Shown here piece after piece: positions 1 through 64,000 of a stretch of DNA of 64,000 nt. Both the position numbers and the translations under genes were made by a program. The first letter of the stretch is position 1, and each line of letters begins with the position of its first letter. The notes beneath the pieces are model-generated. The model did no database searches. It was not told the origin of the DNA and saw only the letters and a list, made by a program, of their open reading frames with translations. The DNA is from Rhodobacteraceae bacterium Alg231-04 (GTDB lineage Bacteria > Pseudomonadota > Alphaproteobacteria > Rhodobacterales > Rhodobacteraceae), in contig FREY01000003.1 in the NCBI GenBank assembly GCA_900143635.1, positions 449,220 through 513,219 on the forward strand, given 5' to 3'.

Positions 1-317
1 TCGGCGCAAGTGCCTGCAGCTGAGGTCTCCAGCATGCGGCGGATCTCATAGATCTGGCGCGCATCTTCCTGGGTGATGCGGGCAACAATCGGCCCGCGGC
101 CCGGCACGATCTGAACCAGCCCCTCGGCCTCCAGATAGCGGATCGTTTCGCGCACCACCGTGCGTGACACCCCCAGCTGGTCACACATAGGGCGTTCGAC
201 AAGCCGCTCGCCGGGCTGGAAATGACCCTCGATGATCGCCTCGCGCATCTGGTCCTGGACCATATCGCGCAGGGTTGCGGGCGGATGTTCAATTCTGTTC
301 AGAGCCGGTGATTTCAT
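1..317 (-). CDS. GntR-family regulator, FadR/FCD type (C-terminus beyond window)
   Basis: Only the first 105 codons are inside the window. The protein begins MKSPALNRIEHPP and contains a winged helix-turn-helix typical of GntR regulators at residues 17-80 (LRDMVQDQMREAI, GERLVERPMCDQLGVSRTVVRE, YLEAEGLVQIVPGRGP). The following QIYEIRRMLE is how FCD-type effector domains begin, so this is probably a FadR-subfamily repressor of a small-molecule catabolic operon. It is transcribed divergently from the operon starting at 423. A perfect 16-bp palindrome lies between the two genes, so it most likely represses that operon and itself. The ligand cannot be read from this part. Confidence 0.88.
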   Translation of the reverse strand, partial: MKSPALNRIEHPPATLRDMVQDQMREAIIEGHFQPGERLVERPMCDQLGVSRTVVRETIRYLEAEGLVQIVPGRGPIVARITQEDARQIYEIRRMLETSAAGTCA

Positions 318-361
318 CCCCCATCGCTATCAACCCGCAGCGGACCAATGCAAGTGCATTA

Positions 362-390
362 TTGACAGTTCATATTATGGTATACCATAA
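362..390 (+). promoter_or_regulatory. Promoter with overlapping GntR operator palindrome
   Basis: A perfect -35 box TTGACA lies at 362-367. A -10-like TACCAT lies at 383-388, giving a short 15-nt spacer. A perfect palindrome TTATGGTATACCATAA spans 375-390 and covers the -10. Its TGGTATACCA core is the shape expected for FadR/VanR-type GntR operators. Its position between a divergent GntR gene and a catabolic operon supports repression by occlusion. The promoter call is by eye. Confidence 0.65.
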
Positions 391-422
391 GACAGAAAGT
401 CAGAATCGTGGGAAACATCCAA

Positions 423-1025
423 ATGCCAGCAGAAATCCGCAAAACGCTGCTTCACGTTGAAAACACCTTGATCGAAGGCGGCAAGGTCGCTGAGCAGCCG
501 CTGAAAATGATCGCAGCCATTGCTGTCATCAAGAACCCCTGGGCGGGTCAGGGCTTTGTGGAGGACCTCAAACCGGCGATCCACGACTGCGCGCCGGGCC
601 TGGGCAAACTGCTGACAGAAATGGTGCTGGAGGCCGCAGGTGGCGGCGACAAGGTCGAAGGCTACGGAAAATCCGCCATCGTTGGCGTGAACGGCGAAGT
701 GGAGCATGGGTCGGCGCTGATCCACACCCTGCGTTTCGGCAATCACTTCCGTGAGGCCGTAGGCGCCAAATCCTACCTGTCCTTCACCAATACTCGCGGC
801 CCTGCCAATGCGCCGCTGCAGATCCCGCTGATGGATAAGAATGATGGCGGCCGTCGCAGCCACTATCTGACCATTCAGCTGCAGGTGGCAGACGCCCCCG
901 GCCCGGATGAAATCGTGATCGCGCTGGGCGCGTCTATCGGCGGGCGTCCGCACCACCGCATCGGCGACCGCTATCAGGATCTCAAGGATTTGGGCCATGA
1001 CCTCGACAACCCTGCGGCTGTCTGA
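423..1025 (+). CDS. AA_synth (DUF1185) family protein
   Basis: This 200-residue protein belongs to the 'amino acid synthesis' family (Pfam AA_synth, formerly DUF1185), whose biochemical role is unsettled. Family features are the opening PAEIRKTL..VENTLIEGG, PWAGQG at 39-44, a central VNGEVEHGSALIHT, and the glycine-rich LGASIGGRPHHRIGDR near the end. I chose ATG 423 because GGGA at 410-413 sits about 9 nt upstream and family members normally begin close to this residue. A GTG at 408 would add five residues. It is the first gene of a six-gene operon and overlaps the next gene by 29 bp. In other bacteria the family often sits beside flavin-dependent monooxygenases and amidohydrolase-like enzymes, which fits a role in N-heterocycle or amino-compound catabolism. 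Confidence 0.82.
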   Translation: MPAEIRKTLLHVENTLIEGGKVAEQPLKMIAAIAVIKNPWAGQGFVEDLKPAIHDCAPGLGKLLTEMVLEAAGGGDKVEGYGKSAIVGVNGEVEHGSALIHTLRFGNHFREAVGAKSYLSFTNTRGPANAPLQIPLMDKNDGGRRSHYLTIQLQVADAPGPDEIVIALGASIGGRPHHRIGDRYQDLKDLGHDLDNPAAV

Positions 1026-1809
1026 ACCCTACGGGCCAGCCCATTGCCGCATTGAAGGCGAAGGCACGCCGCTGCTGCTGATCCACGGGGTCGGAATGCA
1101 GCTTGCGGCCTGGGAGCCGCAGATCGCGGCACTGGCGCAGGACGCGCGGGTGATCGCGGTGGACATGCCCGGCCACGGGCGCTCTGCACCGCTGCCCGAG
1201 GACAGCGATCTGCCTGCCTATCTGGACTGGCTGGATGCGGTTCTGGACGCTCTGGAGCTGGAAGCTGTCAGCATTGCCGGCCATTCCATGGGGGCACTGA
1301 TTGTCGGCGGCTATGCCATCACACGGCCAGAACGGGTGACGCGGGCGGCCCTGCTGAACGCGGTCCACTGCCGCAGCGCCGAGGCCCGCGCCGCCGTTGA
1401 AGCCCGCGCCGATATCATTCGCGCCGGCAAGATGGATCTGCAAACCCCGCTCAGCCGCTGGTTTGGCGACAGCGCCGCCGATGCAGAGGCCTGCGCCCTG
1501 GTGTCTGGTTGGCTGTCCTCTGTTGATCCGCGCGGCTATGCCACCGCCTATGGCGCCTTTGCCCGCGGCGATGCCACCTATGCCGATGGCTGGAGCAGTG
1601 TCAGCTGCCCGGTTCTTGCCCTGACCGGCGAGGGAGACCCGAATTCGACCCCCGCGATGTCCCGCGCCATTGCCGATGCGGCGCAAAACGGCCTCGCCGT
1701 GGTCATCGACGGACATCGCCATATGGTTAACCTGACAGCCCCCGATGCCGTGACGGCCCATCTGCGCCGCTGGCTGAACACACCCGAAGCCCGGAAGGAC
1801 TGCGCATGA
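997..1809 (+). CDS. Alpha/beta-fold hydrolase
   Basis: This 270-residue single-domain alpha/beta hydrolase is cytoplasmic, with no signal peptide. The oxyanion HG motif is at residues 30-31. The nucleophile elbow GHSMG places Ser97, and Asp214 (GEGDPNS) and His242 (GHRHMVN) complete the triad. Members of this group hydrolyse esters, lactones, enamides or C-C bonds. Between an AA_synth gene and a two-component flavin monooxygenase, a ring-fission or enamide product is the likely substrate, by analogy with the hydrolase that ends the trigonelline and vitamin B6 pathways. It overlaps the upstream gene by 29 bp and the downstream one by 4 bp (ATGA), so translation is coupled. The exact substrate is unknown. 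Confidence 0.9.
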   Translation: MTSTTLRLSEPYGPAHCRIEGEGTPLLLIHGVGMQLAAWEPQIAALAQDARVIAVDMPGHGRSAPLPEDSDLPAYLDWLDAVLDALELEAVSIAGHSMGALIVGGYAITRPERVTRAALLNAVHCRSAEARAAVEARADIIRAGKMDLQTPLSRWFGDSAADAEACALVSGWLSSVDPRGYATAYGAFARGDATYADGWSSVSCPVLALTGEGDPNSTPAMSRAIADAAQNGLAVVIDGHRHMVNLTAPDAVTAHLRRWLNTPEARKDCA

Positions 1810-2732
1810 GCAACATTGCCCCCTTCGACAAGCGCGAATTGCGCAACGCCTTTGGCACCTTCATGACCGGCGTCACCGTGGTGACCGCAATGGACAATGA
1901 CGGCAACCCGCTGGGCTTTACCGCCAATTCCTTTACCTCCGTGTCGCTGGACCCGCCGCTGCTGCTGGTTTGCCTGGCAAACAGTTCCAGCAACTACGAA
2001 ACGCTGACCCAGACCAAAGGCTTTGCGATCAATATTCTGGCCGAAAGCCAGAAAGAGGTTTCCAACACCTTTGCCCGCCCAGTTGAGGACCGCTTTGCCT
2101 CGGTCGCATGGAAACAGGGCCCGCATGGATCGCCGGTGTTCGGCGATGTATCGGCCTGGTTCGACTGCTCGATGCATAAGACAGTGGATGCCGGTGACCA
2201 TGTGATCCTGATTGGTCGGGTCGAGGCCTTTGACACCTCCGCCCTGCCGGGGCTTGGCTATGCCCGTGGAGCCTATGTCACCGCCGCCGCCGAAGCCGAG
2301 GCACTGGCCCATGGCGCCAACCTGTTGGTATCGGCGCTAATCGCCCGTGACGGCGAAGTGCTGCTGGTTGATGATGGCAATGGCGGCCTGACCCTGCCTG
2401 AACGCAAGGTCGGTAAGGAAGGCGCCTCGGCAGCGCTGCAAAAACTCATTGAAAGCTGCGGCATCGAGGCCGAGCCCGGCTTTATCTACTCAGTTTACGA
2501 GGACGGTGCGCGCGAACACCAGCATATCTCGTTTTTGTGCCAGTCCGTTGCGGGTGATCCGTCACGGGGGGCTTTCTCTGATCTTGGCGCCTCAACGCTG
2601 ATGGACATCGCGGATCCCGCGATGCGCATCATGCTGGAACGCTACGCCAGTGAAAGCCGCATGGGCAATCACGGGGTCTATTTTGGCAACCAAAAGAGCG
2701 GCACAGTCCGCCCGATCATGTCAGGGAGTTGA
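1806..2732 (+). CDS. Flavin reductase with degenerate Nudix-like C-terminal domain
   Basis: The first ~155 residues are a flavin reductase-like (FMN-binding split-barrel) domain: FGTFMTGVTVVTA, GFTANSFTSVSLDPPLLLVC and a late HVILIGRVE. It would supply reduced flavin to the monooxygenase encoded next. The family is normally ~160-200 residues, but this protein has 308. The extra part (about 165-260) reads like a Nudix domain (LTLPERKVG at 195-203, QKLIESCGI at 212-220). The catalytic REUxEE signature is replaced by QKLIES, so hydrolase activity is unlikely and a binding or regulatory role is more plausible. It overlaps the hydrolase gene by 4 bp, and the monooxygenase starts 5 nt after its stop. 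Confidence 0.85.
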   Translation: MSNIAPFDKRELRNAFGTFMTGVTVVTAMDNDGNPLGFTANSFTSVSLDPPLLLVCLANSSSNYETLTQTKGFAINILAESQKEVSNTFARPVEDRFASVAWKQGPHGSPVFGDVSAWFDCSMHKTVDAGDHVILIGRVEAFDTSALPGLGYARGAYVTAAAEAEALAHGANLLVSALIARDGEVLLVDDGNGGLTLPERKVGKEGASAALQKLIESCGIEAEPGFIYSVYEDGAREHQHISFLCQSVAGDPSRGAFSDLGASTLMDIADPAMRIMLERYASESRMGNHGVYFGNQKSGTVRPIMSGS

Positions 2733-2737
2733 GGGAC

Positions 2738-3775
2738 ATGAAGTTTTCGCTGTTCGCGCATATGGAGCGCATTTCGCCAGATCAGGATCAAAAACAGCTC
2801 TACGAAGAATTCGTCGAACTGTGCAAGATCGCCGACAAGGGGGGCATGCATGCCGTCTGGACCGGTGAACACCACGGAATGAACTTCACCATCGCGCCGA
2901 ACCCGTTTTTGAACCTGGTGGATGTCGCCCGCCAGACGGAAAACGTGCGTCTTGGCACCGGCACCGTGATCGCGCCCTTCTGGCATCCGATCCGCCTGGC
3001 TGGCGAAGCCGCGATGACCGACATCATCACCAATGGTCGCCTTGAACTGGGCATTGCCCGTGGCGCCTACAGCTTTGAATACGAACGCCTGATGCCGGGC
3101 ATGGATGCCTGGGAAGCAGGCCGGCGAATGCGCGAGCTGATCCCGGCGGTCAAAGGGCTCTGGGCCGGTGATTATGCTCAGGAAGGGGAATTCAATTCTT
3201 TCCCGAAAACCACATCCTCCCCGCAGCCTATCCAACAGGACGGACCGCCGATCTGGGTGGCCGCCCGCGACCCCAACAGCCATGAATTTGCCGTCCAGCA
3301 GGGCTGCAACGTTCAGGTGACCCCGCTGTGGAACGGTGACGGTGAAGTCTCCGACCTGATGAGCAAGTTCAACGCGGCCTGCGCAAAATTCCCCGAGGTG
3401 AAGCGCCCCAAGATCATGTTGTTGCAGCACACCTATGTGGCCGAAGACAGCGCTGATGCCAAACTGGGCGCAATCGAGCTGAACCGCTTTTACTGCTATT
3501 TCGGCGCCTGGTTCATGAACAAGCGCGAGATCACCCAAGGGCTGATTGACCCGCTAAGCCAGGAAGACATCGACGCCCACCCCTTCTATTCCCCCGAAGC
3601 AATGGAGCGCGATCTGGTTATCGGCACCGCCGATACCGTCATTGATCGCCTCAAGAGATATGAGGACCTGGGCTACGACGAATACGCCTTCTGGATCGAC
3701 AGCAGCATGGATTTCGAACGCAAGAAAACCTCGCTCGAACGGTTCATCAAGGATGTTATGCCTGCCTTCCAATAG
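2738..3775 (+). CDS. LLM-class flavin-dependent monooxygenase
   Basis: This 345-residue protein is a bacterial luciferase-like (TIM-barrel) monooxygenase using reduced flavin from a partner. Diagnostic parts are WTGEHHGMNFTIAPNP, RLGTGTVIAPFWHPIRLAGE, and the NGRLELGIARGAYSFEYER flavin-binding stretch. The start is ATG 2738, with AGGGAG at 2723-2728 about 9 nt upstream. A TTG at 2729 is in frame but lacks a ribosome site. With the adjacent reductase it forms a two-component system. In the trigonelline pathway such a pair opens a pyridine ring. The downstream aldehyde dehydrogenase and BCCT carrier make a similar role plausible here, but the substrate is inferred from context only. Confidence 0.9.
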   Translation: MKFSLFAHMERISPDQDQKQLYEEFVELCKIADKGGMHAVWTGEHHGMNFTIAPNPFLNLVDVARQTENVRLGTGTVIAPFWHPIRLAGEAAMTDIITNGRLELGIARGAYSFEYERLMPGMDAWEAGRRMRELIPAVKGLWAGDYAQEGEFNSFPKTTSSPQPIQQDGPPIWVAARDPNSHEFAVQQGCNVQVTPLWNGDGEVSDLMSKFNAACAKFPEVKRPKIMLLQHTYVAEDSADAKLGAIELNRFYCYFGAWFMNKREITQGLIDPLSQEDIDAHPFYSPEAMERDLVIGTADTVIDRLKRYEDLGYDEYAFWIDSSMDFERKKTSLERFIKDVMPAFQ

Positions 3776-3793
3776 GCAATGGAGAAGAGAAGA

Positions 3794-5257
3794 ATGCAGC
3801 AATTTCAGCAGTATATCGGCGGTTCCTTTTCAGATGGCTCGGCGCGTTTCACAAGTGTCGATCCGGCGACGGGTGCCGATTGGGCCGAGATGCCCGAGGC
3901 CCGCGAAGCGGATGTGAACGACGCGGTCGAGGCGGCTGAAGCGGCATTCTTCTCACCCGAATGGGCGCTGACGACGGCGACGGCACGGGGCAAACTGCTG
4001 CACCGTCTGGCCGATCTGATTGCTGAGAACGCACCCCGTCTGGCCGAGCTGGAAACCCGTGACACAGGCAAGATCATCCGCGAAACCAGCGCACAGATCG
4101 CCTATGTCGCCGACTACTTCCGCTATTATGCCGGGCTGGCGGATAAAATTCAGGGTGCCCATCTGCCCATTGATAAGCCCGACATGGAAGTCTGGCTGCG
4201 CCGCGAACCGGTCGGTGTCGTGGCCGCCGTGGTGCCGTGGAATTCGCAGCTGTTCCTTTCAGCCGTCAAAATCGGCCCGGCGCTGGCGGCAGGCTGCACC
4301 GTGGTTCTGAAAACCTCCGAAGAAGGCCCGGCGCCGATGCTGGAATTCGCCCGCATCTTTGATCAGGCAGGCTTCCCAGCCGGTGTTTTCAATGTCATTA
4401 CCGGCGGGCCCGCAGCAGGTGCTGCCCTGACCAGCCATCCAAAAGTGGCGCATGTGGCCTTTACCGGCGGGCCGGATACTGCCCGTCATATTGTACGCAA
4501 TTCGGCTGAAAACCTCGCCTCCACATCGCTGGAGCTGGGCGGAAAATCCCCCTTCATCGTCTTTGACGACGCCGATATCGAAAGCGCCGTGAACGCGCAG
4601 GTTTCGGGCATTTTCGCCGCCACCGGGCAAAGCTGCGTCTCGGGCTCGCGTCTGGTCGTTCATACGGCGATCAAGGATGAATTTCTGGCGCGCCTTAAAG
4701 AAAAAGCCGAGGCCGTGGTCATCGGCGCCCCCGGCGATATGGCAACCGAAGTGGGGCCACTGTGTACGCAGCGTCAGCGTGACACTGCGCTGCGACTGAT
4801 CCGAGAAAGCATCGCCGCAGGGGCCAAACTGGTCACCGGCGGCACTGTGCCAGAGCGTGAAGGCTACTTTTTCCCGCCGACCATTCTGGACTGTTCGGAT
4901 GCACCTGAGGCACCCAGCCTGACCCATGAGTTCTTTGGCCCGGTCCTGTCGGTGGTTTCCTTTGAAACCGAAGCCGAAGCACTGGCCATCGCGAACAACA
5001 CAGAGTTCGGATTGGCGTCGGGCCTTTTCACCCGTGATCTCACCCGTGCGCACCGCATGGTCCGCGCCATTCGCGCAGGCATCGTGTGGATCAATACCTA
5101 CCGGGCCGTCAGTCCGATTGCGCCCTTTGGCGGCCACGGGTTGTCCGGTCACGGCCGTGAAGGCGGCATCGAGGCGGCACTTGAGTACACCAAGACAAAA
5201 TCCGTATGGCTCAGAACCTCGGATGATCCCATTCCGGATCCATTTGTCATGCGGTGA
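3794..5257 (+). CDS. NAD(P)-dependent aldehyde dehydrogenase
   Basis: This 487-residue protein is a full-length ALDH. The catalytic residues are visible: Asn150 (VVPWNSQ), Glu247 (LELGGKSPF) and Cys281 (TGQSCVSGS). It would oxidise an aldehyde released by the preceding monooxygenase and hydrolase. I chose ATG 3794 because GGAG at 3781-3784 lies 9 nt upstream. ATG 3779 would place the first codons on that ribosome site. The gene follows the monooxygenase by 18 nt and precedes the BCCT carrier by 68 nt, in the same operon. Subfamily and substrate cannot be fixed by eye. Succinate-semialdehyde-like acids are typical in comparable ring-cleavage clusters. Confidence 0.92.
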   Translation: MQQFQQYIGGSFSDGSARFTSVDPATGADWAEMPEAREADVNDAVEAAEAAFFSPEWALTTATARGKLLHRLADLIAENAPRLAELETRDTGKIIRETSAQIAYVADYFRYYAGLADKIQGAHLPIDKPDMEVWLRREPVGVVAAVVPWNSQLFLSAVKIGPALAAGCTVVLKTSEEGPAPMLEFARIFDQAGFPAGVFNVITGGPAAGAALTSHPKVAHVAFTGGPDTARHIVRNSAENLASTSLELGGKSPFIVFDDADIESAVNAQVSGIFAATGQSCVSGSRLVVHTAIKDEFLARLKEKAEAVVIGAPGDMATEVGPLCTQRQRDTALRLIRESIAAGAKLVTGGTVPEREGYFFPPTILDCSDAPEAPSLTHEFFGPVLSVVSFETEAEALAIANNTEFGLASGLFTRDLTRAHRMVRAIRAGIVWINTYRAVSPIAPFGGHGLSGHGREGGIEAALEYTKTKSVWLRTSDDPIPDPFVMR

Positions 5258-5325
5258 GACGAATTTCACCCGCGGCCTGCAACGACAGACCGCGATTGAT
5301 ACTGCCATCAGGGAGGACACCGATA

Positions 5326-6996
5326 ATGGCAATTAACCCCACGCCCGGCGGCGGGGACCACATGGTCTCGGACAAAGGGATATTCAAAGGGCTGCACAAT
5401 GGCATGTCCATCGCGTCAAAAGCGATGGTTGCGGCCTTTGTGGTCTTTACGATTTTGAATGTTGATTTTGCAGGTCAGATCTATGGCGGTATCCGCTCCT
5501 GGGTCGAAAGCGCGCTGAGCTGGTACTACATCAGCTCGGTCGTAATCATTCTGCTTGTCTGCTTGTACCTGATGTTCAGCCGCTTTGGCTCAATCAAGCT
5601 GGGCGATGACGATGCAAAGCCGGAATTCAGCAGGTTCTCATGGTTTGCGATGCTGTTTTCGGCCTCTGTGTCGATTGGCATCATGTTTTTCGGCGTCGCC
5701 GAGCCGCTGTTCTACTTCGACAATTCGGCCGGCTGGGGCTATCCTAACAACCCGTTTGCGGATGCTGCTGGTCACACCGAGATGGATGTGCAGCGGGCGG
5801 TGGATGCGGTGCGTGTCACCAATTTCCACTGGGGTCTGCATGGCTGGGCGATCTACACGCTGACCGGCCTGGCACTGGGCTATTTTGCCTTCCGCAAAAA
5901 GCTGCCGCTGACCTTCCGTTCCGCGCTCTACCCGATCCTGGGCGACAAGATCTATGGTCCGGCTGGTCACGCGGTTGATCTGCTGGCCGTTTTTGGCACC
6001 GTATTCGGCATTGCCACTTCGATGGGATTGGGTGTCACCCAGATGGCGCATGGCATGAACGTGCTATTTGGCGTTGATCCCGGCGTCAGCACACAGGTGG
6101 TGCTGGTTGTGGTGATTTCCATCGTGGCAACACTGTCTGCGGTCTCCGGCATCGGCAAGGGTGTGAAAATCCTGTCCGAATGGAACATCGTGCTGACCGT
6201 CGCGCTGATCCTGTTCTTTCTCTTCGCAGGCCCGACACAGTGGTTGGTTGGCTTCTTCCTTAATTCGACCGGTGACTATGTGACCACCTTCCTGTCGATG
6301 GGATTCTGGACGGCATCCGACGCCGGCGACGTCAGCTGGCAGGGCGGCTGGACCATCTTCTACTGGGGCTGGTGGCTGAGCTGGGCACCCTTCGTGGGCA
6401 TGTTCATTGCCCGCATCTCCAAAGGTCGCACCATCCGCGAGTTCATGTTCGGCGCCATGTTAGTTCCGACCACCATGGCCTTCATCTGGATCTCGATCTT
6501 TGGTGGCAACGCCTTGTTCCTGGAGTTGAACGCAGAAGCAGGCGTCGGCAATGCTGGCCTGATCGACATGGTCAATAGCTGGAACCTCGGCGGCACCCTC
6601 TTCGGGACCATTGACCAGCTGGCTGGCGGCGGATCGCTCGCTTGGGTCGTATCGGCGCTGACCACCATCCTGCTGGCGACATGGTTCATCACCTCGTCGG
6701 ACTCCGGCACGCTTGTTGTCACCACGATCCTGTCCATGGGCAATCCGAACCCGCCCAAAAACCACCGGGTGATCTGGGGCCTTGCACAGGGTGGCGTCGC
6801 CGCTGTTCTGTTGATGGCGGGTGGCCTGTCTGCCCTTCAGACCGCTGCTATCGCCGCTGCTCTGCCAATCTCGGTACTGGTTGTTCTGATGGCCTGGGGT
6901 GTTGTGAAATCACTGATCGATGACCCGGCAGCCGTTGCAAAAACTGCTGAAACTGCGCCTGACGGCACAGCACTGGACGGCGACCTGCACGCCTAA
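5326..6996 (+). CDS. BCCT-family betaine/carnitine/choline-type transporter
   Basis: This 556-residue inner-membrane protein has about twelve hydrophobic segments. It carries the tryptophan-rich BCCT signature (TIFYWGWWLSWAPFVGMFIAR), GVAEPLFYF in the first third and TSSDSGTLVV near the end. BCCT carriers move quaternary-ammonium compounds with Na+ or H+, or by exchange. ATG 5326 is preceded by a strong GGGAGGA at 5311-5317; MVSDKG at 5362 is a weaker alternative. The N-terminus is short and there is no long cytoplasmic C-terminal extension of the osmosensor type, so a catabolic importer is more likely than an osmoprotectant carrier. As last gene of the operon it points to a betaine-like substrate for the whole cluster. 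Confidence 0.95.
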   Translation: MAINPTPGGGDHMVSDKGIFKGLHNGMSIASKAMVAAFVVFTILNVDFAGQIYGGIRSWVESALSWYYISSVVIILLVCLYLMFSRFGSIKLGDDDAKPEFSRFSWFAMLFSASVSIGIMFFGVAEPLFYFDNSAGWGYPNNPFADAAGHTEMDVQRAVDAVRVTNFHWGLHGWAIYTLTGLALGYFAFRKKLPLTFRSALYPILGDKIYGPAGHAVDLLAVFGTVFGIATSMGLGVTQMAHGMNVLFGVDPGVSTQVVLVVVISIVATLSAVSGIGKGVKILSEWNIVLTVALILFFLFAGPTQWLVGFFLNSTGDYVTTFLSMGFWTASDAGDVSWQGGWTIFYWGWWLSWAPFVGMFIARISKGRTIREFMFGAMLVPTTMAFIWISIFGGNALFLELNAEAGVGNAGLIDMVNSWNLGGTLFGTIDQLAGGGSLAWVVSALTTILLATWFITSSDSGTLVVTTILSMGNPNPPKNHRVIWGLAQGGVAAVLLMAGGLSALQTAAIAAALPISVLVVLMAWGVVKSLIDDPAAVAKTAETAPDGTALDGDLHA

Positions 6997-7013
6997 GTGC
7001 GTTTGGGTCGTAG

Positions 7014-7046
7014 AAAAGGCGGGCGGGGTTCTCTCCGCCCGTTTTC
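7014..7046 (+). terminator. Bidirectional rho-independent terminator
   Basis: The stem CGGGCGG (7020-7026) pairs with CCGCCCG (7035-7041) across an 8-nt loop. It is followed by TTTT on the plus strand and preceded by AAAA, so it can also work on the minus strand. It sits between the BCCT gene and the convergent ATP-grasp gene. Confidence 0.75.
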
Positions 7047-7093
7047 ATGTCCAGGCAATTCAAAGACACCTCGCTGGACCCGCTACTGGCTGC

Positions 7094-8059
7094 CTATGGC
7101 TGCGCCAGCAGTCCGCCAATTGCACGTTTAGCGCGCGCGACCGGATCTGCGGGGGCCTTGCCATCCCGGTGCAGTTTGTCGACAGCATCAATCAGCGGTG
7201 CCATGCCCACGCCATTGGCCACCTGAATGGCCAGACCGGGCCGGGCGTTCAGCTCCAGCACCTGTGGGCCGGCCTGCCGGTCCAACACTATATCCGCGCC
7301 GAGATAGCCCAGCTGGCTTGCCGCCTGACAGCGGGCCGCCAGTTCCACCACCTCGGGCCAATTGGGCACCGCAATCTTGGACAGGTCCGCACCGGTATCG
7401 GGATGCGTCGTGATCGGCACCCCGTTCTGCACCGCCCGCAGAGCCTTGCCGGTCATGATGTCCAGCCCAACCCCGACAGCGCCCTGATGCAGATTGGCCT
7501 TGCCATCAGAGGCAGCCGTCGACAGCCGTGTCATCGCCATGATCGGGAAGCCCTTGTAAACAATGACCCGAATGTCCGGAACGCCCTCGTAAGAATAGCC
7601 TTCGAAGACCGGATCGAAATCGATCAGTGCCTCGATCATCGCGACATCCGGCTTACCACCCAGCGAGAACAATCCGCTGAGCGTATTGTTGATATGGCGC
7701 GCGACCAGATCAAACCCGATGCGCCCGCCAGACGGCTTGATGTAATCCTCTCCGTCTCGGCCCGTCACCACAAGGATGCCCTTGCCGCCGCTGCCGCGCG
7801 ACGGTTTGATGACAAACTGCGGATGCGGCGTCAGAAATTCGGCCAGCTGGCGCAGCTGCCCGGTCTGACGCACCACCCCGATCAGGCGCGGCGCGTTCAG
7901 CCCATGTGCCTCGGCCAGTTCCTTGGTCTTCAGCTTGTCATCAACCAGCGGATAGAGATGGCGCGGATTGTTCTGGGCGATCAGTTCAACATTGCGGCGG
8001 TTCATGCCGACAATGCCCGCCCGTGCCAGCCGCCGGGGTGAGGTCAGGGCGAACATCAC
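7094..8059 (-). CDS. RimK-like ATP-grasp alpha-L-glutamate ligase-like protein
   Basis: This 321-residue protein matches the 'alpha-L-glutamate ligase-like' branch of the ATP-grasp superfamily. It has a lid-forming glycine loop (VIKPSRGSGGKGILV), a DIRVIVYKG strand, and the metal-binding LELNARPGLAIQV near the C-terminus. Relatives ligate amino acids to a peptide or protein carboxylate using ATP. It is the last of three overlapping minus-strand genes; its ATG overlaps the stop of the 7TM transglutaminase-like gene by 4 bp. The same trio (retropepsin-like protease, inactive transglutaminase-7TM protein, this ligase) recurs in many proteobacteria, so the three act together, probably in envelope or osmotic homeostasis. 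The acceptor is unknown. Confidence 0.87.
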   Translation of the reverse strand: MMFALTSPRRLARAGIVGMNRRNVELIAQNNPRHLYPLVDDKLKTKELAEAHGLNAPRLIGVVRQTGQLRQLAEFLTPHPQFVIKPSRGSGGKGILVVTGRDGEDYIKPSGGRIGFDLVARHINNTLSGLFSLGGKPDVAMIEALIDFDPVFEGYSYEGVPDIRVIVYKGFPIMAMTRLSTAASDGKANLHQGAVGVGLDIMTGKALRAVQNGVPITTHPDTGADLSKIAVPNWPEVVELAARCQAASQLGYLGADIVLDRQAGPQVLELNARPGLAIQVANGVGMAPLIDAVDKLHRDGKAPADPVARAKRAIGGLLAQP

Positions 8060-9591
8060 TCGTCCCTCGTCAGCGGTTCAAAGCGCCACAATTCGTTCAG
8101 GCGATAGCCGGTGTATTGACCGATCACCAGAATGACTGCCAGCACCACCAGCAGCAGTTCGGGGAACTCAAAGGTCCAGAACTCCACATAAGGGTTGGTC
8201 ATGAACAGATAGGCGATCACCGCCGTCAGAAGGCTGCCGCCACCCTGTAGCAGCACGTCCTTCATGCCCTCTTCCTCGGCCAGAACCGACATGCGTTCGA
8301 TGGTCCAGGAGATGATGATCATCGGGAAGAATGTCACCGAAAGCGCCTGTGTCACGCCAATTTTGAAGCCCACGACGGACAGGAAAATATAGAGCGATAT
8401 GACCACGATCAGCACCGCCGCGATCCGTGGCACCAGCAGCAGATTAAGCGAGGTCAGATAACCGCGAATGAACAGCCCGATGCTGACCACCACCACAAAC
8501 AGCACCAATCCGGTGACAAGTTCGGTCTGCACAAACACCAGCGCAATCAGGATCGGCATGAAGGTGCCGGAGGTCTGCAATCCTACAAGGTTGCGCAGCA
8601 CCACCACGATCAGCGCCCCGATCGGGATCAGCAGCAGGGTCTTAAAGGCATTCTGCGATTCCACCGGCAGCGAGAAGATCGAGAAATCGATCAGCGAGGC
8701 GCCGCGATGATCCCCATAGCTGAGCGCGACCTTGCTGGCGGCAAGCTCATCGGCAATGACAGAGAAACGGATCTCGGAATCTTCGGCACCTTCAACCTCG
8801 AACAGGGCTTTGGAACCGATCTGCCAGGGCAGGAACAATTCCGGCAGACCTGCCTCGCCGGTTTCGGGGTCAATAACCACCCAGCTGTCGTCATTCCAGA
8901 CGGCCAGCAATTCACTCAGCCGCGAGGTGGTTTTCTCCTCGTCCAGAAACATGCCGCGCAGAGTCACCGCGGGCACTTTCGCCGCCCGCAACAACTGGGT
9001 GATGATCTCGTTCTTTTCGCGCGACGACGCGTCCTCGCCGAGCAGAACATTGGCGGTCTGCGAGGGGTCCTTGGACCAGATCGCCTGCGCCAGCTGAATG
9101 GCCAGCCCCTTGGCATTAGAAGAATAGGCATGCGCATCGGCGAGCAGGGAGTCTGCGGCTCCTGCGGCGCCTTCACTAAAGACCGGTGCCTCTGGTGTTT
9201 TTGGCTTTTCGAAGTCTGCAAAGACATCAGGACGGCCGCCGCCCCGATATATCCGGGCCCGGTGATAGACCGAGTATTCCCCATCCGGCGCCCGTGCTTC
9301 CCAGACACCGGTTCGAACCAGATCACTGTTGTCCACATAATAGCCAAAGCCGTAGCCGGCGGTGCCCTGATCCAGAACCAGCAGGTTGTTGGTGCTGGTG
9401 GGCAGGCTCAGCCGGACCTGCACCGGATCGCCATGCGCCGTGAAGGAAACCTTGGCCTCAGCCGTCCAGACGGTTTCGCGTTCGTCGGGCCAGAGCGGAA
9501 ACCCCATTTGCAAGTGTTTGAAGGCGGCCAGTCCAAATCCTATTACAAGGAGGACAGCAACGATGGCTCTGAGTTGGGTTTTCGCCGTCAT
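8056..9591 (-). CDS. Inactive transglutaminase fused to seven transmembrane helices (UUP1 family)
   Basis: This 511-residue protein has an N-terminal membrane anchor (AIVAVLLVIGFGLAAF), then a long periplasmic part with a transglutaminase-like fold (about 30-260). The C-terminal half (about 280-500) has around seven membrane segments (TLLLIPIGALIVVVL, ELVTGLVLFVVVVSI and others). In the transglutaminase part I do not see the usual catalytic cysteine motif, which agrees with the family description as inactive. It is the middle gene of the trio. Its start lies 4 nt after the protease gene's stop, and its stop overlaps the ligase start by 4 bp. A periplasmic sensor or scaffold role is likely but unproven. 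Confidence 0.87.
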   Translation of the reverse strand: MTAKTQLRAIVAVLLVIGFGLAAFKHLQMGFPLWPDERETVWTAEAKVSFTAHGDPVQVRLSLPTSTNNLLVLDQGTAGYGFGYYVDNSDLVRTGVWEARAPDGEYSVYHRARIYRGGGRPDVFADFEKPKTPEAPVFSEGAAGAADSLLADAHAYSSNAKGLAIQLAQAIWSKDPSQTANVLLGEDASSREKNEIITQLLRAAKVPAVTLRGMFLDEEKTTSRLSELLAVWNDDSWVVIDPETGEAGLPELFLPWQIGSKALFEVEGAEDSEIRFSVIADELAASKVALSYGDHRGASLIDFSIFSLPVESQNAFKTLLLIPIGALIVVVLRNLVGLQTSGTFMPILIALVFVQTELVTGLVLFVVVVSIGLFIRGYLTSLNLLLVPRIAAVLIVVISLYIFLSVVGFKIGVTQALSVTFFPMIIISWTIERMSVLAEEEGMKDVLLQGGGSLLTAVIAYLFMTNPYVEFWTFEFPELLLVVLAVILVIGQYTGYRLNELWRFEPLTRDE

Positions 9592-9595
9592 GACG

Positions 9596-10162
9596 TCACT
9601 CCTGTGGGGTTTCGCCAGCCGGTTGCTGAATGTAATTGCGGCTCACGTCGATCAGGGCGGTGCCGGACAGGTAATTTCGGCCAATGAGCACCGGATATTC
9701 AAAACCGGTCCGGTCCGTCAGGTTCACTTCGATCCGCCGCTCGACTTCGCCGATGGCGATATCCATCATCACCACCGGGCGCCGCTGATGCCCTTCGCCA
9801 CCGCGTTTGACGATCTTGACCATCCGGGTGACTTCGCGTTCCACTTCAATGGATTCATCCGTTTCGTCATTGCGCAGCACAAAGCGCACCCAATCGTCGC
9901 CGTCGCGCTCAAAATCCTGAATGTCGATGGCATGGACCGAGGTGGTTGTGGCCCCGCTGTCGATCCGCGCTTTCCACGTGATGTCATGCTCGGGCAAATG
10001 GGCCCACTCGGCCTCTCCAAGAACCTGATGCTCCCCATGTGCGAGGTTTTCGTTCAATACGATCACTCTGGGTGCGTCTTCGGCAGATGAACTCGTCGCA
10101 GTCAGCGCCAACGCAATTGCGCCCGCAACAATACATTGAAATCTCACACTCGGACCCTTCAT
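9596..10162 (-). CDS. Retropepsin-like (RimK/LysX-associated) periplasmic protease
   Basis: This 188-residue protein has a signal peptide (MKGPSVRFQ, then IVAGAIALALTATSSSA) and one domain of the family long named 'ATP-dependent zinc protease' and now regarded as retropepsin-like. The active-site motif RIDSGATTTSVHA puts Asp68 in a D-S-G-A box, as in retroviral proteases. A later VLIGRNYLSG is the usual downstream glycine strand. One copy of the D-S-G motif means it must dimerise to form a full site. It is first in the trio with the 7TM transglutaminase-like protein and the ATP-grasp ligase. A 220-bp promoter-containing gap lies upstream. Confidence 0.85.
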   Translation of the reverse strand: MKGPSVRFQCIVAGAIALALTATSSSAEDAPRVIVLNENLAHGEHQVLGEAEWAHLPEHDITWKARIDSGATTTSVHAIDIQDFERDGDDWVRFVLRNDETDESIEVEREVTRMVKIVKRGGEGHQRRPVVMMDIAIGEVERRIEVNLTDRTGFEYPVLIGRNYLSGTALIDVSRNYIQQPAGETPQE

Positions 10163-10383
10163 TTATTAACCCGGTGCCTCTTCAACTCATAACACCGCAT
10201 CCGCCCCGCCCAAGCATCAATGGGCACATCGAATGTTACATTGGATCAGGCGTTTATCACAATGGCCATATGTCCTTAGCCATCTGGCCAAGCCGGGCGA
10301 GTTTTCGCTGCCGGACTGTGTCGCCAGATGGGGCTTTCGCCGCCAACGACAGGGTGGAAACCCGCTGCGACGGTGAAGCGCTA

Positions 10384-11571
10384 CTACCGCTGCGAAACGA
10401 AGCGGCGCAGTTTCAGAACGCCTTGACGCAGGACTGTCCGCGCCATGGCGACGGCTGAAAACTCTGACCGCAGCAGCGCCGTCACCTCGGCCTCTGACAG
10501 GCGGGAAATCTGGGCAACGCTTCGGTCCCAATCCGTCGGCCCATAACCAGAGATCCGCTGATTTGCACGAAATCCAATGTGATAATCGCGCGCGAAACGG
10601 CGGCGCGCTTGGCGTTCATAGGCCCGCAGCGGTGCCCGCCGGCCTCTGGCCTCGGTCTCTCCGATAGCCCGGCCGAGCATCCGCCCGAATTCCATCGCCT
10701 GGCGGATCCCTTCACCAACGGTTGGGGTGGCAAAATTGGCCGCATCACCTGTGCGGATGGCATTTCCAAAGACCAGCTGGCCCCCATAGGGCACCGAAGG
10801 GATAATCCCGGCATTGACCCTTGTACGTCGGCCCAGCCGCAAATCAAATTGGTCCAGGAAGTCAGCTGTCATCATCCGGTCCATCAAGGTCCGGGGCGAA
10901 ACAGTGGTGTCGGGCTGTATGACACCCACGCCTATGCGCAGCGTGTTGCCGGGGGCCGGAAATATCCAGCCATAGCCCGCCAGAGCCCGGCTGCCCACGA
11001 TCAACACCGCTTTGTCGGTGACACCATCGGGCATGTCGAAATCATATTCGACCCCAATGCCAGTACGGTCAGGTTTCTTGCCCAGCCCCAGCGCGGTCTG
11101 CACAGCGGCCTGTACGCCTGTGGCGTCTATCAGATAACGGCAGCGGATCCGCTGTTCACTGCCATCGCGTGCGCGGGCAGTACACAAAAACCCATCGCCC
11201 TGCCGCTGCGCGCTGATGAATTTGGTCCCGGTCCGTATCCGCGCACCGTTCTGCGCGGCCCGCTGTCCAATCCACTGGTAAAGCCCGGTAACATCCAGCA
11301 CCGCCATCTTCCACGCGCTGAGCTGATGGAGCGACCGGGCCGCATCCGAACAGATCTCAAACCGGTTGATGGTGTGGTACAGGGACTGCGGCACAGACAA
11401 TGCCTCCATGTCCCGCACCCATGTGCCACCAGAGGTCCGCACCGGTTTTCCTATCTCGTGGTCCTGATGCAGGACGATCTTGTCCAAGCCGGGCGGCAGG
11501 TATTCGGCAACCGAAAGGCCCGCCGGGCCTCCGCCTGCGATCAGCACATCGCAATCACTGTGGTGCGCCAT
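10384..11571 (-). CDS. FAD-dependent oxidoreductase, geranylgeranyl-reductase-like
   Basis: This 395-residue flavoprotein starts with a Rossmann FAD-binding fold (VLIAGGGPAGLSVAEYL, GxGxxG at 13-18). It also has the late FAD motif IRTGDAANFATPTVGEGIRQAMEFGR. Together with YLIDATGV and GYGWIFPAPGNTLRIGVG this is the layout of the geranylgeranyl reductase/lycopene cyclase-like group. ATG 11571 (MAHHSDCDV) puts the FAD motif at the usual distance from the N-terminus; upstream in-frame starts add low-complexity sequence. It stands alone, so the substrate (an isoprenoid or carotenoid-like lipid) is only a family-level guess. About 170 bp upstream lies the terminator of trcR. Confidence 0.78.
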   Translation of the reverse strand: MAHHSDCDVLIAGGGPAGLSVAEYLPPGLDKIVLHQDHEIGKPVRTSGGTWVRDMEALSVPQSLYHTINRFEICSDAARSLHQLSAWKMAVLDVTGLYQWIGQRAAQNGARIRTGTKFISAQRQGDGFLCTARARDGSEQRIRCRYLIDATGVQAAVQTALGLGKKPDRTGIGVEYDFDMPDGVTDKAVLIVGSRALAGYGWIFPAPGNTLRIGVGVIQPDTTVSPRTLMDRMMTADFLDQFDLRLGRRTRVNAGIIPSVPYGGQLVFGNAIRTGDAANFATPTVGEGIRQAMEFGRMLGRAIGETEARGRRAPLRAYERQARRRFARDYHIGFRANQRISGYGPTDWDRSVAQISRLSEAEVTALLRSEFSAVAMARTVLRQGVLKLRRFVSQR

Positions 11572-11691
11572 ATCTAAACCCAACCTTCGGACATGTGATC
11601 CCTTGCTAGGCGACCCACGGCCAAGCGGCAACCGTGGACAAACCCCCAAAAGCCATAGTGGGGGTGGTTGTCGGCCCCGCCTCGGGATATG

Positions 11692-11723
11692 AAAAAGGCG
11701 TCAGGACAGCCTGACGCCTTTGA
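11692..11723 (-). terminator. Terminator downstream of the TrcR gene
   Basis: A perfect 12-bp stem pairs AAAGGCGTCAGG (11694-11705) with CCTGACGCCTTT (11710-11721) across an ACAG loop. Read on the minus strand it follows the trcR stop by about 25 nt and ends in a T run (the A run at 11692-11696). Confidence 0.85.
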
Positions 11724-11746
11724 TCCATCATCCTGTGTTCAGGTGA

Positions 11747-12505
11747 TCAGAACCGGGAATCTTCGTCCTCGTCCTCATCATCTGCACCACCTGCAGGCAG
11801 GTTGAAGAAGCTGTCCGCATCCGGCAGCGGCGCTTCTTTTTCAACAGGCGCGTCACCCAGCGTGAATGTCTCCAGACCTTCGATCGCGGTCGGGATCTTC
11901 GGCTCTGCTTCCATCCCCAGCGACTGTTCAGTCGACACCAGCTTGCGGCGCTCATCGTCACTCATCACGCCGCCTTCGGCAGCTTTCTTAGCCGCGGCTT
12001 TCTGAACAATCGAGTCCAGCTCGGACTGTTTGCACAGCCCCAGTGCAACCGGGTCGATCGGCTGCATGTTGGAGATGTTCCAGTGGGTGCGTTCGCGGAT
12101 CGACTGGATGGTCGGCTTGGTTGTGCCGACCAGTTTGGCGATCTGACCGTCGCTGAGTTCGGGGTGGAATTTCACCAGCCACAGGATCGAATTCGGACGG
12201 TCCTGACGCTTGGACAGCGGCGTGTAGCGCGGGCCACGGCGCTTTTCTTCGCCAGCAGCTGCGGCGTTGAACTTCAGCTTCAGCCGGTACATCGGGCTGG
12301 CTTGCGCGCTGTCGATCTCTTCCTGCGTCAGCTGGTTGTTGGCAATCGGGTCAAAGCCCTTCACGCCCTGTGCCACATCGCCATCAGCAATGCCCTGCAC
12401 TTCCAGCTCGTGCATGCCAACAAAATCGGCAATCTGCTTGAAGCTGATTGTGGTGTTATCAACCAGCCACACGGCGGTTGCCTTGGCCATCAACGGTTTT
12501 GCCAT
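11747..12505 (-). CDS. trcR: DUF1013 cell-cycle transcriptional regulator TrcR
   Basis: This 252-residue protein is the DUF1013 regulator conserved across alphaproteobacteria and named TrcR for its role in cell-cycle transcription. It contains a helix-turn-helix-like segment (LSDGQIAKLVGTTKPTIQSIRERTHW) near residue 120-145. The C-terminal tail is long and acidic, ending DDEDEDEDSRF. ATG 12505 has AGGAG 9 nt upstream and gives the conserved MAKPLMAKATAVWLVDNT start; an in-frame ATG eight codons earlier lacks a ribosome site. It is monocistronic with a strong terminator. Its presence supports alphaproteobacterial origin. Confidence 0.92.
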   Translation of the reverse strand: MAKPLMAKATAVWLVDNTTISFKQIADFVGMHELEVQGIADGDVAQGVKGFDPIANNQLTQEEIDSAQASPMYRLKLKFNAAAAGEEKRRGPRYTPLSKRQDRPNSILWLVKFHPELSDGQIAKLVGTTKPTIQSIRERTHWNISNMQPIDPVALGLCKQSELDSIVQKAAAKKAAEGGVMSDDERRKLVSTEQSLGMEAEPKIPTAIEGLETFTLGDAPVEKEAPLPDADSFFNLPAGGADDEDEDEDSRF

Positions 12506-12634
12506 GTGCTCAATCTCCTGTACGTACATCTTCCCCGGCGCCTGAAGCAGGCGGCCCCGGTCAGGGGTCTGGTTTCCATTGTCGGGGAACTTGGCTTCTA
12601 TATAGTCGCCTTCGAAGCATAAGGAAAGAGGCGA

Positions 12635-13273
12635 ATGCGCAAGCTGATCCTGGCCCTTTGGGCCGCCCTGACACCGCTCGCAGCCCTCGCCGATGGTGAG
12701 CCGGCCGGCGAGTTCGATTACTATGTTCTGGCGCTCAGCTGGTCGCCCAACTGGTGCGCTCTGGAGGGCGACGCAAGAGGATCAGACCAATGTGACACGC
12801 GCCACGACCACGGCTGGACCCTGCATGGGCTCTGGCCCCAGTTCCACCGCAGCTGGCCCAGCTACTGCCGCACGGCTGAGGGCCCGCCCTCGCGCAGCAT
12901 GACGGCCGAGATGGCCGACATCATGGGCAGCCCCGGGCTGGCCTGGCACCAGTGGAAAAAGCACGGCACCTGTTCCGGCCTGTCACCGCGCGGCTATTTT
13001 GCCCTGTCGCGCGAAGCCTATGGCCGTATCACCCGGCCCGATGTGTTCCGCAAACTGGATCGCAGCGTCACTCTTCCTGCCTCGCTGATCGAACAGGCCT
13101 TTTTGCAGGCCAACCCGGACATTGATGCAGATGGGTTCACCGTCACCTGCCGCGATGGCCACATTCAGGAGGCGCGTATCTGCCTGTCCCACGATCTGGA
13201 CCCGGTGCCCTGTGGCCGCGATGTGAGCAAAGATTGCCGGTTGGAAAAGGCTCGATTCGACCCCATCCGTTAG
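12635..13273 (+). CDS. Secreted ribonuclease T2
   Basis: This 212-residue protein has a signal peptide (MRKLILALWAALTPLAALA) and is an RNase T2. It would cleave RNA in the periplasm or outside through a 2',3'-cyclic intermediate. Active-site segment CAS I is WTLHGLWP with His64. CAS II is WHQWKKHGTC with His105 and His110. The residue between, usually Glu (HEW), is Gln106 here. That glutamate supports catalysis in characterised enzymes, so activity may be reduced or altered. Eight cysteines fit an exported disulfide-bonded enzyme. It lies downstream of the divergent trcR gene and is probably a single-gene unit. Confidence 0.92.
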   Translation: MRKLILALWAALTPLAALADGEPAGEFDYYVLALSWSPNWCALEGDARGSDQCDTRHDHGWTLHGLWPQFHRSWPSYCRTAEGPPSRSMTAEMADIMGSPGLAWHQWKKHGTCSGLSPRGYFALSREAYGRITRPDVFRKLDRSVTLPASLIEQAFLQANPDIDADGFTVTCRDGHIQEARICLSHDLDPVPCGRDVSKDCRLEKARFDPIR

Positions 13274-13298
13274 ACCTATTGTAGGCTCCCAGCAGCAC

Positions 13299-13316
13299 AG
13301 CGGATCACAATCCGCT
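13299..13316 (+). terminator. Hairpin downstream of RNase T2 gene
   Basis: The arms AGCGGAT (13299-13305) and ATCCGCT (13310-13316) pair perfectly around a CACA loop, 25 nt after the RNase T2 stop. No T run follows, so it may be a 3'-end stabiliser or a weak terminator. Confidence 0.4.
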
Positions 13317-13435
13317 CGCTGCAGCGTGACCCGCACCGTCATCGTATTATGTTATATATATTGCACGTGCCGCCCTAGGCCCTGCCCAGAGCCCTTCCAG
13401 TCGGCACCTGCCCCGGCCTGTGAAAGGAGCTTGTA

Positions 13436-14293
13436 ATGGCACAGACAATCGGCAACCCGCTATCCTGGATCGCGCAGCACCTCAAACACTCAGGCGAGCA
13501 TGTTTCGCAATCCGCCGCCCGTCTTGGCAGTTCGGATACCGCCAGCATTCCAGAAGTCCGCGCCCTTACCTATGTGGATCTGCGCGAGGCGCTAAAAGCT
13601 GGGATGGCAGATTTCGCCGCCTGCCGCAGTGACGCCCTGTTTCTGGTGGTTTTCTACCCCCTTGTTGGCCTCGTTCTGGTGATGATGAGCATGTCCGCAA
13701 ACATGCTGCCGCTGGTGGTGCCATTGATCCTGGGCTTTGCCCTGATTGGCCCCTTTGCGGCTGTCGGGCTATATGAGATGTCATCACGGCGCGAGGCCGG
13801 GCTTCCGGCCCGCTGGGGTGATGCAATGAGCGTAATCCGCTCGCCCTCCTTTGGCGCCATCCTGATGCTGGGGTTTTATCTGGCAGCGCTTTTCATCGCC
13901 TGGCTGGTGGCCGCCAGTATGATCTACAATGCTACCCTCGGCCCGGATCAACCCGACACGTTCATGACGCTGATCACAGCGGCGCTGACCACAGGGGCCG
14001 GCTGGACCATGATAATCCTTGGCATTGCCGTGGGCGCATGTTTTGCGGTGACCGCGCTGGCCATCAGCCTTGTCGCCTTCCCTCTGCTTCTGGACCGCCA
14101 CACAGGCCTGCCGGTCGCCGTCATCACATCGATCCGCGTGCTGCGCGCCAGCCCTGCAGTGGTGCTAAGCTGGGGCGCACTGGTGGGCATCAGCCTAGCT
14201 TTCGGGGCACTGCCCTTCTTATTGGGTCTCATTCTCGTGGTGCCGGTCTTTGGCCACGCCACCTGGCATCTCTACCGGCGCGCGGTGGCCTGA
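13436..14293 (+). CDS. DUF2189 integral membrane protein
   Basis: This 285-residue inner-membrane protein has about six hydrophobic helices after a ~60-residue soluble N-terminus. The family is DUF2189, recognisable from VRALTYVDLREALKAGMADF just before the first helix and from FALIGPFAAVGLYEMSRR-like sequence in the middle. AAAGGAG lies upstream of ATG 13436 at good spacing. DUF2189 proteins have no assigned function; in alphaproteobacteria some copies sit near cytochrome oxidase genes, but none are present here. It converges with the quinone oxidoreductase gene, with a gap of only 10 bp between the two ends. Confidence 0.87.
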   Translation: MAQTIGNPLSWIAQHLKHSGEHVSQSAARLGSSDTASIPEVRALTYVDLREALKAGMADFAACRSDALFLVVFYPLVGLVLVMMSMSANMLPLVVPLILGFALIGPFAAVGLYEMSSRREAGLPARWGDAMSVIRSPSFGAILMLGFYLAALFIAWLVAASMIYNATLGPDQPDTFMTLITAALTTGAGWTMIILGIAVGACFAVTALAISLVAFPLLLDRHTGLPVAVITSIRVLRASPAVVLSWGALVGISLAFGALPFLLGLILVVPVFGHATWHLYRRAVA

Positions 14294-14303
14294 CACCACT
14301 GAA

Positions 14304-15287
14304 TTAGCCCACCTTGAGGACGATCTTGCCGATATGGCCTGAGCTTTCCATGCGTGTATGGGCGGCCGCTGCGGCCTCCAGCGGAAACTCGCTGTCCATA
14401 ACCGGGGCAATCTGGCCGGTGTCCAGCAAAGGCCAAACCGCTTCGCGCAGTTCCTGTGCAATCCGTGCCTTGGCCAGATCGCTTTGCGGCCGCAGTGTTG
14501 ACCCGGTGATCTGCAAACGGCGGGTCATGATCTGGGCAAAGTTCAGCTCCACCTTCGGCCCGGCCAAAAAGGCGATCTGCACCAATCGTCCATCATTTGC
14601 CAGCGTCTTGATATTGCGCGGAATGTAATTGCCGCCCACCATGTCCAGAATCAGATTTGCCCCGCCCTCAGCGCGCAGAACCTCGACAAAATCCTCTTCG
14701 CGGTAATTCACGGCCCGCTCGGCGCCCAGCTCAAGACAGGCGTTGCATTTTTCCGAGGATCCCGCGGTGGTGAAGACCCGCGCACCAAAGGCCTTCGCCA
14801 GTTGAATCGCGGTGGTTCCGATGCCTGATGATCCACCGTGGACCAAAAAACGTTCCCCGGCCTTTAGCCCGCCGCGCATGAAAACATTGGACCAGACCGT
14901 AAAGAACGTCTCCGGCAAACAGGCCGCCGCCTTCAGGTTCATTCCAGTCGGAACCGGCAAGCAGTGGGCCGCCGGGGTCGCCACATACTCCGCATAGCCG
15001 CCACCGGGCAGCAAGGCGCAAACAAGATCACCAACCGCCAGACCAGTAACACCCGCGCCAAGGGCAACGATCTCACCCGCGGCTTCCAGACCGGGCAGAT
15101 CACTGGCCCCCTTGGGCGGCGCATAGGCCCCGGCACGTTGCAACGCATCCGGCCGGTTCACCCCGGCATAAGCGACCTTGATCACCACCTGGCCCTGGGC
15201 CGGATCGGGGCGCGACCGTTCAACCACTTTCAGAACCTCCGGTCCACCCGGTTCACTGATTTCCACTGCCCGCATCATCTCGGCCAT
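14304..15287 (-). CDS. NAD(P)H-quinone oxidoreductase, zinc-independent MDR type
   Basis: This 327-residue protein of the medium-chain dehydrogenase/reductase family is of the quinone oxidoreductase (QOR/PIG3) class. It has the GroES-like N-terminal domain with AYAGVNRPDALQRAGAY, and the cofactor motif LVHGGSSGIGTTAIQLAKAFGA. It lacks the cysteine-rich structural zinc site. It would reduce quinones or enones with NADPH in the cytoplasm. I chose ATG 15287 (MAEMMRAVEIS) because GAGGGA lies 7 nt upstream, while the ATG at 15302 lies before that site. No operon partners are evident. Confidence 0.9.
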   Translation of the reverse strand: MAEMMRAVEISEPGGPEVLKVVERSRPDPAQGQVVIKVAYAGVNRPDALQRAGAYAPPKGASDLPGLEAAGEIVALGAGVTGLAVGDLVCALLPGGGYAEYVATPAAHCLPVPTGMNLKAAACLPETFFTVWSNVFMRGGLKAGERFLVHGGSSGIGTTAIQLAKAFGARVFTTAGSSEKCNACLELGAERAVNYREEDFVEVLRAEGGANLILDMVGGNYIPRNIKTLANDGRLVQIAFLAGPKVELNFAQIMTRRLQITGSTLRPQSDLAKARIAQELREAVWPLLDTGQIAPVMDSEFPLEAAAAAHTRMESSGHIGKIVLKVG

Positions 15288-15442
15288 TTTCACATCCCTC
15301 ATGTTTGCCCCTGCCTAGCATTTGCGCGGCCGGTCACAAACCCTGTCATTCGGGGCAGGGCTGCCACGGGGCGTTTGGCACATGGACAACACAAACAGAT
15401 GAGCAGAACACTGGATGCCGCAGGCATCCACGCCGCGCGCCA

Positions 15443-15511
15443 GCGCGGCGCCCGACCCAACGGGAGCCGTTCATTTAGTGAATGAACAGGCGACGGGCGG
15501 GAGCGCCGCGC
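15443..15511. repeat. Cruciform palindromic element (REP-like)
   Basis: Outer arms GCGCGGCGCCCG (15443-15454) and CGGGAGCGCCGCGC (15498-15511) pair with one bulged A. Inside lies a perfect 7-bp hairpin, GTTCATT (15469-15475) with AATGAAC (15481-15487), around a TAGTG loop. The nested structure lies between two genes, just past the 3' end of the COQ9 gene. It resembles dispersed extragenic palindromes of roseobacters. I found no second copy in this window. Confidence 0.55.
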
Positions 15512-15522
15512 ATTATGCAGTG

Positions 15523-16224
15523 TTAGCCTCGCGGTTTATGTGTACCGGGCAAATCATCACGCTTTTGCGGACGCCGCACCTGTGATGCCAGCCATTCCGG
15601 GCCGCTGAGAAAGGGTTTCAGGAACGGATTTTTCCGCACCCCAGCCTTCAACTTTTCGAATTGCATAACGTTGGCAATGCGCCGGTCCACAAAATCCCAG
15701 GTCGCCTGATGCTGTAGGCTGTCATCACCCAGCCAGAACAAAACTGAGGCCGAATAGACCCCCGCCAGCGTTGCCCGCTTGGTGTACCAGTTTATGTCTT
15801 CCGACGAATCACCCAGCGCGTCCCAGATTGCATCCACCGTGCCCCAGATCAGCCCGGCCCCGTCCGCCGCATAATGGGGCAGTGCAAACAGCGTGCTACC
15901 ACGACGCACCGCTTCCTTATCGTCCACCGCTTGCAGCCGGAACCGCAGGGCCGCCGCAATCTTCTCGCTAAACCGCAGCCCCGACAGATCCTCGGAGGCC
16001 AATCGCGCCAGCATCAGCGCATCACCGCGTTTATGATAGGCCACCGCAAGATCGACCGCCCCGCGTGGGAAAACGGCGCGCGCCAGCACCTCATCGACAC
16101 CAGCATCCTGCACCGCCCGCTGAAACGTCGCCTCGCTCCAGCCATCAAAAGGCACATGCATCAAGGCCGCATCCAACAGCGAATCCCTTAGTTTCACTTC
16201 AGCCTGATCATGTGCGGCGCTCAT
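15523..16224 (-). CDS. coq9: COQ9 family ubiquinone biosynthesis protein
   Basis: This 233-residue protein belongs to the COQ9 family, lipid-binding helical proteins of the TetR-like fold that support the ubiquinone hydroxylase COQ7 in alphaproteobacteria and mitochondria. Typical segments are DAALMHVPFDGWSEATF near the start, VFPRGAVDLAVAYHKRGD, and the late helix DINWYTKRATLAGVYSASVLFWLGDDS. Length is normal. The gene diverges from rpsU with a gap of about 130 bp, an arrangement frequent in Rhodobacteraceae. It supports alphaproteobacterial origin. Confidence 0.93.
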   Translation of the reverse strand: MSAAHDQAEVKLRDSLLDAALMHVPFDGWSEATFQRAVQDAGVDEVLARAVFPRGAVDLAVAYHKRGDALMLARLASEDLSGLRFSEKIAAALRFRLQAVDDKEAVRRGSTLFALPHYAADGAGLIWGTVDAIWDALGDSSEDINWYTKRATLAGVYSASVLFWLGDDSLQHQATWDFVDRRIANVMQFEKLKAGVRKNPFLKPFLSGPEWLASQVRRPQKRDDLPGTHKPRG

Positions 16225-16352
16225 CGCTATCTCCCGGAAAATACGACCGTAACCGGTCTGGACCCTGTACTAGACAAGTTAGCGGCGCTTTGCTATACGG
16301 CCACTTCCTGCAAATCCTTGCAACTCAAACTTAGAAAGGTGGTGAAAACCAC

Positions 16353-16559
16353 ATGCAGGTTAGTGTTCGCGACAACAACGTCGATCAGGCGCTCCGTGCC
16401 CTGAAGAAGAAGCTCCAGCGCGAAGGTGTGTTCCGTGAAATGAAGCTCAAGCAGCATTTCGAGAAACCCTCCGAGAAAAAAGCGCGTGAGAAAGCTGAAG
16501 CTATCCGTCGTGCCCGTAAACTGGCACGTAAGAAAGCACAGCGCGAAGGTTTGCTCTAA
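16353..16559 (+). CDS. rpsU: 30S ribosomal protein S21
   Basis: The 68-residue highly basic protein reads [20 protein letters not shown] at the start and ends KKAQREGLL, the S21 pattern. S21 binds the 30S platform near the anti-Shine-Dalgarno region and aids initiation. AGAAAGGTGGTGAAAACC lies just upstream of the ATG, giving AAGGTGG as ribosome site. A rho-independent terminator follows at 16637. Alphaproteobacterial S21 is typically about this length. Confidence 0.97.
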
Positions 16560-16636
16560 GCAGCCTTAGCTCTCCGGCTTCGGACAGCACTATGTGACGC
16601 AGACGGCCCCGGCCCAAACGTCCGATGAATACGACG

Positions 16637-16663
16637 ACCCCCGCGGCTTTGCCCGGGGGTTTG
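16637..16663 (+). terminator. Rho-independent terminator after rpsU
   Basis: The stem ACCCCCG (16637-16643) pairs with CGGGGGT (16654-16660), with a 10-nt loop, followed by TTTG. It lies 78 nt after the rpsU stop. Confidence 0.75.
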
Positions 16664-16951
16664 TCATTTCTGGGGGGGGGCTTTTTCACCCCACTCCGCA
16701 GGTCATCACCCGCACCTGCGACGATAAACCACCGGATCCCGACCGGCATATTTCCGCCACCTCAAGCAGATTTTGCCAAAACCGGCTGTGGCATTCGCGC
16801 CGCAGCGGCGGCTTTCGGCTCACCCAGAGGCACTGCCTCGGCGGGAGGTCGCGCAAAACTTGCACTTATTCAACATCATTCTTCCATTTCGCGTCACCTC
16901 GGCCTTCCTTCACCACGGGCAAGAAACAACAGATCGGGGAGGAATGTTCCG
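16664..16951. other. Intergenic leader between rpsU terminator and CAP-protein gene
   Basis: This 288-bp stretch has no convincing gene. It holds a run of nine G at 16672-16680 directly followed by CTTTTT, and ends with the ribosome site GGGGAGGAA for the CAP-protein gene. The promoter of that gene must be here, but I cannot assign -35/-10 boxes with confidence. The open frame running into the gene from 16625 has unnatural composition and no ribosome site. Confidence 0.5.
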
Positions 16952-18190
16952 ATGTCACAAGCAAATGCGCTTGAATGGTTGATGCTGGACCTCATAAACG
17001 AGGAACGGGCAAAAATTGGGCTGCATCCATTGAAGATGGAAATGCAGCTGAATGCATCCGCGGAAGACCACAGCGCCTGGATGCTGCAACAGGACGAATT
17101 CTCTCATACCGGTGCGGGTGGCTCAAGCGCCGGCCAGCGGATGGAAGGTGCCGGCTTCGATCTTGAGGGAAGCTGGACCTGGGGCGAGAATATCGCCTGG
17201 CGCAGCGAACGTGGTGATGCCGGGCTGGAGGATGATGTCCGGGCCCTGCATGAAAACCTCATGAACAGCCCCAGCCACCGCGCAAATATCCTGAGTGAGG
17301 GGTTCGACTATATTGGGATTGGCATTGAGCTGGGCGACTACAACGGCTGGGAGGCCGTGATGGTGACCCAGAACTTCGCCCGCACCAGCGCCGCGGTTGA
17401 ACTTGATGTCCGACCCGGTGAATCCCCCGACCCGCAACCAGATCCTCAGCCCGATCCCCAACCAGATCCGCAGCCTGATCCGCAACCCGACCCAGAACCG
17501 GTGCCCGAAGACAACGAAGCCCCTGTGATCAGCACCAACGTGGTTGCCATCGCGCCGGGCGAATGGGCCAGCATATATGAAAAGACCAGTATTTCTGATA
17601 TAAACGGCGATGATATGGTGAAATACATCGTCAAGGATTCAAAGTCGCAGTTTCAGTTCTCGCTGGACGGAGAGCTGCTGGAAAAAACCAAGACCTATCG
17701 CTTTACCGCGGAAGAATTTGAGAATCTTCAAATCTCCACGGACAGTGTGGGGCTGAAACAAATTCTGAAGGTCAAGGCGCACGACGGTGAAGACTGGAGT
17801 GTATGGGAGCAGTTCAACGTCATCACAACCCCGCAGGGCGGCAAGCCACTGGTCGCCGTTGAGAATCTGATCCTGTCCGAAGACCAGTCCCTGTCCGTTC
17901 AGCTGCAAGATTTCATTGCCGTCCTGGACGGTGATGGTGACACGCCTGAGTGGTTCGAACTGCGCGACCGTATCGGAGGTGACAATTTCATCTTCCGGGG
18001 CGAGGTCATAGACGCCTCCAAACCTTTCCGCATCGACGCCAGTGATCTGAACGAGGTTAGGATACAGAGCGACGGATCTCCGGGCACCTCAAAGTTGCAG
18101 GTGCGCGCCCATGACGGCGAAGATCTGAGCAAATGGGAGAATTTCTCCGTGACAACCGTGGCCGAGAGTGATCCGCTAGCACTTGTCTAA
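16952..18190 (+). CDS. CAP/SCP-domain protein with PDPQ linker and duplicated C-terminal module
   Basis: The 412-residue protein starts directly with a CAP domain (about 5-148). The family residues are visible: His52 (FSHTG), Glu79 (TWGENIAW) and His109 (SPSHRANIL). Six tandem PDPQ/PDPE units (159-182) link it to two ~110-residue modules sharing the motif AHDGEDxSxWExFxV (from residues 276 and 386). There is no N-terminal signal peptide although CAP proteins are usually extracellular. An acidic Asp/Gly-rich C-terminus ending in DPLALV suggests type I secretion; this is inference, and no type I genes are nearby. ATG 16952 has a strong GGGGAGGA 8 nt upstream. Function may be surface adhesion or cell-wall interaction. 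Confidence 0.85.
   Translation: MSQANALEWLMLDLINEERAKIGLHPLKMEMQLNASAEDHSAWMLQQDEFSHTGAGGSSAGQRMEGAGFDLEGSWTWGENIAWRSERGDAGLEDDVRALHENLMNSPSHRANILSEGFDYIGIGIELGDYNGWEAVMVTQNFARTSAAVELDVRPGESPDPQPDPQPDPQPDPQPDPQPDPEPVPEDNEAPVISTNVVAIAPGEWASIYEKTSISDINGDDMVKYIVKDSKSQFQFSLDGELLEKTKTYRFTAEEFENLQISTDSVGLKQILKVKAHDGEDWSVWEQFNVITTPQGGKPLVAVENLILSEDQSLSVQLQDFIAVLDGDGDTPEWFELRDRIGGDNFIFRGEVIDASKPFRIDASDLNEVRIQSDGSPGTSKLQVRAHDGEDLSKWENFSVTTVAESDPLALV
17426..17497 (+). repeat. Six 12-bp coding repeats (Pro-Asp-Pro-Gln linker)
   Basis: Six in-frame 12-bp units encode PDPQ five times and then PDPE. Codons vary between units (CCG/CCA/CCT/CCC, GAC/GAT), so the peptide is conserved rather than the DNA. It is a stiff extended linker between the CAP domain and the C-terminal modules. 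Confidence 0.9.
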
Positions 18191-18247
18191 AAACAGGATC
18201 CTGCCCTGAGGCCAACGCCCCCCCAAATGCGCCGCCTCAGGTAGGAG

Positions 18248-18282
18248 CCGCGCCCCGGCTTTGTACGGGGCGCGGTTTTTTC
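18248..18282 (+). terminator. Strong rho-independent terminator after CAP-protein gene
   Basis: A perfect 10-bp stem, CCGCGCCCCG (18248-18257) with CGGGGCGCGG (18266-18275), is followed by six T residues. It lies about 58 nt after the stop. Confidence 0.9.
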
Positions 18283-18687
18283 ATTTTTCAACCACTTAGC
18301 AGATTTCAGGATCCGCTTATGGGCGGATTTGGGCCTCGCCCCCTGCCCGCAGGTCGGCGAAACAGACATGGGCGATAACCAGCGCATCGCCGGGCCCAGT
18401 TCCGGCAAACTACTGCGCAAACCATCCGATTCGGCATTTTTCGTAGGAAGTCGCCCGTCGATAGCGTTTTCTGGACGAAGCAGGAGTGCCCGCCTGTCTT
18501 CTCAGGGTTGGTCACAGGCAAATCACCAACCCGCCCCCGGAGCGGACCGCGCTTCCCCATTTTGCGCGCCCTTTGATCCGGTATCGGTTCAAGATCCGGT
18601 CCCTCCGGGGTATTTTTCACAAGGGCCAGCGCTCTGGGTCAAAGACCCGATTGGCCCCCGCCACGGTTTCCCGCAGCGGGGTCTGTT
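18283..18687. other. Intergenic region without recognisable gene
   Basis: These 405 bp separate the CAP-protein terminator from the stop of the minus-strand xylose importer operon. Open frames crossing the region have no ribosome sites and no family resemblance. A GC stem CCCCGC (18656-18661) with GCGGGG (18676-18681) lies just past the ABC ATPase stop and may serve as its 3' end, though no T run follows. I see nothing else. Confidence 0.5.
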
Positions 18688-19470
18688 TCAGGCAGCAACT
18701 CCGGCTGGATTTTTACCCAGAATGATCATCGACAACAGATCGTCATCGGTCACGTCCTCGATGTCCACCGTGCCGACCAGCTGGCCGTTTTTCATTACAC
18801 TGGCCCGGTCGCACAGCTCCATCACCGCATGCACGTCGTGATCGATCAGGAAGATCCCGATGCCCTGCGCCTTCAGCTGCTGGATCAGCTCTGCCACCAT
18901 CTGGGTCTCATGCGGACCAAGGGCAGCAGTGGGTTCATCCATGATCAGGATCTTGGCGTTGAAATAGACCGCCCGCGCAATCGCCACCGATTGGCGCTGA
19001 CCACCGGACAGGGCTGACACCGGTTCCGAAAACTTGCGGAAATTCGGGTTCAGGCGGCCCATGATCTTGCGGCACTCGGCCTCCATGGCCGCATCATTGA
19101 CCAGCCCCATTGGGGTGGTGATCTCGCGCCCCAAAAACAGATTGGATGCGGCATCCAGATTGTCCGCCAGCGCCAGTGTCTGGTAAATCGTCTCGATGTT
19201 GTGGCTGCGCGCATCGCGGGGGTTGGTGATCTCCACCTTGTCGCCGTTGATACGGATCTCGCCCGAGTCCATCTGGTAGGCCCCGGACAGCACCTTGATC
19301 AGTGTCGATTTGCCAGCCCCGTTGTGACCCAGTAGGCCGACAACTTCGCCGGGGTGCAGATCAACACTCACCTGATCAACCGCTTTGACGCCGCCAAAGG
19401 CGATGGAAATGTCGGTCATCTCCACCATCGGAGTGGCGCCCTGGGCGCGCAATTCTTTTGGAGTCGCCAT
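18688..19470 (-). CDS. xylG: Xylose-type ABC importer, ATP-binding protein (single domain)
   Basis: This 260-residue ATPase has Walker [10 protein letters not shown] (48-56), the signature LSGGQ (154-158), Walker B ILIMDEP (174-180) and switch His211. It belongs to the sugar CUT2 group. Unlike E. coli XylG (~510 residues, two ATPase domains) it has one domain, like the FrcA type, so it must act as a homodimer. Its start codon overlaps the permease stop by one base (TAATG). It is last in the importer operon. Confidence 0.9.
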
Positions 19471-20768
19471 TATTTTGCTCCCAGTCGCTTGCGATAGACA
19501 ATGTCGATCCAGACAGCAGCCACCAACACGGTGCCAACCACGATGTTCTGGAACGGTGCATCAACGCCAACCATGGCCATGCCCGATTGCAGGCTTTGCA
19601 TGATCAGCGCGCCAAGGATGGCGCCGTAGATGGTGCCGATACCGCCGGACAACGCAGTGCCGCCGATGACAGCCGCCGCGATCACCCGCAGTTCGTCCAG
19701 CGTGCCAATGTCATTGGAGTGGTTGGCCAGACGGGCCGAGGCCACAACCGCAGACAGCGCACAGAGAAAGCCCATCAGCGCGAAGATCTTCACCGTCAGC
19801 ATCCGCGTGTTGATGCCCGACAGTTCAGCCGCATCCGGGTTGCCGCCGGTGGCAAAGATGTAGCGCCCCAGCCGGGTCCGTTGGGCGACAATGGTCATCA
19901 CAACGGCAACAGCGATCAGGATCAGAACCGAGATTGGCAGCCCATAGCCCATCTCCAGACCCTCGGGCATGGTCTCACCTTTGGCTTCGAACATGCGCTG
20001 CAAGCGGCGGGTGGGGATGTTATAGCTGTTGAGGATCCAGACAAACCCGAGGATCGAACCCGAGGTGATGGCGCAGATCACGGCCTCGGCCCATGCCGGT
20101 TTGACCGGGAAGTCATGCGCCAGTTTGGCGCGACGTCCGTTCACGATCACGGCAATTGCCAGTACAGCCGCAACCACCCCGATGATCCAGCTCCAGGTGG
20201 TGCCCATGGTGCCATTGGTGCCGCCGAACATCATGAAGGTCTTGTCGAGCGGGCCGATGGTCTGCCCATCGGTCATGTACCAAGCCGCGTTGCGCCAGAC
20301 CAGCAGACCGCCAAGGGTGACGATAAAGGCGGGAATGGTCAGATAGCCCACCATCCAGCCGTGAAAGGCACCGATCAACGTTCCCGTTGCCAGCCCGATC
20401 ACCATGGTCAGCGCCCATGTCAGCGGGTGATCCAGACCAAGCCCCAGCACGTTGGGCAGAAACTGAGTCTGGGTCATCGCCATCACTGCCGAACAGGTGG
20501 CCAGCAGCGCACCGACGCTCAGGTCGATGTGGCGGGTGACAATCACAAACACCATGCCGGTGGCCATGATGGCGACCGAGACGGTCTGGATCGTCAGGTT
20601 GAAGATGTTGCGCGGGGTTAGGAAACGTCCATCGGTGAGGATGTTGAACCCGATACAAAGGATGACAAAGGCGCCAATCATACCCAACAGACGCATATCC
20701 AGTTCCAGTTGCTGGAACAGGCCGCGTTTCTGTTGTTCGGGGATTGGCTGAGACGTGGTTTCGGTCAT
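19470..20768 (-). CDS. xylH: Xylose-type ABC importer, permease
   Basis: This 432-residue inner-membrane permease has around ten hydrophobic helices and a soluble N-terminus with LFQQLELDMRLLGM. Hallmarks of the CUT2 permease family are RHIDLSVGALLATCSAVMA, IPAFIVTLGGLLVWR, and the coupling-loop region ATGGNPDAAELSGINTR. The length and central hydrophilic insertion (about 250-285) are typical of XylH rather than RbsC. It overlaps the ATPase start by 1 nt and follows xylF by 85 nt that contain an imperfect stem-loop. Confidence 0.92.
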   Translation of the reverse strand: MTETTSQPIPEQQKRGLFQQLELDMRLLGMIGAFVILCIGFNILTDGRFLTPRNIFNLTIQTVSVAIMATGMVFVIVTRHIDLSVGALLATCSAVMAMTQTQFLPNVLGLGLDHPLTWALTMVIGLATGTLIGAFHGWMVGYLTIPAFIVTLGGLLVWRNAAWYMTDGQTIGPLDKTFMMFGGTNGTMGTTWSWIIGVVAAVLAIAVIVNGRRAKLAHDFPVKPAWAEAVICAITSGSILGFVWILNSYNIPTRRLQRMFEAKGETMPEGLEMGYGLPISVLILIAVAVVMTIVAQRTRLGRYIFATGGNPDAAELSGINTRMLTVKIFALMGFLCALSAVVASARLANHSNDIGTLDELRVIAAAVIGGTALSGGIGTIYGAILGALIMQSLQSGMAMVGVDAPFQNIVVGTVLVAAVWIDIVYRKRLGAK

Positions 20769-20805
20769 GTCCGAACTCCAGTTTTCAGCGGAAAAAGTTT
20801 ACAGG

Positions 20806-20836
20806 GTACGCCCCACAATCTAGGCGGGACGCACCA
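20806..20836 (-). other. Intercistronic stem-loop between xylF and xylH
   Basis: GGTACGCCCC and GGCGGGACGCACC pair with a few mismatches around an 8-nt loop. Such structures after binding-protein genes often stabilise the upstream mRNA segment so that more binding protein is made. The pairing is imperfect, so this is tentative. Confidence 0.35.
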
Positions 20837-20853
20837 TTTTTCAAAATCTTAGA

Positions 20854-21882
20854 TCAGTTGCAGGGCGCGGGGCCGTTGCTGACACCTTGGCAGAGCGCCT
20901 CTTTGGTGATCCAGCCTGCGTCAACCACAGCGGACAGGTTGTCCTTGGTCACCGGAACCGGCGCCAGGAACATCGAGGTCATCTCGGTGCCTGCAGGCGA
21001 GGTCCAGGCGGCAGAACCGTCCACGTCACCCATGGCCGAACCACCGGCCAGTGCGACAGCGATTTCACCCGCGGCACGGCCCAGGTCGCGAGCATCTTTC
21101 CAGACCGATACGGTCTGCGTGCCCTTTGCAACCCGGTTCAGCGCCGCGTGGTCGCCGTCCTGTCCGGAAACCGGCAGGCCTTCCATGCCCTGAGCGGTCA
21201 GCGCCGCGACCACACCGCCTGCGGTGCCGTCGTTGGAGGCCACAACCGCGTCGATCTTGTTGTCGTTGGCGGTCAGGATCTGCTCCATGTTGCGCTGCGC
21301 GTTTGCGGGCAGCCAGCCGTCGGTATAGGCCTCACCCACGATGGTGATATCACCGGAATCGATGGCCGCCTGAATGATCTCTTGCTGACCACCGCGCAGG
21401 AAGTCTGCGTTGGGGTCCGTGCCGGATCCTTTGATCATCACGTAATTGCCCGTGGGCTGGGCTGCAAAAACAGCGCGCGCCTGCATCCGGCCCACTTCGA
21501 CATTGTCAAAGGTCAGATAGAAGGCACGGTTGTCTTCGATCAGGCGGTCATAGGCAATGACCGGGATGCCTTCGTCTGCTGCAGCCTGCACAGCCGGGCC
21601 GATGGCCTGGGCGTCCTGCGCCAGAACGATCAGCGCATCGACACCCTGGGCGATCAGGCTTTCAATGTCCGACAGCTGCTTGGACGACGACGACTGCGCA
21701 TCGGCCGAGATATAGTCCGCGCCGCCGGCTTCCAATGCCGAAACGATCGCAGCCTCATCTGTCTTCCAACGTTCTTCCTGAAAGTTTGACCAGCTGACAC
21801 CTACGGTCAGATCAGCTGCAAAAGCTGCGGTGCCGGCAAATGCTGCCAGTGCCACGGCAGAGATTCCACTCAGGATCTTCAT
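20854..21882 (-). CDS. xylF: D-xylose ABC importer periplasmic binding protein
   Basis: This 342-residue protein has a signal peptide (MKILSGISAVALAAFAGTAAFA, cleavage before ADLTVG) and a type I sugar-binding fold. Diagnostic XylF parts are SWSNFQEERWKTDEAAI, VDALIVLAQDAQAIGPAV, PVIAYDRLIED, and the QDGDHAALNRVAKGTQTVSVWKD motif. It would deliver xylose to XylHG. The start has GGGAGGAAA 5 nt upstream. The promoter region upstream carries a candidate ROK operator and a leader hairpin. Closely related ligands (other pentoses) cannot be excluded, but the resemblance to XylF is strong. Confidence 0.93.
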   Translation of the reverse strand: MKILSGISAVALAAFAGTAAFAADLTVGVSWSNFQEERWKTDEAAIVSALEAGGADYISADAQSSSSKQLSDIESLIAQGVDALIVLAQDAQAIGPAVQAAADEGIPVIAYDRLIEDNRAFYLTFDNVEVGRMQARAVFAAQPTGNYVMIKGSGTDPNADFLRGGQQEIIQAAIDSGDITIVGEAYTDGWLPANAQRNMEQILTANDNKIDAVVASNDGTAGGVVAALTAQGMEGLPVSGQDGDHAALNRVAKGTQTVSVWKDARDLGRAAGEIAVALAGGSAMGDVDGSAAWTSPAGTEMTSMFLAPVPVTKDNLSAVVDAGWITKEALCQGVSNGPAPCN

Positions 21883-21909
21883 GTTACTTTCCTCCCTATT
21901 TTTCTTTCA

Positions 21910-21937
21910 GGCGGCGCCCCTCCTCAGAGGTGCCGCC
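21910..21937 (-). promoter_or_regulatory. Hairpin in the xylF 5' leader
   Basis: GGCGGC (21910-21915) pairs with GCCGCC (21932-21937), and CCTC with GAGG inside. It lies 28 nt upstream of the xylF start on the transcribed strand, before the ribosome site. It may stabilise the 5' end of the mRNA. There is no T run suggesting attenuation. Confidence 0.4.
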
Positions 21938-21959
21938 TTGCAGATTCGGGTCTATCATT

Positions 21960-21984
21960 ATTTTTTTTGATATTCAAATTAAAT
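21960..21984. promoter_or_regulatory. Candidate ROK (XylR-like) operator upstream of xylF/xylR
   Basis: Arms ATTTTTTTTG (21960-21969) and CAAATTAAAT (21975-21984) form an imperfect inverted repeat, 8 of 10 positions paired, around a 5-nt spacer ATATT. The same geometry (TTTATTTTG-N5-CAAAATAAA) recurs upstream of the xylulokinase/isomerase relic at 27618-27640. Its position between the importer and the divergent ROK gene suits autoregulation. Confidence 0.6.
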
Positions 21985-22073
21985 CGTGTATCCTATCAAA
22001 ACTGCGGCGGCACGGGCTATGGCAATCAGGGGCCAGATGTCCGATAAATCGCTGCAAATAGGGGGAAACGACC

Positions 22074-23291
22074 ATGGCGCGGCGGGCAAAGCTTTCACAT
22101 TCTGGCGAACAGCGCGAAACTGCGCGCGCACATATACTGGAAGCCATTCGTGCCGCCGGAAGCATCGCACGGATCGACATCGCCCAGGAAACCCGCACCA
22201 GCCCGGCCACCGTCACCGCGATCACCGCCGAACTGATCACCGCAGGCATGATCGAAGAGATTACCCCCGAGGCTCCGCCACAGGCCGCCAAACGCGGCCG
22301 CCCGCGCGTGGCCCTGAAGATCTGCGGAGACGCGCATAAAACTGCGGGGGTCAAAGTCTCCCGCCGCATCATTTCTGCGGTTGTTACTGACTTTGAAGGC
22401 AATGAACTCGCCAGCCACCAATACACTATGGAGCGCGGCTCGATGCCGGTTCAGGACCTCTGCACCGAGATTTTCAACGCGCTGTCCGAAACCTGCACCC
22501 TCGGCGGCTTCAGCATACAGGATCTGTCAGGCATTGGTGTCGGCATCGCCGGCATGGTCGATGCAAAACGCAGTTTCGTGTACTGGTCCTCCTCCATGGA
22601 AGAGCGCAACGTCGACCTCGGTGAGCTGCTGGAGGCCATGGCCCCCTGCCCGGTCTTCATCGACAACGACGCCAATCTTGTCGCCAAGGCGGAACATCTG
22701 TTCGGCGAGGGGCGCAATGTCTCTGACTTCATCGTCATCACCATCGAACACGGTGTTGGCATGGGTATTGTCATCAATAACGAGGTCTACCGCGGCAGCC
22801 GCGGCTGCGGCTCAGAATTCGGCCACACCAAGGTGCAGCTGGAGGGCGCGCTGTGCCAGTGCGGCCAGCGCGGTTGTCTTGAGGCCTATGTGGGCGACTA
22901 CGCCTTATTGCGCGAAGCCAATATCACCAGCGGCACCGATCGCCACAAGGATCTGGCCTCGTTGTTTGAGACAGCCAAGGCAGGCGATGCCATGGCCCAA
23001 TCGATCCTTGACCGGGCGGGGCGGATGTTTGCCATGGGGCTGGCAAATGTGGTGAATATTTTCGACCCCCAACTCATCGTTCTGTCCGGCGCCCGCCTGT
23101 CGTTTGACTACCTTTATTCCGACCAGGTCATCGAAGAGATGAAGCGCTGGATCGTGCAGGTGGATGCCCCCCTGCCTGAGGTAAAGGTGCACGGCTGGGG
23201 TGATCTGATGTGGGCCAAAGGGGCTGCGGCTTATGCAATCGAAGAAGTCTCAGCCCTGCGAATCCGGGAACTGGCTGCCAATGCGGGCTGA
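22074..23291 (+). CDS. xylR: ROK-family transcriptional regulator (xylose repressor type)
   Basis: This 405-residue regulator has an N-terminal helix-turn-helix (about 16-62: IDIAQETRTSPATVTAITAELI) and a ROK sugar-kinase-like effector domain. The domain has IGVGIAGMVD, the FIDNDANLVAKAEH loop, and the zinc cluster with His251, Cys261, Cys263 and Cys268 (CQCGQRGC). The kinase motif is kept in part, but with the DNA-binding domain it should act as a repressor released by xylose or a derivative. It diverges from xylFHG and overlaps the downstream CRTAC1 gene by 11 bp. Confidence 0.92.
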   Translation: MARRAKLSHSGEQRETARAHILEAIRAAGSIARIDIAQETRTSPATVTAITAELITAGMIEEITPEAPPQAAKRGRPRVALKICGDAHKTAGVKVSRRIISAVVTDFEGNELASHQYTMERGSMPVQDLCTEIFNALSETCTLGGFSIQDLSGIGVGIAGMVDAKRSFVYWSSSMEERNVDLGELLEAMAPCPVFIDNDANLVAKAEHLFGEGRNVSDFIVITIEHGVGMGIVINNEVYRGSRGCGSEFGHTKVQLEGALCQCGQRGCLEAYVGDYALLREANITSGTDRHKDLASLFETAKAGDAMAQSILDRAGRMFAMGLANVVNIFDPQLIVLSGARLSFDYLYSDQVIEEMKRWIVQVDAPLPEVKVHGWGDLMWAKGAAAYAIEEVSALRIRELAANAG

Positions 23292-24804
23292 GCTGTTTTT
23301 CCTGCTGGCCAGCGCCACCGCCGCCGCCAGCACCGCTGCCGCAGGCCCGACCTTTGAACCGCGCCCTATGCCCTCGCATCAATACACTGGCGGCTGGGAG
23401 CATTTTGTCGGCGGCGGGCTGGCCGCATTTGATTGCAACGCAGATACCCTGCCCGATTTGTTCGCCGCCGGCGGCAGCACGCCGGCGCAGCTGTTTATGA
23501 ACACCACCAGCGCCCCCGGCGGCCAATTGTCTTATGAGATTGCCACAGCTGACGACCTGTCACTGAGCGGTGTTATCGGCGCCTATCCGCTGGACATCGA
23601 CGGTGATGGGCTGCTTGATCTGGCCATCCTGCGCGCCGGGCCGGATCAGCTGATGCAGGGTCTGGGGAATTGCCGTTTTGCCCCTTTTCAGGATCTTGGG
23701 TTCGAAAGCGGCGGCCACTGGACCACCGCCTTTTCTGCCACCTGGGAGGACGGCCAGTCCCTGCCTACGCTGGCCTTTGGCACCTACGTCGACCGCACCA
23801 ACCCCGACGGGCCGTTCGAGGCCTGCGATGCCACGTTGCTCTACCGGCCTGAGGGCAACCGGTATGCCCCCGCGCAACGGCTAGAGCCGGGGTTCTGTGC
23901 GCTGTCGATGCTGTTTACCGATTGGAACCGAACGGGCCGCGCCGATCTGCGCATCAGCAATGACCGCCACTACTACGTGCGCGGCGGACAGGAGCAGATG
24001 TGGGCAATGGACGCCGCCCCGCGCCTTTACACAAAAGACGAGGGATGGGCGCGCTATAGCCTCTGGGGCATGGGGATCGCGTCACGCGACATCAGTGGCG
24101 ATGGGTTTGCCGATGTCTATCTGACGTCGATGGGCGACCAGAAATTCCAGGTCTTCGACCCGGAGGTCCCCGGCCCCGCCTACCGCGATGTGACCTATGG
24201 CTACGGCACCACCGCGCACAGGCCGTTTACCGGCGGCGACGGGCGGCCCTCCACCGGCTGGCACGCCGCTTTTGGCGATGCAAACAACGACGGGCGCGAC
24301 GATATTTTCGTATCCAAGGGCAATGTGGAACAAATGCCGGATGCGGCCATGAAGGACCCCAATAACCTGCTGATACAGCAGCCCGACGGGACATTCTCTG
24401 AAGGCGCAGAGGCGGCGGGCATCGCCACCCTGGCGCGGTCGCGTGGGGCCGTGTTCGAGGATTTGAACCTCGACGGGCAACTGGACCTTGCCGTGGTCAA
24501 CCGCCGTGCCGACCTGGAGCTCTATGAGAACAGCGGAAATGACGGGAACTGGTTGTTGGTCGATCTGTTAGCCGGAGCCGCGAACAGCCGCGCCATTGGT
24601 GCCGTGATCGAGGTGGAGGCCGCCGGTCGCCTGCACACCCGCGAGGTCACCGTGGGCGGTGGCCATGCCGGCGGCAGCGCGGTGGCGCATCATTTCGGGC
24701 TGGGGGATGCGGACAGCTTGCGCGTTCGGGTGATCTGGCCGGATGGCAGCACCGGCGACTGGCAGCAGGCTTCGGTCAACCAGCGGATTTCCCTCAGCCG
24801 CTGA
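23281..24804 (+). CDS. Exported FG-GAP/VCBS repeat protein with ASPIC/UnbV domain (CRTAC1 family)
   Basis: This 507-residue protein has a signal peptide (MRAELFFLLASATAAASTAAA) and a beta-propeller built from calcium-binding FG-GAP/VCBS repeats, for example DIDGDGLLDLAIL, DISGDGFADVYLT, DANNDGRDDIFVS and DLNLDGQLDLAVVN. The last ~85 residues are an ASPIC/UnbV domain (NWLLVDLLAGAANSRAIGAVIEVEA, IWPDGSTGDW). CRTAC1-type proteins are often found beside di-heme cytochrome c peroxidases, as here on the opposite strand. Function is unproven; surface glycan or redox-partner binding are possible. The start is fixed by the signal peptide, and it overlaps the regulator gene. Confidence 0.85.
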   Translation: MRAELFFLLASATAAASTAAAGPTFEPRPMPSHQYTGGWEHFVGGGLAAFDCNADTLPDLFAAGGSTPAQLFMNTTSAPGGQLSYEIATADDLSLSGVIGAYPLDIDGDGLLDLAILRAGPDQLMQGLGNCRFAPFQDLGFESGGHWTTAFSATWEDGQSLPTLAFGTYVDRTNPDGPFEACDATLLYRPEGNRYAPAQRLEPGFCALSMLFTDWNRTGRADLRISNDRHYYVRGGQEQMWAMDAAPRLYTKDEGWARYSLWGMGIASRDISGDGFADVYLTSMGDQKFQVFDPEVPGPAYRDVTYGYGTTAHRPFTGGDGRPSTGWHAAFGDANNDGRDDIFVSKGNVEQMPDAAMKDPNNLLIQQPDGTFSEGAEAAGIATLARSRGAVFEDLNLDGQLDLAVVNRRADLELYENSGNDGNWLLVDLLAGAANSRAIGAVIEVEAAGRLHTREVTVGGGHAGGSAVAHHFGLGDADSLRVRVIWPDGSTGDWQQASVNQRISLSR

Positions 24805-24822
24805 CCTGGCAGGGGATCACCT

Positions 24823-26115
24823 TCACCGGTCCACCAAAAGACCACTGGGGACAGCCTCGGGAATACCCATGCGTCCGGCAACGGCGCTTTCGTCGGTCAG
24901 CGCGTTTAGAAAGGCGAGCAGATCGGCGATCGCAGCTTCGCGCAGGACTACCGGCGCCAGCTCATTGGCAGCGGCAATCCGGGCAGTTTCTTCGGTATCT
25001 TCCAGCGCGCGCCAGTCATCGGCCTCAAATCCGGGGAACACGGCTTGCGTCCGGTCATAGTCGTTCAATGCCTGCACAGGGTCCAGATGGTGGCGCAGCA
25101 TGGCGTCCAGCGTCGCATAGGCGCCGTTGTGACCGTAGGGCGCGGTCTGTGCCACATTGCGCAATGACGGTGTGCGGAACCGGTAGGCATCAGCCGGATC
25201 TCCGGTGACCCGCATCCGGCCTTCATCGCGGGCATGATTTTCAAACCGCGCCGCCTTGCCCGGCCCGATCTGCGGCAGGGCAATGGCGTGAAAGCCGTGG
25301 TCGGTCTGCAGCCAGCCGGAATGGCATCCAACGCAGCCCGCTGCGCCGTAGAACAACTGCTGCCCGCGCGCCGCCGCACTGGGCAAGGGCGCACCGCCGT
25401 TCATGGCGATATCAAAGGGGCTGGCATCCGCGCGCCATTCGAGCTGGACGAAGGCAGCAATGGCGTTGGATATGTCGGTGAAGCGGATGGGCGCGCCTTG
25501 CCCAATCACTCCGTCAAACCGGCTGCGATATTCAGGGATCTCTGCCACGCGGGCGGAAATCCGGTCCCAGGCACCGCCGCCACTGGACAGATGCCCCAAG
25601 CGCACGGCCTGCGAGACCTCATTCTCTGAATAATGTCCGGCCATTTCGTCTCCGGACAGCACCGGGAACATCGCCTGCGCCGACAACACCGAGTCAAATC
25701 CCGCCACCATCTCCTGTCCCAGCGGCGTGCGCATACCGCCGGGCTCGGCCGGATCGGCTTCCAGCCGGCCATCGTGGAACATGACGGTGAATTCCACCGC
25801 CCCAAGATTCCACAGAGCAGGCGCATTGCGCGGGATACGTTGTTCGGGCGGGTTCTGCGGGTCAGCTTTACGCGTGGGGCCCAGCCCTGTACCGCCCTCC
25901 CCGATTGCCAGCGACACCCCGTCCGAGGTGCCAAAGCGCGGATGGTGACAGGTCGCGCAGGAGATGTTGCGGTTGCCAGACAGGACCGGATCATAGAACA
26001 AGAGCTGCCCCAGTTCGGTCTGCGCCCTATCCACTGGCGCAAAGACCGGCCGCGGTCCGAGATCCTGCGCAGCGGCGACATTTGCCGCAAGCGTAAGTGT
26101 GAGTGCAAGCCTCAT
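24823..26115 (-). CDS. Di-heme cytochrome c peroxidase / MauG-family protein (copy 1)
   Basis: This 430-residue periplasmic protein has a signal peptide ([16 protein letters not shown]) and two heme c motifs, CATCH (53-57) and CVGCH (261-265), in the spacing of CcpA/MauG di-heme enzymes. IPRNAPALWNLG and FRTPSLRNVAQTAPYGHNGAYATLDAML are conserved family blocks. It would reduce peroxide or carry out a MauG-like oxidation with electrons from small cytochromes. Its ATG overlaps the mutarotase stop by 4 bp, so it is translated as part of the xylose operon. That placement is odd for a peroxidase. A paralogue with the same arrangement lies at 51565-52890. Confidence 0.9.
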   Translation of the reverse strand: MRLALTLTLAANVAAAQDLGPRPVFAPVDRAQTELGQLLFYDPVLSGNRNISCATCHHPRFGTSDGVSLAIGEGGTGLGPTRKADPQNPPEQRIPRNAPALWNLGAVEFTVMFHDGRLEADPAEPGGMRTPLGQEMVAGFDSVLSAQAMFPVLSGDEMAGHYSENEVSQAVRLGHLSSGGGAWDRISARVAEIPEYRSRFDGVIGQGAPIRFTDISNAIAAFVQLEWRADASPFDIAMNGGAPLPSAAARGQQLFYGAAGCVGCHSGWLQTDHGFHAIALPQIGPGKAARFENHARDEGRMRVTGDPADAYRFRTPSLRNVAQTAPYGHNGAYATLDAMLRHHLDPVQALNDYDRTQAVFPGFEADDWRALEDTEETARIAAANELAPVVLREAAIADLLAFLNALTDESAVAGRMGIPEAVPSGLLVDR

Positions 26116-27119
26116 TCCGGCACCTCCGAGAACTCCAGCCGCAGCTCCTGCTGGTAGGGTTGATCCGGGCTTATGATGACGGAAGGGAACTGCGCATTGT
26201 TCACCGCGTCCGGATAGCCCTGCGGTTCGATGCAAACGCCTGCGAAGGGTGCGAGGGTCTGTCCCGCCAGTGCGCCATCATGGGCGGCAAGGTGCTTTGC
26301 GGTGTAAATCTGCGCGCCGGGCTGATCTGAAAACACCCGCATGCGCAATCCGTTAGGCCCCTCCAATGCCGCCACCGGCAGCACCGGCGCCCGGTCCGCG
26401 TCAAAGCAGATGTTGATATCCACCCCCCGCTGTTGCGGGTCGAGGTCAGCCAGTGTTTCGCCCTGCCGGAAATCAAAGCGGGTGCCTGCAACATCACCCA
26501 CCGACCCGGTTGGAAGGCCTTCTGCATCCACAGGCAAATACCGGCTGGCAGCACTGGTGAGCCTATGCACGCATATATCCCCCCCGCCGACCAGATTATA
26601 GTAATTATGCTGGGCGAGACTGACCGGCGTGGGCCTGTCTGCCTCCGCCTGTATGGAATAGAACACCGAGTTTTCACCGAGGCTCACATACAGGCGAAAG
26701 GTGACCTCGCCGGGAAAACCGTTTTCACCGTGAGGAGACCGGTAGAACAGTGAGACCGCAGCCTCGCCTGCAGCCTCCATCTGCCAGAACCGATGGCTCA
26801 ACCCGCCAGCCCCGCCATGCAGAAGATTGCGGCCCTCGTTGGCGGGCAACAGCACCGCACCCCCCTCCAGCGAAAACCGCGCACCGCTGATGCGGTTGGC
26901 GACCCGGCCTGCAATTGCACCAAGGTAGAACGGGTTGTCCAGATAGGCGCGCGGATCCTGATATCCAAGCACGACCGGCACCTGCCGCCCCCGGTGCGCC
27001 ACACGCAGATCACGGGTGGCGGCACCAAAATTCAGCAAAGACAGGGAAAGCCCACCTTTGATCAGCCGGGCCTCCTGCAGCCCGCCGCCGTGATCGATGA
27101 TCCGGGTTCTGTCAGACAA
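26112..27119 (-). CDS. galM: Aldose 1-epimerase (mutarotase), copy 1
   Basis: This 335-residue protein is a GalM-type mutarotase interconverting alpha and beta anomers of aldoses. The substrate-binding [13 protein letters not shown], catalytic His in [10 protein letters not shown] and catalytic Glu in [14 protein letters not shown] are present. No signal peptide is seen. It starts 8 bp before the stop of the upstream xylulokinase/isomerase relic and overlaps the peroxidase start by 4 bp. Because the upstream gene is a relic, the mutarotase would serve imported xylose whose catabolism must occur elsewhere. Confidence 0.93.
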
Positions 27120-27570
27120 AACGGTTCACCAAGTTTTCCAGATATGCCTGCTTGCCCGAAGGCGGGTTGGGGTTAATGCCTTCCGCGTCGACCATGGCTG
27201 CAATCTCGTTCAGATTGCGGGTGTTCTCGGCGAAGTCCGCGCCTTCGGGGCCTACGTCGGCATCACGGAAGCAATAATTGGGCACACCCAGCAGCTGGAA
27301 CACTTCAAAAGCCACATCGGCCTTCCGCTTGGCCGCTTCCATTGTGTTGGTGAACCACGGGTGCTCAAAAGTCAGCCCGCCAAGGAGATCACCGCCGGGC
27401 GCAACGGTATGAGAGGTTTTCGGGCGGGCCGTAACGCGCGCCGCTGGCCGGGTATCGAGCCACTCGATGCAGGGACGCATAACCTTTCCGGCAGAGTCCG
27501 GCATAGCCGCCCGTGCCTCAGCCAATAAGGTCCGCAGCACCAAGGTGCCATGATCCAGCCCCAGATACAT
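27112..27570 (-). pseudogene. Relic ORF made of xylulokinase (xylB) and xylose isomerase (xylA) fragments
   Basis: The 152-codon open frame is a mosaic. Residues 1-16 ([16 protein letters not shown]) match a xylulokinase N-terminus. Residues ~24-43 ([20 protein letters not shown]) match the xylulokinase RPxIxWxDxR region normally ~100 residues in. Residues ~55-122 ([39 protein letters not shown]) match xylose isomerase from about position 40. The end ([15 protein letters not shown]) matches the isomerase C-terminus, so ~300 residues are missing between. All joints are in frame. A good ribosome site (GGGGAGA) and an upstream ROK-type operator remain. Neither enzyme can work. It may survive for translational coupling to galM, or be a recent decay product. 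Confidence 0.75.
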
Positions 27571-27617
27571 ATCCAATCTCCCCACACATGTCGGCACCAC
27601 GGTCCCGCATATCGTTA

Positions 27618-27640
27618 TTTATTTTGATTTCCAAAATAAA
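27618..27640. promoter_or_regulatory. ROK (XylR-like) operator upstream of relic-galM-peroxidase operon
   Basis: A perfect 9-bp inverted repeat, TTTATTTTG (27618-27626) and CAAAATAAA (27632-27640), with spacer ATTTC. It lies 48 bp upstream of the relic's start codon. It matches in arm sequence and spacing the repeat at 21960-21984 between xylF and the ROK gene, so both are likely bound by the same repressor. Confidence 0.72.
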
Positions 27641-27819
27641 CAGAACACATCAACCCTGTCAATCTGTCCGGCATCACCACGAAGGGCTCCCGACGCAAAG
27701 GTTCGGCTCCGTCGCGGGTGCAGAGGGAAACCGGGATGATTGCACAGGATCGCCCTCTCAACCAAAGCGGGCCGTTGCTACGATAAGAAGGCAAGTGTCC
27801 AAGCCCCGGCGCTGACAAA

Positions 27820-29016
27820 CTATGCTTGCGGTTCGCCAATCCGGCTAGCCTGACTGGACCGGGACCAGACAACCGGCACCTCCAACGGTCCACGAAACGC
27901 CCAGCCGCCAAAGGAAACGTCTCCGGACAGTTGCAGGTCCGGCAGGCGCGCAAACAAAAGGGGCATGGCGACCTCGGCTATCAAGGCTTTTGACGCCCAG
28001 GCTCCGGCGCAGAAATGCGGCCCCGCCCCAAAGGATATCGCCGCGCGGGTGTCCCGGTGGATGTCAAAATCATCCGCTGCGCTGAACACCCGTTCATCCC
28101 GGTTGCCGGACCCGAACATCAAAAAGGCCTTACTGTCGGCGGCGATGTCATAACCATGCAAGCGATGGTCCCGCGCCACCCTGCGTGGCGACATGCCGAT
28201 GGGGGACATCCAACGGACGTATTCCTCGAAGGCCTGAAGCCAGCCCACCCGGCCGTCCAGCACATCCTGCAGCTGCGTTGGATGGGTCAGCAGGGCCCAG
28301 GCGAGCCCGGCTATGGCATCGCGCGGTTCGTTCTGGCCACCCGAAATCGCCAGCTTAATATTGGCGCGCACCTGATCATCCGGCAATCCGGCCTGCCGCA
28401 TGACGGCCAGCAGGGACGGATCCAGCGAGGCGTCGGCAGCTGGGATCATCCGGGTGATATGTCGATCAATCAGGGCCGTGCATTCATGGCAATTGGCCTC
28501 TATCGCGGGATCCCCCGCATAGTTCGAACAACCGTCGATCATCCCCTGGCTAACCCGGTCCAGATCAGCGGCCGCCATCTCGGTCAAGCCGGTGATATGT
28601 TTGAGCGCCTCAGCTGACACCGGCATAGCGAAATCCCGCACCAGATCGCCGGACCCGCGGGGGGCAAGATCGTCCAAAATCTGCCCGGTTGCATCGCGAA
28701 ATTTCTGAACCCAGTGCTGCTTGACTGTTTTGGGTGAGACCGTCGGAAAAATTGCCCGGCGCTCTGCCTTATGGGCCGCACCGTCCTTGCGCATCATGTT
28801 TTCACCCATGAGCAGGGTCATCAGCCCGCCCGGCTGATCAGAGGAAAAGACATCGATCTTTTTCTCCTGTTCGAAAATGTCGTCGCGCCGGGTGATCAAC
28901 AACGCATCCAGCTGAGGCACATAGACAACCGGGGCCATGATCCGCATCCGCGCCAAATCAGGATAGGGATCCTGCCAAAAGGCCTTTGGGTCGATCTCAT
29001 ATACCGGCGGCTGCAT
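27820..29016 (-). CDS. Cytochrome P450
   Basis: This 398-residue soluble bacterial P450 has ExxR (Glu265-Arg268) and the heme loop FGAGPHFCAG with Cys336 as thiolate ligand. The I-helix, normally (A/G)GxD/E-T, reads ISGGQNEPR (224-232), without the conserved threonine. This variant recurs in a group of proteobacterial P450s of unknown substrate. No ferredoxin or ferredoxin reductase gene is adjacent, so redox partners come from elsewhere. It appears monocistronic; about 250 bp separate it from both neighbours. Substrate unknown. Confidence 0.92.
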   Translation of the reverse strand: MQPPVYEIDPKAFWQDPYPDLARMRIMAPVVYVPQLDALLITRRDDIFEQEKKIDVFSSDQPGGLMTLLMGENMMRKDGAAHKAERRAIFPTVSPKTVKQHWVQKFRDATGQILDDLAPRGSGDLVRDFAMPVSAEALKHITGLTEMAAADLDRVSQGMIDGCSNYAGDPAIEANCHECTALIDRHITRMIPAADASLDPSLLAVMRQAGLPDDQVRANIKLAISGGQNEPRDAIAGLAWALLTHPTQLQDVLDGRVGWLQAFEEYVRWMSPIGMSPRRVARDHRLHGYDIAADSKAFLMFGSGNRDERVFSAADDFDIHRDTRAAISFGAGPHFCAGAWASKALIAEVAMPLLFARLPDLQLSGDVSFGGWAFRGPLEVPVVWSRSSQASRIGEPQA

Positions 29017-29270
29017 GGGTCATCCTGTTGTTGCGTCAACACGAAGCGAGTGTCCCCGCCCTCTGCACCATGTCAACACAAGGCTTCGGGCTGGCACCAA
29101 CCTCGGCAATAGCTGCGCACAGATCTGCCGACCCTAGCATCTTATCGGCGCAACCACACATTGCGGCGCCTGACGCACGACAGCCGGGCACCCAGCACTG
29201 GTCAAAGACCTACCGTGCGTCTCAGCCGAGTTCTGGGCTGTCTTGCCCAGAGGAACGGAAGACTGGATGA

Positions 29271-30188
29271 TCAGTAGATCTTGGGCACGTAGAGTTCGTC
29301 CGGCAGCACCTGGCGTTCGTATTCCGGATTGTAATTGCGATCCGGCAGAGAGACCTTTTCGTTATCCACATCCTTGTATGGGATCTTCGACAGCATGTGT
29401 TCGATGCAGTTCAGGCGCTCGCGTTTTTTGTCATTGCCTTCAACGATATACCATGGTGCTTCGGGAATGTTGGCGCGGGCAAACATTTCTTCCTTGGCCT
29501 TGGTGTACTGCTCCCAGCGGATGCGGCTCTCCAGATCCATCGGCGACAGTTTCCACTGTTTCATCGGGTCATGAATGCGCATCATGAACCGCAGCTGCTG
29601 TTCTTCATCGGTGATCGAGAACCAGTATTTCAGCAGAATAATGCCCGAGCGGACCAGCATGCGTTCAAATTCCGGAACGTCCTGGAAAAACTGTTCGACC
29701 TGATTGTCATCAGCAAAGCCCATCACTCGCTCGACACCGGCACGGTTGTACCAGGAACGGTCAAAAAACACCATTTCGCCGCCCGCCGGCAGATGCGGCA
29801 CATAGCGTTGGAAATACCACTGGCTTTGTTCACGTCGCGACGGGGCCGGCAGGGCCACGACACGGGCGACACGCGGGTTCAGACGTTGGGTGATCCGCTT
29901 GATCACACCGCCCTTGCCAGCAGAATCCCGCCCCTCCATGATCACACAGACCTTGGCACCGGTGGACTGCACCCAGTCCTGCACCTTGATCAGCTCTGCC
30001 TGCAGCCGCAGAAGATTGCGGAAATATACCTGCCGGTCCAGCATCTCGGGGTGTTGTGCGCGGTAAATTTTGCGCAGCTCCATCGACAGCATCGGCTCGG
30101 CGAATTCAATCTCGATGTCTTCGTCCAGCGTATCCTGCAGCTCTGCTTCAAGCCATTCAAGGGAGGTTGTTTCGTGTTCGCTGGTCAA
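29271..30188 (-). CDS. ppk2: Polyphosphate kinase 2
   Basis: This 305-residue protein is a PPK2-family kinase that transfers phosphate between polyphosphate and nucleotides in the cytoplasm. Walker A GRDSAGKGG starts at 86, and the DRSWYNR motif (143-149, within FFDRSWYNRAGVERVMGF) is Walker B. The lid-module lysine/arginine region RRIREWEQ-like (ESRIRWEQYTKAKEEMF) is present. A single domain of ~300 residues fits class I PPK2 with a short N-terminal extension. No ribosome-site ambiguity. It is isolated from its neighbours. Confidence 0.93.
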   Translation of the reverse strand: MTSEHETTSLEWLEAELQDTLDEDIEIEFAEPMLSMELRKIYRAQHPEMLDRQVYFRNLLRLQAELIKVQDWVQSTGAKVCVIMEGRDSAGKGGVIKRITQRLNPRVARVVALPAPSRREQSQWYFQRYVPHLPAGGEMVFFDRSWYNRAGVERVMGFADDNQVEQFFQDVPEFERMLVRSGIILLKYWFSITDEEQQLRFMMRIHDPMKQWKLSPMDLESRIRWEQYTKAKEEMFARANIPEAPWYIVEGNDKKRERLNCIEHMLSKIPYKDVDNEKVSLPDRNYNPEYERQVLPDELYVPKIY

Positions 30189-30420
30189 AGGGCTACTCCT
30201 TAAAGGTTTCTGACAGGAGCCGCCAAGCTAGCGACTCTGCATGACAAAATGGTGTCAGCCCGAGGCGCGAATGTGCGGATGGGGAAATGCACGCGCTGGC
30301 GCGGCGCGGCGGGCCTGCCCATAGGGGAACGGAAATCGCCGGGAGGTGCAAGGGCAATCGGCACGGCAAGCGGCATTCTGCAAACAGTTCGCTCAGACGC
30401 TCAGATGCTGAGCAGCACCA

Positions 30421-32340
30421 TCAGCCGGTTCGGTCAGATCGGGGCACACGCAACACCCCGGCAGGCGGCAATGTGCCCGGGCTGCACTCAACCGGGCGGT
30501 CCGTGTGATTGAACCAGAACTCCTCGGATGCCGTGCAGCGCCGCCGCACCCCGGCTGGCATAGTCTGGATAGGCACCCCTGCCGCCTTGCAAAGCTGGTG
30601 CACCAGGCGGTCCAATCCAGCGGAGTCCAGCCAGCCGGCGCAATAGCTCTGGTGCCCGGCTTGCACGGCAACCGGCGCGCCTTGATCTGTTTCCAGAAAC
30701 GCGGCGGTCGCGCCTTCCAGCTCTTCCAGATAGCCGGTGACGGCGCCGCCTCCCCGCAGTGGAACGGGCATATCCGGGCGCAGGCTTTGCACGCGCGACA
30801 CGGTTACATCCAGCCCCGGCAAGGCCGGGGGCAGCGGATCGGGGATGGAGAAATGTCCATCCCGCGCCCCGGAACGCGGCCCATGCAACACCTGTGCATT
30901 GCTTGCAGCCAGCGCCGCCTTCAGGTCCTGCCGCAAGTGCATCAGCCCCGGTGCCAGAACCAGTTTTCGGTCGGAAAAGTTGCGTGCCGTGGGCGGCAGA
31001 ATATCCACCGACAAACCAGCCCGGCGCAGCGCCTTGTAGTGTTCAAACACCAGAGAAAAATAGCTGAGCCCCGCCCCATGCGGCTGCGTGGCCCAGGCCC
31101 ATTCCGCATCATAATCGAAAATCAGCGCTACCGGAGCTGCCCAGGGTTGCACATCCGGTGTCTCGGCCAGCTCCTCTGCGACCTGTTGTGCCTCCCCCAT
31201 GCCCGGCGCGTCTTTGCTGTCCGGGCGCAGCAGGCCTGCGTGCATCTGCTCCTGCGCAAAGGGCGCCTGCCGCCAGCGGAAGTAACACACGGCCTCGGCC
31301 CCATGGGCAAAGGCCTCCCAGCTCCACAAGCGAACCATGCCCGGCAGTGGTGCCGGATTGTAGGGGGCCCAGTTCACCGGGCCGGGCTGCTGCTCCATTA
31401 CCCACCAGCGGCCCTTGCCGACCGCACGATAGAGATCATGGTGGAAGGCCTGAAAATCGGGATCTCCCTGCCGCGCATAGGCGCGCTGGTGGTCTGCATC
31501 TGCACCAACCCGGTCTTCAAGAAAGCCGAGCGGATAGCTGTCCCAGCTGGCGATCTCCAGATCATCGCCGACCTTGTAGTGGTCGAAATCAGTGATCCGG
31601 CCCATGTAATTGTGGGCAATGGGAACCGAAGTGTATGCGCGCAGGATGTCCACCTGCGCGCGGTTGTATCGCACCACCTGATCGGACGAAAAGCGCCGGA
31701 AGGCCAGACCATGCGCCGGATTGGGTTCGGTGACAGTCAGATTGGGCAGGCCAATCTGATCGAAACGGTTATACTCCATCGACCAGAAGATATTGCCCCA
31801 GGCCGTGTTCAGCGCTGCAATGTCACCGTCAAACTGACCCCTTAGCCAATCCTGAAATGCCACGCGGGCGGCATCTGAATAGCTGATGGTGGTGTCATGA
31901 CAGCCGTATTCATTGTCCGTCTGCCATGCGGCCACATGGGCGTTCCGGCCATAGCGCTCTGCCATCAGCCGCACGATGCGGCGGCTTTCCTCAAGATAGC
32001 CTGCGTGGCTGAAACAATAGTGGCGCCGCGAGCCAAATCCGCGCGGACGGCCCTCGGCATCCACCGCAAACATCTCCGGGTGCTTGTCGGCCATCCAGCG
32101 CGGCGGTGTCGCCGTGGGCGTGCCCAGAACCACCTTCAGCCCCGCCTGCCCCAGCACCTCGATCGCGCGATCAAGCCAGTCAAAGCGCAAATCGCCCGGT
32201 GTGGGCTCCAGCCGCGACCAGGCAAATTCGCCGATGCGGACCCAGGTGAGGCCAGCATCCACCATTCGGCGCGCGTCCTCGGCCCAGATCGCCTCTGGCC
32301 AGTGTTCGGGGTAATAACAGGTGCCAAGCGTGCGCTGCAT
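30421..32340 (-). CDS. Beta-galactosidase, GH42
   Basis: This 639-residue cytoplasmic enzyme is a family 42 beta-galactosidase. The N-terminal TIM barrel carries the acid/base Glu144 (WQTDNEYG) and nucleophile Glu316 (WWVMEQQPGPVNW). The trimerisation and small C-terminal beta domains follow (FDYDAEWAW; then about 560-639). Length is normal for GH42. It would release galactose from beta-galactosides such as lactose or galactosylglycerol. It is the last gene of the galactoside operon, starting 14 nt after the lactonase gene, and its product feeds the De Ley-Doudoroff genes upstream. Confidence 0.93.
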   Translation of the reverse strand: MQRTLGTCYYPEHWPEAIWAEDARRMVDAGLTWVRIGEFAWSRLEPTPGDLRFDWLDRAIEVLGQAGLKVVLGTPTATPPRWMADKHPEMFAVDAEGRPRGFGSRRHYCFSHAGYLEESRRIVRLMAERYGRNAHVAAWQTDNEYGCHDTTISYSDAARVAFQDWLRGQFDGDIAALNTAWGNIFWSMEYNRFDQIGLPNLTVTEPNPAHGLAFRRFSSDQVVRYNRAQVDILRAYTSVPIAHNYMGRITDFDHYKVGDDLEIASWDSYPLGFLEDRVGADADHQRAYARQGDPDFQAFHHDLYRAVGKGRWWVMEQQPGPVNWAPYNPAPLPGMVRLWSWEAFAHGAEAVCYFRWRQAPFAQEQMHAGLLRPDSKDAPGMGEAQQVAEELAETPDVQPWAAPVALIFDYDAEWAWATQPHGAGLSYFSLVFEHYKALRRAGLSVDILPPTARNFSDRKLVLAPGLMHLRQDLKAALAASNAQVLHGPRSGARDGHFSIPDPLPPALPGLDVTVSRVQSLRPDMPVPLRGGGAVTGYLEELEGATAAFLETDQGAPVAVQAGHQSYCAGWLDSAGLDRLVHQLCKAAGVPIQTMPAGVRRRCTASEEFWFNHTDRPVECSPGTLPPAGVLRVPRSDRTG

Positions 32341-32354
32341 GGGGCGTCTTTCTC

Positions 32355-33197
32355 TTACAGAATAACCTGATGTTCGCGCTGCCCGCGCGCATCGGTTGCA
32401 ATCTTGAACGTCTGGCCAGCAGGTGTCGGCAAGCCGCCATCTGCCGCCGTGGTCACAAACAGCGTGCTCAGATCAGCGCCGCCAAAGGCCGGACAGGACG
32501 CCTGCGGTGTGGGCACCGGATAGGTCGCCAGCAGCGTGCCGTCAGCATCATAACAGGCCACGCGAGAGGCACCCCATTGCGCATTCCACAGGTTGCCCGC
32601 CGCATCGACCACAGCGCCGTCCACGCCGAAGTCTTCGCCGCTGACATCCAGAAACACCTCAGGCGCGCCATAGGGCCAGCCGTGATCCGGGTCCAGGAGC
32701 TGACGATAGATCACGCCGCGTTTGGTATCGGTCCAATAGGCGCAGGAGCGATCGGGGGCAAAACAGATCGCGTTGGAGATGGTGATGCCGCCATAAAGCC
32801 TGCGTAATTCGCCGCGGTAATAGCGATAGATCGCCCCGGCGCCTTTTTCGGCGTTGATCCCCATGGTGCCGGTCCAAAAGCCACCCCAAGGGTCGGCCCG
32901 CCCGTCATTCGAGCGGGTCACGGGGTCATCCGCCTCCAGATCAATCAGATGCGCACGCTCACCCGTCGCGATATCAAACCGCCACAGCGCATTGGCACTG
33001 GCTATCACCAGCGTATCGCGATCCACCCAACCCGCGGCCGAGACATAATCGTCGAAGGCCCAGCTGCGCTCTTGCCCGTCCTCGACGGTCAGCAGCGTCT
33101 TGCCAAGGATATCAAACCAGAACAGCTGCTGGCGCTCTGGATGCCAGAGCGGGCCCTCGCCCAACGCGCAGGTGGTTGCGCTGAAAACCTCAGCCAT
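32355..33197 (-). CDS. SMP-30/gluconolactonase-family sugar lactonase
   Basis: This 280-residue six-bladed beta-propeller belongs to the SMP-30/regucalcin family. The metal ligands are visible: Glu14 (LGEGPLW), Asn142 (TISNAIC) and Asp193 (FGVDGAV), with the substrate-side SNDGRADPWGGFWTG. It would hydrolyse an aldonolactone. In this operon galactono-lactone is expected. ATG 33197 gives the canonical short N-terminus and overlaps the aldolase stop by 8 bp; longer starts run inside that gene. Comparable lactonases act on arabinono-lactone too. Confidence 0.9.
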   Translation of the reverse strand: MAEVFSATTCALGEGPLWHPERQQLFWFDILGKTLLTVEDGQERSWAFDDYVSAAGWVDRDTLVIASANALWRFDIATGERAHLIDLEADDPVTRSNDGRADPWGGFWTGTMGINAEKGAGAIYRYYRGELRRLYGGITISNAICFAPDRSCAYWTDTKRGVIYRQLLDPDHGWPYGAPEVFLDVSGEDFGVDGAVVDAAGNLWNAQWGASRVACYDADGTLLATYPVPTPQASCPAFGGADLSTLFVTTAADGGLPTPAGQTFKIATDARGQREHQVIL

Positions 33198-33801
33198 CGG
33201 CGAAGGCTTTGTCGTAGGCAGCGACTGTGGCGGCGGCGTGAACCTCCATCTGATCGGCGGTGATGCCCGGATGATAAAGGCTGGAGCCCATGCCAAAGCC
33301 GGTGATGCCGGCGTTCTTCCAAACGAGGAAATCATCCGGCCCGACACCACCCACGGCAAAGGTTTCAGCCTCGGTTGGCAGCACGGCTTTCAGCGCCTTG
33401 AACCCGTCGAGGCCCAGTTTGAAGGCCGGGAAGAACTTCAGCCCGTCGGCACCTGCGCGCAAAGCGGCAAAACACTCCGTCGCGGTGAAAACACCGGGGT
33501 AGGACAGCATGCCTGCGGCCTTGGTGGCGGCAATCACATCCGGGTTGGCATCGGGTGAGACCACCATCCGCGCGCCGATGGAGGCAAGCCGCTCGACATT
33601 TTTAACGCTCAGCACCGTGCCGGCCCCGATGGTGGCGCGGGTTCCTGCGTGTTCGATCATCATGGCGATGCTGTCGAACGGATCGGGAGAATTCAGCGGT
33701 ACTTCGATCTTTGTGATGCCTGCGCCGATCAGCGCGTCGGTCATAGCGCAGGCTTCCGGCGGGGTGATCCCACGCAGGATGGCGATGATATTGCGGGTCA
33801 T
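33190..33801 (-). CDS. dgoA: 2-dehydro-3-deoxy-6-phosphogalactonate aldolase
   Basis: This 203-residue class I aldolase of the KDPG/KDPGal family has IAILRGITPPEA at the start, Glu33 in IEVPLNSPDP, and the Schiff-base Lys122 in GLKFFPA. The IEVPLNSPDP stretch is typical of the galactonate-specific branch. It splits KDPGal to pyruvate and glyceraldehyde 3-phosphate. It overlaps the kinase gene by 4 bp and the lactonase gene by 8 bp. Confidence 0.93.
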   Translation of the reverse strand: MTRNIIAILRGITPPEACAMTDALIGAGITKIEVPLNSPDPFDSIAMMIEHAGTRATIGAGTVLSVKNVERLASIGARMVVSPDANPDVIAATKAAGMLSYPGVFTATECFAALRAGADGLKFFPAFKLGLDGFKALKAVLPTEAETFAVGGVGPDDFLVWKNAGITGFGMGSSLYHPGITADQMEVHAAATVAAYDKAFADG

Positions 33802-34712
33802 GACTGGGTATCCTGAAGCTGCTGGCGTGCTGATCTCAGCCCGCCAAGGGTCATCTCTTCTGCAGTGTTGAGGGTAGCGGTGCAGCCCTGCGCGGCAAGG
33901 GCTGTAGCATAGGCCCGCGCCAGCGCGCTTTCGCCGATCAGTGCCACCGGACGGCCCTGCCAGTCGCTGCGGCTGGCGGCCAGTTCAGCACCGATCAACA
34001 ACCCCGACAGGCGCGCGCGGGCCTGTGCGGGCGCAAGATCCGCCAGCAATGCCCCCGCGCGCAGGCCAAACAGCTTGCTGGTCAGCGCGGCAGGATCAGA
34101 CAGCCCCTCACCCACAGCGGTGTCAAAGGCCGACGCATTCCAGCCCTCAGCCCCAACCGTATGGCGCAGGACCGATTGGGTGCTGATCAAGGCAAACAGC
34201 TCTCCGGTCATCACGGTGCGAAAGCCTGTGATCAGACCGTCTTGCAGACGTACCCATTTGCTGTGTGTTCCCGGCAGACAGAGCATGCCGTCATAGCCGG
34301 GATTGGCTGCAAGGAAACCGGCGATCTGGGTCTCTTCGCCGCGCATCACATCCGGCTCAACCATCTGTTTCACGCCGGGAAGGATGAACACCCGCAGGCG
34401 TGGATCACGAACAACAGGCTGTACCGCCTCGGCGGGACCGGGTGGCGCGCAGGGGGCCGCGGCATAGGGTGCTTCCGCCCAGCCCTGCGCGGCACCGGCC
34501 ATGCCGCAACAGATCACATCCAGCCTGCCGATGTCCGGCAATGCGCCATCCAGCAGGCGCAGCAATTCGGGTTCATATCCATCCGGGGAAAGCGTGCCCA
34601 TGCCAGCCTTGCTTTCGAAGCGGCGCAGTATTGAACCGTCCGCCGCCATCAGCCACAGGCGCAGATGCGAGGTGCCCCAATCAGCCGCGATCCAATCGGG
34701 TTTCATATCCAT
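33798..34712 (-). CDS. dgoK: 2-dehydro-3-deoxygalactonokinase
   Basis: This 304-residue kinase of the DgoK family phosphorylates 2-keto-3-deoxygalactonate with ATP. Family marks are IAADWGTSHLRLWL at the start, GMAGAAQGWAEAPY, and LPGTHSKWVRLQDGLITGFRTVMTGELFALI in the middle. Length is normal. It overlaps dgoA by 4 bp (ATGA), and starts 4 nt after the SDR gene, so the three are translated as a unit. This gene is the best indication that the operon's sugar is galactose. Confidence 0.94.
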   Translation of the reverse strand: MDMKPDWIAADWGTSHLRLWLMAADGSILRRFESKAGMGTLSPDGYEPELLRLLDGALPDIGRLDVICCGMAGAAQGWAEAPYAAAPCAPPGPAEAVQPVVRDPRLRVFILPGVKQMVEPDVMRGEETQIAGFLAANPGYDGMLCLPGTHSKWVRLQDGLITGFRTVMTGELFALISTQSVLRHTVGAEGWNASAFDTAVGEGLSDPAALTSKLFGLRAGALLADLAPAQARARLSGLLIGAELAASRSDWQGRPVALIGESALARAYATALAAQGCTATLNTAEEMTLGGLRSARQQLQDTQS

Positions 34713-34716
34713 TTGA

Positions 34717-35487
34717 TCACCCAGTCACCGCCACGCCGCCATCCACCACCAACGCCTGACCGGTGATCATGCGACTGGTGCTTGAGGCCAGGAACAGTGT
34801 CGCATCGACGATGTCCTGTGGTGCCAGATGTTCTTTCAGGCATTGGCGCTCCAAATGCGCGGCCAGCGCCTCCGGTGTCGCCCATTTGTCCAGCTGCTTG
34901 TCGGTCAGCACCCAGCCGGGCGCCAGCGCGTTGACGCGGATTTTGTCCGGGCCGAACTCGCGCGCAAGGCTGCGGGTCAAGCCGTTCAGGCCGCTATTGG
35001 CCGTGGTGTAAGCCGGGTAGCCCGCATTGCCCATCATGTAGCTGATCGAAGTGAAATTCACCACCGATCCGCCACCTGCTGCCTTCATCCCCGGCAGGAC
35101 TGCCTGAATGGCGAAAAAGTAAGCCTTGAGGTTCACCGCCATCATCCAGTCCCAGAAGTCTTCCTTGACCTCTTCGGTGCTGTGACGCTGATCGTTGGCA
35201 GCATTGTTGACCAACACTGTGACAGGCCCATGCGCCGCTGCCGACTTGGCAATGGCATCCTGCAAGGCGGTCGTATCGGTGATGTCACATTGGATGAACA
35301 AGGGGCGCGATCCGGTCGCGGCCTCCATCCGGTCTACGAAATCAGATGCATCCGAGCGGCCTACAAAGGCCACCTTGGCGCCCTGCCGCAAGAAGCCTTC
35401 GGTTAGGGACGCGCCAATGCCGGAACCGCCGCCGGTAATGAACACTGAGGCCTCTTTCAGGTCGTGGAAGGTTGCGGTGTCCGCCAT
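34717..35487 (-). CDS. SDR-family sugar dehydrogenase-like protein with catalytic Lys replaced by Asn
   Basis: This 256-residue short-chain dehydrogenase has the NAD motif ITGGGSGIG (18-26), NNAAN near 95 and the structural Asn119. Ser147 and Tyr160 of the catalytic set are in place. The fourth residue, always Lys in YxxxK, is Asn164 (YTTAN; codon AAT). The C-terminal pattern (WATPEALAAHLERQCLK, RMITGQALVVDGG) is that of sugar 1-dehydrogenases (galactose, arabinose, xylose). By context it should make galactono-lactone. The substitution makes normal SDR catalysis doubtful. It overlaps the dehydratase gene by one base (TGATG). Confidence 0.88.
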   Translation of the reverse strand: MADTATFHDLKEASVFITGGGSGIGASLTEGFLRQGAKVAFVGRSDASDFVDRMEAATGSRPLFIQCDITDTTALQDAIAKSAAAHGPVTVLVNNAANDQRHSTEEVKEDFWDWMMAVNLKAYFFAIQAVLPGMKAAGGGSVVNFTSISYMMGNAGYPAYTTANSGLNGLTRSLAREFGPDKIRVNALAPGWVLTDKQLDKWATPEALAAHLERQCLKEHLAPQDIVDATLFLASSTSRMITGQALVVDGGVAVTG

Positions 35488-37202
35488 CAGTGGCTCTCCC
35501 GTGTGACGAGGCGGGTGTCTTTGCCCACCAGAAAATCAAGGTCCGCGCCTTTTTCGGCCTGCAGCACGTGGTCTACATACATCTTGGCATAGCCGCGCGT
35601 GTAATGCGGCGCATCGGGCTGCCAGTCAGCGCGGCGGGCGGCCAGTTCTTCATCCGACACCAGCAGGTCCAGCGCACCGGTGCTGGCGCTCACCCGAATG
35701 CGGTCGCCGGTCTTCACCAGCCCCAGCGGCCCGCCGGCCTGAGATTCCGGCGACACATGCAAGATAACCGTGCCAAAGGCGGTACCCGACATGCGCCCGT
35801 CCGAAATGCGGATCATATCGCGCACGCCTTCGGTCACCAGCCTGCGCGGGATTGGCATGTTACCGACCTCGGGCATGCCGGGATAACCCTTGGGGCCAAC
35901 ACCTTTCAGCACCAGAATTGTATCCGCCGTCACCGGCAGATCCTCACGGTCGATATTGGCTTTCATGTCTTCGATATTCTCAAAGACATAGGCCTCGCCC
36001 TCGTGTTCCAGCAGGTGATCTGTGGCCGCAGAAGGCTTCACGATGGCGCCGTTGGGGGCCAGATTGCCCTGCAGGACACGTAGGCCGGCTGCCGGTTTCA
36101 CCGGGTCGGCGAAGGGGCGGATCACGTCTTCGTTGAAGCATTCCGCGCCGTCTGAATAGACCGAGATATCGCCACCCAAAACGGTCTGGGCAGATTGCAG
36201 CAAGTTCTGATCGGCGAGTTCCTTCAGCACCACCGGCATACCGCCGGCATAGCAGAAATCCTCCATCAGGTATTTGCCCGAGGGCATGCAGTTGACCAGC
36301 AAGGGAATGTCACTGCCGAGTTCGAAATCCTGCAAGGACACATCAACCTCAAGCCGCCCCGCCATGGCCAGGAGATGCACAACCGCATTGGTCGAGCCGC
36401 CCACCGCAGCATTGGCGCGGATCGCGTTTTCAAAGGCGCCACGGGTCATAATGTCGGAGGGTTTCAGATCTTCATCCACCATCTCAACAATGCGCTTGCC
36501 GGTCAGATGCGCCAGCGCGCCGCGCCGTGCGTCCACCGCCGGCAGGGCCGCATTGGTGGGGAGGCTCATGCCCATCGCCTCGACCAAGGACGCCATGGTA
36601 GAGGCCGTGCCCATGGTCATGCAGACGCCTTTGGAGCGGCTCATGCCGCTCTCGGCCGACATGAAATCCTTCAACGTCATCTCTCCTGCGCGCACCGCTT
36701 CGGAGAATTTCCAGACGTCTGTGCCCGAGCCAATATCCTGACCACGGTATTTGCCGTTCAGCATCGGGCCAGAACTGACGACAATAGTCGGCAGATCGAC
36801 CGAGGCCGCACCCATCAGCTGGCCCGGCGTGGTCTTGTCGCAGCCACCCAGAAGCACAACACCGTCGATGCCATAGGCGCGGATGCTCTCTTCCACGTCC
36901 ATCGCCAGAAGGTTGCGAAACAGCATCGCCGTTGGCTTCATCTGGGTCTCGCCGAGGCTCATCACCGGGAACTCCACCGGAAAGCCGCCCGCCTCCCAGA
37001 CGCCGCGCTTCACCATCTCGGCCAGATCGCGCAGGCCCGAGTTGCAGGGGGTGAGTTCCGACCAGGTGTTGCAGATGCCAATGATCGGCCGGCCGTCAAA
37101 GGCGTGATCGGGAAAGCCCTGGTTCTTCATCCAGGAACGGTGAATGAACCCGTCCTTGTCGAGTTTTCCATACCAATGCTGCGAACGTCTTTTCTTTGTC
37201 AT
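35487..37202 (-). CDS. IlvD/Edd-family sugar acid dehydratase (arabinonate/galactonate type)
   Basis: This 571-residue protein is a pentonate/hexonate dehydratase with an Fe-S cluster. The three cluster cysteines appear to be Cys53 (SELTPCNSG), Cys121 (GGCDKTTPGQ) and Cys194 (KGVCMTMG). Each is offset by six from the positions I recall for Rhizobium L-arabinonate dehydratase (59, 127, 200), and Lys123 follows the same offset. That enzyme also accepts D-fuconate and D-galactonate, which suits this operon. Start ATG 37202 (MTKKRRSQHWYGK) lies 11 nt after the alpha-galactosidase stop. Confidence 0.92.
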   Translation of the reverse strand: MTKKRRSQHWYGKLDKDGFIHRSWMKNQGFPDHAFDGRPIIGICNTWSELTPCNSGLRDLAEMVKRGVWEAGGFPVEFPVMSLGETQMKPTAMLFRNLLAMDVEESIRAYGIDGVVLLGGCDKTTPGQLMGAASVDLPTIVVSSGPMLNGKYRGQDIGSGTDVWKFSEAVRAGEMTLKDFMSAESGMSRSKGVCMTMGTASTMASLVEAMGMSLPTNAALPAVDARRGALAHLTGKRIVEMVDEDLKPSDIMTRGAFENAIRANAAVGGSTNAVVHLLAMAGRLEVDVSLQDFELGSDIPLLVNCMPSGKYLMEDFCYAGGMPVVLKELADQNLLQSAQTVLGGDISVYSDGAECFNEDVIRPFADPVKPAAGLRVLQGNLAPNGAIVKPSAATDHLLEHEGEAYVFENIEDMKANIDREDLPVTADTILVLKGVGPKGYPGMPEVGNMPIPRRLVTEGVRDMIRISDGRMSGTAFGTVILHVSPESQAGGPLGLVKTGDRIRVSASTGALDLLVSDEELAARRADWQPDAPHYTRGYAKMYVDHVLQAEKGADLDFLVGKDTRLVTRESH

Positions 37203-37213
37203 GTCTTGGCCTT

Positions 37214-38566
37214 TCAGGCAGCTTTGGCCGGGTTGCACCAGGCGGGCAGCCAATCGTCATGTGCCACCAGCAATTCATCCACCAGATTGCGGATCTGGCG
37301 CAGGTCCAGTTCAGCGGCGGTATGCGGGTCCATCATGGCGGCGTGATAGATATGGTCTCGGTTTTCTTCTGTCAGTGCTTTCACCGTCAGTTCCTGCACA
37401 TTGATCTGGCTGCGCATCAGGGCAACCAGCTGCGGCGGAATATCGGCAACAACGCTGGGCTGGACGCCATTGGCATCCACCAGACAGGGGGTTTCGACGG
37501 CAGCACCCAGCGGCAGCTGTGGGATCTGGCCGGTGTTGGGCAGATTGCCGTAGGCCATATAAGGCGTGTCAGTGACGATGGCATTCATCAGATCGGCGGC
37601 GAATTCATGGCTGCGCGTCACTTCGATTTTGCCGGCCGCCTTCAGGGCGGCAGCCTGATCTTTCCAGTCCGCAATCTGTTCGACGCAGCGGGTCGGGTAT
37701 TCATCCAGCGGAATACCGAATTCCGCGATCAGATCCGCGCGGCCCTCTTTGATGAACCACGGCACATATTCGGCCAGATGTTCCGAACTTTCAGTGCAAA
37801 AATAGCCAAGGTGCTCCATGACCTCATAGCGGACCTTGTTGGGGCAGCGCGGCATCAGCAACGGGCCTTTGGGCAGTGCGCCACTCGCATACCCAGCACG
37901 TAAGGCCGGGTAGAGATCGCGCAATCCGCCCTCGGTCTGCAGCTCCAGTCGCAGGAAAAAGGCGACATGGTTCACGCCCGCCACCTTGTAGCGGAAATCG
38001 GATTGCGGAATGTCCAGATCATGGGCCAATTCTTCGACGGTATTCTGCACCGAATGACACAGGCCTACGTGTTTCAGGTCCGGAAACCGTTCGGCCAGCC
38101 CCCATGTGTTGATCGCCATCGGGTTCACATATTGCAGCAGTGTCGCATCCGGGCAGAGCTGCGCCATATCGGCAGCGATGTCCCACAACACCGGCACGGT
38201 ACGCAGGCCGCGCATAATGCCGCCAATGCCCAGCGTATCGGCGATGGTCTGACGCAGCCCATACTGCTTGGGGATCTCAAAGTCAGTGACGGTGCAGGGC
38301 TTGAAACCGCCAACCTGAAAAGCCGTGACCACGAAATCCGCACCTTCCAGCGCTGAACGCCGGTCACTATGGGCCAAAACAGTTGCCCCCGCTCCCGTGC
38401 TTTCGATCATCTTCTTCACTACCATCTCGCTTTCGGCGAGACGGATTGGATCGATGTCCATCAGCGCGAAATGGCTGTCTGCCAGCGCCGGGGTCAACAG
38501 CGAGTCCCCAACGATGTTCTTCATGAAAATCGTGGACCCGGCCCCGATGAAAGTAATCTTGGTCAT
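37214..38566 (-). CDS. melA: Alpha-galactosidase, GH4 (NAD/Mn-dependent)
   Basis: This 450-residue GH4 enzyme has the NAD-binding start KITFIGAGSTIFMKNIVGD. The metal and catalytic segments are LCHSVQN (Cys-His pair) and KVAGVNHVAFFLRLE. YADTLGIGG-like (TIADTLGIGGIMRGLRTVP) marks the MelA branch. GH4 enzymes cleave via transient oxidation at C3 and use NAD catalytically. It would hydrolyse melibiose- or raffinose-type alpha-galactosides in the cytoplasm. Its start overlaps the upstream permease by 4 bp. Confidence 0.93.
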   Translation of the reverse strand: MTKITFIGAGSTIFMKNIVGDSLLTPALADSHFALMDIDPIRLAESEMVVKKMIESTGAGATVLAHSDRRSALEGADFVVTAFQVGGFKPCTVTDFEIPKQYGLRQTIADTLGIGGIMRGLRTVPVLWDIAADMAQLCPDATLLQYVNPMAINTWGLAERFPDLKHVGLCHSVQNTVEELAHDLDIPQSDFRYKVAGVNHVAFFLRLELQTEGGLRDLYPALRAGYASGALPKGPLLMPRCPNKVRYEVMEHLGYFCTESSEHLAEYVPWFIKEGRADLIAEFGIPLDEYPTRCVEQIADWKDQAAALKAAGKIEVTRSHEFAADLMNAIVTDTPYMAYGNLPNTGQIPQLPLGAAVETPCLVDANGVQPSVVADIPPQLVALMRSQINVQELTVKALTEENRDHIYHAAMMDPHTAAELDLRQIRNLVDELLVAHDDWLPAWCNPAKAA

Positions 38567-39411
38567 TTGACTGCTCCGAGGGTCAGGCCCGCGATGAAGT
38601 GTTTCTGCATAAGGAAGAACATGGCCACCGGCGGCAGCGCCGCGACGATGCTGCCTGCGCTCATCAGGTGATAGGCAGCACGGAACTGGGCATTGAACGA
38701 GGTAATCCCCGCGGTGACCGGCTGGCTTTCGATGCCTTGGGTCAGAACCACGGCCCAGAAGTAATCATTCCAGATGAAGGTGAAGATCAGCACGGCCAAT
38801 GCCGCCAGCGCCGGTTTCATCAGCGGCAGCACAACATACCAGAAGATCTTCCACTCTGCGACGCCTTCGACCCGCGCCGCCTCGATCAGCTCAAACGGCA
38901 GGGCGCGGATGAAGTTGCGCATGAACAGGGTACAGAACCCGGTCTGGAAAGCGATGTGGAACAGCACAAGGCCGGTTTTGGTATTATACAGGCCCAGCTC
39001 CAGCGTCAGGTCACGCACCGGCACCATCAGGATCTGGAAGGGCACAAAGTTTCCGGCCACAAACATGAAGAAGATCCACAGGTTGGCACGGAATTTATAG
39101 ACCCCCAGCGCAAACCCCGTCATCGAGCTGAGTGCGACTGCGCCGATCACCGTGGGCACAGTGATCAGGAAGGAATTCAGCAGGTAGCGCGGCATATCAC
39201 TGCCAAAGAACACCTTGCCATAGTTCGCGGCGCCCTCAAACGTTGACGGCATGCCCCAGTAGTTGGCGTTCACAAAATCCGCTTCAGGCTTGATCGAGAA
39301 GAGCGCCACCGCCAGCAGCGGGCCCAGCCACATCAGTAGCGCAATGGGCAGCATGGTCTTATAGGCGATCTGTGCGCCTTGGCTTTGTTTTTCTATTGGT
39401 GTCGGAAACAT
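38563..39411 (-). CDS. Carbohydrate ABC importer permease, MalG type
   Basis: This 282-residue CUT1 permease has six membrane helices. The coupling EAA loop is EAARVEGVAEWKIFWYVVLPLMKPALA. With the adjacent MalF-type permease it forms the channel of the importer whose binding protein is at 40438 and ATPase at 42620. The overlap with melA (4 bp) indicates that import and alpha-galactoside hydrolysis are co-expressed. Confidence 0.93.
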   Translation of the reverse strand: MFPTPIEKQSQGAQIAYKTMLPIALLMWLGPLLAVALFSIKPEADFVNANYWGMPSTFEGAANYGKVFFGSDMPRYLLNSFLITVPTVIGAVALSSMTGFALGVYKFRANLWIFFMFVAGNFVPFQILMVPVRDLTLELGLYNTKTGLVLFHIAFQTGFCTLFMRNFIRALPFELIEAARVEGVAEWKIFWYVVLPLMKPALAALAVLIFTFIWNDYFWAVVLTQGIESQPVTAGITSFNAQFRAAYHLMSAGSIVAALPPVAMFFLMQKHFIAGLTLGAVK

Positions 39412-39412
39412 C

Positions 39413-40345
39413 TCAGCGACCCCGCTCTTCGCGGTACATCGACCACAGGAAGTAAGTGATGAAGCACATCATGATCAGGAACAGCACCACGGCGATGGCC
39501 GCGCCGTATCCCATGCGGAACCCATATTCCGACAGCGCAACTTCGAACATGTAATAGGCCAGCACGCGGGAGGACCCGAAAGGCCCGCCGCCTGTCATGA
39601 TGGATATCAGATCAAAGGATCGCAGCGATCCGATGATGGTCACCACAAAGGCAATGAAAGTCGCCGGGCGCAGCTGCGGCAGGATGATATACCACAGCAT
39701 CCGCAGGCCCTTGGCCCCGTCCAGACGCCCGGCCTCGATCTGTTCGGGGTCCACGGCGTTCAGGCCGGTGAGGTAGAGGATCATGCAATAGGCCGTCTGC
39801 GGCCAGAGGCCGGCAAAAATGATGCCATAGGTCACGAGGTGTTCGTTGCCCATCACATTTAGCGGCCCCATGCCAACAAAGCCCAGCATTGCATTCAGCA
39901 GGCCAAAGGTGGGGTCATAAAACCAGGTGAAAACCAGGCCAACAACAACCTGGCTGATCACGAAGGGAAAGAAGAACAGCGACTTGTAGAGCCGGATGCC
40001 GCGCACCGTCTGGTTCAGGAACAGCGCGATGAACAGGCCCGCCGGGATCGCCAGCAGATACATCAGCAGCCAGATCACGTTGTTCTTCATTGAGGTATAG
40101 AAGGCATCGCGGTCAGCGAATTCCCAGTACAGGTCTTCGTAGTTGCGCAGGCCCACGTATTCCGCCTGCCCCAGCCCGTCCCATTCATAAAGCGACAGGT
40201 TGAAAGACTGGAAAACCGGGGCAATGACGTAGACTGCAAAGAACAGGATGCCCGGCGCCAGAAACAGCCAAGGCGCAATCGCCTGCTGGTTTCTGTGGAA
40301 CCAGCTTTCCTTATCCGCAGTTTGGGTCAGAACAGCGTCCGCCAT
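39413..40345 (-). CDS. Carbohydrate ABC importer permease, MalF type
   Basis: This 310-residue CUT1 permease has six helices, with the EAA-loop variant EAGRLDGAKGLRMLWYIILPQLRPATF. A soluble N-terminal stretch of ~28 residues precedes the first helix (IAPWLFLAPGILFFAVYVIAP). It lies one base upstream of the MalG-type gene. A stem-loop separates it from the binding-protein gene. Confidence 0.93.
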   Translation of the reverse strand: MADAVLTQTADKESWFHRNQQAIAPWLFLAPGILFFAVYVIAPVFQSFNLSLYEWDGLGQAEYVGLRNYEDLYWEFADRDAFYTSMKNNVIWLLMYLLAIPAGLFIALFLNQTVRGIRLYKSLFFFPFVISQVVVGLVFTWFYDPTFGLLNAMLGFVGMGPLNVMGNEHLVTYGIIFAGLWPQTAYCMILYLTGLNAVDPEQIEAGRLDGAKGLRMLWYIILPQLRPATFIAFVVTIIGSLRSFDLISIMTGGGPFGSSRVLAYYMFEVALSEYGFRMGYGAAIAVVLFLIMMCFITYFLWSMYREERGR

Positions 40346-40383
40346 CGCGCGCGCTCCTTACACTAGACACTAGAGGTAAAGCA

Positions 40384-40425
40384 CCCCTCCCCGCCAAGTC
40401 CCGAAGGCATGATGGCGGAAAGGGG
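40384..40425 (-). other. Intercistronic stem-loop after binding-protein gene
   Basis: CCCC (40384-40387) and CCGCCA (40391-40396) pair with TGGCGG (40413-40418) and GGGG (40422-40425). It lies between the binding-protein stop and the permease start. Structures like this commonly protect the upstream mRNA so that binding protein is made in excess over permease. Confidence 0.55.
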
Positions 40426-40437
40426 CTGAGTGGTGGC

Positions 40438-41694
40438 TTATTTGTAAATACGACCGCGGGCGCGCTCGAGCTTGGCCAGAATTCGGTCCAGCTCGTCCGG
40501 CTTCACCATGAATTCCTGGAAGCCTTCCATTGCAACCTTGGCCATCTCGGCCGGAGCGTCGCGGTCAAAGAACTGCGCCACGCCACCCGGAGAGTTGGAG
40601 GAGAGCATCTCAAATCCCTGATTGAGGAACTTGTCATCATCGACGGCGCTGCTGGCGTTGACCGGCAGCTGACCAAGGCCGTCACCAGCGTTGATAATAG
40701 TCTGGTTGTCGGCAGAGACCACATAGCGCAGGAACTCACGCGCGGCTTCCTTGTTCTTGGCGTTGGCCGGGATGTGGAACGTATCGGTCGGCGCGTCTTC
40801 CGCCATGGCCACACCCTCGGTGATCGCCGGGAACTGGTAGAAGTCCAGCTGATCATCGGTCAGGCCTGCGTCACGCAGCGGTGCAACAGCAAAGTTGCCC
40901 ATCAGATAGGCGGCTGCCTCACCCTTGACCATGAAGGGCAGCGCTTCCTGCCAGCTGTAGGTCTGGTGATTGTCGATGAAACCGCCCATGTCGACCAGCT
41001 CGCGCCAGTTGGCGAAGGTGGCTTTGACTTCATCGCTTTCCCAGCTGGCCTGACCGGTCAGAAGCTGCATGTGGAAATCGAAACCATTGGTGCGCATGTT
41101 CAGGTAGTCGAACCAGCCGCCGGCGGTCCACAGGAACTTGGTGCCGATGGTGTAACAGGCACGGCCCGAAGCGACGATTTTTTCGCAGTTGGCTTTTTCT
41201 TCCGCCCAGTTTGTCGGCTCGGACAGGCCCAGCTCGTCAAAGATATCTTTGCGGTAGTAAACGCCCCACTGGTAGTAGGTATAAGGAACGCCCCACTGCT
41301 TGCCGTCGATGGTCATCGCGCCCTTGGTCGAGGCGAGGTTGTCAGCAATAGCAGGCTCTGCCCACAGATCAGACACATCCTCAAACAGGCCCGCGTCCAC
41401 GTAGGGCTTCATCCGGTTGGCGGCGTACCAGGTTGCAACGTCCGGCGCATTGGCGGTCAGGAAGTTGCGGATCTGTGTCTTATAGGCTTCGCGGTCGATG
41501 ACCGTGGTTTCAACGTTCAGCTCCGGGTGCTGCTCCTGAAAGCGGGCGATCATGCCCTCCATCGTTGCGCGCGGCGCCGGGTTCGATGTGTCCAGGAAAA
41601 TGCTCAGATCACCGGTCAGTTCCGCCGATGCCGGAACCGCCAGCGCTGCACTTGCGGCAATCGCAGCCACCGTGCGTTTCAGAAATGTTGTCAT
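40438..41694 (-). CDS. Carbohydrate ABC importer extracellular binding protein
   Basis: This 418-residue protein has a signal peptide (MTTFLKRTVAAIAASAALAVPASA, cleavage before ELTG) and the family 1 binding-protein fold. Typical parts are GMIARFQEQHPELNVETTVID, WGVPYTYYQWGVYYRKDIFDELGL and VKGEAAAYLMGNFAVAPL. It captures the oligosaccharide or galactoside for the MalFG-type permeases. It is first in the ten-gene operon and follows an inverted-repeat operator at 41722-41740. Confidence 0.93.
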   Translation of the reverse strand: MTTFLKRTVAAIAASAALAVPASAELTGDLSIFLDTSNPAPRATMEGMIARFQEQHPELNVETTVIDREAYKTQIRNFLTANAPDVATWYAANRMKPYVDAGLFEDVSDLWAEPAIADNLASTKGAMTIDGKQWGVPYTYYQWGVYYRKDIFDELGLSEPTNWAEEKANCEKIVASGRACYTIGTKFLWTAGGWFDYLNMRTNGFDFHMQLLTGQASWESDEVKATFANWRELVDMGGFIDNHQTYSWQEALPFMVKGEAAAYLMGNFAVAPLRDAGLTDDQLDFYQFPAITEGVAMAEDAPTDTFHIPANAKNKEAAREFLRYVVSADNQTIINAGDGLGQLPVNASSAVDDDKFLNQGFEMLSSNSPGGVAQFFDRDAPAEMAKVAMEGFQEFMVKPDELDRILAKLERARGRIYK

Positions 41695-41721
41695 GGTTTC
41701 CTCCCTTATTTTCGTCTTGCA

Positions 41722-41740
41722 AGTTCCATTATTTGGAACT
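41722..41740. promoter_or_regulatory. IclR-type operator between galactoside operon and iclR gene
   Basis: A perfect 7-bp inverted repeat AGTTCCA (41722-41728) and TGGAACT (41734-41740) with a 5-nt spacer TTATT. It is 28 bp upstream of the binding-protein start and about 90 bp upstream of the divergent IclR gene. TTCCA-N5-TGGAA resembles known IclR-type sites. Confidence 0.65.
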
Positions 41741-41829
41741 AAGTTTTACATATTGAAATCTAACATCGACGCCACTAGGGTTGTCAACAGATTCTTGGCG
41801 CAGGTCAGGAATGGGGAGGAACTGCAGAG

Positions 41830-42597
41830 ATGTCCGCAGACGGAACGGTAGGCAAAGCATGTGATGTGCTGGAACAGATAGCGGCCTTTAAACGGCCGGC
41901 CAGATTCAATGAGATTCTGGAAGCGAGCCCCTACCCCAAGGCGACGCTCTACCGGCTGATGCAGACGCTGACCAATCAGGGCATGCTGGCCTATGACCCC
42001 GAGGCGCAGACCTATTCCATGGGGCTGCGGCTGGTGCGGATGGCCCATGCGGCCTGGGGGCAGACCTCGCTCGCGCCCATTGCCGCGCCAATTCTGGACG
42101 AGTTGGCAGCAGAGGCCGGAGAGACCATTCATCTGGCGCAGATGGAAAACGGTCAGGTGCTGTTTGTCGACAAACGCCGCGCCTCGGTCCTGTTCGAAAC
42201 CCTTGCCCAGACGGGGCGCGTCGCCCCGGCCCATTCCACCGGTGTCGGCAAGGCCATCCTTGCTTTCATGTCACCCGACAGGCTGGAACGCGCCCTGCGC
42301 CAGCAGGCTTTTGTCAAATACACGCCCAGCACTCATGAAGATGTCGCAAGCCTGATGGCCGAGTTGAAACAGATCCGCGAAGACGGCGTCGCTTTTGACC
42401 GTGAAGAACACGAACAGGGCATCATCTCCATCGCCGCGCCCATCCTATTGGGCAATGGCAAGGTGGTGGGCGCGGTCTCTATCGCCTCGACCACCAACCG
42501 CAATTCACCCGAAACCCTGCAGGCGTTCAAACCCAGCCTGCTGGATGCAACAGCCCGTATCGGCGAACAGGCCACCCCGTGGCAGTTCCCAACCTGA
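41830..42597 (+). CDS. IclR-family transcriptional regulator
   Basis: This 255-residue protein has an N-terminal winged helix (VLEQIAAFKRPARFNEILEASPYPKATLYRLMQTL) and an IclR effector domain with HLAQMENGQVLFVDKR, HSTGVGKAILAFM and the late DREEHEQGIISIAAPI. It lies between the galactoside operon and the ATPase gene it precedes by 22 nt. It probably represses or activates both units through the inverted repeat at 41722. GGGAGGA lies upstream of ATG 41830. The effector may be KDGal or galactonate, by analogy with KdgR; this is inference. Confidence 0.92.
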   Translation: MSADGTVGKACDVLEQIAAFKRPARFNEILEASPYPKATLYRLMQTLTNQGMLAYDPEAQTYSMGLRLVRMAHAAWGQTSLAPIAAPILDELAAEAGETIHLAQMENGQVLFVDKRRASVLFETLAQTGRVAPAHSTGVGKAILAFMSPDRLERALRQQAFVKYTPSTHEDVASLMAELKQIREDGVAFDREEHEQGIISIAAPILLGNGKVVGAVSIASTTNRNSPETLQAFKPSLLDATARIGEQATPWQFPT

Positions 42598-42619
42598 GTA
42601 ATACGTAAGGAGCCCTTTG

Positions 42620-43681
42620 ATGTCCGGAGTAACACTGAACAAGGCCGTGAAGTTCTACGGCGATGTGCAGGCCATCCACGGTGTGGATCTGCAAATCGAC
42701 GATGGCGAGTTCTGCGTCTTTGTCGGCCCTTCGGGCTGTGGCAAATCCACATTGCTGCGGATGATCGCAGGGCTGGAAGAAACCAGCGGCGGCCAGATCA
42801 ACATCGGCGCGCGCGATGTGACCAGCGCCGATCCCGCCAAACGCGGCGTGGCGATGGTGTTCCAGACCTATGCGCTTTACCCGCATATGACTGTGGGTGA
42901 AAACATGGGGTTTGGGCTGAAAATGAACGGCACCCCCAAGGCCGAGGTTGACGCCAAAGTCTCTGAGGCCTCGCGCATTCTGCAGCTGGACGACTACCTG
43001 AAACGCAAACCCAAGGCTCTGTCTGGTGGTCAGCGCCAGCGCGTTGCCATTGGCCGCGCTATTGTGCGCGGGCCCGAGGTGTTCCTGTTCGACGAACCGC
43101 TGTCCAATCTGGATGCAGAATTGCGCGTCGACATGCGGGTGGAAATCGCCCGTCTGCACAAGGAAATCGGTGCCACGATGATCTATGTCACCCATGATCA
43201 GGTCGAGGCGATGACGCTGGCCGACAAGATCGTGGTGCTGCGTGCAGGACGCATCGAGCAGGTCGGCAGCCCGATGGAGCTCTATAAGAACCCGGACAAT
43301 AAATTCGTGGCAGGCTTCATCGGCTCTCCGGCAATGAACTTCCTTCAAGGCAAGGTTCATGCCGGCAAGGTGGTGGTCCCCTCACTCGGCAATCGCACGA
43401 TTGAAACCACAGTGGCCCTGCCAGGCGAAGGCGCGCCGGTTTTGGTTGGCCTGCGCCCACAACACTTCCTGGTGGAAGAAGGCGACAGCGATATCATCCT
43501 TGATATCCGCGAGCGTCTGGGCGGCGTGGCTTATGACTACCTGCGCACCGGCAGCGGTGAAAAGATCATCGTGGAAACCCGCGGCGACGAGGCAATGCCC
43601 GAGGGCAGCACTGTCACGCTGAATTTCGACGATGCGGATGTGTTGTTCTTCGACGGTCAGACCGAACAGCGCCTGCGTTGA
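42620..43681 (+). CDS. ABC importer ATP-binding protein (UgpC/MsmK type)
   Basis: This 353-residue ATPase has Walker A GPSGCGKST (36-44), LSGGQRQR, Walker B FLFDEPLSNLDAELR and the H-loop YVTHDQVEAMTLADK. A C-terminal OB-fold domain (TOBE; about 240-353) is present as in MalK/UgpC/MsmK. It energises the permeases encoded at 38563-40345. ATG 42620 has AAGGAG 7 nt upstream; an in-frame TTG at 42617 would add one residue. It is co-transcribed with iclR and divergent from the rest of the importer genes. Confidence 0.94.
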   Translation: MSGVTLNKAVKFYGDVQAIHGVDLQIDDGEFCVFVGPSGCGKSTLLRMIAGLEETSGGQINIGARDVTSADPAKRGVAMVFQTYALYPHMTVGENMGFGLKMNGTPKAEVDAKVSEASRILQLDDYLKRKPKALSGGQRQRVAIGRAIVRGPEVFLFDEPLSNLDAELRVDMRVEIARLHKEIGATMIYVTHDQVEAMTLADKIVVLRAGRIEQVGSPMELYKNPDNKFVAGFIGSPAMNFLQGKVHAGKVVVPSLGNRTIETTVALPGEGAPVLVGLRPQHFLVEEGDSDIILDIRERLGGVAYDYLRTGSGEKIIVETRGDEAMPEGSTVTLNFDDADVLFFDGQTEQRLR

Positions 43682-43688
43682 TCTCTGC

Positions 43689-43706
43689 CTGCCGCGCAAG
43701 CGGCAG
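43689..43706 (+). terminator. Hairpin at end of ATPase gene
   Basis: CTGCCGC (43689-43695) and GCGGCAG (43700-43706) pair perfectly around a GCAA tetraloop, 8 nt after the stop. There is no T run, so it may be a 3' stabiliser rather than an intrinsic terminator. Confidence 0.45.
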
Positions 43707-43755
43707 CCGCGCCTCCGCCCCATGGCGGGCGAACGCTCAGCCTATCCAACAGAGT

Positions 43756-43791
43756 AAAAAAGCGGGGACCGTCCGGGAGCCCGGCCCCCGC
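43756..43791 (-). terminator. Terminator of the minus-strand operon ending at 43807
   Basis: On the minus strand GCGGGGGCCGGG pairs with the downstream CCCGGACGGTCCCCGC and is followed by six T residues (the A run at 43756-43761). It starts 16 nt past the stop of the hydroxyacid dehydrogenase gene. Confidence 0.88.
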
Positions 43792-43806
43792 AAAGCTCGA
43801 CCAGCC

Positions 43807-44724
43807 TCAGGTGAGCCGGTCGAGCACCCCTTCTGCGATCATTTCGCCGACACGGACGTCGCTGTCTTTTGTCACCCCGGCGATATGCGGTGTAAGGATC
43901 AAGTTTTTCAGACCTTTAAACACCTGTGACGCCTCCTTGGTCAGGGGTTCGACCTCAAACACATCCAGCGCCGCACCTGAGATGGTGCCGGCACGCAACG
44001 CATCCGCCAATGCCGCGTCATCCACCACACCGCCACGCGCGGCGTTGATCAGAACCGCTTCCGGCTTCATGGTTTTCAGCGTCTCGGCATTGATTACATG
44101 CCGGGTCTCCGCCACCAGCGGCACATGCAGGCTGACCACATCGGACGATGCCAACACGGCTGCCTGATCCATCTGTTCCACCCCGACCCAAGCCGGGCTA
44201 TCCACCGGCACAAAGGGATCGGCGGCACAAACGGTCATGCCCATGGCGCGGGCCATTCGCGCGGTTTCCTGTGCGATACCGCCAAATCCAATGAGACCCA
44301 GCTTTCGCCCTGCTGCCTCACGCCCCGAACAGGCGGCACGCGGCCAGTTGCCCGCCATCATCGCATGTTTGGCCTGATAGGCATCGCGCAGCAGAACCAG
44401 CGCGTTGGTCACCACATATTCCGCCACCGAAAGGGTGTTTGCACCTATGGCCGGGATCACCGTCACATCTCGCGCCTTGCAGGCCACAAGGTCGATATTG
44501 TCCAGACCAACCCCCAGCCGCCCGACCACCTTCAGATCAGGCGCCGAGGCCAGCAGGTCGGACGTAACTTGCGTCCGGTTTCGCACGATCAGCGCCTCAA
44601 TACCGTTCATCAGCCCCGGAATATCCGCCTGATGATCCGCAAGCACGGGATCATAGGTTGTCGGATGCGCCGCCTTAAGCCGCGCAACCGCATCTTCATC
44701 CATGAATTCAGTGATCAGGATCAT
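43807..44724 (-). CDS. D-2-hydroxyacid dehydrogenase (SerA-like)
   Basis: This 305-residue NAD-dependent dehydrogenase has the Rossmann motif LGLIGFGGIAQETARMARAMG. The catalytic trio is Arg in NAARGGVVDD, Glu in VFEVEPL and His in TPHIAGVT. It lacks the C-terminal ACT domain of true phosphoglycerate dehydrogenases. It is the last gene of an eight-gene operon and overlaps the aldehyde dehydrogenase by 4 bp. The order suggests it oxidises the hydroxyacid made by that enzyme. If the pathway is sulfoglycolytic, this is sulfolactate to sulfopyruvate; for a deoxysugar it is lactate-like. Confidence 0.9.
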   Translation of the reverse strand: MILITEFMDEDAVARLKAAHPTTYDPVLADHQADIPGLMNGIEALIVRNRTQVTSDLLASAPDLKVVGRLGVGLDNIDLVACKARDVTVIPAIGANTLSVAEYVVTNALVLLRDAYQAKHAMMAGNWPRAACSGREAAGRKLGLIGFGGIAQETARMARAMGMTVCAADPFVPVDSPAWVGVEQMDQAAVLASSDVVSLHVPLVAETRHVINAETLKTMKPEAVLINAARGGVVDDAALADALRAGTISGAALDVFEVEPLTKEASQVFKGLKNLILTPHIAGVTKDSDVRVGEMIAEGVLDRLT

Positions 44725-46175
44725 TGATCCAAACCCGCCAGGCAGGTGTATTTTGAGACCAGATAATCATCCAGCCCCTGCGTGCCGCCCTCCTTGCCCA
44801 TGCCACTTTCCTTCACGCCACCAAAGGGGGCCTCGACCGTGGTGATCAGCCCGGCATTGATACCAATCAGCCCGTATTCCAGCCGCTCATTCAGGCGGAA
44901 GATACGGCCCAGATCGCGGGTATAGGCATAGGCCGCGAGCCCAAACTCGGTGTCGTTGGCCGCCTCCATGGCCTCGTCTTCGGTGTCGAACTTGAAGACC
45001 GCCGACAGCGGGCCAAAAATCTCATCTCTGGCGAACTGCATATCCTGAGTGGCCCCGGTGACGACGGTGGGCTGGAAATATGTGCCGCCCAGCTCGTGCC
45101 TTGCCCCGCCGGTGGCGATCTTGCCGCCTTTGGCGGTGGCGTCCGTGATCATCTCTTCCACCTTGGCGATCGCGCCTGCGTCGATCATGGGGCCCTGCAT
45201 GACGCCCTCGCCTGTCCCATCGCCCACTTTCAGGGCCTCGGTGGCAGCGGTCAGCTTGGCCACGAATGCATCGTGCACCCCCGCCTGCACGTAGAAACGG
45301 TTGGTACAGACACAGGTCTGGCCCATATTGCGGTATTTGGCGATCATCGCGCCCTCGATGGCGGCATCGATGTCGGCATCATCAAAGACAATGAAGGGCG
45401 CATTGCCGCCCAGCTCCATTGAGACCTTCTTCACCGTATCCGCCGACTGGCGGATCAGTGTCTTGCCCACTTCGGTGGAGCCGGTGAAGGTCACCTTGCG
45501 CACATCCGGGCTGTCCATGATCGCGCCACCAATGGCGCGGGCCGAGCCGGTGACGATGTTCACCACACCGGCCGGGAAACCCACCTCTTCACAAAGTTTG
45601 CCCCAGGCCAGCGCAGAGTATGGCGTGACGGTTGCCGGTTTGGCGACCACCGTGCAGCCTGCCGCCAGTGCCGGGCCCAGTTTGCGCGCCAGCATCGAAG
45701 AGGGGAAGTTCCACGGCGTGATGGCACCAACAACACCCACAGGGTGATGTGTCACCAGTAGACGGCGGCCCGCTTGCGGTGCCGGGACGATCTCGCCTTT
45801 CTTGCGGCGGATTTCCTCGGCGAACCAGCGGATATAGGCGGCCCCGATGGCGATCTCGCCGCGGGCCTCAAACAGCGGCTTGCCCTGTTCGGCTGTGAGC
45901 AGCTGAGCCAGCGCCTCCTGATTGTCCATCAGCGCATCATGCAGCTTTTGAAGCAGACCGACACGCAGCATCAGATCCGAGCGCGACCAGCCCGCAAAGG
46001 CCGCTTTGGCAGCGGCAATCGCCGCTTCGGTCTCGCCCGCGCCGCAGTTGGGCACAGTGCCCAGAACCGCCCCGGTTGCCGGGTTGGTGACATCAATCGT
46101 GCCGCCGTCCGCCGCGCCGGTCCATGCGCCTCCGATCAGGTTGGCCTGCAGTAGATATCCGTTGAAGCTGGTCAT
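44721..46175 (-). CDS. Aldehyde dehydrogenase, GabD-like (possible sulfolactaldehyde dehydrogenase)
   Basis: This 484-residue ALDH resembles succinate-semialdehyde dehydrogenases. Catalytic Asn156 (TPWNFPSS), Glu254 (MELGGNAP) and Cys288 (NMGQTCVC) are visible. No GABA genes are near. It follows the mutarotase by 3 nt and overlaps the hydroxyacid dehydrogenase by 4 bp, downstream of an aldolase that should release a three-carbon aldehyde. GabD-like enzymes oxidise sulfolactaldehyde in known sulfoglycolysis routes, so that is one candidate; lactaldehyde is another. The annotation as plain succinate-semialdehyde dehydrogenase would ignore the operon. Confidence 0.9.
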   Translation of the reverse strand: MTSFNGYLLQANLIGGAWTGAADGGTIDVTNPATGAVLGTVPNCGAGETEAAIAAAKAAFAGWSRSDLMLRVGLLQKLHDALMDNQEALAQLLTAEQGKPLFEARGEIAIGAAYIRWFAEEIRRKKGEIVPAPQAGRRLLVTHHPVGVVGAITPWNFPSSMLARKLGPALAAGCTVVAKPATVTPYSALAWGKLCEEVGFPAGVVNIVTGSARAIGGAIMDSPDVRKVTFTGSTEVGKTLIRQSADTVKKVSMELGGNAPFIVFDDADIDAAIEGAMIAKYRNMGQTCVCTNRFYVQAGVHDAFVAKLTAATEALKVGDGTGEGVMQGPMIDAGAIAKVEEMITDATAKGGKIATGGARHELGGTYFQPTVVTGATQDMQFARDEIFGPLSAVFKFDTEDEAMEAANDTEFGLAAYAYTRDLGRIFRLNERLEYGLIGINAGLITTVEAPFGGVKESGMGKEGGTQGLDDYLVSKYTCLAGLDQ

Positions 46176-46178
46176 TGC

Positions 46179-47174
46179 TCAGTCCTTTGAAATCTTGAAT
46201 TGGCTATGTTGTCTGTAGGTTTCGCCGGGCCGCAAAACGGCCTGTGGGAAATCCGGATTATTTGGCGCGTCGGGCCAGACCTGCGGTTCGATTGCAATTC
46301 CAGCGTGAGCGCTCATTTTTTGCCCATCCAATCCGGGCACCGGTATGTCCAGTTTGGCCCCATCATAGACCTGAAGTCCGGGTTCCGTTGTCCGCAGCTC
46401 AAGACCGACACCTGACGCCGCGCTGCGCAGCAAAGCCACCGGGCGGATCAACCCACGCTGGCGTGACAGGCAGAAGCTATGGTCAAACAGCGATCCCACC
46501 TGCGAAACAGGCGCCGGAGTGCGAAAATCAAACCCGGTCCCCGCAACCGCTGCCACCTCACCGGTCGGGATCAGTTCTTCATCGACCGGCAGGTAATGAT
46601 CGGCATCGACCTGCAGCAGATGGTCTGCCGCCGATCCGCTGCCGTCCAGACACCAGTAGCTGTGATGCGCCATATTGCAGAGCGTCGGCGCATCCGTTGT
46701 GGCCTCCATCTGCACATCGAACACGCCGCCGGGCAGCAGCGCATAGGTCACCCGGGCCTTCAGCCGACCGGGATAGCCCATATGGCCATCCTCCAGCACA
46801 ATGGAAAAGGCCGCCCAATCCATCGCGTGATCCTCCAGCGTCCAGAGCTGCTTGCCCATGCTGACCGCGCCGCCGTGCAGGGCGTGTTTGCCGAGGAAAT
46901 TCCGGTCCAGCTGATAGGTCTGCCCATCCAGCTCCAGATGGCCGTCGCGGATGCGATTGGCGCAACGCCCGGCCGTGGCCCCAAAATAGCGCGAATGTTT
47001 CAGGTATGACGGGAAATCTGCAAAGCCCAGCACCAGAGGTGCTGCGTGCCCCTCCAGCCGCAGGTCCTGCAGCACCGTGCCATAGGTCAGCACATGGGCC
47101 GTCAGCCCGCCGCCGATCAAGCGGATGCGCTGCACAGGGGGGCCGTCCGGCATCTGGCCGAAGTCCTCAATCAT
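46179..47174 (-). CDS. Aldose 1-epimerase (mutarotase), copy 2
   Basis: This 331-residue GalM-type protein has GRCANRIRDGHLELDGQ, the catalytic His in CNMAHHSYWCLDG and catalytic Glu in GIAIEPQVWPDAPN. It is clearly divergent from copy 1 at 26112 (different flanks to each catalytic residue), so a different sugar is likely. Position within the isomerase-kinase-aldolase operon suggests a dedicated mutarotase for that pathway's free sugar. It overlaps the Gfo/Idh/MocA gene by 4 bp. Confidence 0.92.
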   Translation of the reverse strand: MIEDFGQMPDGPPVQRIRLIGGGLTAHVLTYGTVLQDLRLEGHAAPLVLGFADFPSYLKHSRYFGATAGRCANRIRDGHLELDGQTYQLDRNFLGKHALHGGAVSMGKQLWTLEDHAMDWAAFSIVLEDGHMGYPGRLKARVTYALLPGGVFDVQMEATTDAPTLCNMAHHSYWCLDGSGSAADHLLQVDADHYLPVDEELIPTGEVAAVAGTGFDFRTPAPVSQVGSLFDHSFCLSRQRGLIRPVALLRSAASGVGLELRTTEPGLQVYDGAKLDIPVPGLDGQKMSAHAGIAIEPQVWPDAPNNPDFPQAVLRPGETYRQHSQFKISKD

Positions 47175-48268
47175 AGGCTGACCTCCACCGCTTGGCCTGT
47201 GCGTGCGCTCTGCTCGGCCGCCTCACCCACAATGACGGACCACAGCCCGTCTCTGAGCGAGACCTCGGGGGCGCCTTTGCCGGATGTCACCAGATCGCGA
47301 AAGCGCATGTGCTGATAGAAGGTCGACCCGTGGTGATCCCCTGCCGACAGGATCGCCTCATCCACCTCGATCTCTTCGCGGATCACCTCCTTGGAGGCAC
47401 GGTGCGAGATTTCGATCTCAGAGGCGCGTTCGCGGCCATCGGTAGTGAAGCGCGCAGGTCCCGGCACCCTGGCCTCCACGCGGGCCCTTTCACCGGTGAC
47501 TGAAATGACCTCCTGCCAATAGGAGCCTTCGGCAAACATGCACAAATCCAGCATGCCGCGCGCGCCATTGGCGAAATCAACGGTAACATAGGCATTGTCG
47601 AGGATATCCGGCGTGCGGCCCTCATAGGCCTCGTCCAAATGGTTCACATCAACGCCAGCCGAGGCATAGACCCGTACCGGATCACTGTGCAGGGCGAGCC
47701 GCATCAAATCCCAGAAATGACAGCATTTTTCCGTAAGTGTGCCGCCGGTGCGGGCGCTGAAGCGGTTCCAGTCACCGACCTTTTCGAGGAAAGGAAAGCG
47801 GTGCTCGCGGATCGACATCATACGCGGCGTACCGACAGTTTCGGCCTGCAGCTCGGACAGCAGACGCTGCACGGGCGGCATGTAACGGTACTCCATCGCC
47901 ACCCAGACCGGCGCGGCGCGACCCTCGGCCTTGGCCAGCACCTCGCGGCAATGGGCCGTGGTGGTGCAAAGCGGCTTTTCACACAGGATCGGCAGGTTGG
48001 TATCCAGCACATCCATCAGGATGCCATAATGGGTGTCGTTTGGTGCACCGATCAGCAGCGCGTCGCAGACATTGGCCGCCAGCATGTCCTTATAATCGGC
48101 AAACGCCGCCGCCCCGCCTGCGGTCACTGCCGACTGGTTGCGCATGCCCTCGTCCGGGTCGGCCACGGCGGTGACTTCGCAGCCCTCCAGCAGGTTAAGG
48201 TTGCGAATGTGTTCCTGTCCCATCATGCCCGATCCGATCAGGCCATAGCGCAGTGTCATGATCTTCAA
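47171..48268 (-). CDS. Gfo/Idh/MocA-family NAD-dependent protein (oxidoreductase or NAD-dependent glycosidase)
   Basis: The 365-residue protein has an N-terminal Rossmann fold (LRYGLIGSGMMGQEHIRNL), the CEKPL motif shared by the family, and a C-terminal alpha/beta substrate domain with GGTLTEKCCHFWDLM. Relatives oxidise inositols or sugars with NAD, and some (GH109, GH188) use NAD catalytically to cleave glycosides. In GH188 the known substrate is sulfoquinovosides. A glycosidase is otherwise missing from this operon, which makes that reading attractive but unproven. ATG 48268 gives a 4-bp overlap with the isomerase gene; ATG 48259 is an alternative. Confidence 0.85.
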   Translation of the reverse strand: MKIMTLRYGLIGSGMMGQEHIRNLNLLEGCEVTAVADPDEGMRNQSAVTAGGAAAFADYKDMLAANVCDALLIGAPNDTHYGILMDVLDTNLPILCEKPLCTTTAHCREVLAKAEGRAAPVWVAMEYRYMPPVQRLLSELQAETVGTPRMMSIREHRFPFLEKVGDWNRFSARTGGTLTEKCCHFWDLMRLALHSDPVRVYASAGVDVNHLDEAYEGRTPDILDNAYVTVDFANGARGMLDLCMFAEGSYWQEVISVTGERARVEARVPGPARFTTDGRERASEIEISHRASKEVIREEIEVDEAILSAGDHHGSTFYQHMRFRDLVTSGKGAPEVSLRDGLWSVIVGEAAEQSARTGQAVEVSL

Positions 48269-49647
48269 AGCTCCAATAGGGGGAGGCCCATGGCCCCGGC
48301 GGTGCCGCGCAGGGCGGCACGGTGATCGCCGTAGGCCAGCGCCATATGGTGTTCGAGGCCGCAGGCGATGATATCCTCCAGCACCACATCGGCCCCGCGA
48401 TCAAAGCGCAGAACACCGGAGGTGCCGGTAAAGGCCATGGGGCGTTCCAGCATTTCCGCCTTGGCCAGCACCATATGCGGGCGGCCATCAGCCTGGCTGA
48501 TCCGCATCAGGGTAACCGTGCCGGGCTTTAGCGGGAACTGGAACAACAGCGGCTGTTTTCGGTTGGTGTGAACCGTCGCCTCGGCCGCGACTTTGGGGTC
48601 GCGCATCGACAATGGCGCCTGCCCGCAGTGCCAGACCACGCCCGAATTGTCGCTCGCGTCCATATCCACCAGATCGGTGAGGAACACCGGCGCATCCGCG
48701 GCCTCCATCAGCACCAGCTGGGTCAGGGCGCCGTAAACATCTGCCTCGCAAGCGCAGGGCACTTTGGCCTCTCCCAGCATACCCGCAGGGCCGCAGATCG
48801 CGCCGCCGTATTCGGTGAAGGTTTCCGGCCAGCAGCGGATAGCAAAAGCGTCATAGCCCCCGGATCCGCGCAGAGTGTCCAGCCCGGCCTTCAGCCGCAG
48901 AGAGCGGTCCAGTTGTGGCTGGTCTAACTCTTGCAGCCCCGACACGTCCTTATCCGCTGCGGCGCGCAACGCTGAGGCGGTCTCATCGGACACCTTACGG
49001 GCCTGATCAAACAGATCCTCCAGCTCCAAAGCATCCACTTTGACGCCCGCCAATGCATCCACGGCATCCGCATCATAGGCGCAAGTGTCGAACCCTTCGG
49101 GGTGATCACCGATACGGGCGATGCGGCGGCCACTGACGGCCTTGGCGATGCGGTTTCCGGCGTCTGTGGCTGCAGGAATGCCCTCTGGGCCCAGCTGGCC
49201 GGCCTGCCGCTGGCCATCCAGCAAGGCCGCAAGACCCCCGTCGATTTCGGCCTCGGGATCGGCATAGAGCCAGCCAAAGTCGCGCCCGTTGCGGCGCAGG
49301 GCGTGGCTGGCAAGATTGAGACCGCAAAAGGCATTGAGCCGCAAACGCCCACCGCTGCGCGGCTCCGGCACGGCCCAGATCGACAACGGTGTGTCAAAGG
49401 CATTGGCCGCCGCCACCGTCATTGAGGCATCCGTGAAGGTGACTTGCAGCAGCAAGACTTGATCAATGCCCGCGCCTTTGAGGGCGGCAATGCCTGCCTT
49501 GGTGGCCTCCGCATCAAACAGCAGCTCGCGCGGGCCGCAGACCTCGTGCCCGGTTGCCGCCAGTGCAGTCAGCATCGCTGCCAGCTTTTCCTCGGCATAG
49601 CCCACGTCGAATGTGGGTCGGCCAAGGGGGAGAATTCCCAGTTTCAT
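48265..49647 (-). CDS. L-fucose/L-arabinose isomerase-like protein
   Basis: This 460-residue cytoplasmic protein matches the layout of the fucose/arabinose isomerase superfamily. It has a Rossmann-like N-terminal part (KLGILPLGRPTFDVGYAEEK; DQVLLLQVTFTDASM), a central part with Glu/Asp metal-site candidates (CWPETFTEYGGAICGPAGML), and a C-terminal barrel with HTNRKQPLLFQFPLKPGTVTL. It would isomerise an aldose to a ketose with a divalent metal. It sits directly before the aldolase's 3' end (5-nt gap) and after the kinase in operon logic. The sugar is not determinable by eye. SQ isomerases of some sulfoglycolysis pathways come from this superfamily. Confidence 0.75.
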   Translation of the reverse strand: MKLGILPLGRPTFDVGYAEEKLAAMLTALAATGHEVCGPRELLFDAEATKAGIAALKGAGIDQVLLLQVTFTDASMTVAAANAFDTPLSIWAVPEPRSGGRLRLNAFCGLNLASHALRRNGRDFGWLYADPEAEIDGGLAALLDGQRQAGQLGPEGIPAATDAGNRIAKAVSGRRIARIGDHPEGFDTCAYDADAVDALAGVKVDALELEDLFDQARKVSDETASALRAAADKDVSGLQELDQPQLDRSLRLKAGLDTLRGSGGYDAFAIRCWPETFTEYGGAICGPAGMLGEAKVPCACEADVYGALTQLVLMEAADAPVFLTDLVDMDASDNSGVVWHCGQAPLSMRDPKVAAEATVHTNRKQPLLFQFPLKPGTVTLMRISQADGRPHMVLAKAEMLERPMAFTGTSGVLRFDRGADVVLEDIIACGLEHHMALAYGDHRAALRGTAGAMGLPLLEL

Positions 49648-49652
49648 TTCTA

Positions 49653-50684
49653 TCAGACTCCGAAATCGGCATAGTCATGGCGAAAGCTTGCATCACCCGG
49701 TGTAAAACGCGCGCCGCCTTCACCGTAGCAGGAGTGTTTGGTCCAATCCGCCGCCTTGGCATCTGCAAGATCAGAGATGTCGCGCATGTAGTCCGCCGCG
49801 CCGCCCTCCAGCCCAGCCCGGATCGCATCCCAGTCTGGATAGGCGTTGAAGGCATCCAGCCAGATTGCGCGACCCGCCAGAAAACCCGAGGCCCCGGCGG
49901 CAAAGGCATGCTCCAGCACTTTGCGGAATTCCGGCTTGCCGGCCCCGGCGCTCAGCATCACCCAAGGACGCCCCGCGAGACGGCCCATTTCGTCAAACAC
50001 CGCCTGCACCGCGGCAGAGCCATCGGCATCCGCCGCATTCACCGGGCTTTCCAGCTTGAAGACATCAACGCCATATTCGGGCTTGGCGAATTCTTCGACC
50101 GAGGCAAGCACATCATCGGCCTTCTTGCCCTGCATCTCGACATAGTCCTTGGTCTGATGGGCATCAGCCGCCAGCGGATAGACCAGCAGCTCGAACAGGA
50201 AGGGAATGTCATAGCGGGCGCATTCCTCGCCGATGCGTTTGACGTAATCCTGCTGGGCCTTGTTGACCTCATCGCCCGCATCGGGCCGGTACCAGGCTAG
50301 GACCTTTACCGCGTCGCCGCCCATGCGTTTGATTTTGGCCACGGTCCAGTCGTCAATGTCCGACGAAAGACGCCCTGCGGCGGTTTCCTCAAACAGACTG
50401 TCTTCCAGCGTGACGATCAGGCCCTTTTGCGGTGACAGAACATCCAGACTGTGTGGAATGGCGTAATGCGGATCCAGCAGCATGGCGGTGCTCTGGTCCT
50501 GCAGCGTTTCCACCAGCAGGCCCTTGAAGCGGGCGACCTGATCCCACGGGGCCTGTTCGGAGCCCATATGGGCGGCAATCGGGCCCTTGATTGGCGGACG
50601 CTGATCCACCGCTGTCATCTTGAACACGCCATTTGCGTCCGCCATGCGACGCAGGCCCCACAGTTTACCAGGGGTGAGAGTCAT
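49653..50684 (-). CDS. Class I aldolase of LacD/YihT family (tagatose-1,6-bisphosphate aldolase-like)
   Basis: This 343-residue TIM-barrel aldolase has FKMTAVDQRP near the start, LLDPHYAIP, the helix DYVKRIGEECARYDIPFLFELLVY, and Schiff-base Lys210 in VDVFKLESPVN. It ends with LSAGAGKPEFRKVLEHAFAAGASGFLAGRAIW. The LacD family splits tagatose-1,6-bisphosphate; the related YihT splits 6-deoxy-6-sulfofructose-1-phosphate to DHAP and sulfolactaldehyde. ATG 50684 gives a 4-bp overlap with the kinase stop and has AAGGAG upstream. Substrate depends on the identity of the kinase. Confidence 0.88.
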   Translation of the reverse strand: MTLTPGKLWGLRRMADANGVFKMTAVDQRPPIKGPIAAHMGSEQAPWDQVARFKGLLVETLQDQSTAMLLDPHYAIPHSLDVLSPQKGLIVTLEDSLFEETAAGRLSSDIDDWTVAKIKRMGGDAVKVLAWYRPDAGDEVNKAQQDYVKRIGEECARYDIPFLFELLVYPLAADAHQTKDYVEMQGKKADDVLASVEEFAKPEYGVDVFKLESPVNAADADGSAAVQAVFDEMGRLAGRPWVMLSAGAGKPEFRKVLEHAFAAGASGFLAGRAIWLDAFNAYPDWDAIRAGLEGGAADYMRDISDLADAKAADWTKHSCYGEGGARFTPGDASFRHDYADFGV

Positions 50685-51568
50685 GCTTCCTGCTCCTTGA
50701 GGAAAGTTTCCGTATCGGTGCGGGAGGGCGCGCCCTCCCGGCCACCGGGTTTCAAACATTTGAGAGCGGCTGCCGCGCAGGCAAACCGGATGGCCGTCGC
50801 CTCGTCCTGCCCCTCGGCAAGCGCGAGGGTGAAGGCACCATGCCAGACATCGCCCGCGCCGAGCGTGTCGACAGGGGTAACCGGGAAGGCCGGACAGTGT
50901 TCGATGCCGTCAAACCCGGTGAACCAGACGCCGTTTTCGCCATCGGTCACGCAGGCCCAGCAGCCGTGTTCGGCCGAGATTTTCAATAATGCCTCTTCCG
51001 GGCCAAGGTCCGGCGCCAGATCGCGCAGACCTTGCATCGAGAACGCCGCATGGCTGGCCAATGAGACAAGGCCGGGATCAACCGGCGCCTCGCCGTCCAG
51101 CACGCCGGGAATGCCGCGGGTGCGGGCCATCGTCAGCGCATCCTCGGCAGCTGCAACGCGGCGCGTATCAGTCAGGACAGCCGCCACATTTTGCAGGCCC
51201 GCGAACCAGCCGGTGTCCAAATGCAGCCCAGCACCGCGAAAGTTCACGATCTGGCGTTCGCCGCGCTGGTCAAGATAGACCGAGGAATAGGAGCTGCGCG
51301 CGCGCGGCGTGCGGGTCACATTGGCGCAATCGACACCTTCAGCCTCGACACCTGCCACCACCATATCGCCGATGGCGTCATCGCCCAGCCGTGCCCCCAG
51401 AACCGCCTGACCACCCAATCGCGACACAGCCACCGCCGCATTGGCGGCACATCCACCGCCCACGATGGCCGCGTTCTCGGTACCGTATTTCTCGGCCCGG
51501 TCGGGCAGGTCAGGCAGCTGGAAAACAAAGTCGACAACCGCCGCGCCGACGCACAGAACCTTGGTCAT
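50681..51568 (-). CDS. PfkB-family sugar kinase, sulfofructose-kinase (YihV)-like
   Basis: This 295-residue ribokinase-type enzyme has the N-terminal glycine motif IVGGGCAANAAVAVSRLG and the C-terminal signature DTLGAGDVWHGAF (234-246, catalytic Asp240). Compared from memory with E. coli YihV, several blocks coincide: EKYGTENAAIVGGG, ARSSYSSVYLDQRGERQIVNF, VLDGE, and AALKCLKPGGREGAPS at the end. That C-terminal KPGGR block is less usual in general fructokinases. It probably phosphorylates the ketose made by the isomerase. It overlaps the di-heme peroxidase gene by 4 bp and the aldolase gene by 4 bp. Confidence 0.85.
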   Translation of the reverse strand: MTKVLCVGAAVVDFVFQLPDLPDRAEKYGTENAAIVGGGCAANAAVAVSRLGGQAVLGARLGDDAIGDMVVAGVEAEGVDCANVTRTPRARSSYSSVYLDQRGERQIVNFRGAGLHLDTGWFAGLQNVAAVLTDTRRVAAAEDALTMARTRGIPGVLDGEAPVDPGLVSLASHAAFSMQGLRDLAPDLGPEEALLKISAEHGCWACVTDGENGVWFTGFDGIEHCPAFPVTPVDTLGAGDVWHGAFTLALAEGQDEATAIRFACAAAALKCLKPGGREGAPSRTDTETFLKEQEA

Positions 51569-52890
51569 TCAGGAACCTCCAGCCCGCTGGGCACGGTTTC
51601 GGGACGCCCCAGACGACCCCTAAGGCTGTCAGTGCCGGTCAGCGCGTTTAAGAATGAAATGACCTGTGCAATCTCGGCATCGGTCAGGCTCACCGGCTCC
51701 AGATCAAGTCGCGAGGCCAGACGCGCACGCTCGCGACCGTCCTGCATGGGCAGAAAATCGGCCGAGGCGAGCCAGGGCACGTCCGGCAAGGCGGCCAGTT
51801 GTGGCTGCCAGTTGCGATATTCACTGCGTGCATCTAGGTGATGGCGCAGAATGCCGTCGAGCGTGGCATAGGCCCCGTTGTGGCCGTAAGGCGCGGTCAG
51901 TGCCACATTGCGAAGCGACGGTGTCCGGAAACGATAGGCATCCTCCAACCGGTCCGAAGCCCCCATGCGCCCCACATCGCGCACAACCGGATCCCACTGG
52001 CGGGTCTTGCCGGGGCCGAAATGCGGCAGCATCAGTGCGTGAAATTTCTGGTCGGTCAGAAGGGGCCCGGAGTGACAGTCGGCACAGCCGGCCTCACCAT
52101 AAAACAAATCCATTCCCGCTTTCTGGTCCGGTGTCAGCGCCGCTGCATCCCCCGCAAGAAAGGCGTCAAAGGGGCTGTCAAAGCTCTGAAACTCCGTGCC
52201 CTCAAAGGCCGCAAGCGCATTGGCGACATGGGTGATGGTGATGTCCAGCGGGCTGGTCACATCGTCAAAGGCGCCAACGAACATCTCGGCGTATTCCGGG
52301 ATGATCCGCACCCGTTTGGCGATGATCGGCCAGACCGCGTCGATCCGGTCATAGGCAGCCCCAGCTACCTGATTTTCTTTCGGATCGCCCGCCATTTCAA
52401 ACTGCGAGGTCATCGGAAACAGTGCCTGCGCGGCAAGGATAGAGTTCAGCCCCTCAGGCAGCCATTCCTGCGCCGGGCTGTCAAAACCGTTGTCGTAGAT
52501 GTCCGAAACAGACAGCCGCCCATCGTGGAACATCACATCCACCTCACGCGCGCCTAGGTTCCACAGGGCCGGTGCGTTGCGCGGGATGCGCTTAATGATA
52601 CGCGCGGCCCCTGCGCCCGGCCTGCGGTCGGGGCCAAGCCCGGTACCGCCCTCACCGATCCCCAGCGACAGGGCATCACCAGTGCCGTGCTCCGGATGGT
52701 GGCAGGTGGCACAGGCGATGTTGCGATTGCCGGACAGGATCGGATCAAAAAACAAGAGCTGCCCTATCCGCGCCTGATCCGCATCGAACCGGATGAAATC
52801 AGAGGGTTGCAAGGGCGCCGGAAGCGGGTTCCCATACGCGGGCGCGCAAGCGAACACCCCCAAGGCCGCGCCAAGAAAACTGTTACGAAT
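51565..52890 (-). CDS. Di-heme cytochrome c peroxidase / MauG-family protein (copy 2)
   Basis: This protein of ~441 residues has two heme c motifs, CATCH (60-64) and CADCH (269-273), and the same blocks as copy 1 (RIGQLLFFDPILSGNRNIACATCHHP, FRTPSLRNVALTAPYGHNGAYATLDGIL, and a matching C-terminus). The start is uncertain: the signal peptide (RNSFLGAALGVFACAPAYG) begins right after ATT at 52890, while the only ordinary start codons (TTG 52863, GTG 52857) would shorten it. No ribosome site is clear. It is first in the eight-gene operon and overlaps the kinase by 4 bp. Confidence 0.87.
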   Translation of the reverse strand: MRNSFLGAALGVFACAPAYGNPLPAPLQPSDFIRFDADQARIGQLLFFDPILSGNRNIACATCHHPEHGTGDALSLGIGEGGTGLGPDRRPGAGAARIIKRIPRNAPALWNLGAREVDVMFHDGRLSVSDIYDNGFDSPAQEWLPEGLNSILAAQALFPMTSQFEMAGDPKENQVAGAAYDRIDAVWPIIAKRVRIIPEYAEMFVGAFDDVTSPLDITITHVANALAAFEGTEFQSFDSPFDAFLAGDAAALTPDQKAGMDLFYGEAGCADCHSGPLLTDQKFHALMLPHFGPGKTRQWDPVVRDVGRMGASDRLEDAYRFRTPSLRNVALTAPYGHNGAYATLDGILRHHLDARSEYRNWQPQLAALPDVPWLASADFLPMQDGRERARLASRLDLEPVSLTDAEIAQVISFLNALTGTDSLRGRLGRPETVPSGLEVPE

Positions 52891-52899
52891 GGAGAGGTT

Positions 52900-53382
52900 A
52901 TGAGAAGAATTGCCACCGCCCCGATATTGGCCCTGATGCTGACTGCCACGCCTGCGCTGGCCGAGATTGAAACCGGCCGCGACCTGATGGATGCCAAGGA
53001 TTACGCTGGCGCCATGCAGGAGTTTCTGCCCGCCGCGCGCAGCGGCAATGCCGAGGCGGAGGAGCTGATCGGGGTGATGTATGCGTTGGGGCTGGGGGTT
53101 GAGCGGGACGATGTGCGCGCCTTTGAATGGTATCTGCGCGCCTCGATGAAGGGCCACGCCGGGGCACAGTCGGGCATTGGCTGGTATTATGAGGTCGGTC
53201 GCGGCATGCCCGCACCGGACCTGGTCAGGGCCTACATGTGGTACACGCTCTCCGCCATCGGAGGGGACCCCGATGCAGCCATATCGCTTGAAGATGTGGT
53301 GAAGAAGATGACGCGCGAACAAATCGAAAAAGCCCATGTGCTGGTGGACGACTACCGGGTCTGGCTTTACCCGTTCCGGTAA
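52900..53382 (+). CDS. Exported Sel1-like repeat protein
   Basis: The 160-residue protein has a signal peptide (MRRIATAPILALMLTATPALA) and two or three Sel1-like TPR repeats, for example GNAEAEELIGVMYALGLGVERDDVRAFEWYLRAS, GHAGAQSGIGWYYEVGRGMP and YMWYTLSAIGGD. Such proteins act as protein-binding scaffolds in the periplasm. GGAGAGG lies 6 nt before ATG 52900. Its 5' end faces that of the di-heme peroxidase gene with only ~10 bp between them, so each promoter must lie within the other gene or further away. Confidence 0.85.
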   Translation: MRRIATAPILALMLTATPALAEIETGRDLMDAKDYAGAMQEFLPAARSGNAEAEELIGVMYALGLGVERDDVRAFEWYLRASMKGHAGAQSGIGWYYEVGRGMPAPDLVRAYMWYTLSAIGGDPDAAISLEDVVKKMTREQIEKAHVLVDDYRVWLYPFR

Positions 53383-53386
53383 GAAT

Positions 53387-53411
53387 GGTCCGGGGGGAGA
53401 CCCCCCGGACC
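53387..53411. terminator. Perfect hairpin between convergent genes
   Basis: GGTCCGGGGGG (53387-53397) and CCCCCCGGACC (53401-53411) pair over 11 bp around an AGA loop. It lies 4 nt after the Sel1 gene and 16 nt before the dctP stop, so it can end both transcripts. No T run is present. Confidence 0.6.
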
Positions 53412-53427
53412 CTATGTGGGATGTGGA

Positions 53428-54486
53428 TCAGTTCAGATCCTGTGCCATACCTGCTTCGATATCAGCTTCGGCGGCTGCAACAGCCTCCGTCAGCGCCGAG
53501 AAGATCTTCTCACCACCATCGATATTGCCTTTGAACCAGTCATAAACCGGGGCTGCGGCTTCCTTGAAGGCTGCCTTTTCAGCCGGGCTGGGCACGTAGA
53601 GATCACCGCCGCCGGCGACAAAATCGGAATAGGCCTGGATCGACTTGCGCTTGGGCGAAGCGAAGGTTGCCTGCTGCAGGGCCGAGAACCCATCAACCAC
53701 CACGCGGCGCAGGTCTTCCGGCATGTCCATGAACTTGGCGTTGTTCATCCACCACAGCGCGCCCATGTAGGCGTGACCATCCAGCGTCACATACTGCAGG
53801 CCCGCATCCGGGAATTTCATGCCCATGATGTCGGTGATACCGTTCTTGGATCCCTCAACCACGCCGGTCTGGAAGCTGGTGAACAGCTCGGGCCACGGGA
53901 TCGGTGTCGGCGAGGCACCCAATGCCTTGACCAGCTCCTGCGGCAGATCGGCGACCACGGTGCGGATCTTCAGGCCTTCCATGTCCGACGGGCTGGCCAC
54001 GCGGCGCTTGGTATTGGCGAAGTTGCGCCAGCCGCCGGTGTTGCCGATGGTCATCAGACGGATCGCGCCATCACTGTCCTCCAGCGCCATGGAGCGCATT
54101 GTACGGGTGAAATCACCCGACAGCACCGCCTCGGCAATGCGGTCGTTGGCCATCAGATAGGGCAGATCCAGAACCTGAACATAAGGGAAGATCCCCGACG
54201 CCCCGCCCGAGGTGGAGATATAGACGTCGACGGTGCCGTCAGCCACGCCCTGCAGGCATTCTGCGCCATTGCCGCAGAGCTGGGTGCCGATGAACAGCTC
54301 GACCTCGATCGCGCCGTTGGAAGCACTTTCAACAAAGTTCTTGAAAACGATCAGACCATCATAGTCTTCGTCGTTTTCATTGGAATTGGCCGTGGCGCGG
54401 ATGGTGTAATCCGCTGCCTGTGCCGCCATCGCTGTGCCCGCCAGCAGTGCGGCGGCCGTCAGGGCCTTTAGAGTTGATTTGATCAT
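53428..54486 (-). CDS. dctP: TRAP transporter substrate-binding protein (DctP family)
   Basis: This 352-residue periplasmic protein has a signal peptide (MIKSTLKALTAAALLAGTAMAAQA) and the TRAP DctP fold. Typical blocks are GLIVFKNFVESASNGAIEVELF, LGASPTPIPWPELFTSFQTGVVEG (with the conserved Arg-containing GLKIRTVVADLP just before), and ALWWMNNAKF. Two Cys in GTQLCGNGAECLQGV may form a disulfide. It delivers a carboxylate or sulfonate-like anion to DctQM. The ligand is unknown; proximity to the putative sulfosugar operon makes sulfonates a candidate. It is the third gene of the TRAP operon. Confidence 0.92.
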   Translation of the reverse strand: MIKSTLKALTAAALLAGTAMAAQAADYTIRATANSNENDEDYDGLIVFKNFVESASNGAIEVELFIGTQLCGNGAECLQGVADGTVDVYISTSGGASGIFPYVQVLDLPYLMANDRIAEAVLSGDFTRTMRSMALEDSDGAIRLMTIGNTGGWRNFANTKRRVASPSDMEGLKIRTVVADLPQELVKALGASPTPIPWPELFTSFQTGVVEGSKNGITDIMGMKFPDAGLQYVTLDGHAYMGALWWMNNAKFMDMPEDLRRVVVDGFSALQQATFASPKRKSIQAYSDFVAGGGDLYVPSPAEKAAFKEAAAPVYDWFKGNIDGGEKIFSALTEAVAAAEADIEAGMAQDLN

Positions 54487-54524
54487 CGGTTTCCTCCTTG
54501 CGAACTTATTGACTTCACTAGTTT

Positions 54525-56021
54525 TTATTGAACAAACCCGGTCAGACGCGGGATTGTCATGCAGATAGCCGGTACGTAGGTGATGAGAAAGATCACCGCC
54601 ACTTCAACCAAGAGAAACGGCAGGATTGCGCGGGAAATAGCCTCGACCTTTTCACCGGACACGGAACTGGCCACAAACAGCACCAGCCCCATGGGTGGCG
54701 TTGCCAGCCCCACGGTCAGATTGACGCTCATGATGATGGCGAAATGGACCGGGTGAACGCCGAGATCGACAAAGATCGGACCCAGGATCGGGCCCAGAAT
54801 GATGATCGCGGGCCCCGCGTCCAAGAACATGCCGACGACAAACAGCAGGATGTTGATCAGGAACAGCAGAATCAGCGGATTTTCCGACAGGCCAAGGATA
54901 AAGGCGGCCATGGTTTCCGGCGCGTGGCTCAGGCTGACCACGGTTTTGAAGGCCACCGCCGCACCAACAAGCAGCAGAACGGTTGAAGAGCTGAGCGCAG
55001 CGCGAGTCAGGGCCGCGGGCAGATCGCTCAGCTTCATTGATCGCAGGATGAAGAACGACACGATCAACGCATAAGCCACGGCCACAGCACTGGCTTCGGT
55101 TGGGGTAAAGACACCAACGAGAATACCGCCCAGGATGATGATCGGCGTCTGCAAGGGCGCCACGGCCTTTTTGCAGATGATGCGGAAATCCGGGCTGACC
55201 TTGGTGCGCAGGCGCAACAGCAGAAGATGAGCGACCGGCAAAAAGACCAGGAAGACCAGCCAGCCGTTCACACCAATCTCGGTGCCCGTCATCCGCAGCA
55301 ACGCGGCCACAGCAGCGAACAACCCTGCCAGAACACCGGCGAGGTTCAAACGCAGCAGGAAAAAACTCACCCGTTCTTCCAGCGGCGTGATGGTCTGGTT
55401 CTGATGCACGATGCGTTCAGCCTTGGGCAGGTCGTATTTGTCCGCCATCAGGCGCACCACCAGCATCAGCCCGACGCCCACCAGAATGCCCGGCACGATC
55501 CCCGCAAGGAACAGCGCCGCGACGCTTTCTCCCATCACATAGGCATAGATGATCATGATGCCTGAGGGTGGAATAATCGGCCCGATCACCGAGCTTGCAG
55601 CCGTCACGGCGGCGGCAAAGGTACGGGTATAGCCATTTTTCTCCATCGCCGGGATCAGGGTGGAGCCAAGCGCCGAAGTATCTGCCACCGCCGACCCGGA
55701 AAGCCCGGCAAACAGGATCGAGCTAAGGATATTCACATGCGCCAGCCCGCCACGGAAATGGCCCATCAGCGCCTGGCTGAATTCGACCAGCCGCATGGTG
55801 ATACCACCGCGGTTCATCAGCTCGCCCGCCAGCACAAAGAACGGCAACGCCATCAAGGGGAAACTGTCCATGCCGTTGTAAACATTGCGGTAAAGTAGCG
55901 CGATGTCTCGCTCCTGACCATTCAGCGACAGCAGCAAGCCCGGAGCCAGCAACAGGGCAAAGACCACCGGCAGGCCGATCATCAGGAAGACAAGGAAGAC
56001 GGGCAGAAACAGTGCCAGCAT
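54525..56021 (-). CDS. dctM: TRAP transporter large permease (DctM)
   Basis: This 498-residue inner-membrane protein has about twelve to fourteen helices. It carries the DctM markers LPFFVLAGELMNRGGITMRLVEFS, LFAGLSGSAVADTSALGSTLIPAM and IIPPSGIMIIYAYV, and near the end SVNLTVGLATPPMGLVLFV. An insertion with charged residues (about 195-290) makes it longer than the usual ~430. It uses the Na+ gradient to import the substrate bound by DctP. It overlaps the dctQ stop by one base. Confidence 0.92.
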   Translation of the reverse strand: MLALFLPVFLVFLMIGLPVVFALLLAPGLLLSLNGQERDIALLYRNVYNGMDSFPLMALPFFVLAGELMNRGGITMRLVEFSQALMGHFRGGLAHVNILSSILFAGLSGSAVADTSALGSTLIPAMEKNGYTRTFAAAVTAASSVIGPIIPPSGIMIIYAYVMGESVAALFLAGIVPGILVGVGLMLVVRLMADKYDLPKAERIVHQNQTITPLEERVSFFLLRLNLAGVLAGLFAAVAALLRMTGTEIGVNGWLVFLVFLPVAHLLLLRLRTKVSPDFRIICKKAVAPLQTPIIILGGILVGVFTPTEASAVAVAYALIVSFFILRSMKLSDLPAALTRAALSSSTVLLLVGAAVAFKTVVSLSHAPETMAAFILGLSENPLILLFLINILLFVVGMFLDAGPAIIILGPILGPIFVDLGVHPVHFAIIMSVNLTVGLATPPMGLVLFVASSVSGEKVEAISRAILPFLLVEVAVIFLITYVPAICMTIPRLTGFVQ

Positions 56022-56602
56022 CAGTCGGCCTCCATCGCAAAGCCGCTGCCATCGTCATCCGGCAGTTCGCTATCAGGTGAAACAATCCGAAGTGCGGCGC
56101 GCAGGATCAGCTCGATATTCACTGAAATCAGCAGCAGCACGCAGACATAAAGCGAGGCATACATGTAGCGCAGTTTGACCTTCACCACCTCCAGCCCAAC
56201 CCAGTCCAGCGGCAGTTTGAGCGAAGAACTGGAGAAATTCCCGCCAAAGCCCAGAGTGTGTTTGTGCCCATGCGGCAATGCCATCAGAAGAACGGCCAGC
56301 GACATCCCCAACAGGAGCAGCCCAAGCACGGCGCCCGCCCGGCGCGGCAATGCGCCTTCCAGCATATCGATGGAGACAAACCCGCCCCAGCGGTAGGCGG
56401 AGGGGGCCATCAGCCCGGTCATCCACAGCATCAGGAACCGCGCCGCTTCATCCGGCCAGGGCAGCGCGTTGTTCAGGACGTAGCGGCAGAAAACCTGCGT
56501 CAGGATCACCAGAACCATCAGCGCCAGCGCCATCCAACCAAGGAAACGGCCCGCGCGCAGGATCTGCGTATTCACCCAAACCAGAGAATTAAAAATAACC
56601 AT
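56021..56602 (-). CDS. dctQ: TRAP transporter small permease (DctQ)
   Basis: This 193-residue protein has four membrane helices in the DctQ pattern (LGWMALALMVLVILTQVFCRYVLN, then LPWPDEAARFLMLWMTGLMAPSAYR). It partners DctM. It is first in the three-gene TRAP operon; 1 bp overlaps dctM. A DeoR-type operator lies 61 bp upstream of its start. There is a 30-residue charged tail ending FAMEAD. Confidence 0.9.
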   Translation of the reverse strand: MVIFNSLVWVNTQILRAGRFLGWMALALMVLVILTQVFCRYVLNNALPWPDEAARFLMLWMTGLMAPSAYRWGGFVSIDMLEGALPRRAGAVLGLLLLGMSLAVLLMALPHGHKHTLGFGGNFSSSSLKLPLDWVGLEVVKVKLRYMYASLYVCVLLLISVNIELILRAALRIVSPDSELPDDDGSGFAMEAD

Positions 56603-56662
56603 TCCGATACCTTCCTCCCCAGGGGCATCAGTTCACATGCAGTACCAAAAGGTTCGATATTC

Positions 56663-56676
56663 TTTCGTTACTTTCG
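56663..56676. promoter_or_regulatory. DeoR-type operator in TRAP promoter
   Basis: TTTCGTTACTTTCG is a direct repeat of TTTCG with 9-bp period. The matching 14-mer TTTCGCTATTTTCG lies on the other strand at 57525-57538 upstream of the deoR gene, giving TTTCGYTAYTTTCG. A further TTCGA at 56653 may extend the array. Confidence 0.62.
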
Positions 56677-56726
56677 ATAGTGACCACAATTCGAAGCTAT
56701 GTGTCAAGAAAAAGAGCGCGTCGCTG

Positions 56727-57497
56727 TTAAGCCTCCACCAAGCCAACACCATGCGACTGGCACAGCGCCTTCAACGCCGCAGGGCAGCGCTGGTCGGTAA
56801 CCATTGTATGCACCTGCGACAGATGCCCGATACAGACAGGAGCCATTCCGTCAAATTTTGAACTGTCGACCGCCAGAATGACATGGCGCGCATTTTCAAT
56901 GATTGCCCGCGCGACCGAGGCTTCCCGCAGATCATAATCCAGCAACGCCCCATCCTGAGCCACTGCAGCCGCGCCTATAACAGCGATGTCAGCCCGGAAC
57001 TGGCGGATGAAATCCACCGCCGCCTCGCCCAGTATGGCACCATCCGACGGGCGTACAATTCCGCCCGGCACCATTACCTCCACGCCGGGGAACCGTCTGA
57101 TATCATTGGCAACGGACACGGAATCCGTGACAATTTTCAAACCCGCATGATTGATGAAATTGCGCGCGGCCGCCGCGGTCGTGGTGCCAGAATTGATAAT
57201 GACGGCCGTATGACTGGGCACCAGCCCCGCTACTGCCTTTCCGATCGCTTCCTTTTCATCACGCGCAATGGCCTGACGCACTTCGAACTGCGTATACTCG
57301 GTCCCGGCCAGCAAAGAGGCCCCGCCATGAAACCGCATGACCCGGCCGTCTTCGGACAAAAAGTTCAAGTCTTTGCGGATAGTCTGTGGCGTGGTCGCAA
57401 AAATCTCGGCCAGCTCATCAACGGTGGCCCGGCCACTCTGCTTGAGGTGACTGAGGATGGCCGCATGGCGGAGTTTTGTGTTTTTCGACGCTTTCAT
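56727..57497 (-). CDS. DeoR/GlpR-family transcriptional repressor
   Basis: This 256-residue protein has the DeoR winged helix (HAAILSHLKQSGRATVDELAEIFATTPQTIRKDLNFLSEDGRVMRFHGGASL) and a DeoRC sugar-phosphate sensor domain with IINSGTTTAAAARNF, VTDSVSVAND and AVDSSKFDGMAPV. The effector is expected to be a phosphorylated sugar. It lies between the TRAP operon and a LacI gene, all on the minus strand. The shared TTTCG-repeat motif upstream of both this gene and dctQ suggests it controls itself and the TRAP carrier. Confidence 0.93.
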   Translation of the reverse strand: MKASKNTKLRHAAILSHLKQSGRATVDELAEIFATTPQTIRKDLNFLSEDGRVMRFHGGASLLAGTEYTQFEVRQAIARDEKEAIGKAVAGLVPSHTAVIINSGTTTAAAARNFINHAGLKIVTDSVSVANDIRRFPGVEVMVPGGIVRPSDGAILGEAAVDFIRQFRADIAVIGAAAVAQDGALLDYDLREASVARAIIENARHVILAVDSSKFDGMAPVCIGHLSQVHTMVTDQRCPAALKALCQSHGVGLVEA

Positions 57498-57524
57498 TTC
57501 TTTCGCACCTAAATCGGTTCGTTT

Positions 57525-57545
57525 CGAAAATAGCGAAAAGCGAAA
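57525..57545. promoter_or_regulatory. DeoR-type operator upstream of the deoR gene
   Basis: CGAAA occurs at 57525, 57534 and 57541. On the minus strand the first two give TTTCGCTATTTTCG, matching the motif at 56663-56676 in 12 of 14 positions. It sits 28 bp upstream of the deoR start, where an autorepressor would bind. Confidence 0.62.
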
Positions 57546-57605
57546 GAAAAAAGCAAGGGCTGCCGAGATGGCCCTGTCGCAACAGCTCAGAAATCCGCTG
57601 CTGAG

Positions 57606-58610
57606 TTACAAAGACTGGCCCGGTGAAAACGCCGGAGACAGGCTTTCGAGCACCGGAAGGCCGATGTCTTTTCGACTACGGCTGTCGAGAAGAATTTCTG
57701 CCGCGCGCACGCCGATCTGGCGGCGACAGGCATCCGTTGTTGCAAGCTGCATAGGCAGACCCTGCAGGATCTGCAGATTGTTGAACCCGGCCAGCGCGAT
57801 ATCTCCCGGCACTGATATGCCGGTGGCGAGGCAATGCATCAGCCCGCCGACGCTCATCACGTCAGAGGAGTAGTATATACAGTCCACCTCGGGGCTGCGC
57901 GCCATCATCTGCGCTGTCAGCAGACGACCCGTCTCAATCGACGATTCGCCCGAATAGTGTTCGGCATCTGCAAGCGTGACCCCTTCGGCGGCCAGCGCAT
58001 CGGTGAACCCGTCGAACCGCTTTCGGGCGCGAAAATCCTGCGGCATCTTGGTGCCGATGAAGCCAATTCTGCGATAGCCGCGACGCAGGATCTGCTGCGC
58101 CGTGTCGCGCCCCGCCTCCAGATGCGAAATGCCGACGCAATGCCCAACCGGGTCACCATCCACATCCATGATCTCAACCACCGGGCAGCCCGCCTGCACC
58201 AGCATTTTTCGGGTCGCGTCCGAATGTTCCAGCCCGGCGACGATCAGCCCTGAGGGCTGCCAGCTGAGCATCTCGCGGATCACGCTTTCTTCTTCTTCCA
58301 GATCATAGCCGGTCACGCCAACCACCGGTTTCAGCGGGCTTTCTTTCAGCACCGATGAAATACCGTTCAGCACCTCGGGAAACACGAAACTGCTGAGGGA
58401 GGGCACCACCACCCCAACCAGGTTCACCGACTGCGAAGACAGGGACCCGGCAATACGGTTGGGCACGTAGCCATGGCTGCGGGCGATTTCTTCGACTTTG
58501 ACGCGGGTCCGTTCTGAGACGTCCGGCGCGCCGCGCAATGCGCGGGAGGCCGTCATTTCGCTAACCCCAGCCAGGCGTGCGACGTCTTTCAGCAGAAGTT
58601 TCTTGGTCAT
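57606..58610 (-). CDS. LacI-family transcriptional regulator (gluconate GntR-like)
   Basis: This 334-residue protein has a LacI helix-turn-helix (LKDVARLAGVSEMTASRALRG, residues ~7-27), the hinge region RIAGSLSSQSVNLVGVVVPS, and a type I periplasmic-binding-like effector domain. The pattern resembles the E. coli gluconate repressor GntR/IdnR branch. ATG 58610 (MTKKLLLKDVA) gives the canonical N-terminus. A perfect GTTACCGGTAAC palindrome in the divergent gap with gap matches that branch's operator. It may regulate the gap gene, a hexonate catabolic route, or both. Confidence 0.9.
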   Translation of the reverse strand: MTKKLLLKDVARLAGVSEMTASRALRGAPDVSERTRVKVEEIARSHGYVPNRIAGSLSSQSVNLVGVVVPSLSSFVFPEVLNGISSVLKESPLKPVVGVTGYDLEEEESVIREMLSWQPSGLIVAGLEHSDATRKMLVQAGCPVVEIMDVDGDPVGHCVGISHLEAGRDTAQQILRRGYRRIGFIGTKMPQDFRARKRFDGFTDALAAEGVTLADAEHYSGESSIETGRLLTAQMMARSPEVDCIYYSSDVMSVGGLMHCLATGISVPGDIALAGFNNLQILQGLPMQLATTDACRRQIGVRAAEILLDSRSRKDIGLPVLESLSPAFSPGQSL

Positions 58611-58696
58611 AAGTGCTATGGTCGCCCGCCACGGCAGTTTCCGCAAGGGCCACATCAGAGAATAATTGATCGAGCTAGGGGTTGAATTGAGCGACT

Positions 58697-58708
58697 GTTA
58701 CCGGTAAC
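58697..58708. promoter_or_regulatory. LacI/GntR-type operator palindrome
   Basis: GTTACCGGTAAC is a perfect 12-bp palindrome, as in E. coli gluconate operators. It is 87 bp upstream of the LacI-family gene start and 46 bp upstream of gap. Half-site-like ACCGTTATCGTTATC follows at 58718-58732, directly before gap. Confidence 0.65.
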
Positions 58709-58754
58709 GGTGCCGCAACCGTTATCGTTATCAAAAATCCGCTGGAGACACGCC

Positions 58755-59762
58755 ATGACCTTGAAAATCGCAATCAACGGATTTGGCCGTATCGGCCGCA
58801 ATGTTCTGCGCGCCCTGATCGAGAACGATGTGCAGGACATCGAAGTGGTCGCCGTCAATGACCTCTCCCCGCCAGAGACCCTGGCGCATCTGCTGAAATA
58901 TGACAGTGTTCACGGCCGTCTGCGCGGCAATGTCAGCATCGAAGGCGACACCCTGAAAGCCGGCCGCCACACCATTCGCCTGACCGCCATCCGCAACCCC
59001 GAAGAGCTGCCCTGGCAGGACGTGGATATCGCTTATGAATGCACCGGTATCTTCACCGCCCGTGACAAGGCCGAACTGCTGCTGAAGAACGGCTCCAAGC
59101 GGGTGTTGATCTCTGCTCCTGGCAAAGACGCCGACCGTACCGTTGTATACGGCGTCAACCACGAAGACCTGACCAAGGATGACGTGGTCGTCTCCAATGC
59201 CTCCTGCACCACCAACTGCCTGGCGCCTGTGGCCAAAGTGCTGGACGATGCCTTTGGTATCAAGACCGGCTACATGACCACCATCCACGCCTATACCGGC
59301 GACCAGCCGACCCATGACACCAGCCACAAAGATCTCTACCGCGCCCGTGCCGCCGCCCTGTCGATGATCCCGACCTCGACGGGTGCAGCCCGCGCCATCG
59401 CCGAAGTACTGCCGCACCTGAAGGGCCGCCTGGAAGGCTCTGCTATTCGTGTTCCCACCGCCAATGTATCGCTGGTGGATCTGACTTTTGTGCCAGAGCG
59501 CGCTGCCACGGTTGAGGCCATCAACGGCGAGATCGCCGCCGCCGCAGAAGGCAAGCTGGCAGGTATTCTGGGCTATGAGGATGCGCCGCTGGTGTCGTCC
59601 GATTTCAACCACGATCCGCATTCTTCTACCTTTGCCGCGCCGCAGACCAGCGTCACCAGCGAAGGGCTGGTGCGTATCGTCAGCTGGTATGACAACGAGT
59701 GGGGATTCTCCTGCCGGATGATCGACACAGGCCGCGCCATGGGCAAACTGATCAACGCCTAA
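58755..59762 (+). CDS. gap: Type I glyceraldehyde-3-phosphate dehydrogenase
   Basis: This 335-residue enzyme oxidises glyceraldehyde 3-phosphate with NAD(P) and phosphate. It has NGFGRIGRNVLRAL, active-site Cys151 in SNASCTTNCLAP, the following AYTGDQPTHDTSH, and WYDNEWGFSCRM at the end. Length is standard. ATG 58755 starts the conserved MTLKIAINGFG. The gene is next to a LacI-type regulator and operator, so this copy may be induced for sugar-acid catabolism, which in this window ends in glyceraldehyde 3-phosphate. It could be one of two paralogues in the genome. Confidence 0.95.
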   Translation: MTLKIAINGFGRIGRNVLRALIENDVQDIEVVAVNDLSPPETLAHLLKYDSVHGRLRGNVSIEGDTLKAGRHTIRLTAIRNPEELPWQDVDIAYECTGIFTARDKAELLLKNGSKRVLISAPGKDADRTVVYGVNHEDLTKDDVVVSNASCTTNCLAPVAKVLDDAFGIKTGYMTTIHAYTGDQPTHDTSHKDLYRARAAALSMIPTSTGAARAIAEVLPHLKGRLEGSAIRVPTANVSLVDLTFVPERAATVEAINGEIAAAAEGKLAGILGYEDAPLVSSDFNHDPHSSTFAAPQTSVTSEGLVRIVSWYDNEWGFSCRMIDTGRAMGKLINA

Positions 59763-59781
59763 GCGTCGAAGATATCAAAAG

Positions 59782-59812
59782 AAAAGGCCGCCCCCGTCCG
59801 GGCGGCCTTTTT
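59782..59812. terminator. Bidirectional terminator between gap and chrR
   Basis: AAAAGGCCGCCC (59782-59793) pairs with GGGCGGCCTTTT (59800-59811) around a CCGTCC loop and is followed by T. The A run on one side and T run on the other let it serve both convergent genes. Confidence 0.92.
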
Positions 59813-59816
59813 CATG

Positions 59817-60455
59817 TCAGATCCGAAACAGCGGCTGCAGCAGGCGGGGAACAACCGCGCTGAACCGAAGGGCGGCATCGGTGGCCGCAAGGCAGATACA
59901 GGGATCGCCCTCTTCGGCTATGGGCGTATGTTCCAGATCATCATCGGCGCATTCCACATCGCCAATGCCAAAGCGGCCTGTTTCATCATGAAACGCGCCC
60001 TGCAGTACCAGCGTCAGTTCTAGCCCGTTGTGCCCATGATCCGGCACTGCCATGCCCGGCGGAATGTACAGCAGCCGCACCGAGCTTTGCCTGTCGCGAT
60101 GCAGGATGGATTGGCGAACCCCCATGCCCAGCGCCGACCATTTCACAGGACGCCCGCTCAGCGTTTGCATCACCGGTCCGGGGTATATGCCAGACCGTGA
60201 GAAACGCGGAGGTTCAGGCGGCGCAGGCGCATCCAGCATGTCCAGAACCCGCAGCTTCAGATCCTCAGACAGGCCCTCTGCCGCAGAACCGTCCAGCACG
60301 GCGCCGCCCAGCGCCTCATGCGCGCCCAACTGGGCCCGGCAGCTATCGCACATGGACACATGCGCCGCGACCACCATGGCAAACCCATGCTCAAGATGCC
60401 CGGCGGCATAGGCCGCAAGCAAACGATCCGGGATATGATGAGTGATGTCAGTCAT
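59817..60455 (-). CDS. chrR: ChrR-type zinc anti-sigma factor with cupin domain
   Basis: This 212-residue protein is a ChrR anti-sigma factor. The N-terminal zinc-binding anti-sigma domain shows the ligands His6 or His7, His32, Cys36 and Cys39 (HVSMCDSC). The cupin domain shows His140, His142, Glu146 and His176. These fall within one residue of the positions I recall for Rhodobacter sphaeroides ChrR. It would hold RpoE inactive until singlet oxygen or organic hydroperoxide triggers its release. Its start overlaps the sigma gene by 4 bp, and it lies downstream in the same operon. Confidence 0.94.
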   Translation of the reverse strand: MTDITHHIPDRLLAAYAAGHLEHGFAMVVAAHVSMCDSCRAQLGAHEALGGAVLDGSAAEGLSEDLKLRVLDMLDAPAPPEPPRFSRSGIYPGPVMQTLSGRPVKWSALGMGVRQSILHRDRQSSVRLLYIPPGMAVPDHGHNGLELTLVLQGAFHDETGRFGIGDVECADDDLEHTPIAEEGDPCICLAATDAALRFSAVVPRLLQPLFRI

Positions 60456-61048
60456 GACAGCCCCCTTGCTTTCAGGTCTTGGCGCAATTTTTCCATCCCA
60501 AGACGGATGCGGGATTTGATTGTCCCCAATGGCAATCCCGTTTGAGCGTGAATTTCACTATGGCTCAGTTCACCCAGATAGGCCTTTTCCACTATGTCTC
60601 GCTGGGCCGGCTTTAGGCTGGACAGGGCCGCCCTCAGCTTTTGGACCTCTTGATCCAGCGCCACCATCTGTGCCGCATCTTCCTGAGGCGCGTCGGGTTG
60701 TTTAAGTTCTTCCGGCACCGGGCGGCGTTCTTTGCGGATCACATCAATCTGCCGGTTTCGCGAGATCTGGTAGATCCAGGCCGAAACTTGCGCCCGCTCC
60801 GGGTCAAACAGCTGCGCCTTGCGCCAAACCGTCAGCATGACCTCCTGCACCACGTCCTCAGCCTGCGCCGGAGCCATGCCAGACCTTATCGCAACCCCCT
60901 TCAGACGCGGCGCGAAGTGATCAAACAGCCGCGCAAAAGCCGCCCGGTCCCGCTGATCGCGCACCGCCAGCATCCACCGGGTCTGCTCTGTGATCTCTGC
61001 ATCCCTCGTCACGGGGGTCCTTTTTATTTTTCGCATTGCCGAGGGCAT
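60452..61048 (-). CDS. rpoE: ECF sigma factor of the RpoE-ChrR group
   Basis: This ~198-residue ECF sigma factor has region 2 (RDRAAFARLFDHFAPRLKGVAIRSG, EDVVQEVMLTVWRKAQLFDPERAQVSAWIYQISRN) and region 4 (LKPAQRDIVEKAYLGELSHSEIHAQTGLPLGTIKSRIRLGMEKLRQDL). It matches the singlet-oxygen sigma factor of Rhodobacter. The start is uncertain: ATG 61048 or ATG 61036 both fit, with no strong ribosome site. A promoter TGATCC-N18-TAAACC lies on the minus strand upstream, so it should drive its own transcription. Confidence 0.92.
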   Translation of the reverse strand: MPSAMRKIKRTPVTRDAEITEQTRWMLAVRDQRDRAAFARLFDHFAPRLKGVAIRSGMAPAQAEDVVQEVMLTVWRKAQLFDPERAQVSAWIYQISRNRQIDVIRKERRPVPEELKQPDAPQEDAAQMVALDQEVQKLRAALSSLKPAQRDIVEKAYLGELSHSEIHAQTGLPLGTIKSRIRLGMEKLRQDLKARGLS

Positions 61049-61118
61049 GACCCTAGGCGGCAATGGGCGAGGTTCAAGGGCTGGATCAGCAACTGGGGCA
61101 TCAAGGTACATCATTGTG

Positions 61119-61148
61119 GGTTTACGCAGGGGCGACGCAGATGGATCA
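61119..61148 (-). promoter_or_regulatory. RpoE-type promoter of rpoE-chrR
   Basis: On the minus strand TGATCC (61148-61143) and TAAACC (61124-61119) are separated by exactly 18 nt. This is the spacing and -35 sequence of Rhodobacter RpoE promoters. Confidence 0.8.
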
Positions 61149-61166
61149 CTTTTTTCGTGCTGCCGG

Positions 61167-61196
61167 TGATCCGAGCCCCATTTCATTGTGTAACCA
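61167..61196 (+). promoter_or_regulatory. RpoE-type promoter of the FAD oxidoreductase operon
   Basis: TGATCC (61167-61172) and TAACCA (61191-61196) are separated by 18 nt, 28 bp before the start codon at 61224. It mirrors the divergent promoter of rpoE, so both units respond to the same sigma factor. Confidence 0.8.
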
Positions 61197-61223
61197 TTTG
61201 AGAAACCAAACAAGGGAGGATCC

Positions 61224-62504
61224 ATGTCGTTTGATGTCCCAGCACAGCCGCAGCAGCGGATTGCGATTGTCGGGGGCGGCATTGCCGGGCTGGCTGCTGC
61301 CTGGTTTCTAGCCCCACGCCATCAGGTGACCGTCTTTGAGGCCGCAGCGCGACTGGGGGGCCATGCGCGCACTGTGCTGGCCGGACGACAGATGGATCAG
61401 CCGGTCGATACCGGCTTTATTGTTTTCAACTATGTGACCTACCCGCTTTTGACCGCAATGTTTGATCAACTGGATGTGCCGGTCCAGCCCAGCTGCATGA
61501 GCTTTGGGGCCAGTATCGACAGCGGCCGCATCGAATATGGGCTCAAGGACATGCGGGCAATTCTTGGCCAGCGCCGCAATCTGGCCCGTCCCGGCTTTCT
61601 GCGCATGATGTCTGACATTCTGCGTTTCAACGCCCATGCGGAAACGGCTGCGCAGTCCGAGAGCATGACAATAGGCGAGCTGATCGCACAGATGCGTCTG
61701 GGCCGCTGGTTCGAAGACTATTACCTCACCCCCCTGTGCGGTGCTATATGGTCGACCCCTCCCAAGGGTATCCTCAGCTTTCCGGCACAGCCCCTGATCC
61801 GCTTTTTCCGCAACCATGCCCTGCTGAGCGCGCGGGATCAGCACCAATGGTGGACGGTCAAGGGTGGCAGCATCGAATACCTGCGTCGGCTGCAAGCGCA
61901 TCTGGAACACACCGGCTGCCAGCTGCGGACGACAACCCCTGTACGCGCGGTCGAAAGGACTGGCGACAAGGTGATCATCCACGCCAAGGGATGCGAGGCA
62001 GAGACCTTCGATCACATCATTATGGCCAGCCATGCCGACGACACGTTGCGGCTGCTGTCACAGCCCAAAGCCAAGGAACGCGCCGCATTGGAGAAGCTGC
62101 GGTTTCAGAACAACCGAATGGTGCTGCATTGCGACACCACGCAGATGCCGCGCCGGCGGGCCTGCTGGTCATCTTGGGTCTACAAGGCCGACGGGCCTGC
62201 GCGGCAAACATCGGTGGGTGTGACCTACTGGATGAACCGGCTACAGGCCATTCCCGAAAGCGACCCATTGTTTGTCTCTCTCAACCCCGCGCAGCCCATT
62301 CGGGATGATTTGATCTATGACGAGACAACCTTCCGCCACCCCGTCTTTGACAACGCCGCGCTTCAGGCGCAGCGGCAAGTTGCGGCCATACAGGGCGAAA
62401 ACCGCACTTGGTTTGCCGGTTCCTATTTACGCAATGGCTTCCATGAGGACGGTGTTGCCAGCGCCGCTGCCATAGCACAGGCGCTGGAGGGCGTGCCCAC
62501 ATGA
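61224..62504 (+). CDS. FAD-dependent amine-oxidase-like oxidoreductase of the RpoE regulon
   Basis: This 426-residue flavoprotein has a Rossmann FAD motif RIAIVGGGIAGLAAAWFL (12-29) and GGHARTV, and a C-terminal FAD contact GENRTWFAGSYLRNGFHEDGVASA. It belongs to the NAD/FAD-binding amine-oxidase group that in Rhodobacter sphaeroides is the first gene of an RpoE-dependent operon with DUF1365 and fatty-acid-modifying genes. A role in lipid modification after singlet oxygen stress is inferred from that context. GGGAGGA precedes ATG 61224. It overlaps the DUF1365 gene by 4 bp. Confidence 0.9.
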   Translation: MSFDVPAQPQQRIAIVGGGIAGLAAAWFLAPRHQVTVFEAAARLGGHARTVLAGRQMDQPVDTGFIVFNYVTYPLLTAMFDQLDVPVQPSCMSFGASIDSGRIEYGLKDMRAILGQRRNLARPGFLRMMSDILRFNAHAETAAQSESMTIGELIAQMRLGRWFEDYYLTPLCGAIWSTPPKGILSFPAQPLIRFFRNHALLSARDQHQWWTVKGGSIEYLRRLQAHLEHTGCQLRTTTPVRAVERTGDKVIIHAKGCEAETFDHIIMASHADDTLRLLSQPKAKERAALEKLRFQNNRMVLHCDTTQMPRRRACWSSWVYKADGPARQTSVGVTYWMNRLQAIPESDPLFVSLNPAQPIRDDLIYDETTFRHPVFDNAALQAQRQVAAIQGENRTWFAGSYLRNGFHEDGVASAAAIAQALEGVPT

Positions 62505-63252
62505 GCATCTGGCCCCAGCACATGCGCGCAACAACGACCCATGCACGTCGCGGGCATATTTCCAATACCTTTCGCTATGGTGTGGATTTCGTATTGATCG
62601 ACCCGGAAGCCAGTGACGGGCCCGCGTTGTTTTCGCGCAACCGTTTCAATCTCGCCACTGTGCACGACCGTCACCACGGTGGCCCACCCCGCCAAGGGCG
62701 CGGCACCCCATGGGCACGGGAGGCCTTTTCCGCCGCTGGACTGGACTGCGGGCGCTTGCAGATCATGCTGCTGACCCAGCCCGCCGTCATGGGTTTGCTG
62801 TTCAATCCGGTCAGCTTCTGGCTTGCAATGGACAAGGACCAGACCACCCTTCGTGCCGTCATTGCCGAAGTGACAAATACCAGTGGCGGCAGGCACAGCT
62901 ACCTTTGCCATCTGCCCGCGTTTGCACCCATCACCGCCGATCGCAGAATTACCGCCACCAATATCTTTCACGTCTCTCCCTTTCAGGAGATCGCCGGCGG
63001 CTATCACTTCCGTTTTTCAATCTCCCGCCGCCATATCGCCATCCGCATCCACTATGAGAATGGGCCGGACGGGGTAACGGCATCGCTGGGCGGACCCTTA
63101 GGGCCTATGTGCTGATGGCCGCCTTGCGTCGCCCATTTGGCGGCGCGCGGATCCTCTCGCTGATCCTCTGGCAGGCCCTGCGCCTGCGGATCAAAGGGGC
63201 GCCATATCGACAGGCCACTCCGGCACCAACAAAGGATGTAAGCCAATGTTGA
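62501..63252 (+). pseudogene. DUF1365 protein, frameshifted near its C-terminus
   Basis: The reading frame from ATG 62501 encodes 204 residues of DUF1365 (HARRGHISNTFRYGVDFVL, LFNPVSFWLAMD, KIFHVSPF-like TNIFHVSPFQEIAGGYHF) and stops at 63115. The missing family C-terminus continues in another frame, RTLRAYVLMAALRRPFGG then ILWQALRLRIKGAPY, to a TGA at 63250-63252 that overlaps the next start. A single frameshift around 63085-63100 therefore splits the gene. The two parts together are ~250 residues, the normal length. It may be a real mutation, a sequencing error, or a tolerated truncation. Confidence 0.8.
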
Positions 63253-63797
63253 AACTACTTATGCTCGCCCTGATCGCCTTGCTGATCCTGTCGCTGACGC
63301 GCCCCGGCCTTGGCTTCAAGGCGCAAAAACCGGCAGACTATGCCAGTGAGGAGCCGGTCTTTGACATCCGCACACATCTGAAAGGCGCCTTTGTAGCCGA
63401 AGGCATGATCTATGGCCCCCGCGGCAAGGTTGTCTCCCGTTTTCTGGCTGACCTGGCAGGTTCATGGGACACGAATTCCGGCAGGCTTTCGGAAACCTTC
63501 ACATACTCCACCGGCACGGTTCAAAAGCGAAACTGGTCAATTGTCATGGGACAGGATGGCGCATTTGTTGCCCGCGCCGAAGACATTGTCGGCGAGGCGA
63601 CCGGCCAACAGATGGGATCCGCTGTGCGCCTGCACTACCGGATCCGCCTCCCCGCGGCCTCGGGCGGGCATGTTCTGGACGTGACGGACTGGATGTACCT
63701 CCTGGACAACGGAACAATCGTCAACCGATCGCAGATGCGCAAATTCGGGATCAAGGTGGGGGAACTTTTCGCCACGATCCGCCCGGTCGGCACCTAA
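63246..63797 (+). CDS. DUF3833 family protein
   Basis: This 183-residue protein has a hydrophobic N-terminus (MLKLLMLALIALLILSLT) that may be a signal anchor. It matches DUF3833: LKGAFVAEGMIYGPRGKVVSRF, WSIVMGQDGAFVARAEDIVGEATGQQMGSAVRLHYRI, and DVTDWMYLLDNGTIVNRSQMRKFGIKVGELFATIR. The family often accompanies DUF1365 and the FAD oxidoreductase in RpoE-type operons, as here. Its start overlaps the end of the out-of-frame DUF1365 remnant by 7 bp. The function is unknown, but a lipid-related role is implied by the neighbours. Confidence 0.9.
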   Translation: MLKLLMLALIALLILSLTRPGLGFKAQKPADYASEEPVFDIRTHLKGAFVAEGMIYGPRGKVVSRFLADLAGSWDTNSGRLSETFTYSTGTVQKRNWSIVMGQDGAFVARAEDIVGEATGQQMGSAVRLHYRIRLPAASGGHVLDVTDWMYLLDNGTIVNRSQMRKFGIKVGELFATIRPVGT

Positions 63798-63824
63798 CAG
63801 ACCCCAAAAACCATGCGCGAGTAT

Positions 63825-64000
63825 TCACTGCCAGTCTCTTGCGGTGCCGATCATCCAGTCCCGCACCCTTTCTGCCTGGGGGATCAGCGGCGTGGTTTTG
63901 GACCAGACCAGATAGAACCCCTTGCCGGTTTCCCAGCTCCAGTCCTCGCGCGCGGCCAGCAGACCTTTGGCGATCAGCCCTTGCGTGACGTGTTTCCAGC
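63825..64000 (-). CDS. LysR-family regulator, C-terminus (gene continues beyond window)
   Basis: The last ~58 codons of a minus-strand gene are present, reading WKHVTQGLIAKGLL, WETGKGFYLVW and ending RVRDWMIGTARDWQ. This is typical of the extreme C-terminus of GcvA-type LysR regulators. It converges with the DUF3833 gene, 27 bp apart. Target genes cannot be told from this part. Confidence 0.72.
   Translation of the reverse strand, partial: WKHVTQGLIAKGLLAAREDWSWETGKGFYLVWSKTTPLIPQAERVRDWMIGTARDWQ

What the first reader, a model, noticed from the sequence alone, without database searches (positions are those of the whole stretch)
43807..52890. Eight-gene overlapping operon that looks like a sulfoglycolysis variant
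Seen: di-heme peroxidase, PfkB kinase, LacD/YihT-type aldolase, fucose-isomerase-like protein, Gfo/Idh/MocA protein, mutarotase, GabD-like aldehyde dehydrogenase and 2-hydroxyacid dehydrogenase, with 4-bp overlaps or gaps of 5 nt or less. The logic is isomerise, phosphorylate, split to DHAP plus a C3 aldehyde, oxidise twice. Known families: the kinase shares several blocks with E. coli sulfofructose kinase YihV (EKYGTENAAIVGGG, GERQIVNF, KPGGREGAP). In sulfo-EMP pathways a YihT-like class I aldolase yields sulfolactaldehyde, which GabD-like enzymes can oxidise. Inference: the sugar is sulfoquinovose and the products sulfolactate and sulfopyruvate. A 6-deoxy or galacto-type sugar is the main alternative. 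The combination with a fucose-type isomerase, a Gfo/Idh/MocA protein and a di-heme peroxidase is not one I recognise.
Basis: partly seen in the sequence, partly recalled or inferred. Interest (0 to 1): 0.85.

Follow-up and report, generated by a model that had tools for sequence, protein, structure and literature searches.

The report
Marine sulfosugar operon with heme enzyme
This stretch of a marine bacterium's genome most likely lets it take up and break down sulfoquinovose, the sugar of plant and algal sulfolipids, and it carries an unexplained heme enzyme that also accompanies a second, different sulfoquinovose pathway in related bacteria.

Summary
The "Gfo/Idh/MocA protein" is a GH188 sulfoquinovosidase (E about 1e-118 to solved SqgA enzymes; sulfonate-loop residues conserved). 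The kinase forms a 100/99 clade with E. coli YihV. The "fucose isomerase" has SQ isomerase SftI as its only NCBIfam hit, well below cut-off. In relatives, sulfopyruvate decarboxylase (ComDE) directly follows the 2-hydroxyacid dehydrogenase, so the operon probably makes sulfolactate, then sulfopyruvate; the own genome holds ComDE and Xsc elsewhere. This is a hybrid sulfo-EMP pathway, a type already in print. Less expected: the di-heme MauG-like gene, a Sel1-repeat gene and a TRAP transporter form a module that recurs beside sulfo-SMO-type genes, a different SQ pathway. Of 126 genomes with a close MauG copy, 123 carry a marker gene of one of the two pathways; of 174 genomes with neither marker, 3 have the close copy. 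I found no paper on this module, but the search was limited. What the heme enzyme does is unknown, and no activity has been assayed.

The parts
56727..57497 (-). DeoR-family regulator
   Evidence: DeoRC and HTH_DeoR; present upstream of the TRAP genes in many related loci
56021..56602 (-). TRAP transporter DctQ
   Evidence: PF04290
54525..56021 (-). TRAP transporter DctM
   Evidence: PF06808
53428..54486 (-). TRAP solute-binding protein DctP; ligand SQ or SQ-glycerol is inferred
   Evidence: PF03480; in 21 of 23 close loci
52900..53382 (+). Sel1-repeat protein, divergent from MauG
   Evidence: PF08238 Sel1; in 20 of 23 close loci
51565..52890 (-). di-heme MauG-like protein (start codon uncertain)
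   Evidence: CCP_MauG; below NCBIfam MauG, MbnH and HxS-MauG cut-offs
50681..51568 (-). YihV-type sulfofructose kinase
   Evidence: 7ag6 sulfofructose kinase 1.8e-54; tree 100/99 with YihV
49653..50684 (-). class I LacD-type aldolase, proposed sulfofructose-1-phosphate aldolase
   Evidence: DeoC/LacD; 8tnf 4.9e-94, LacD about 1e-40, YihT about 1e-16
48265..49647 (-). SqvD/SftI-like sulfoquinovose isomerase (fucose/arabinose isomerase fold)
   Evidence: NF048012 258 bits, cut-off 700; model fold matches AraA and FucI
47171..48268 (-). SqgA, GH188 NAD-dependent sulfoquinovosidase (TTG start, or ATG at 48259)
   Evidence: 8qc3/8qc2 about 1e-118; 8 of 9 named residues map
46179..47174 (-). aldose 1-epimerase, proposed SQ mutarotase
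   Evidence: PF01263
44721..46175 (-). GabD-like aldehyde dehydrogenase, proposed sulfolactaldehyde dehydrogenase
   Evidence: PF00171; SSADH model 628.6 bits, just under its cut-off 646.35
43807..44724 (-). 2-hydroxyacid dehydrogenase, proposed SlcC-like sulfolactate dehydrogenase
   Evidence: PF02826/PF00389; ComDE follows its orthologue in 9 of 48 loci

Best explanation
A sulfoquinovose (SQ) catabolic locus of the hybrid sulfo-EMP type. A TRAP transporter brings in SQ or SQ-glycerol; SqgA frees SQ by an NAD-dependent redox mechanism; the mutarotase equilibrates it; an SqvD-like metal isomerase makes sulfofructose; a YihV-type kinase makes sulfofructose-1-phosphate; a LacD-like class I aldolase splits it into DHAP and sulfolactaldehyde; the GabD-like enzyme makes sulfolactate; the SlcC-like dehydrogenase makes sulfopyruvate. 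ComDE and Xsc, encoded elsewhere in this genome, would then release sulfite, so one cell can probably use all carbon of SQ. The MauG-like and Sel1-like proteins are an SQ-linked accessory pair shared with sulfo-SMO-type loci; their task is open. Shown by sequence: families, order, conserved residues, co-occurrence. Inferred: every reaction, every substrate, the transport role and full mineralisation.
For: SqgA: three solved relatives at 3e-120 to 2e-117, the next at 8e-17; two of the three are SqgA by PMC10755693; catalytic K98, Y127, E180, H184, H312 and sulfonate-loop R157, L161, K163 match. Kinase clade with YihV 100/99. Isomerase: only NCBIfam hit is SQ isomerase; AraA/FucI fold, Z 34.7 and 30.9 against 9.3 for the first unrelated row. 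ComDE directly after the dehydrogenase in 9 of 48 loci, by a 4-bp overlap in L109, both subunits over cut-off. SuyAB-like pair before the dehydrogenase in L145. Own genome: ComE and Xsc over cut-off, ComD 0.65 bits under.
Against: No assay. The isomerase is far under the SftI cut-off (258 against 700). The aldolase passes a tagatose-bisphosphate aldolase subfamily model (334 against 184) and is distant from YihT. The residues proposed for sulfonate binding in SLA dehydrogenase are shared with SSADH, so they do not decide; the window enzyme scores close to the SSADH cut-off. Own ComDE lies on contig C12 in a DHPS-type cluster, not in this operon, so joint expression is unknown. Five of 48 relatives keep aldolase, isomerase and SqgA but show no kinase of this type.
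Confidence: 0.84

Rival explanations
1. The sugar is another sulfosugar, for instance sulfofucose (the 4-epimer of SQ), broken down by the same EMP-like logic through sulfotagatose.
For: The aldolase is LacD/tagatose-type; PMC12421959 considered such a route for Paracoccus and found PF00294 and PF01791 genes in its sulfofucose cluster.
Against: In that strain the kinase, aldolase and isomerase candidates were not induced and an ED-like route was shown. Here GH188 active-site residues, including the Glu that binds O4 of SQ, are kept, and close MauG/Sel1/TRAP modules sit beside SQ-monooxygenase-type genes.
Confidence: 0.09
2. A non-sulfonated sugar pathway (tagatose, 6-deoxy or galacto-type sugar).
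For: NCBIfam names the aldolase a tagatose 1,6-diphosphate aldolase subfamily; mutarotase and isomerase families are general.
Against: SqgA residues, YihV clade, ComDE and SuyAB-like genes beside the operon in relatives.
Confidence: 0.03
3. The MauG-like protein has nothing to do with SQ: it is a general periplasmic peroxidase that stays with the TRAP genes by linkage and common descent.
For: MauG relatives are common in the order (246 of 390 genomes at E up to 1e-60); the best solved relatives are cytochrome c peroxidases; related genomes inflate co-occurrence; 92 of 193 monooxygenase genomes lack a close copy.
Against: Close copies (57% or more) are almost confined to genomes with a marker of an SQ pathway (123 of 126; 3 of 174 genomes with neither have one); Sel1 stays beside MauG in 19 of 20 stretches, once without TRAP genes (L087).
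Confidence: 0.35
4. Sulfolactate or sulfopyruvate is an excreted end product and this organism does not mineralise it on SQ.
For: Arthrobacter with a sulfo-EMP pathway excretes sulfolactate (PMC8873060); this operon itself has no ComDE or SuyAB.
Against: A second dehydrogenase after the sulfolactaldehyde step makes little sense for mere excretion; relatives have ComDE in the operon; the own genome has ComDE and Xsc.
Confidence: 0.2

Closest known systems
GH188 Tyr-variant clusters of Actinobacteria (Backlund and Higgins 2024, PMC11465081)
   Same: SLA dehydrogenase, D-3-phosphoglycerate-type dehydrogenase, SFP aldolase, SF kinase, fucose isomerase and GH188 together
   Different: Here the sulfonate-loop residue is Leu, not Tyr; TRAP instead of ABC transport; MauG and Sel1 are present and are not mentioned there; no sulfolactate lyase in the window operon
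Sulfo-EMP of Arthrobacter AK01 with SqgA (PMC8873060, PMC10755693)
   Same: YihV-type kinase, GabD-like SLA dehydrogenase, GH188 SqgA
   Different: Arthrobacter has a YihS isomerase and a YihT aldolase and no mutarotase; here an SqvD-like isomerase, a LacD-like aldolase and a mutarotase
Hybrid sulfo-EMP/EMP2 clusters (PMC9594981, PMC10599462, PMC12890257; passages)
   Same: Mix of EMP and EMP2 enzymes; SqvD with YihR is mentioned as a variant; hybrids reported in Proteobacteria
   Different: Aldolase neither YihT nor the class II SqiA; added sulfolactate dehydrogenase and the MauG/Sel1/TRAP module
Roseobacter sulfo-SMO clusters with GH188 (PMC10755693, PMC13372026; text and passages)
   Same: GH188 nearby and the same TRAP-Sel1-MauG module in the stretches examined
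   Different: Catalysis by C-S cleavage with a monooxygenase instead of sulfoglycolysis
MauG, MbnH and bacterial cytochrome c peroxidases
   Same: CCP_MauG domain with two CxxCH motifs
   Different: Below the curated cut-offs of the MauG, MbnH and HxS-MauG models; an invariant His at 350 seems to stand where peroxidases have Met and MauG has Tyr (by eye; ligands recalled)

Membership tests
GH188 sulfoquinovosidase (SqgA) | Overall similarity to solved SqgA enzymes | tested here: met
   8qc3 1.1e-118 and 8qc2 1.7e-117, full length
GH188 sulfoquinovosidase (SqgA) | Named catalytic and sulfonate-binding residues | tested here: met
   8 of 9 map at one offset and are conserved; for Glu163 the Glu is one place off
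GH188 sulfoquinovosidase (SqgA) | NAD-dependent cleavage of SQ glycosides | not testable with these tools
   needs an assay
YihV sulfofructose kinase | Groups with YihV against other PfkB kinases | tested here: met
   18-row clade, 100/99, 32 rows; no tagatose kinase in the set
SqvD/SftI sulfoquinovose isomerase | NCBIfam NF048012 score over the curated cut-off | tested here: not met
   258 bits, cut-off 700; it is the only family hit. Works-like claim only
SqvD/SftI sulfoquinovose isomerase | L-fucose/arabinose isomerase fold with conserved metal ligands | tested here: inconclusive
   Fold matched (Z 34.7 AraA, 30.9 FucI over model residues 158-460); E301, D325, H434 are invariant but their role as ligands is by recall of FucI
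Sulfo-EMP2 pathway | SqiK kinase (PF00365) and class II SqiA aldolase (PF01116) | tested here: not met
   Kinase is PF00294, aldolase PF01791
Classical sulfo-EMP pathway | YihS-type isomerase and YihT aldolase | tested here: not met
   Isomerase is of the FucI/AraA fold; aldolase nearer LacD than YihT
SLA dehydrogenase (GabD/SlaB) | PF00171 with sulfonate-binding Arg pair and WNF motif as proposed in PMC10599462 | tested here: inconclusive
   PF00171; Arg pair and WNF are in the window sequence by eye, but SSADH shares them
SlcC sulfolactate dehydrogenase | Sequence similarity to a proven SlcC | not tested
   No reference sequence at hand; assigned from ComDE and SuyAB-like neighbours in relatives
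MauG (tryptophylquinone maturation) | TIGR03791 score over the cut-off | tested here: not met
   118.1 bits, cut-off 443.85
Sulfo-SMO clusters used for comparison | SQ monooxygenase with aldo-keto reductase and flavin reductase | tested here: inconclusive
   Luciferase-like (PF00296), AKR and flavin reductase families found; monooxygenase is below the alkanesulfonate monooxygenase cut-off (246 against 518.2) and was not aligned to a proven SmoC

The most novel reading that the evidence does not exclude
The Sel1-like and MauG-like pair, with the TRAP system, is a pathway-independent sulfoquinovose module: the di-heme enzyme oxidatively matures a periplasmic partner (the Sel1-repeat protein with its conserved aromatic C-terminus, or DctP), as MauG and MbnH do for theirs, and this makes capture or processing of SQ glycosides possible. 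Catalytic cassettes (sulfo-EMP or sulfo-SMO) have been exchanged around this constant front end.
Probability: 0.25. Interest if true: 0.78.

Novelty: new variant of a known kind. Interest (0 to 1): 0.56.

Why it matters
Sulfoquinovose is made on a scale of billions of tons a year (PMC10755693). If right, many marine Rhodobacterales and Hyphomicrobiales carry sulfoglycolysis together with sulfolactate mineralisation, so one cell could do what is usually described as the work of two. The MauG/Sel1 association points at an unknown step in SQ use that simple knock-outs can test, and it offers a search handle for SQ loci of either pathway.

Tried and rejected
Non-sulfonated sugar: thought unlikely on the SqgA residues, the kinase tree and the ComDE/SuyAB-like neighbours.

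SuyAB in the own genome: the two PF04295 hits lie in ORFs of 498 and 521 aa that also carry the N-terminal part, so I read them as UxaA-type, not SuyB (by layout, not by a family search).

Sequence search of solved structures for the isomerase gave nothing with one sequence or with a 22-row profile; the fold comparison did.

First kinase tree: four own-genome rows were wrongly extracted (branch lengths 5 to 10), so it is discarded; there the clade test gave p-AU 0.326. For one search the own rows were re-extracted and six cluster rows (L119, L158, L166, L172, L176, L182) were dropped to thin the set; L158 hits YihV better than the window kinase.

Identity of 8tnf, best match of the aldolase: searched in papers without result.

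The idea that MauG is specific to this operon was dropped: most close copies sit beside sulfo-SMO-type genes. The 57% line was chosen after I saw the list (a gap lies between 57 and 55%), the 15-kb limit was mine, and the Fisher value (4.8e-37) ignores relatedness. The DctP tree needs 6 label changes and is poorly resolved; the MauG tree (2 changes, short search, root on the long branch L106) places the sulfo-SMO rows inside the sulfo-EMP rows. In these trees 'SMO' labels the 20 stretches without the isomerase, of which L087 and L106 hold no monooxygenase. So 'exchange of cassettes' is suggestive only.

Not in print: rests on held-library searches only. One search listed 15 of 92 papers, none of those 15 with 'sulfoquinovose', so a paper that joins it with MauG or Sel1 is not excluded. 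Two wanted papers, the Roseobacter SQ paper (PMC9938184) and the ACS Cent Sci sulfosugar paper, are not held. Supplements were not open.
Full report
What is there. The eight ORFs are on the minus strand from 43807 to about 52890, with five 4-bp overlaps and gaps of 3 and 5 nt. Upstream, and kept with the operon in relatives, lie DctP, DctM, DctQ and a DeoR regulator; a Sel1-repeat gene on the plus strand sits between DctP and MauG, head to head with MauG.

Core enzymes. (a) The Gfo/Idh/MocA protein matches three solved proteins at 3e-120 to 2e-117 and the next at 8e-17. Two of the three (8QC2, 8QC3) are the GH188 sulfoquinovosidases FlSqgA and ArSqgA by the data statement of PMC10755693. Eight of nine residues that the paper names for catalysis and sulfonate binding map at one offset and are conserved; for the ninth (Glu163) a Glu stands one place off. 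(b) The kinase's best solved match is E. coli sulfofructose kinase (1.8e-54); a sugar kinase of unstated function, 2rbc, is close behind (5e-49). In a tree of 32 rows, 17 cluster kinases (window included) and YihV stand together at 100/99 against 14 others: E. coli RbsK, PsuK, FruK, PfkB, KdgK, YdjH and 8 PfkB paralogues of the own genome. (c) The isomerase hits one NCBIfam model, SQ isomerase SftI, at 258 bits, well under its cut-off of 700. Its AlphaFold2 model (mean pLDDT 91, 22 sequences) matches L-arabinose isomerase (Z 34.7, rmsd 2.3, 299 residues) and L-fucose isomerase 1fui (Z 30.9, rmsd 2.4, 295 residues), both over model residues from about 158 on; the first unrelated row has Z 9.3. 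PMC9594981 describes SqvD as a FucI homologue. (d) The aldolase is LacD-type: best 8tnf (4.9e-94, named a DUF2090 domain-containing protein), LacD entries about 1e-40, YihT about 1e-16; it passes the cut-off of an NCBIfam tagatose-bisphosphate aldolase subfamily. So it is neither a plain YihT nor SqiA. (e) The aldehyde dehydrogenase is GabD-like, 628.6 bits against an SSADH cut-off of 646.35; sulfolactaldehyde dehydrogenases belong to that superfamily (PMC10599462), so sequence alone does not decide between the two.

What the last two genes do. The isomerase scan of 84,980 species genomes gave 175 relatives; the best 80 were kept. In the 48 of those loci longer than 20 kb, hits of 60 bits or more show kinase, aldolase and SqgA each in 42, DctP in 39, Sel1 in 36, MauG in 35, the 2-hydroxyacid dehydrogenase in 32, mutarotase in 25 and aldehyde dehydrogenase in 22. 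In 9 of 48, ComD and ComE (sulfopyruvate decarboxylase) follow the dehydrogenase; in Shimia abyssi (L109) ComD overlaps it by 4 bp, and both subunits pass their cut-offs. In 7 of 48 a UxaA-like hit lies just before the dehydrogenase; in the one that I opened (L145, Hoeflea poritis) it is a 99-aa SAF protein plus a 388-aa GD_AH protein, the layout of SuyAB as I recall it. So the dehydrogenase most likely interconverts sulfolactate and sulfopyruvate, the role that PMC12421959 gives to SlcC. The own genome has ComE over cut-off and ComD 0.65 bits under, beside an L-lactate-dehydrogenase-like gene and a histidinol-dehydrogenase-family gene (HpsN-like by recall), in what looks like a DHPS cluster on contig C12. 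It has Xsc over cut-off on C18, with a Pta-like gene by eye, and two genes over the cut-off of the family that I recall to include cysteate lyase. A bifurcated sulfolactate route is known in Roseovarius nubinhibens (title in a reference list only). Full mineralisation of SQ in one cell is thus predicted, as PMC10599462 suggested for one Ensifer with sulfo-ED and PMC12421959 showed for sulfofucose.

How common. In 390 genomes of the window's order 32 have an isomerase match at E up to 1e-20: 24 (window included) at 58% or more, 8 at 27 to 33%. Of the 23 other close loci, MauG and Sel1 are each in 20, kinase and SqgA in 22, aldolase, mutarotase, aldehyde dehydrogenase and 2-hydroxyacid dehydrogenase (over 50%) in 19, DctP in 21 (counted, stretches of 19.9 kb). 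Against the pattern: L050 lacks MauG, Sel1, mutarotase and aldehyde dehydrogenase; L052 has only kinase and isomerase; L065 lacks kinase and aldolase; L064 and L066 lack the aldolase.

The MauG surprise. I expected MauG to be tied to this operon. It is not. Of 390 genomes 246 have a relative at E up to 1e-60, and 126 carry a close copy (57% or more). I chose 20 MauG hits outside the isomerase operon and fetched the DNA. Sel1 is beside MauG in 19 of 20, the TRAP genes in 18, a GH188 gene (47 to 53% to the window's, some cut by the end of the stretch) in 12. A luciferase-like monooxygenase ORF is in 18 (in one search it has relatives in 17 of the 19 other stretches). With it go an aldo-keto reductase and a flavin reductase. 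That is the make-up of the roseobacter sulfo-SMO cluster, in which GH188 is near-universal (PMC10755693); I did not align the monooxygenase with a proven SmoC. It is in 193 of the 390 genomes. Of the 126 close MauG copies, 21 lie within 15 kb of the isomerase and 78 within 15 kb of the monooxygenase; 17 are in genomes whose monooxygenase place was not listed; 6 have the monooxygenase and 1 the isomerase elsewhere; 3 have neither. The other way round, 123 of 216 genomes with either marker have the close MauG (23 of 24 with the isomerase, 101 of 193 with the monooxygenase), against 3 of 174 with neither (Fisher 4.8e-37, relatedness not corrected). One genome, G052, has both markers. In the MauG tree the 19 sulfo-SMO-side rows form one group (SH-aLRT 91) inside the sulfo-EMP rows (short search, long outgroup L106).

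What the MauG-like protein may do. It has two CxxCH motifs, an invariant W187, and a near-invariant His at 350 about where peroxidases carry Met and MauG Tyr (by eye; ligands recalled). It scores below the MauG, MbnH and HxS-MauG cut-offs; the best solved relative is a cytochrome c peroxidase at 1.5e-29, MauG at about 1e-17. Sel1 has many conserved aromatic residues and ends in a conserved DY....YP motif. Maturation of a partner, peroxide defence and hitchhiking all remain open.

Known or new. The enzyme set is a hybrid sulfo-EMP; hybrids in Proteobacteria are in print (passages of PMC10599462 and PMC12890257), and nearly the same set is described for Actinobacteria (PMC11465081). Kaur et al. 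list Rhodobacteraceae among the clusters that they drew (figure legend), which may include this one. In the held library, sulfoquinovose with cytochrome c peroxidase gave two papers, on a diatom and on Lotus, and with TRAP terms two papers on gut taurine bacteria; for MauG, di-heme or Sel1 only 15 of 92 listed papers were seen, none with sulfoquinovose. Subscription papers and supplements could not be checked.

Papers, what I saw: PMC10755693 parts 1 to 3 of 4; PMC12421959 parts 1 and 2 of 9 plus passages; PMC11465081 part 1 of 2; passages only of PMC9594981, PMC13372026, PMC12890257, PMC10599462, PMC8873060; the rest were search listings.

Noticed in passing
L115, L116, L118, L122, L124, L126 (Silicimonas and Boseongicola MAGs): Reduced cassettes with kinase, isomerase, aldehyde dehydrogenase and 2-hydroxyacid dehydrogenase but no aldolase or SqgA hit nearby; in L115 I saw no obvious replacement among the ORFs.
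   Followed up: partly
L146, L160, L167, L171, L173: Aldolase, isomerase and SqgA present but no kinase hit of 60 bits in a locus of more than 20 kb; another kinase type may take its place.
   Followed up: no
L084:613-10829 (own genome, contig C12): LacI regulator, TRAP genes, HpsN-like, SDR and MDR dehydrogenases, ComD, ComE and an L-lactate-dehydrogenase-like gene: looks like a DHPS degradation cluster.
   Followed up: partly
L077:9340-16423 (own genome, contig C18): Xsc, Pta-like gene, a membrane protein and a large molybdopterin oxidoreductase in a row, perhaps sulfite oxidation after Xsc.
   Followed up: partly
L085:5103-8015 and L086:5808-7748 (own genome): Two copies of an ACC-deaminase-related (cysteate-lyase-like) gene, each close to an aspartate-racemase-like gene.
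   Followed up: no
window 52861-52900: The MauG reading frame has no ATG near its conserved start and runs head to head with the Sel1 start; candidates are TTG, GTG or the ATT at 52890.
   Followed up: partly
window 58710-59762: A GAPDH gene (by eye) beyond the LacI gene next to the locus; DHAP from sulfoglycolysis would need gluconeogenesis.
   Followed up: no
window 39413-43681: ABC sugar transporter genes with an IclR regulator next to the operon; IclR and ABC homologues also flank the locus in a few relatives.
   Followed up: no
L177 / G052 (Kangsaoukella pontilimi): Kinase and isomerase alone, without the rest of the operon, in a genome that also has the sulfo-SMO-type locus with MauG.
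   Followed up: partly
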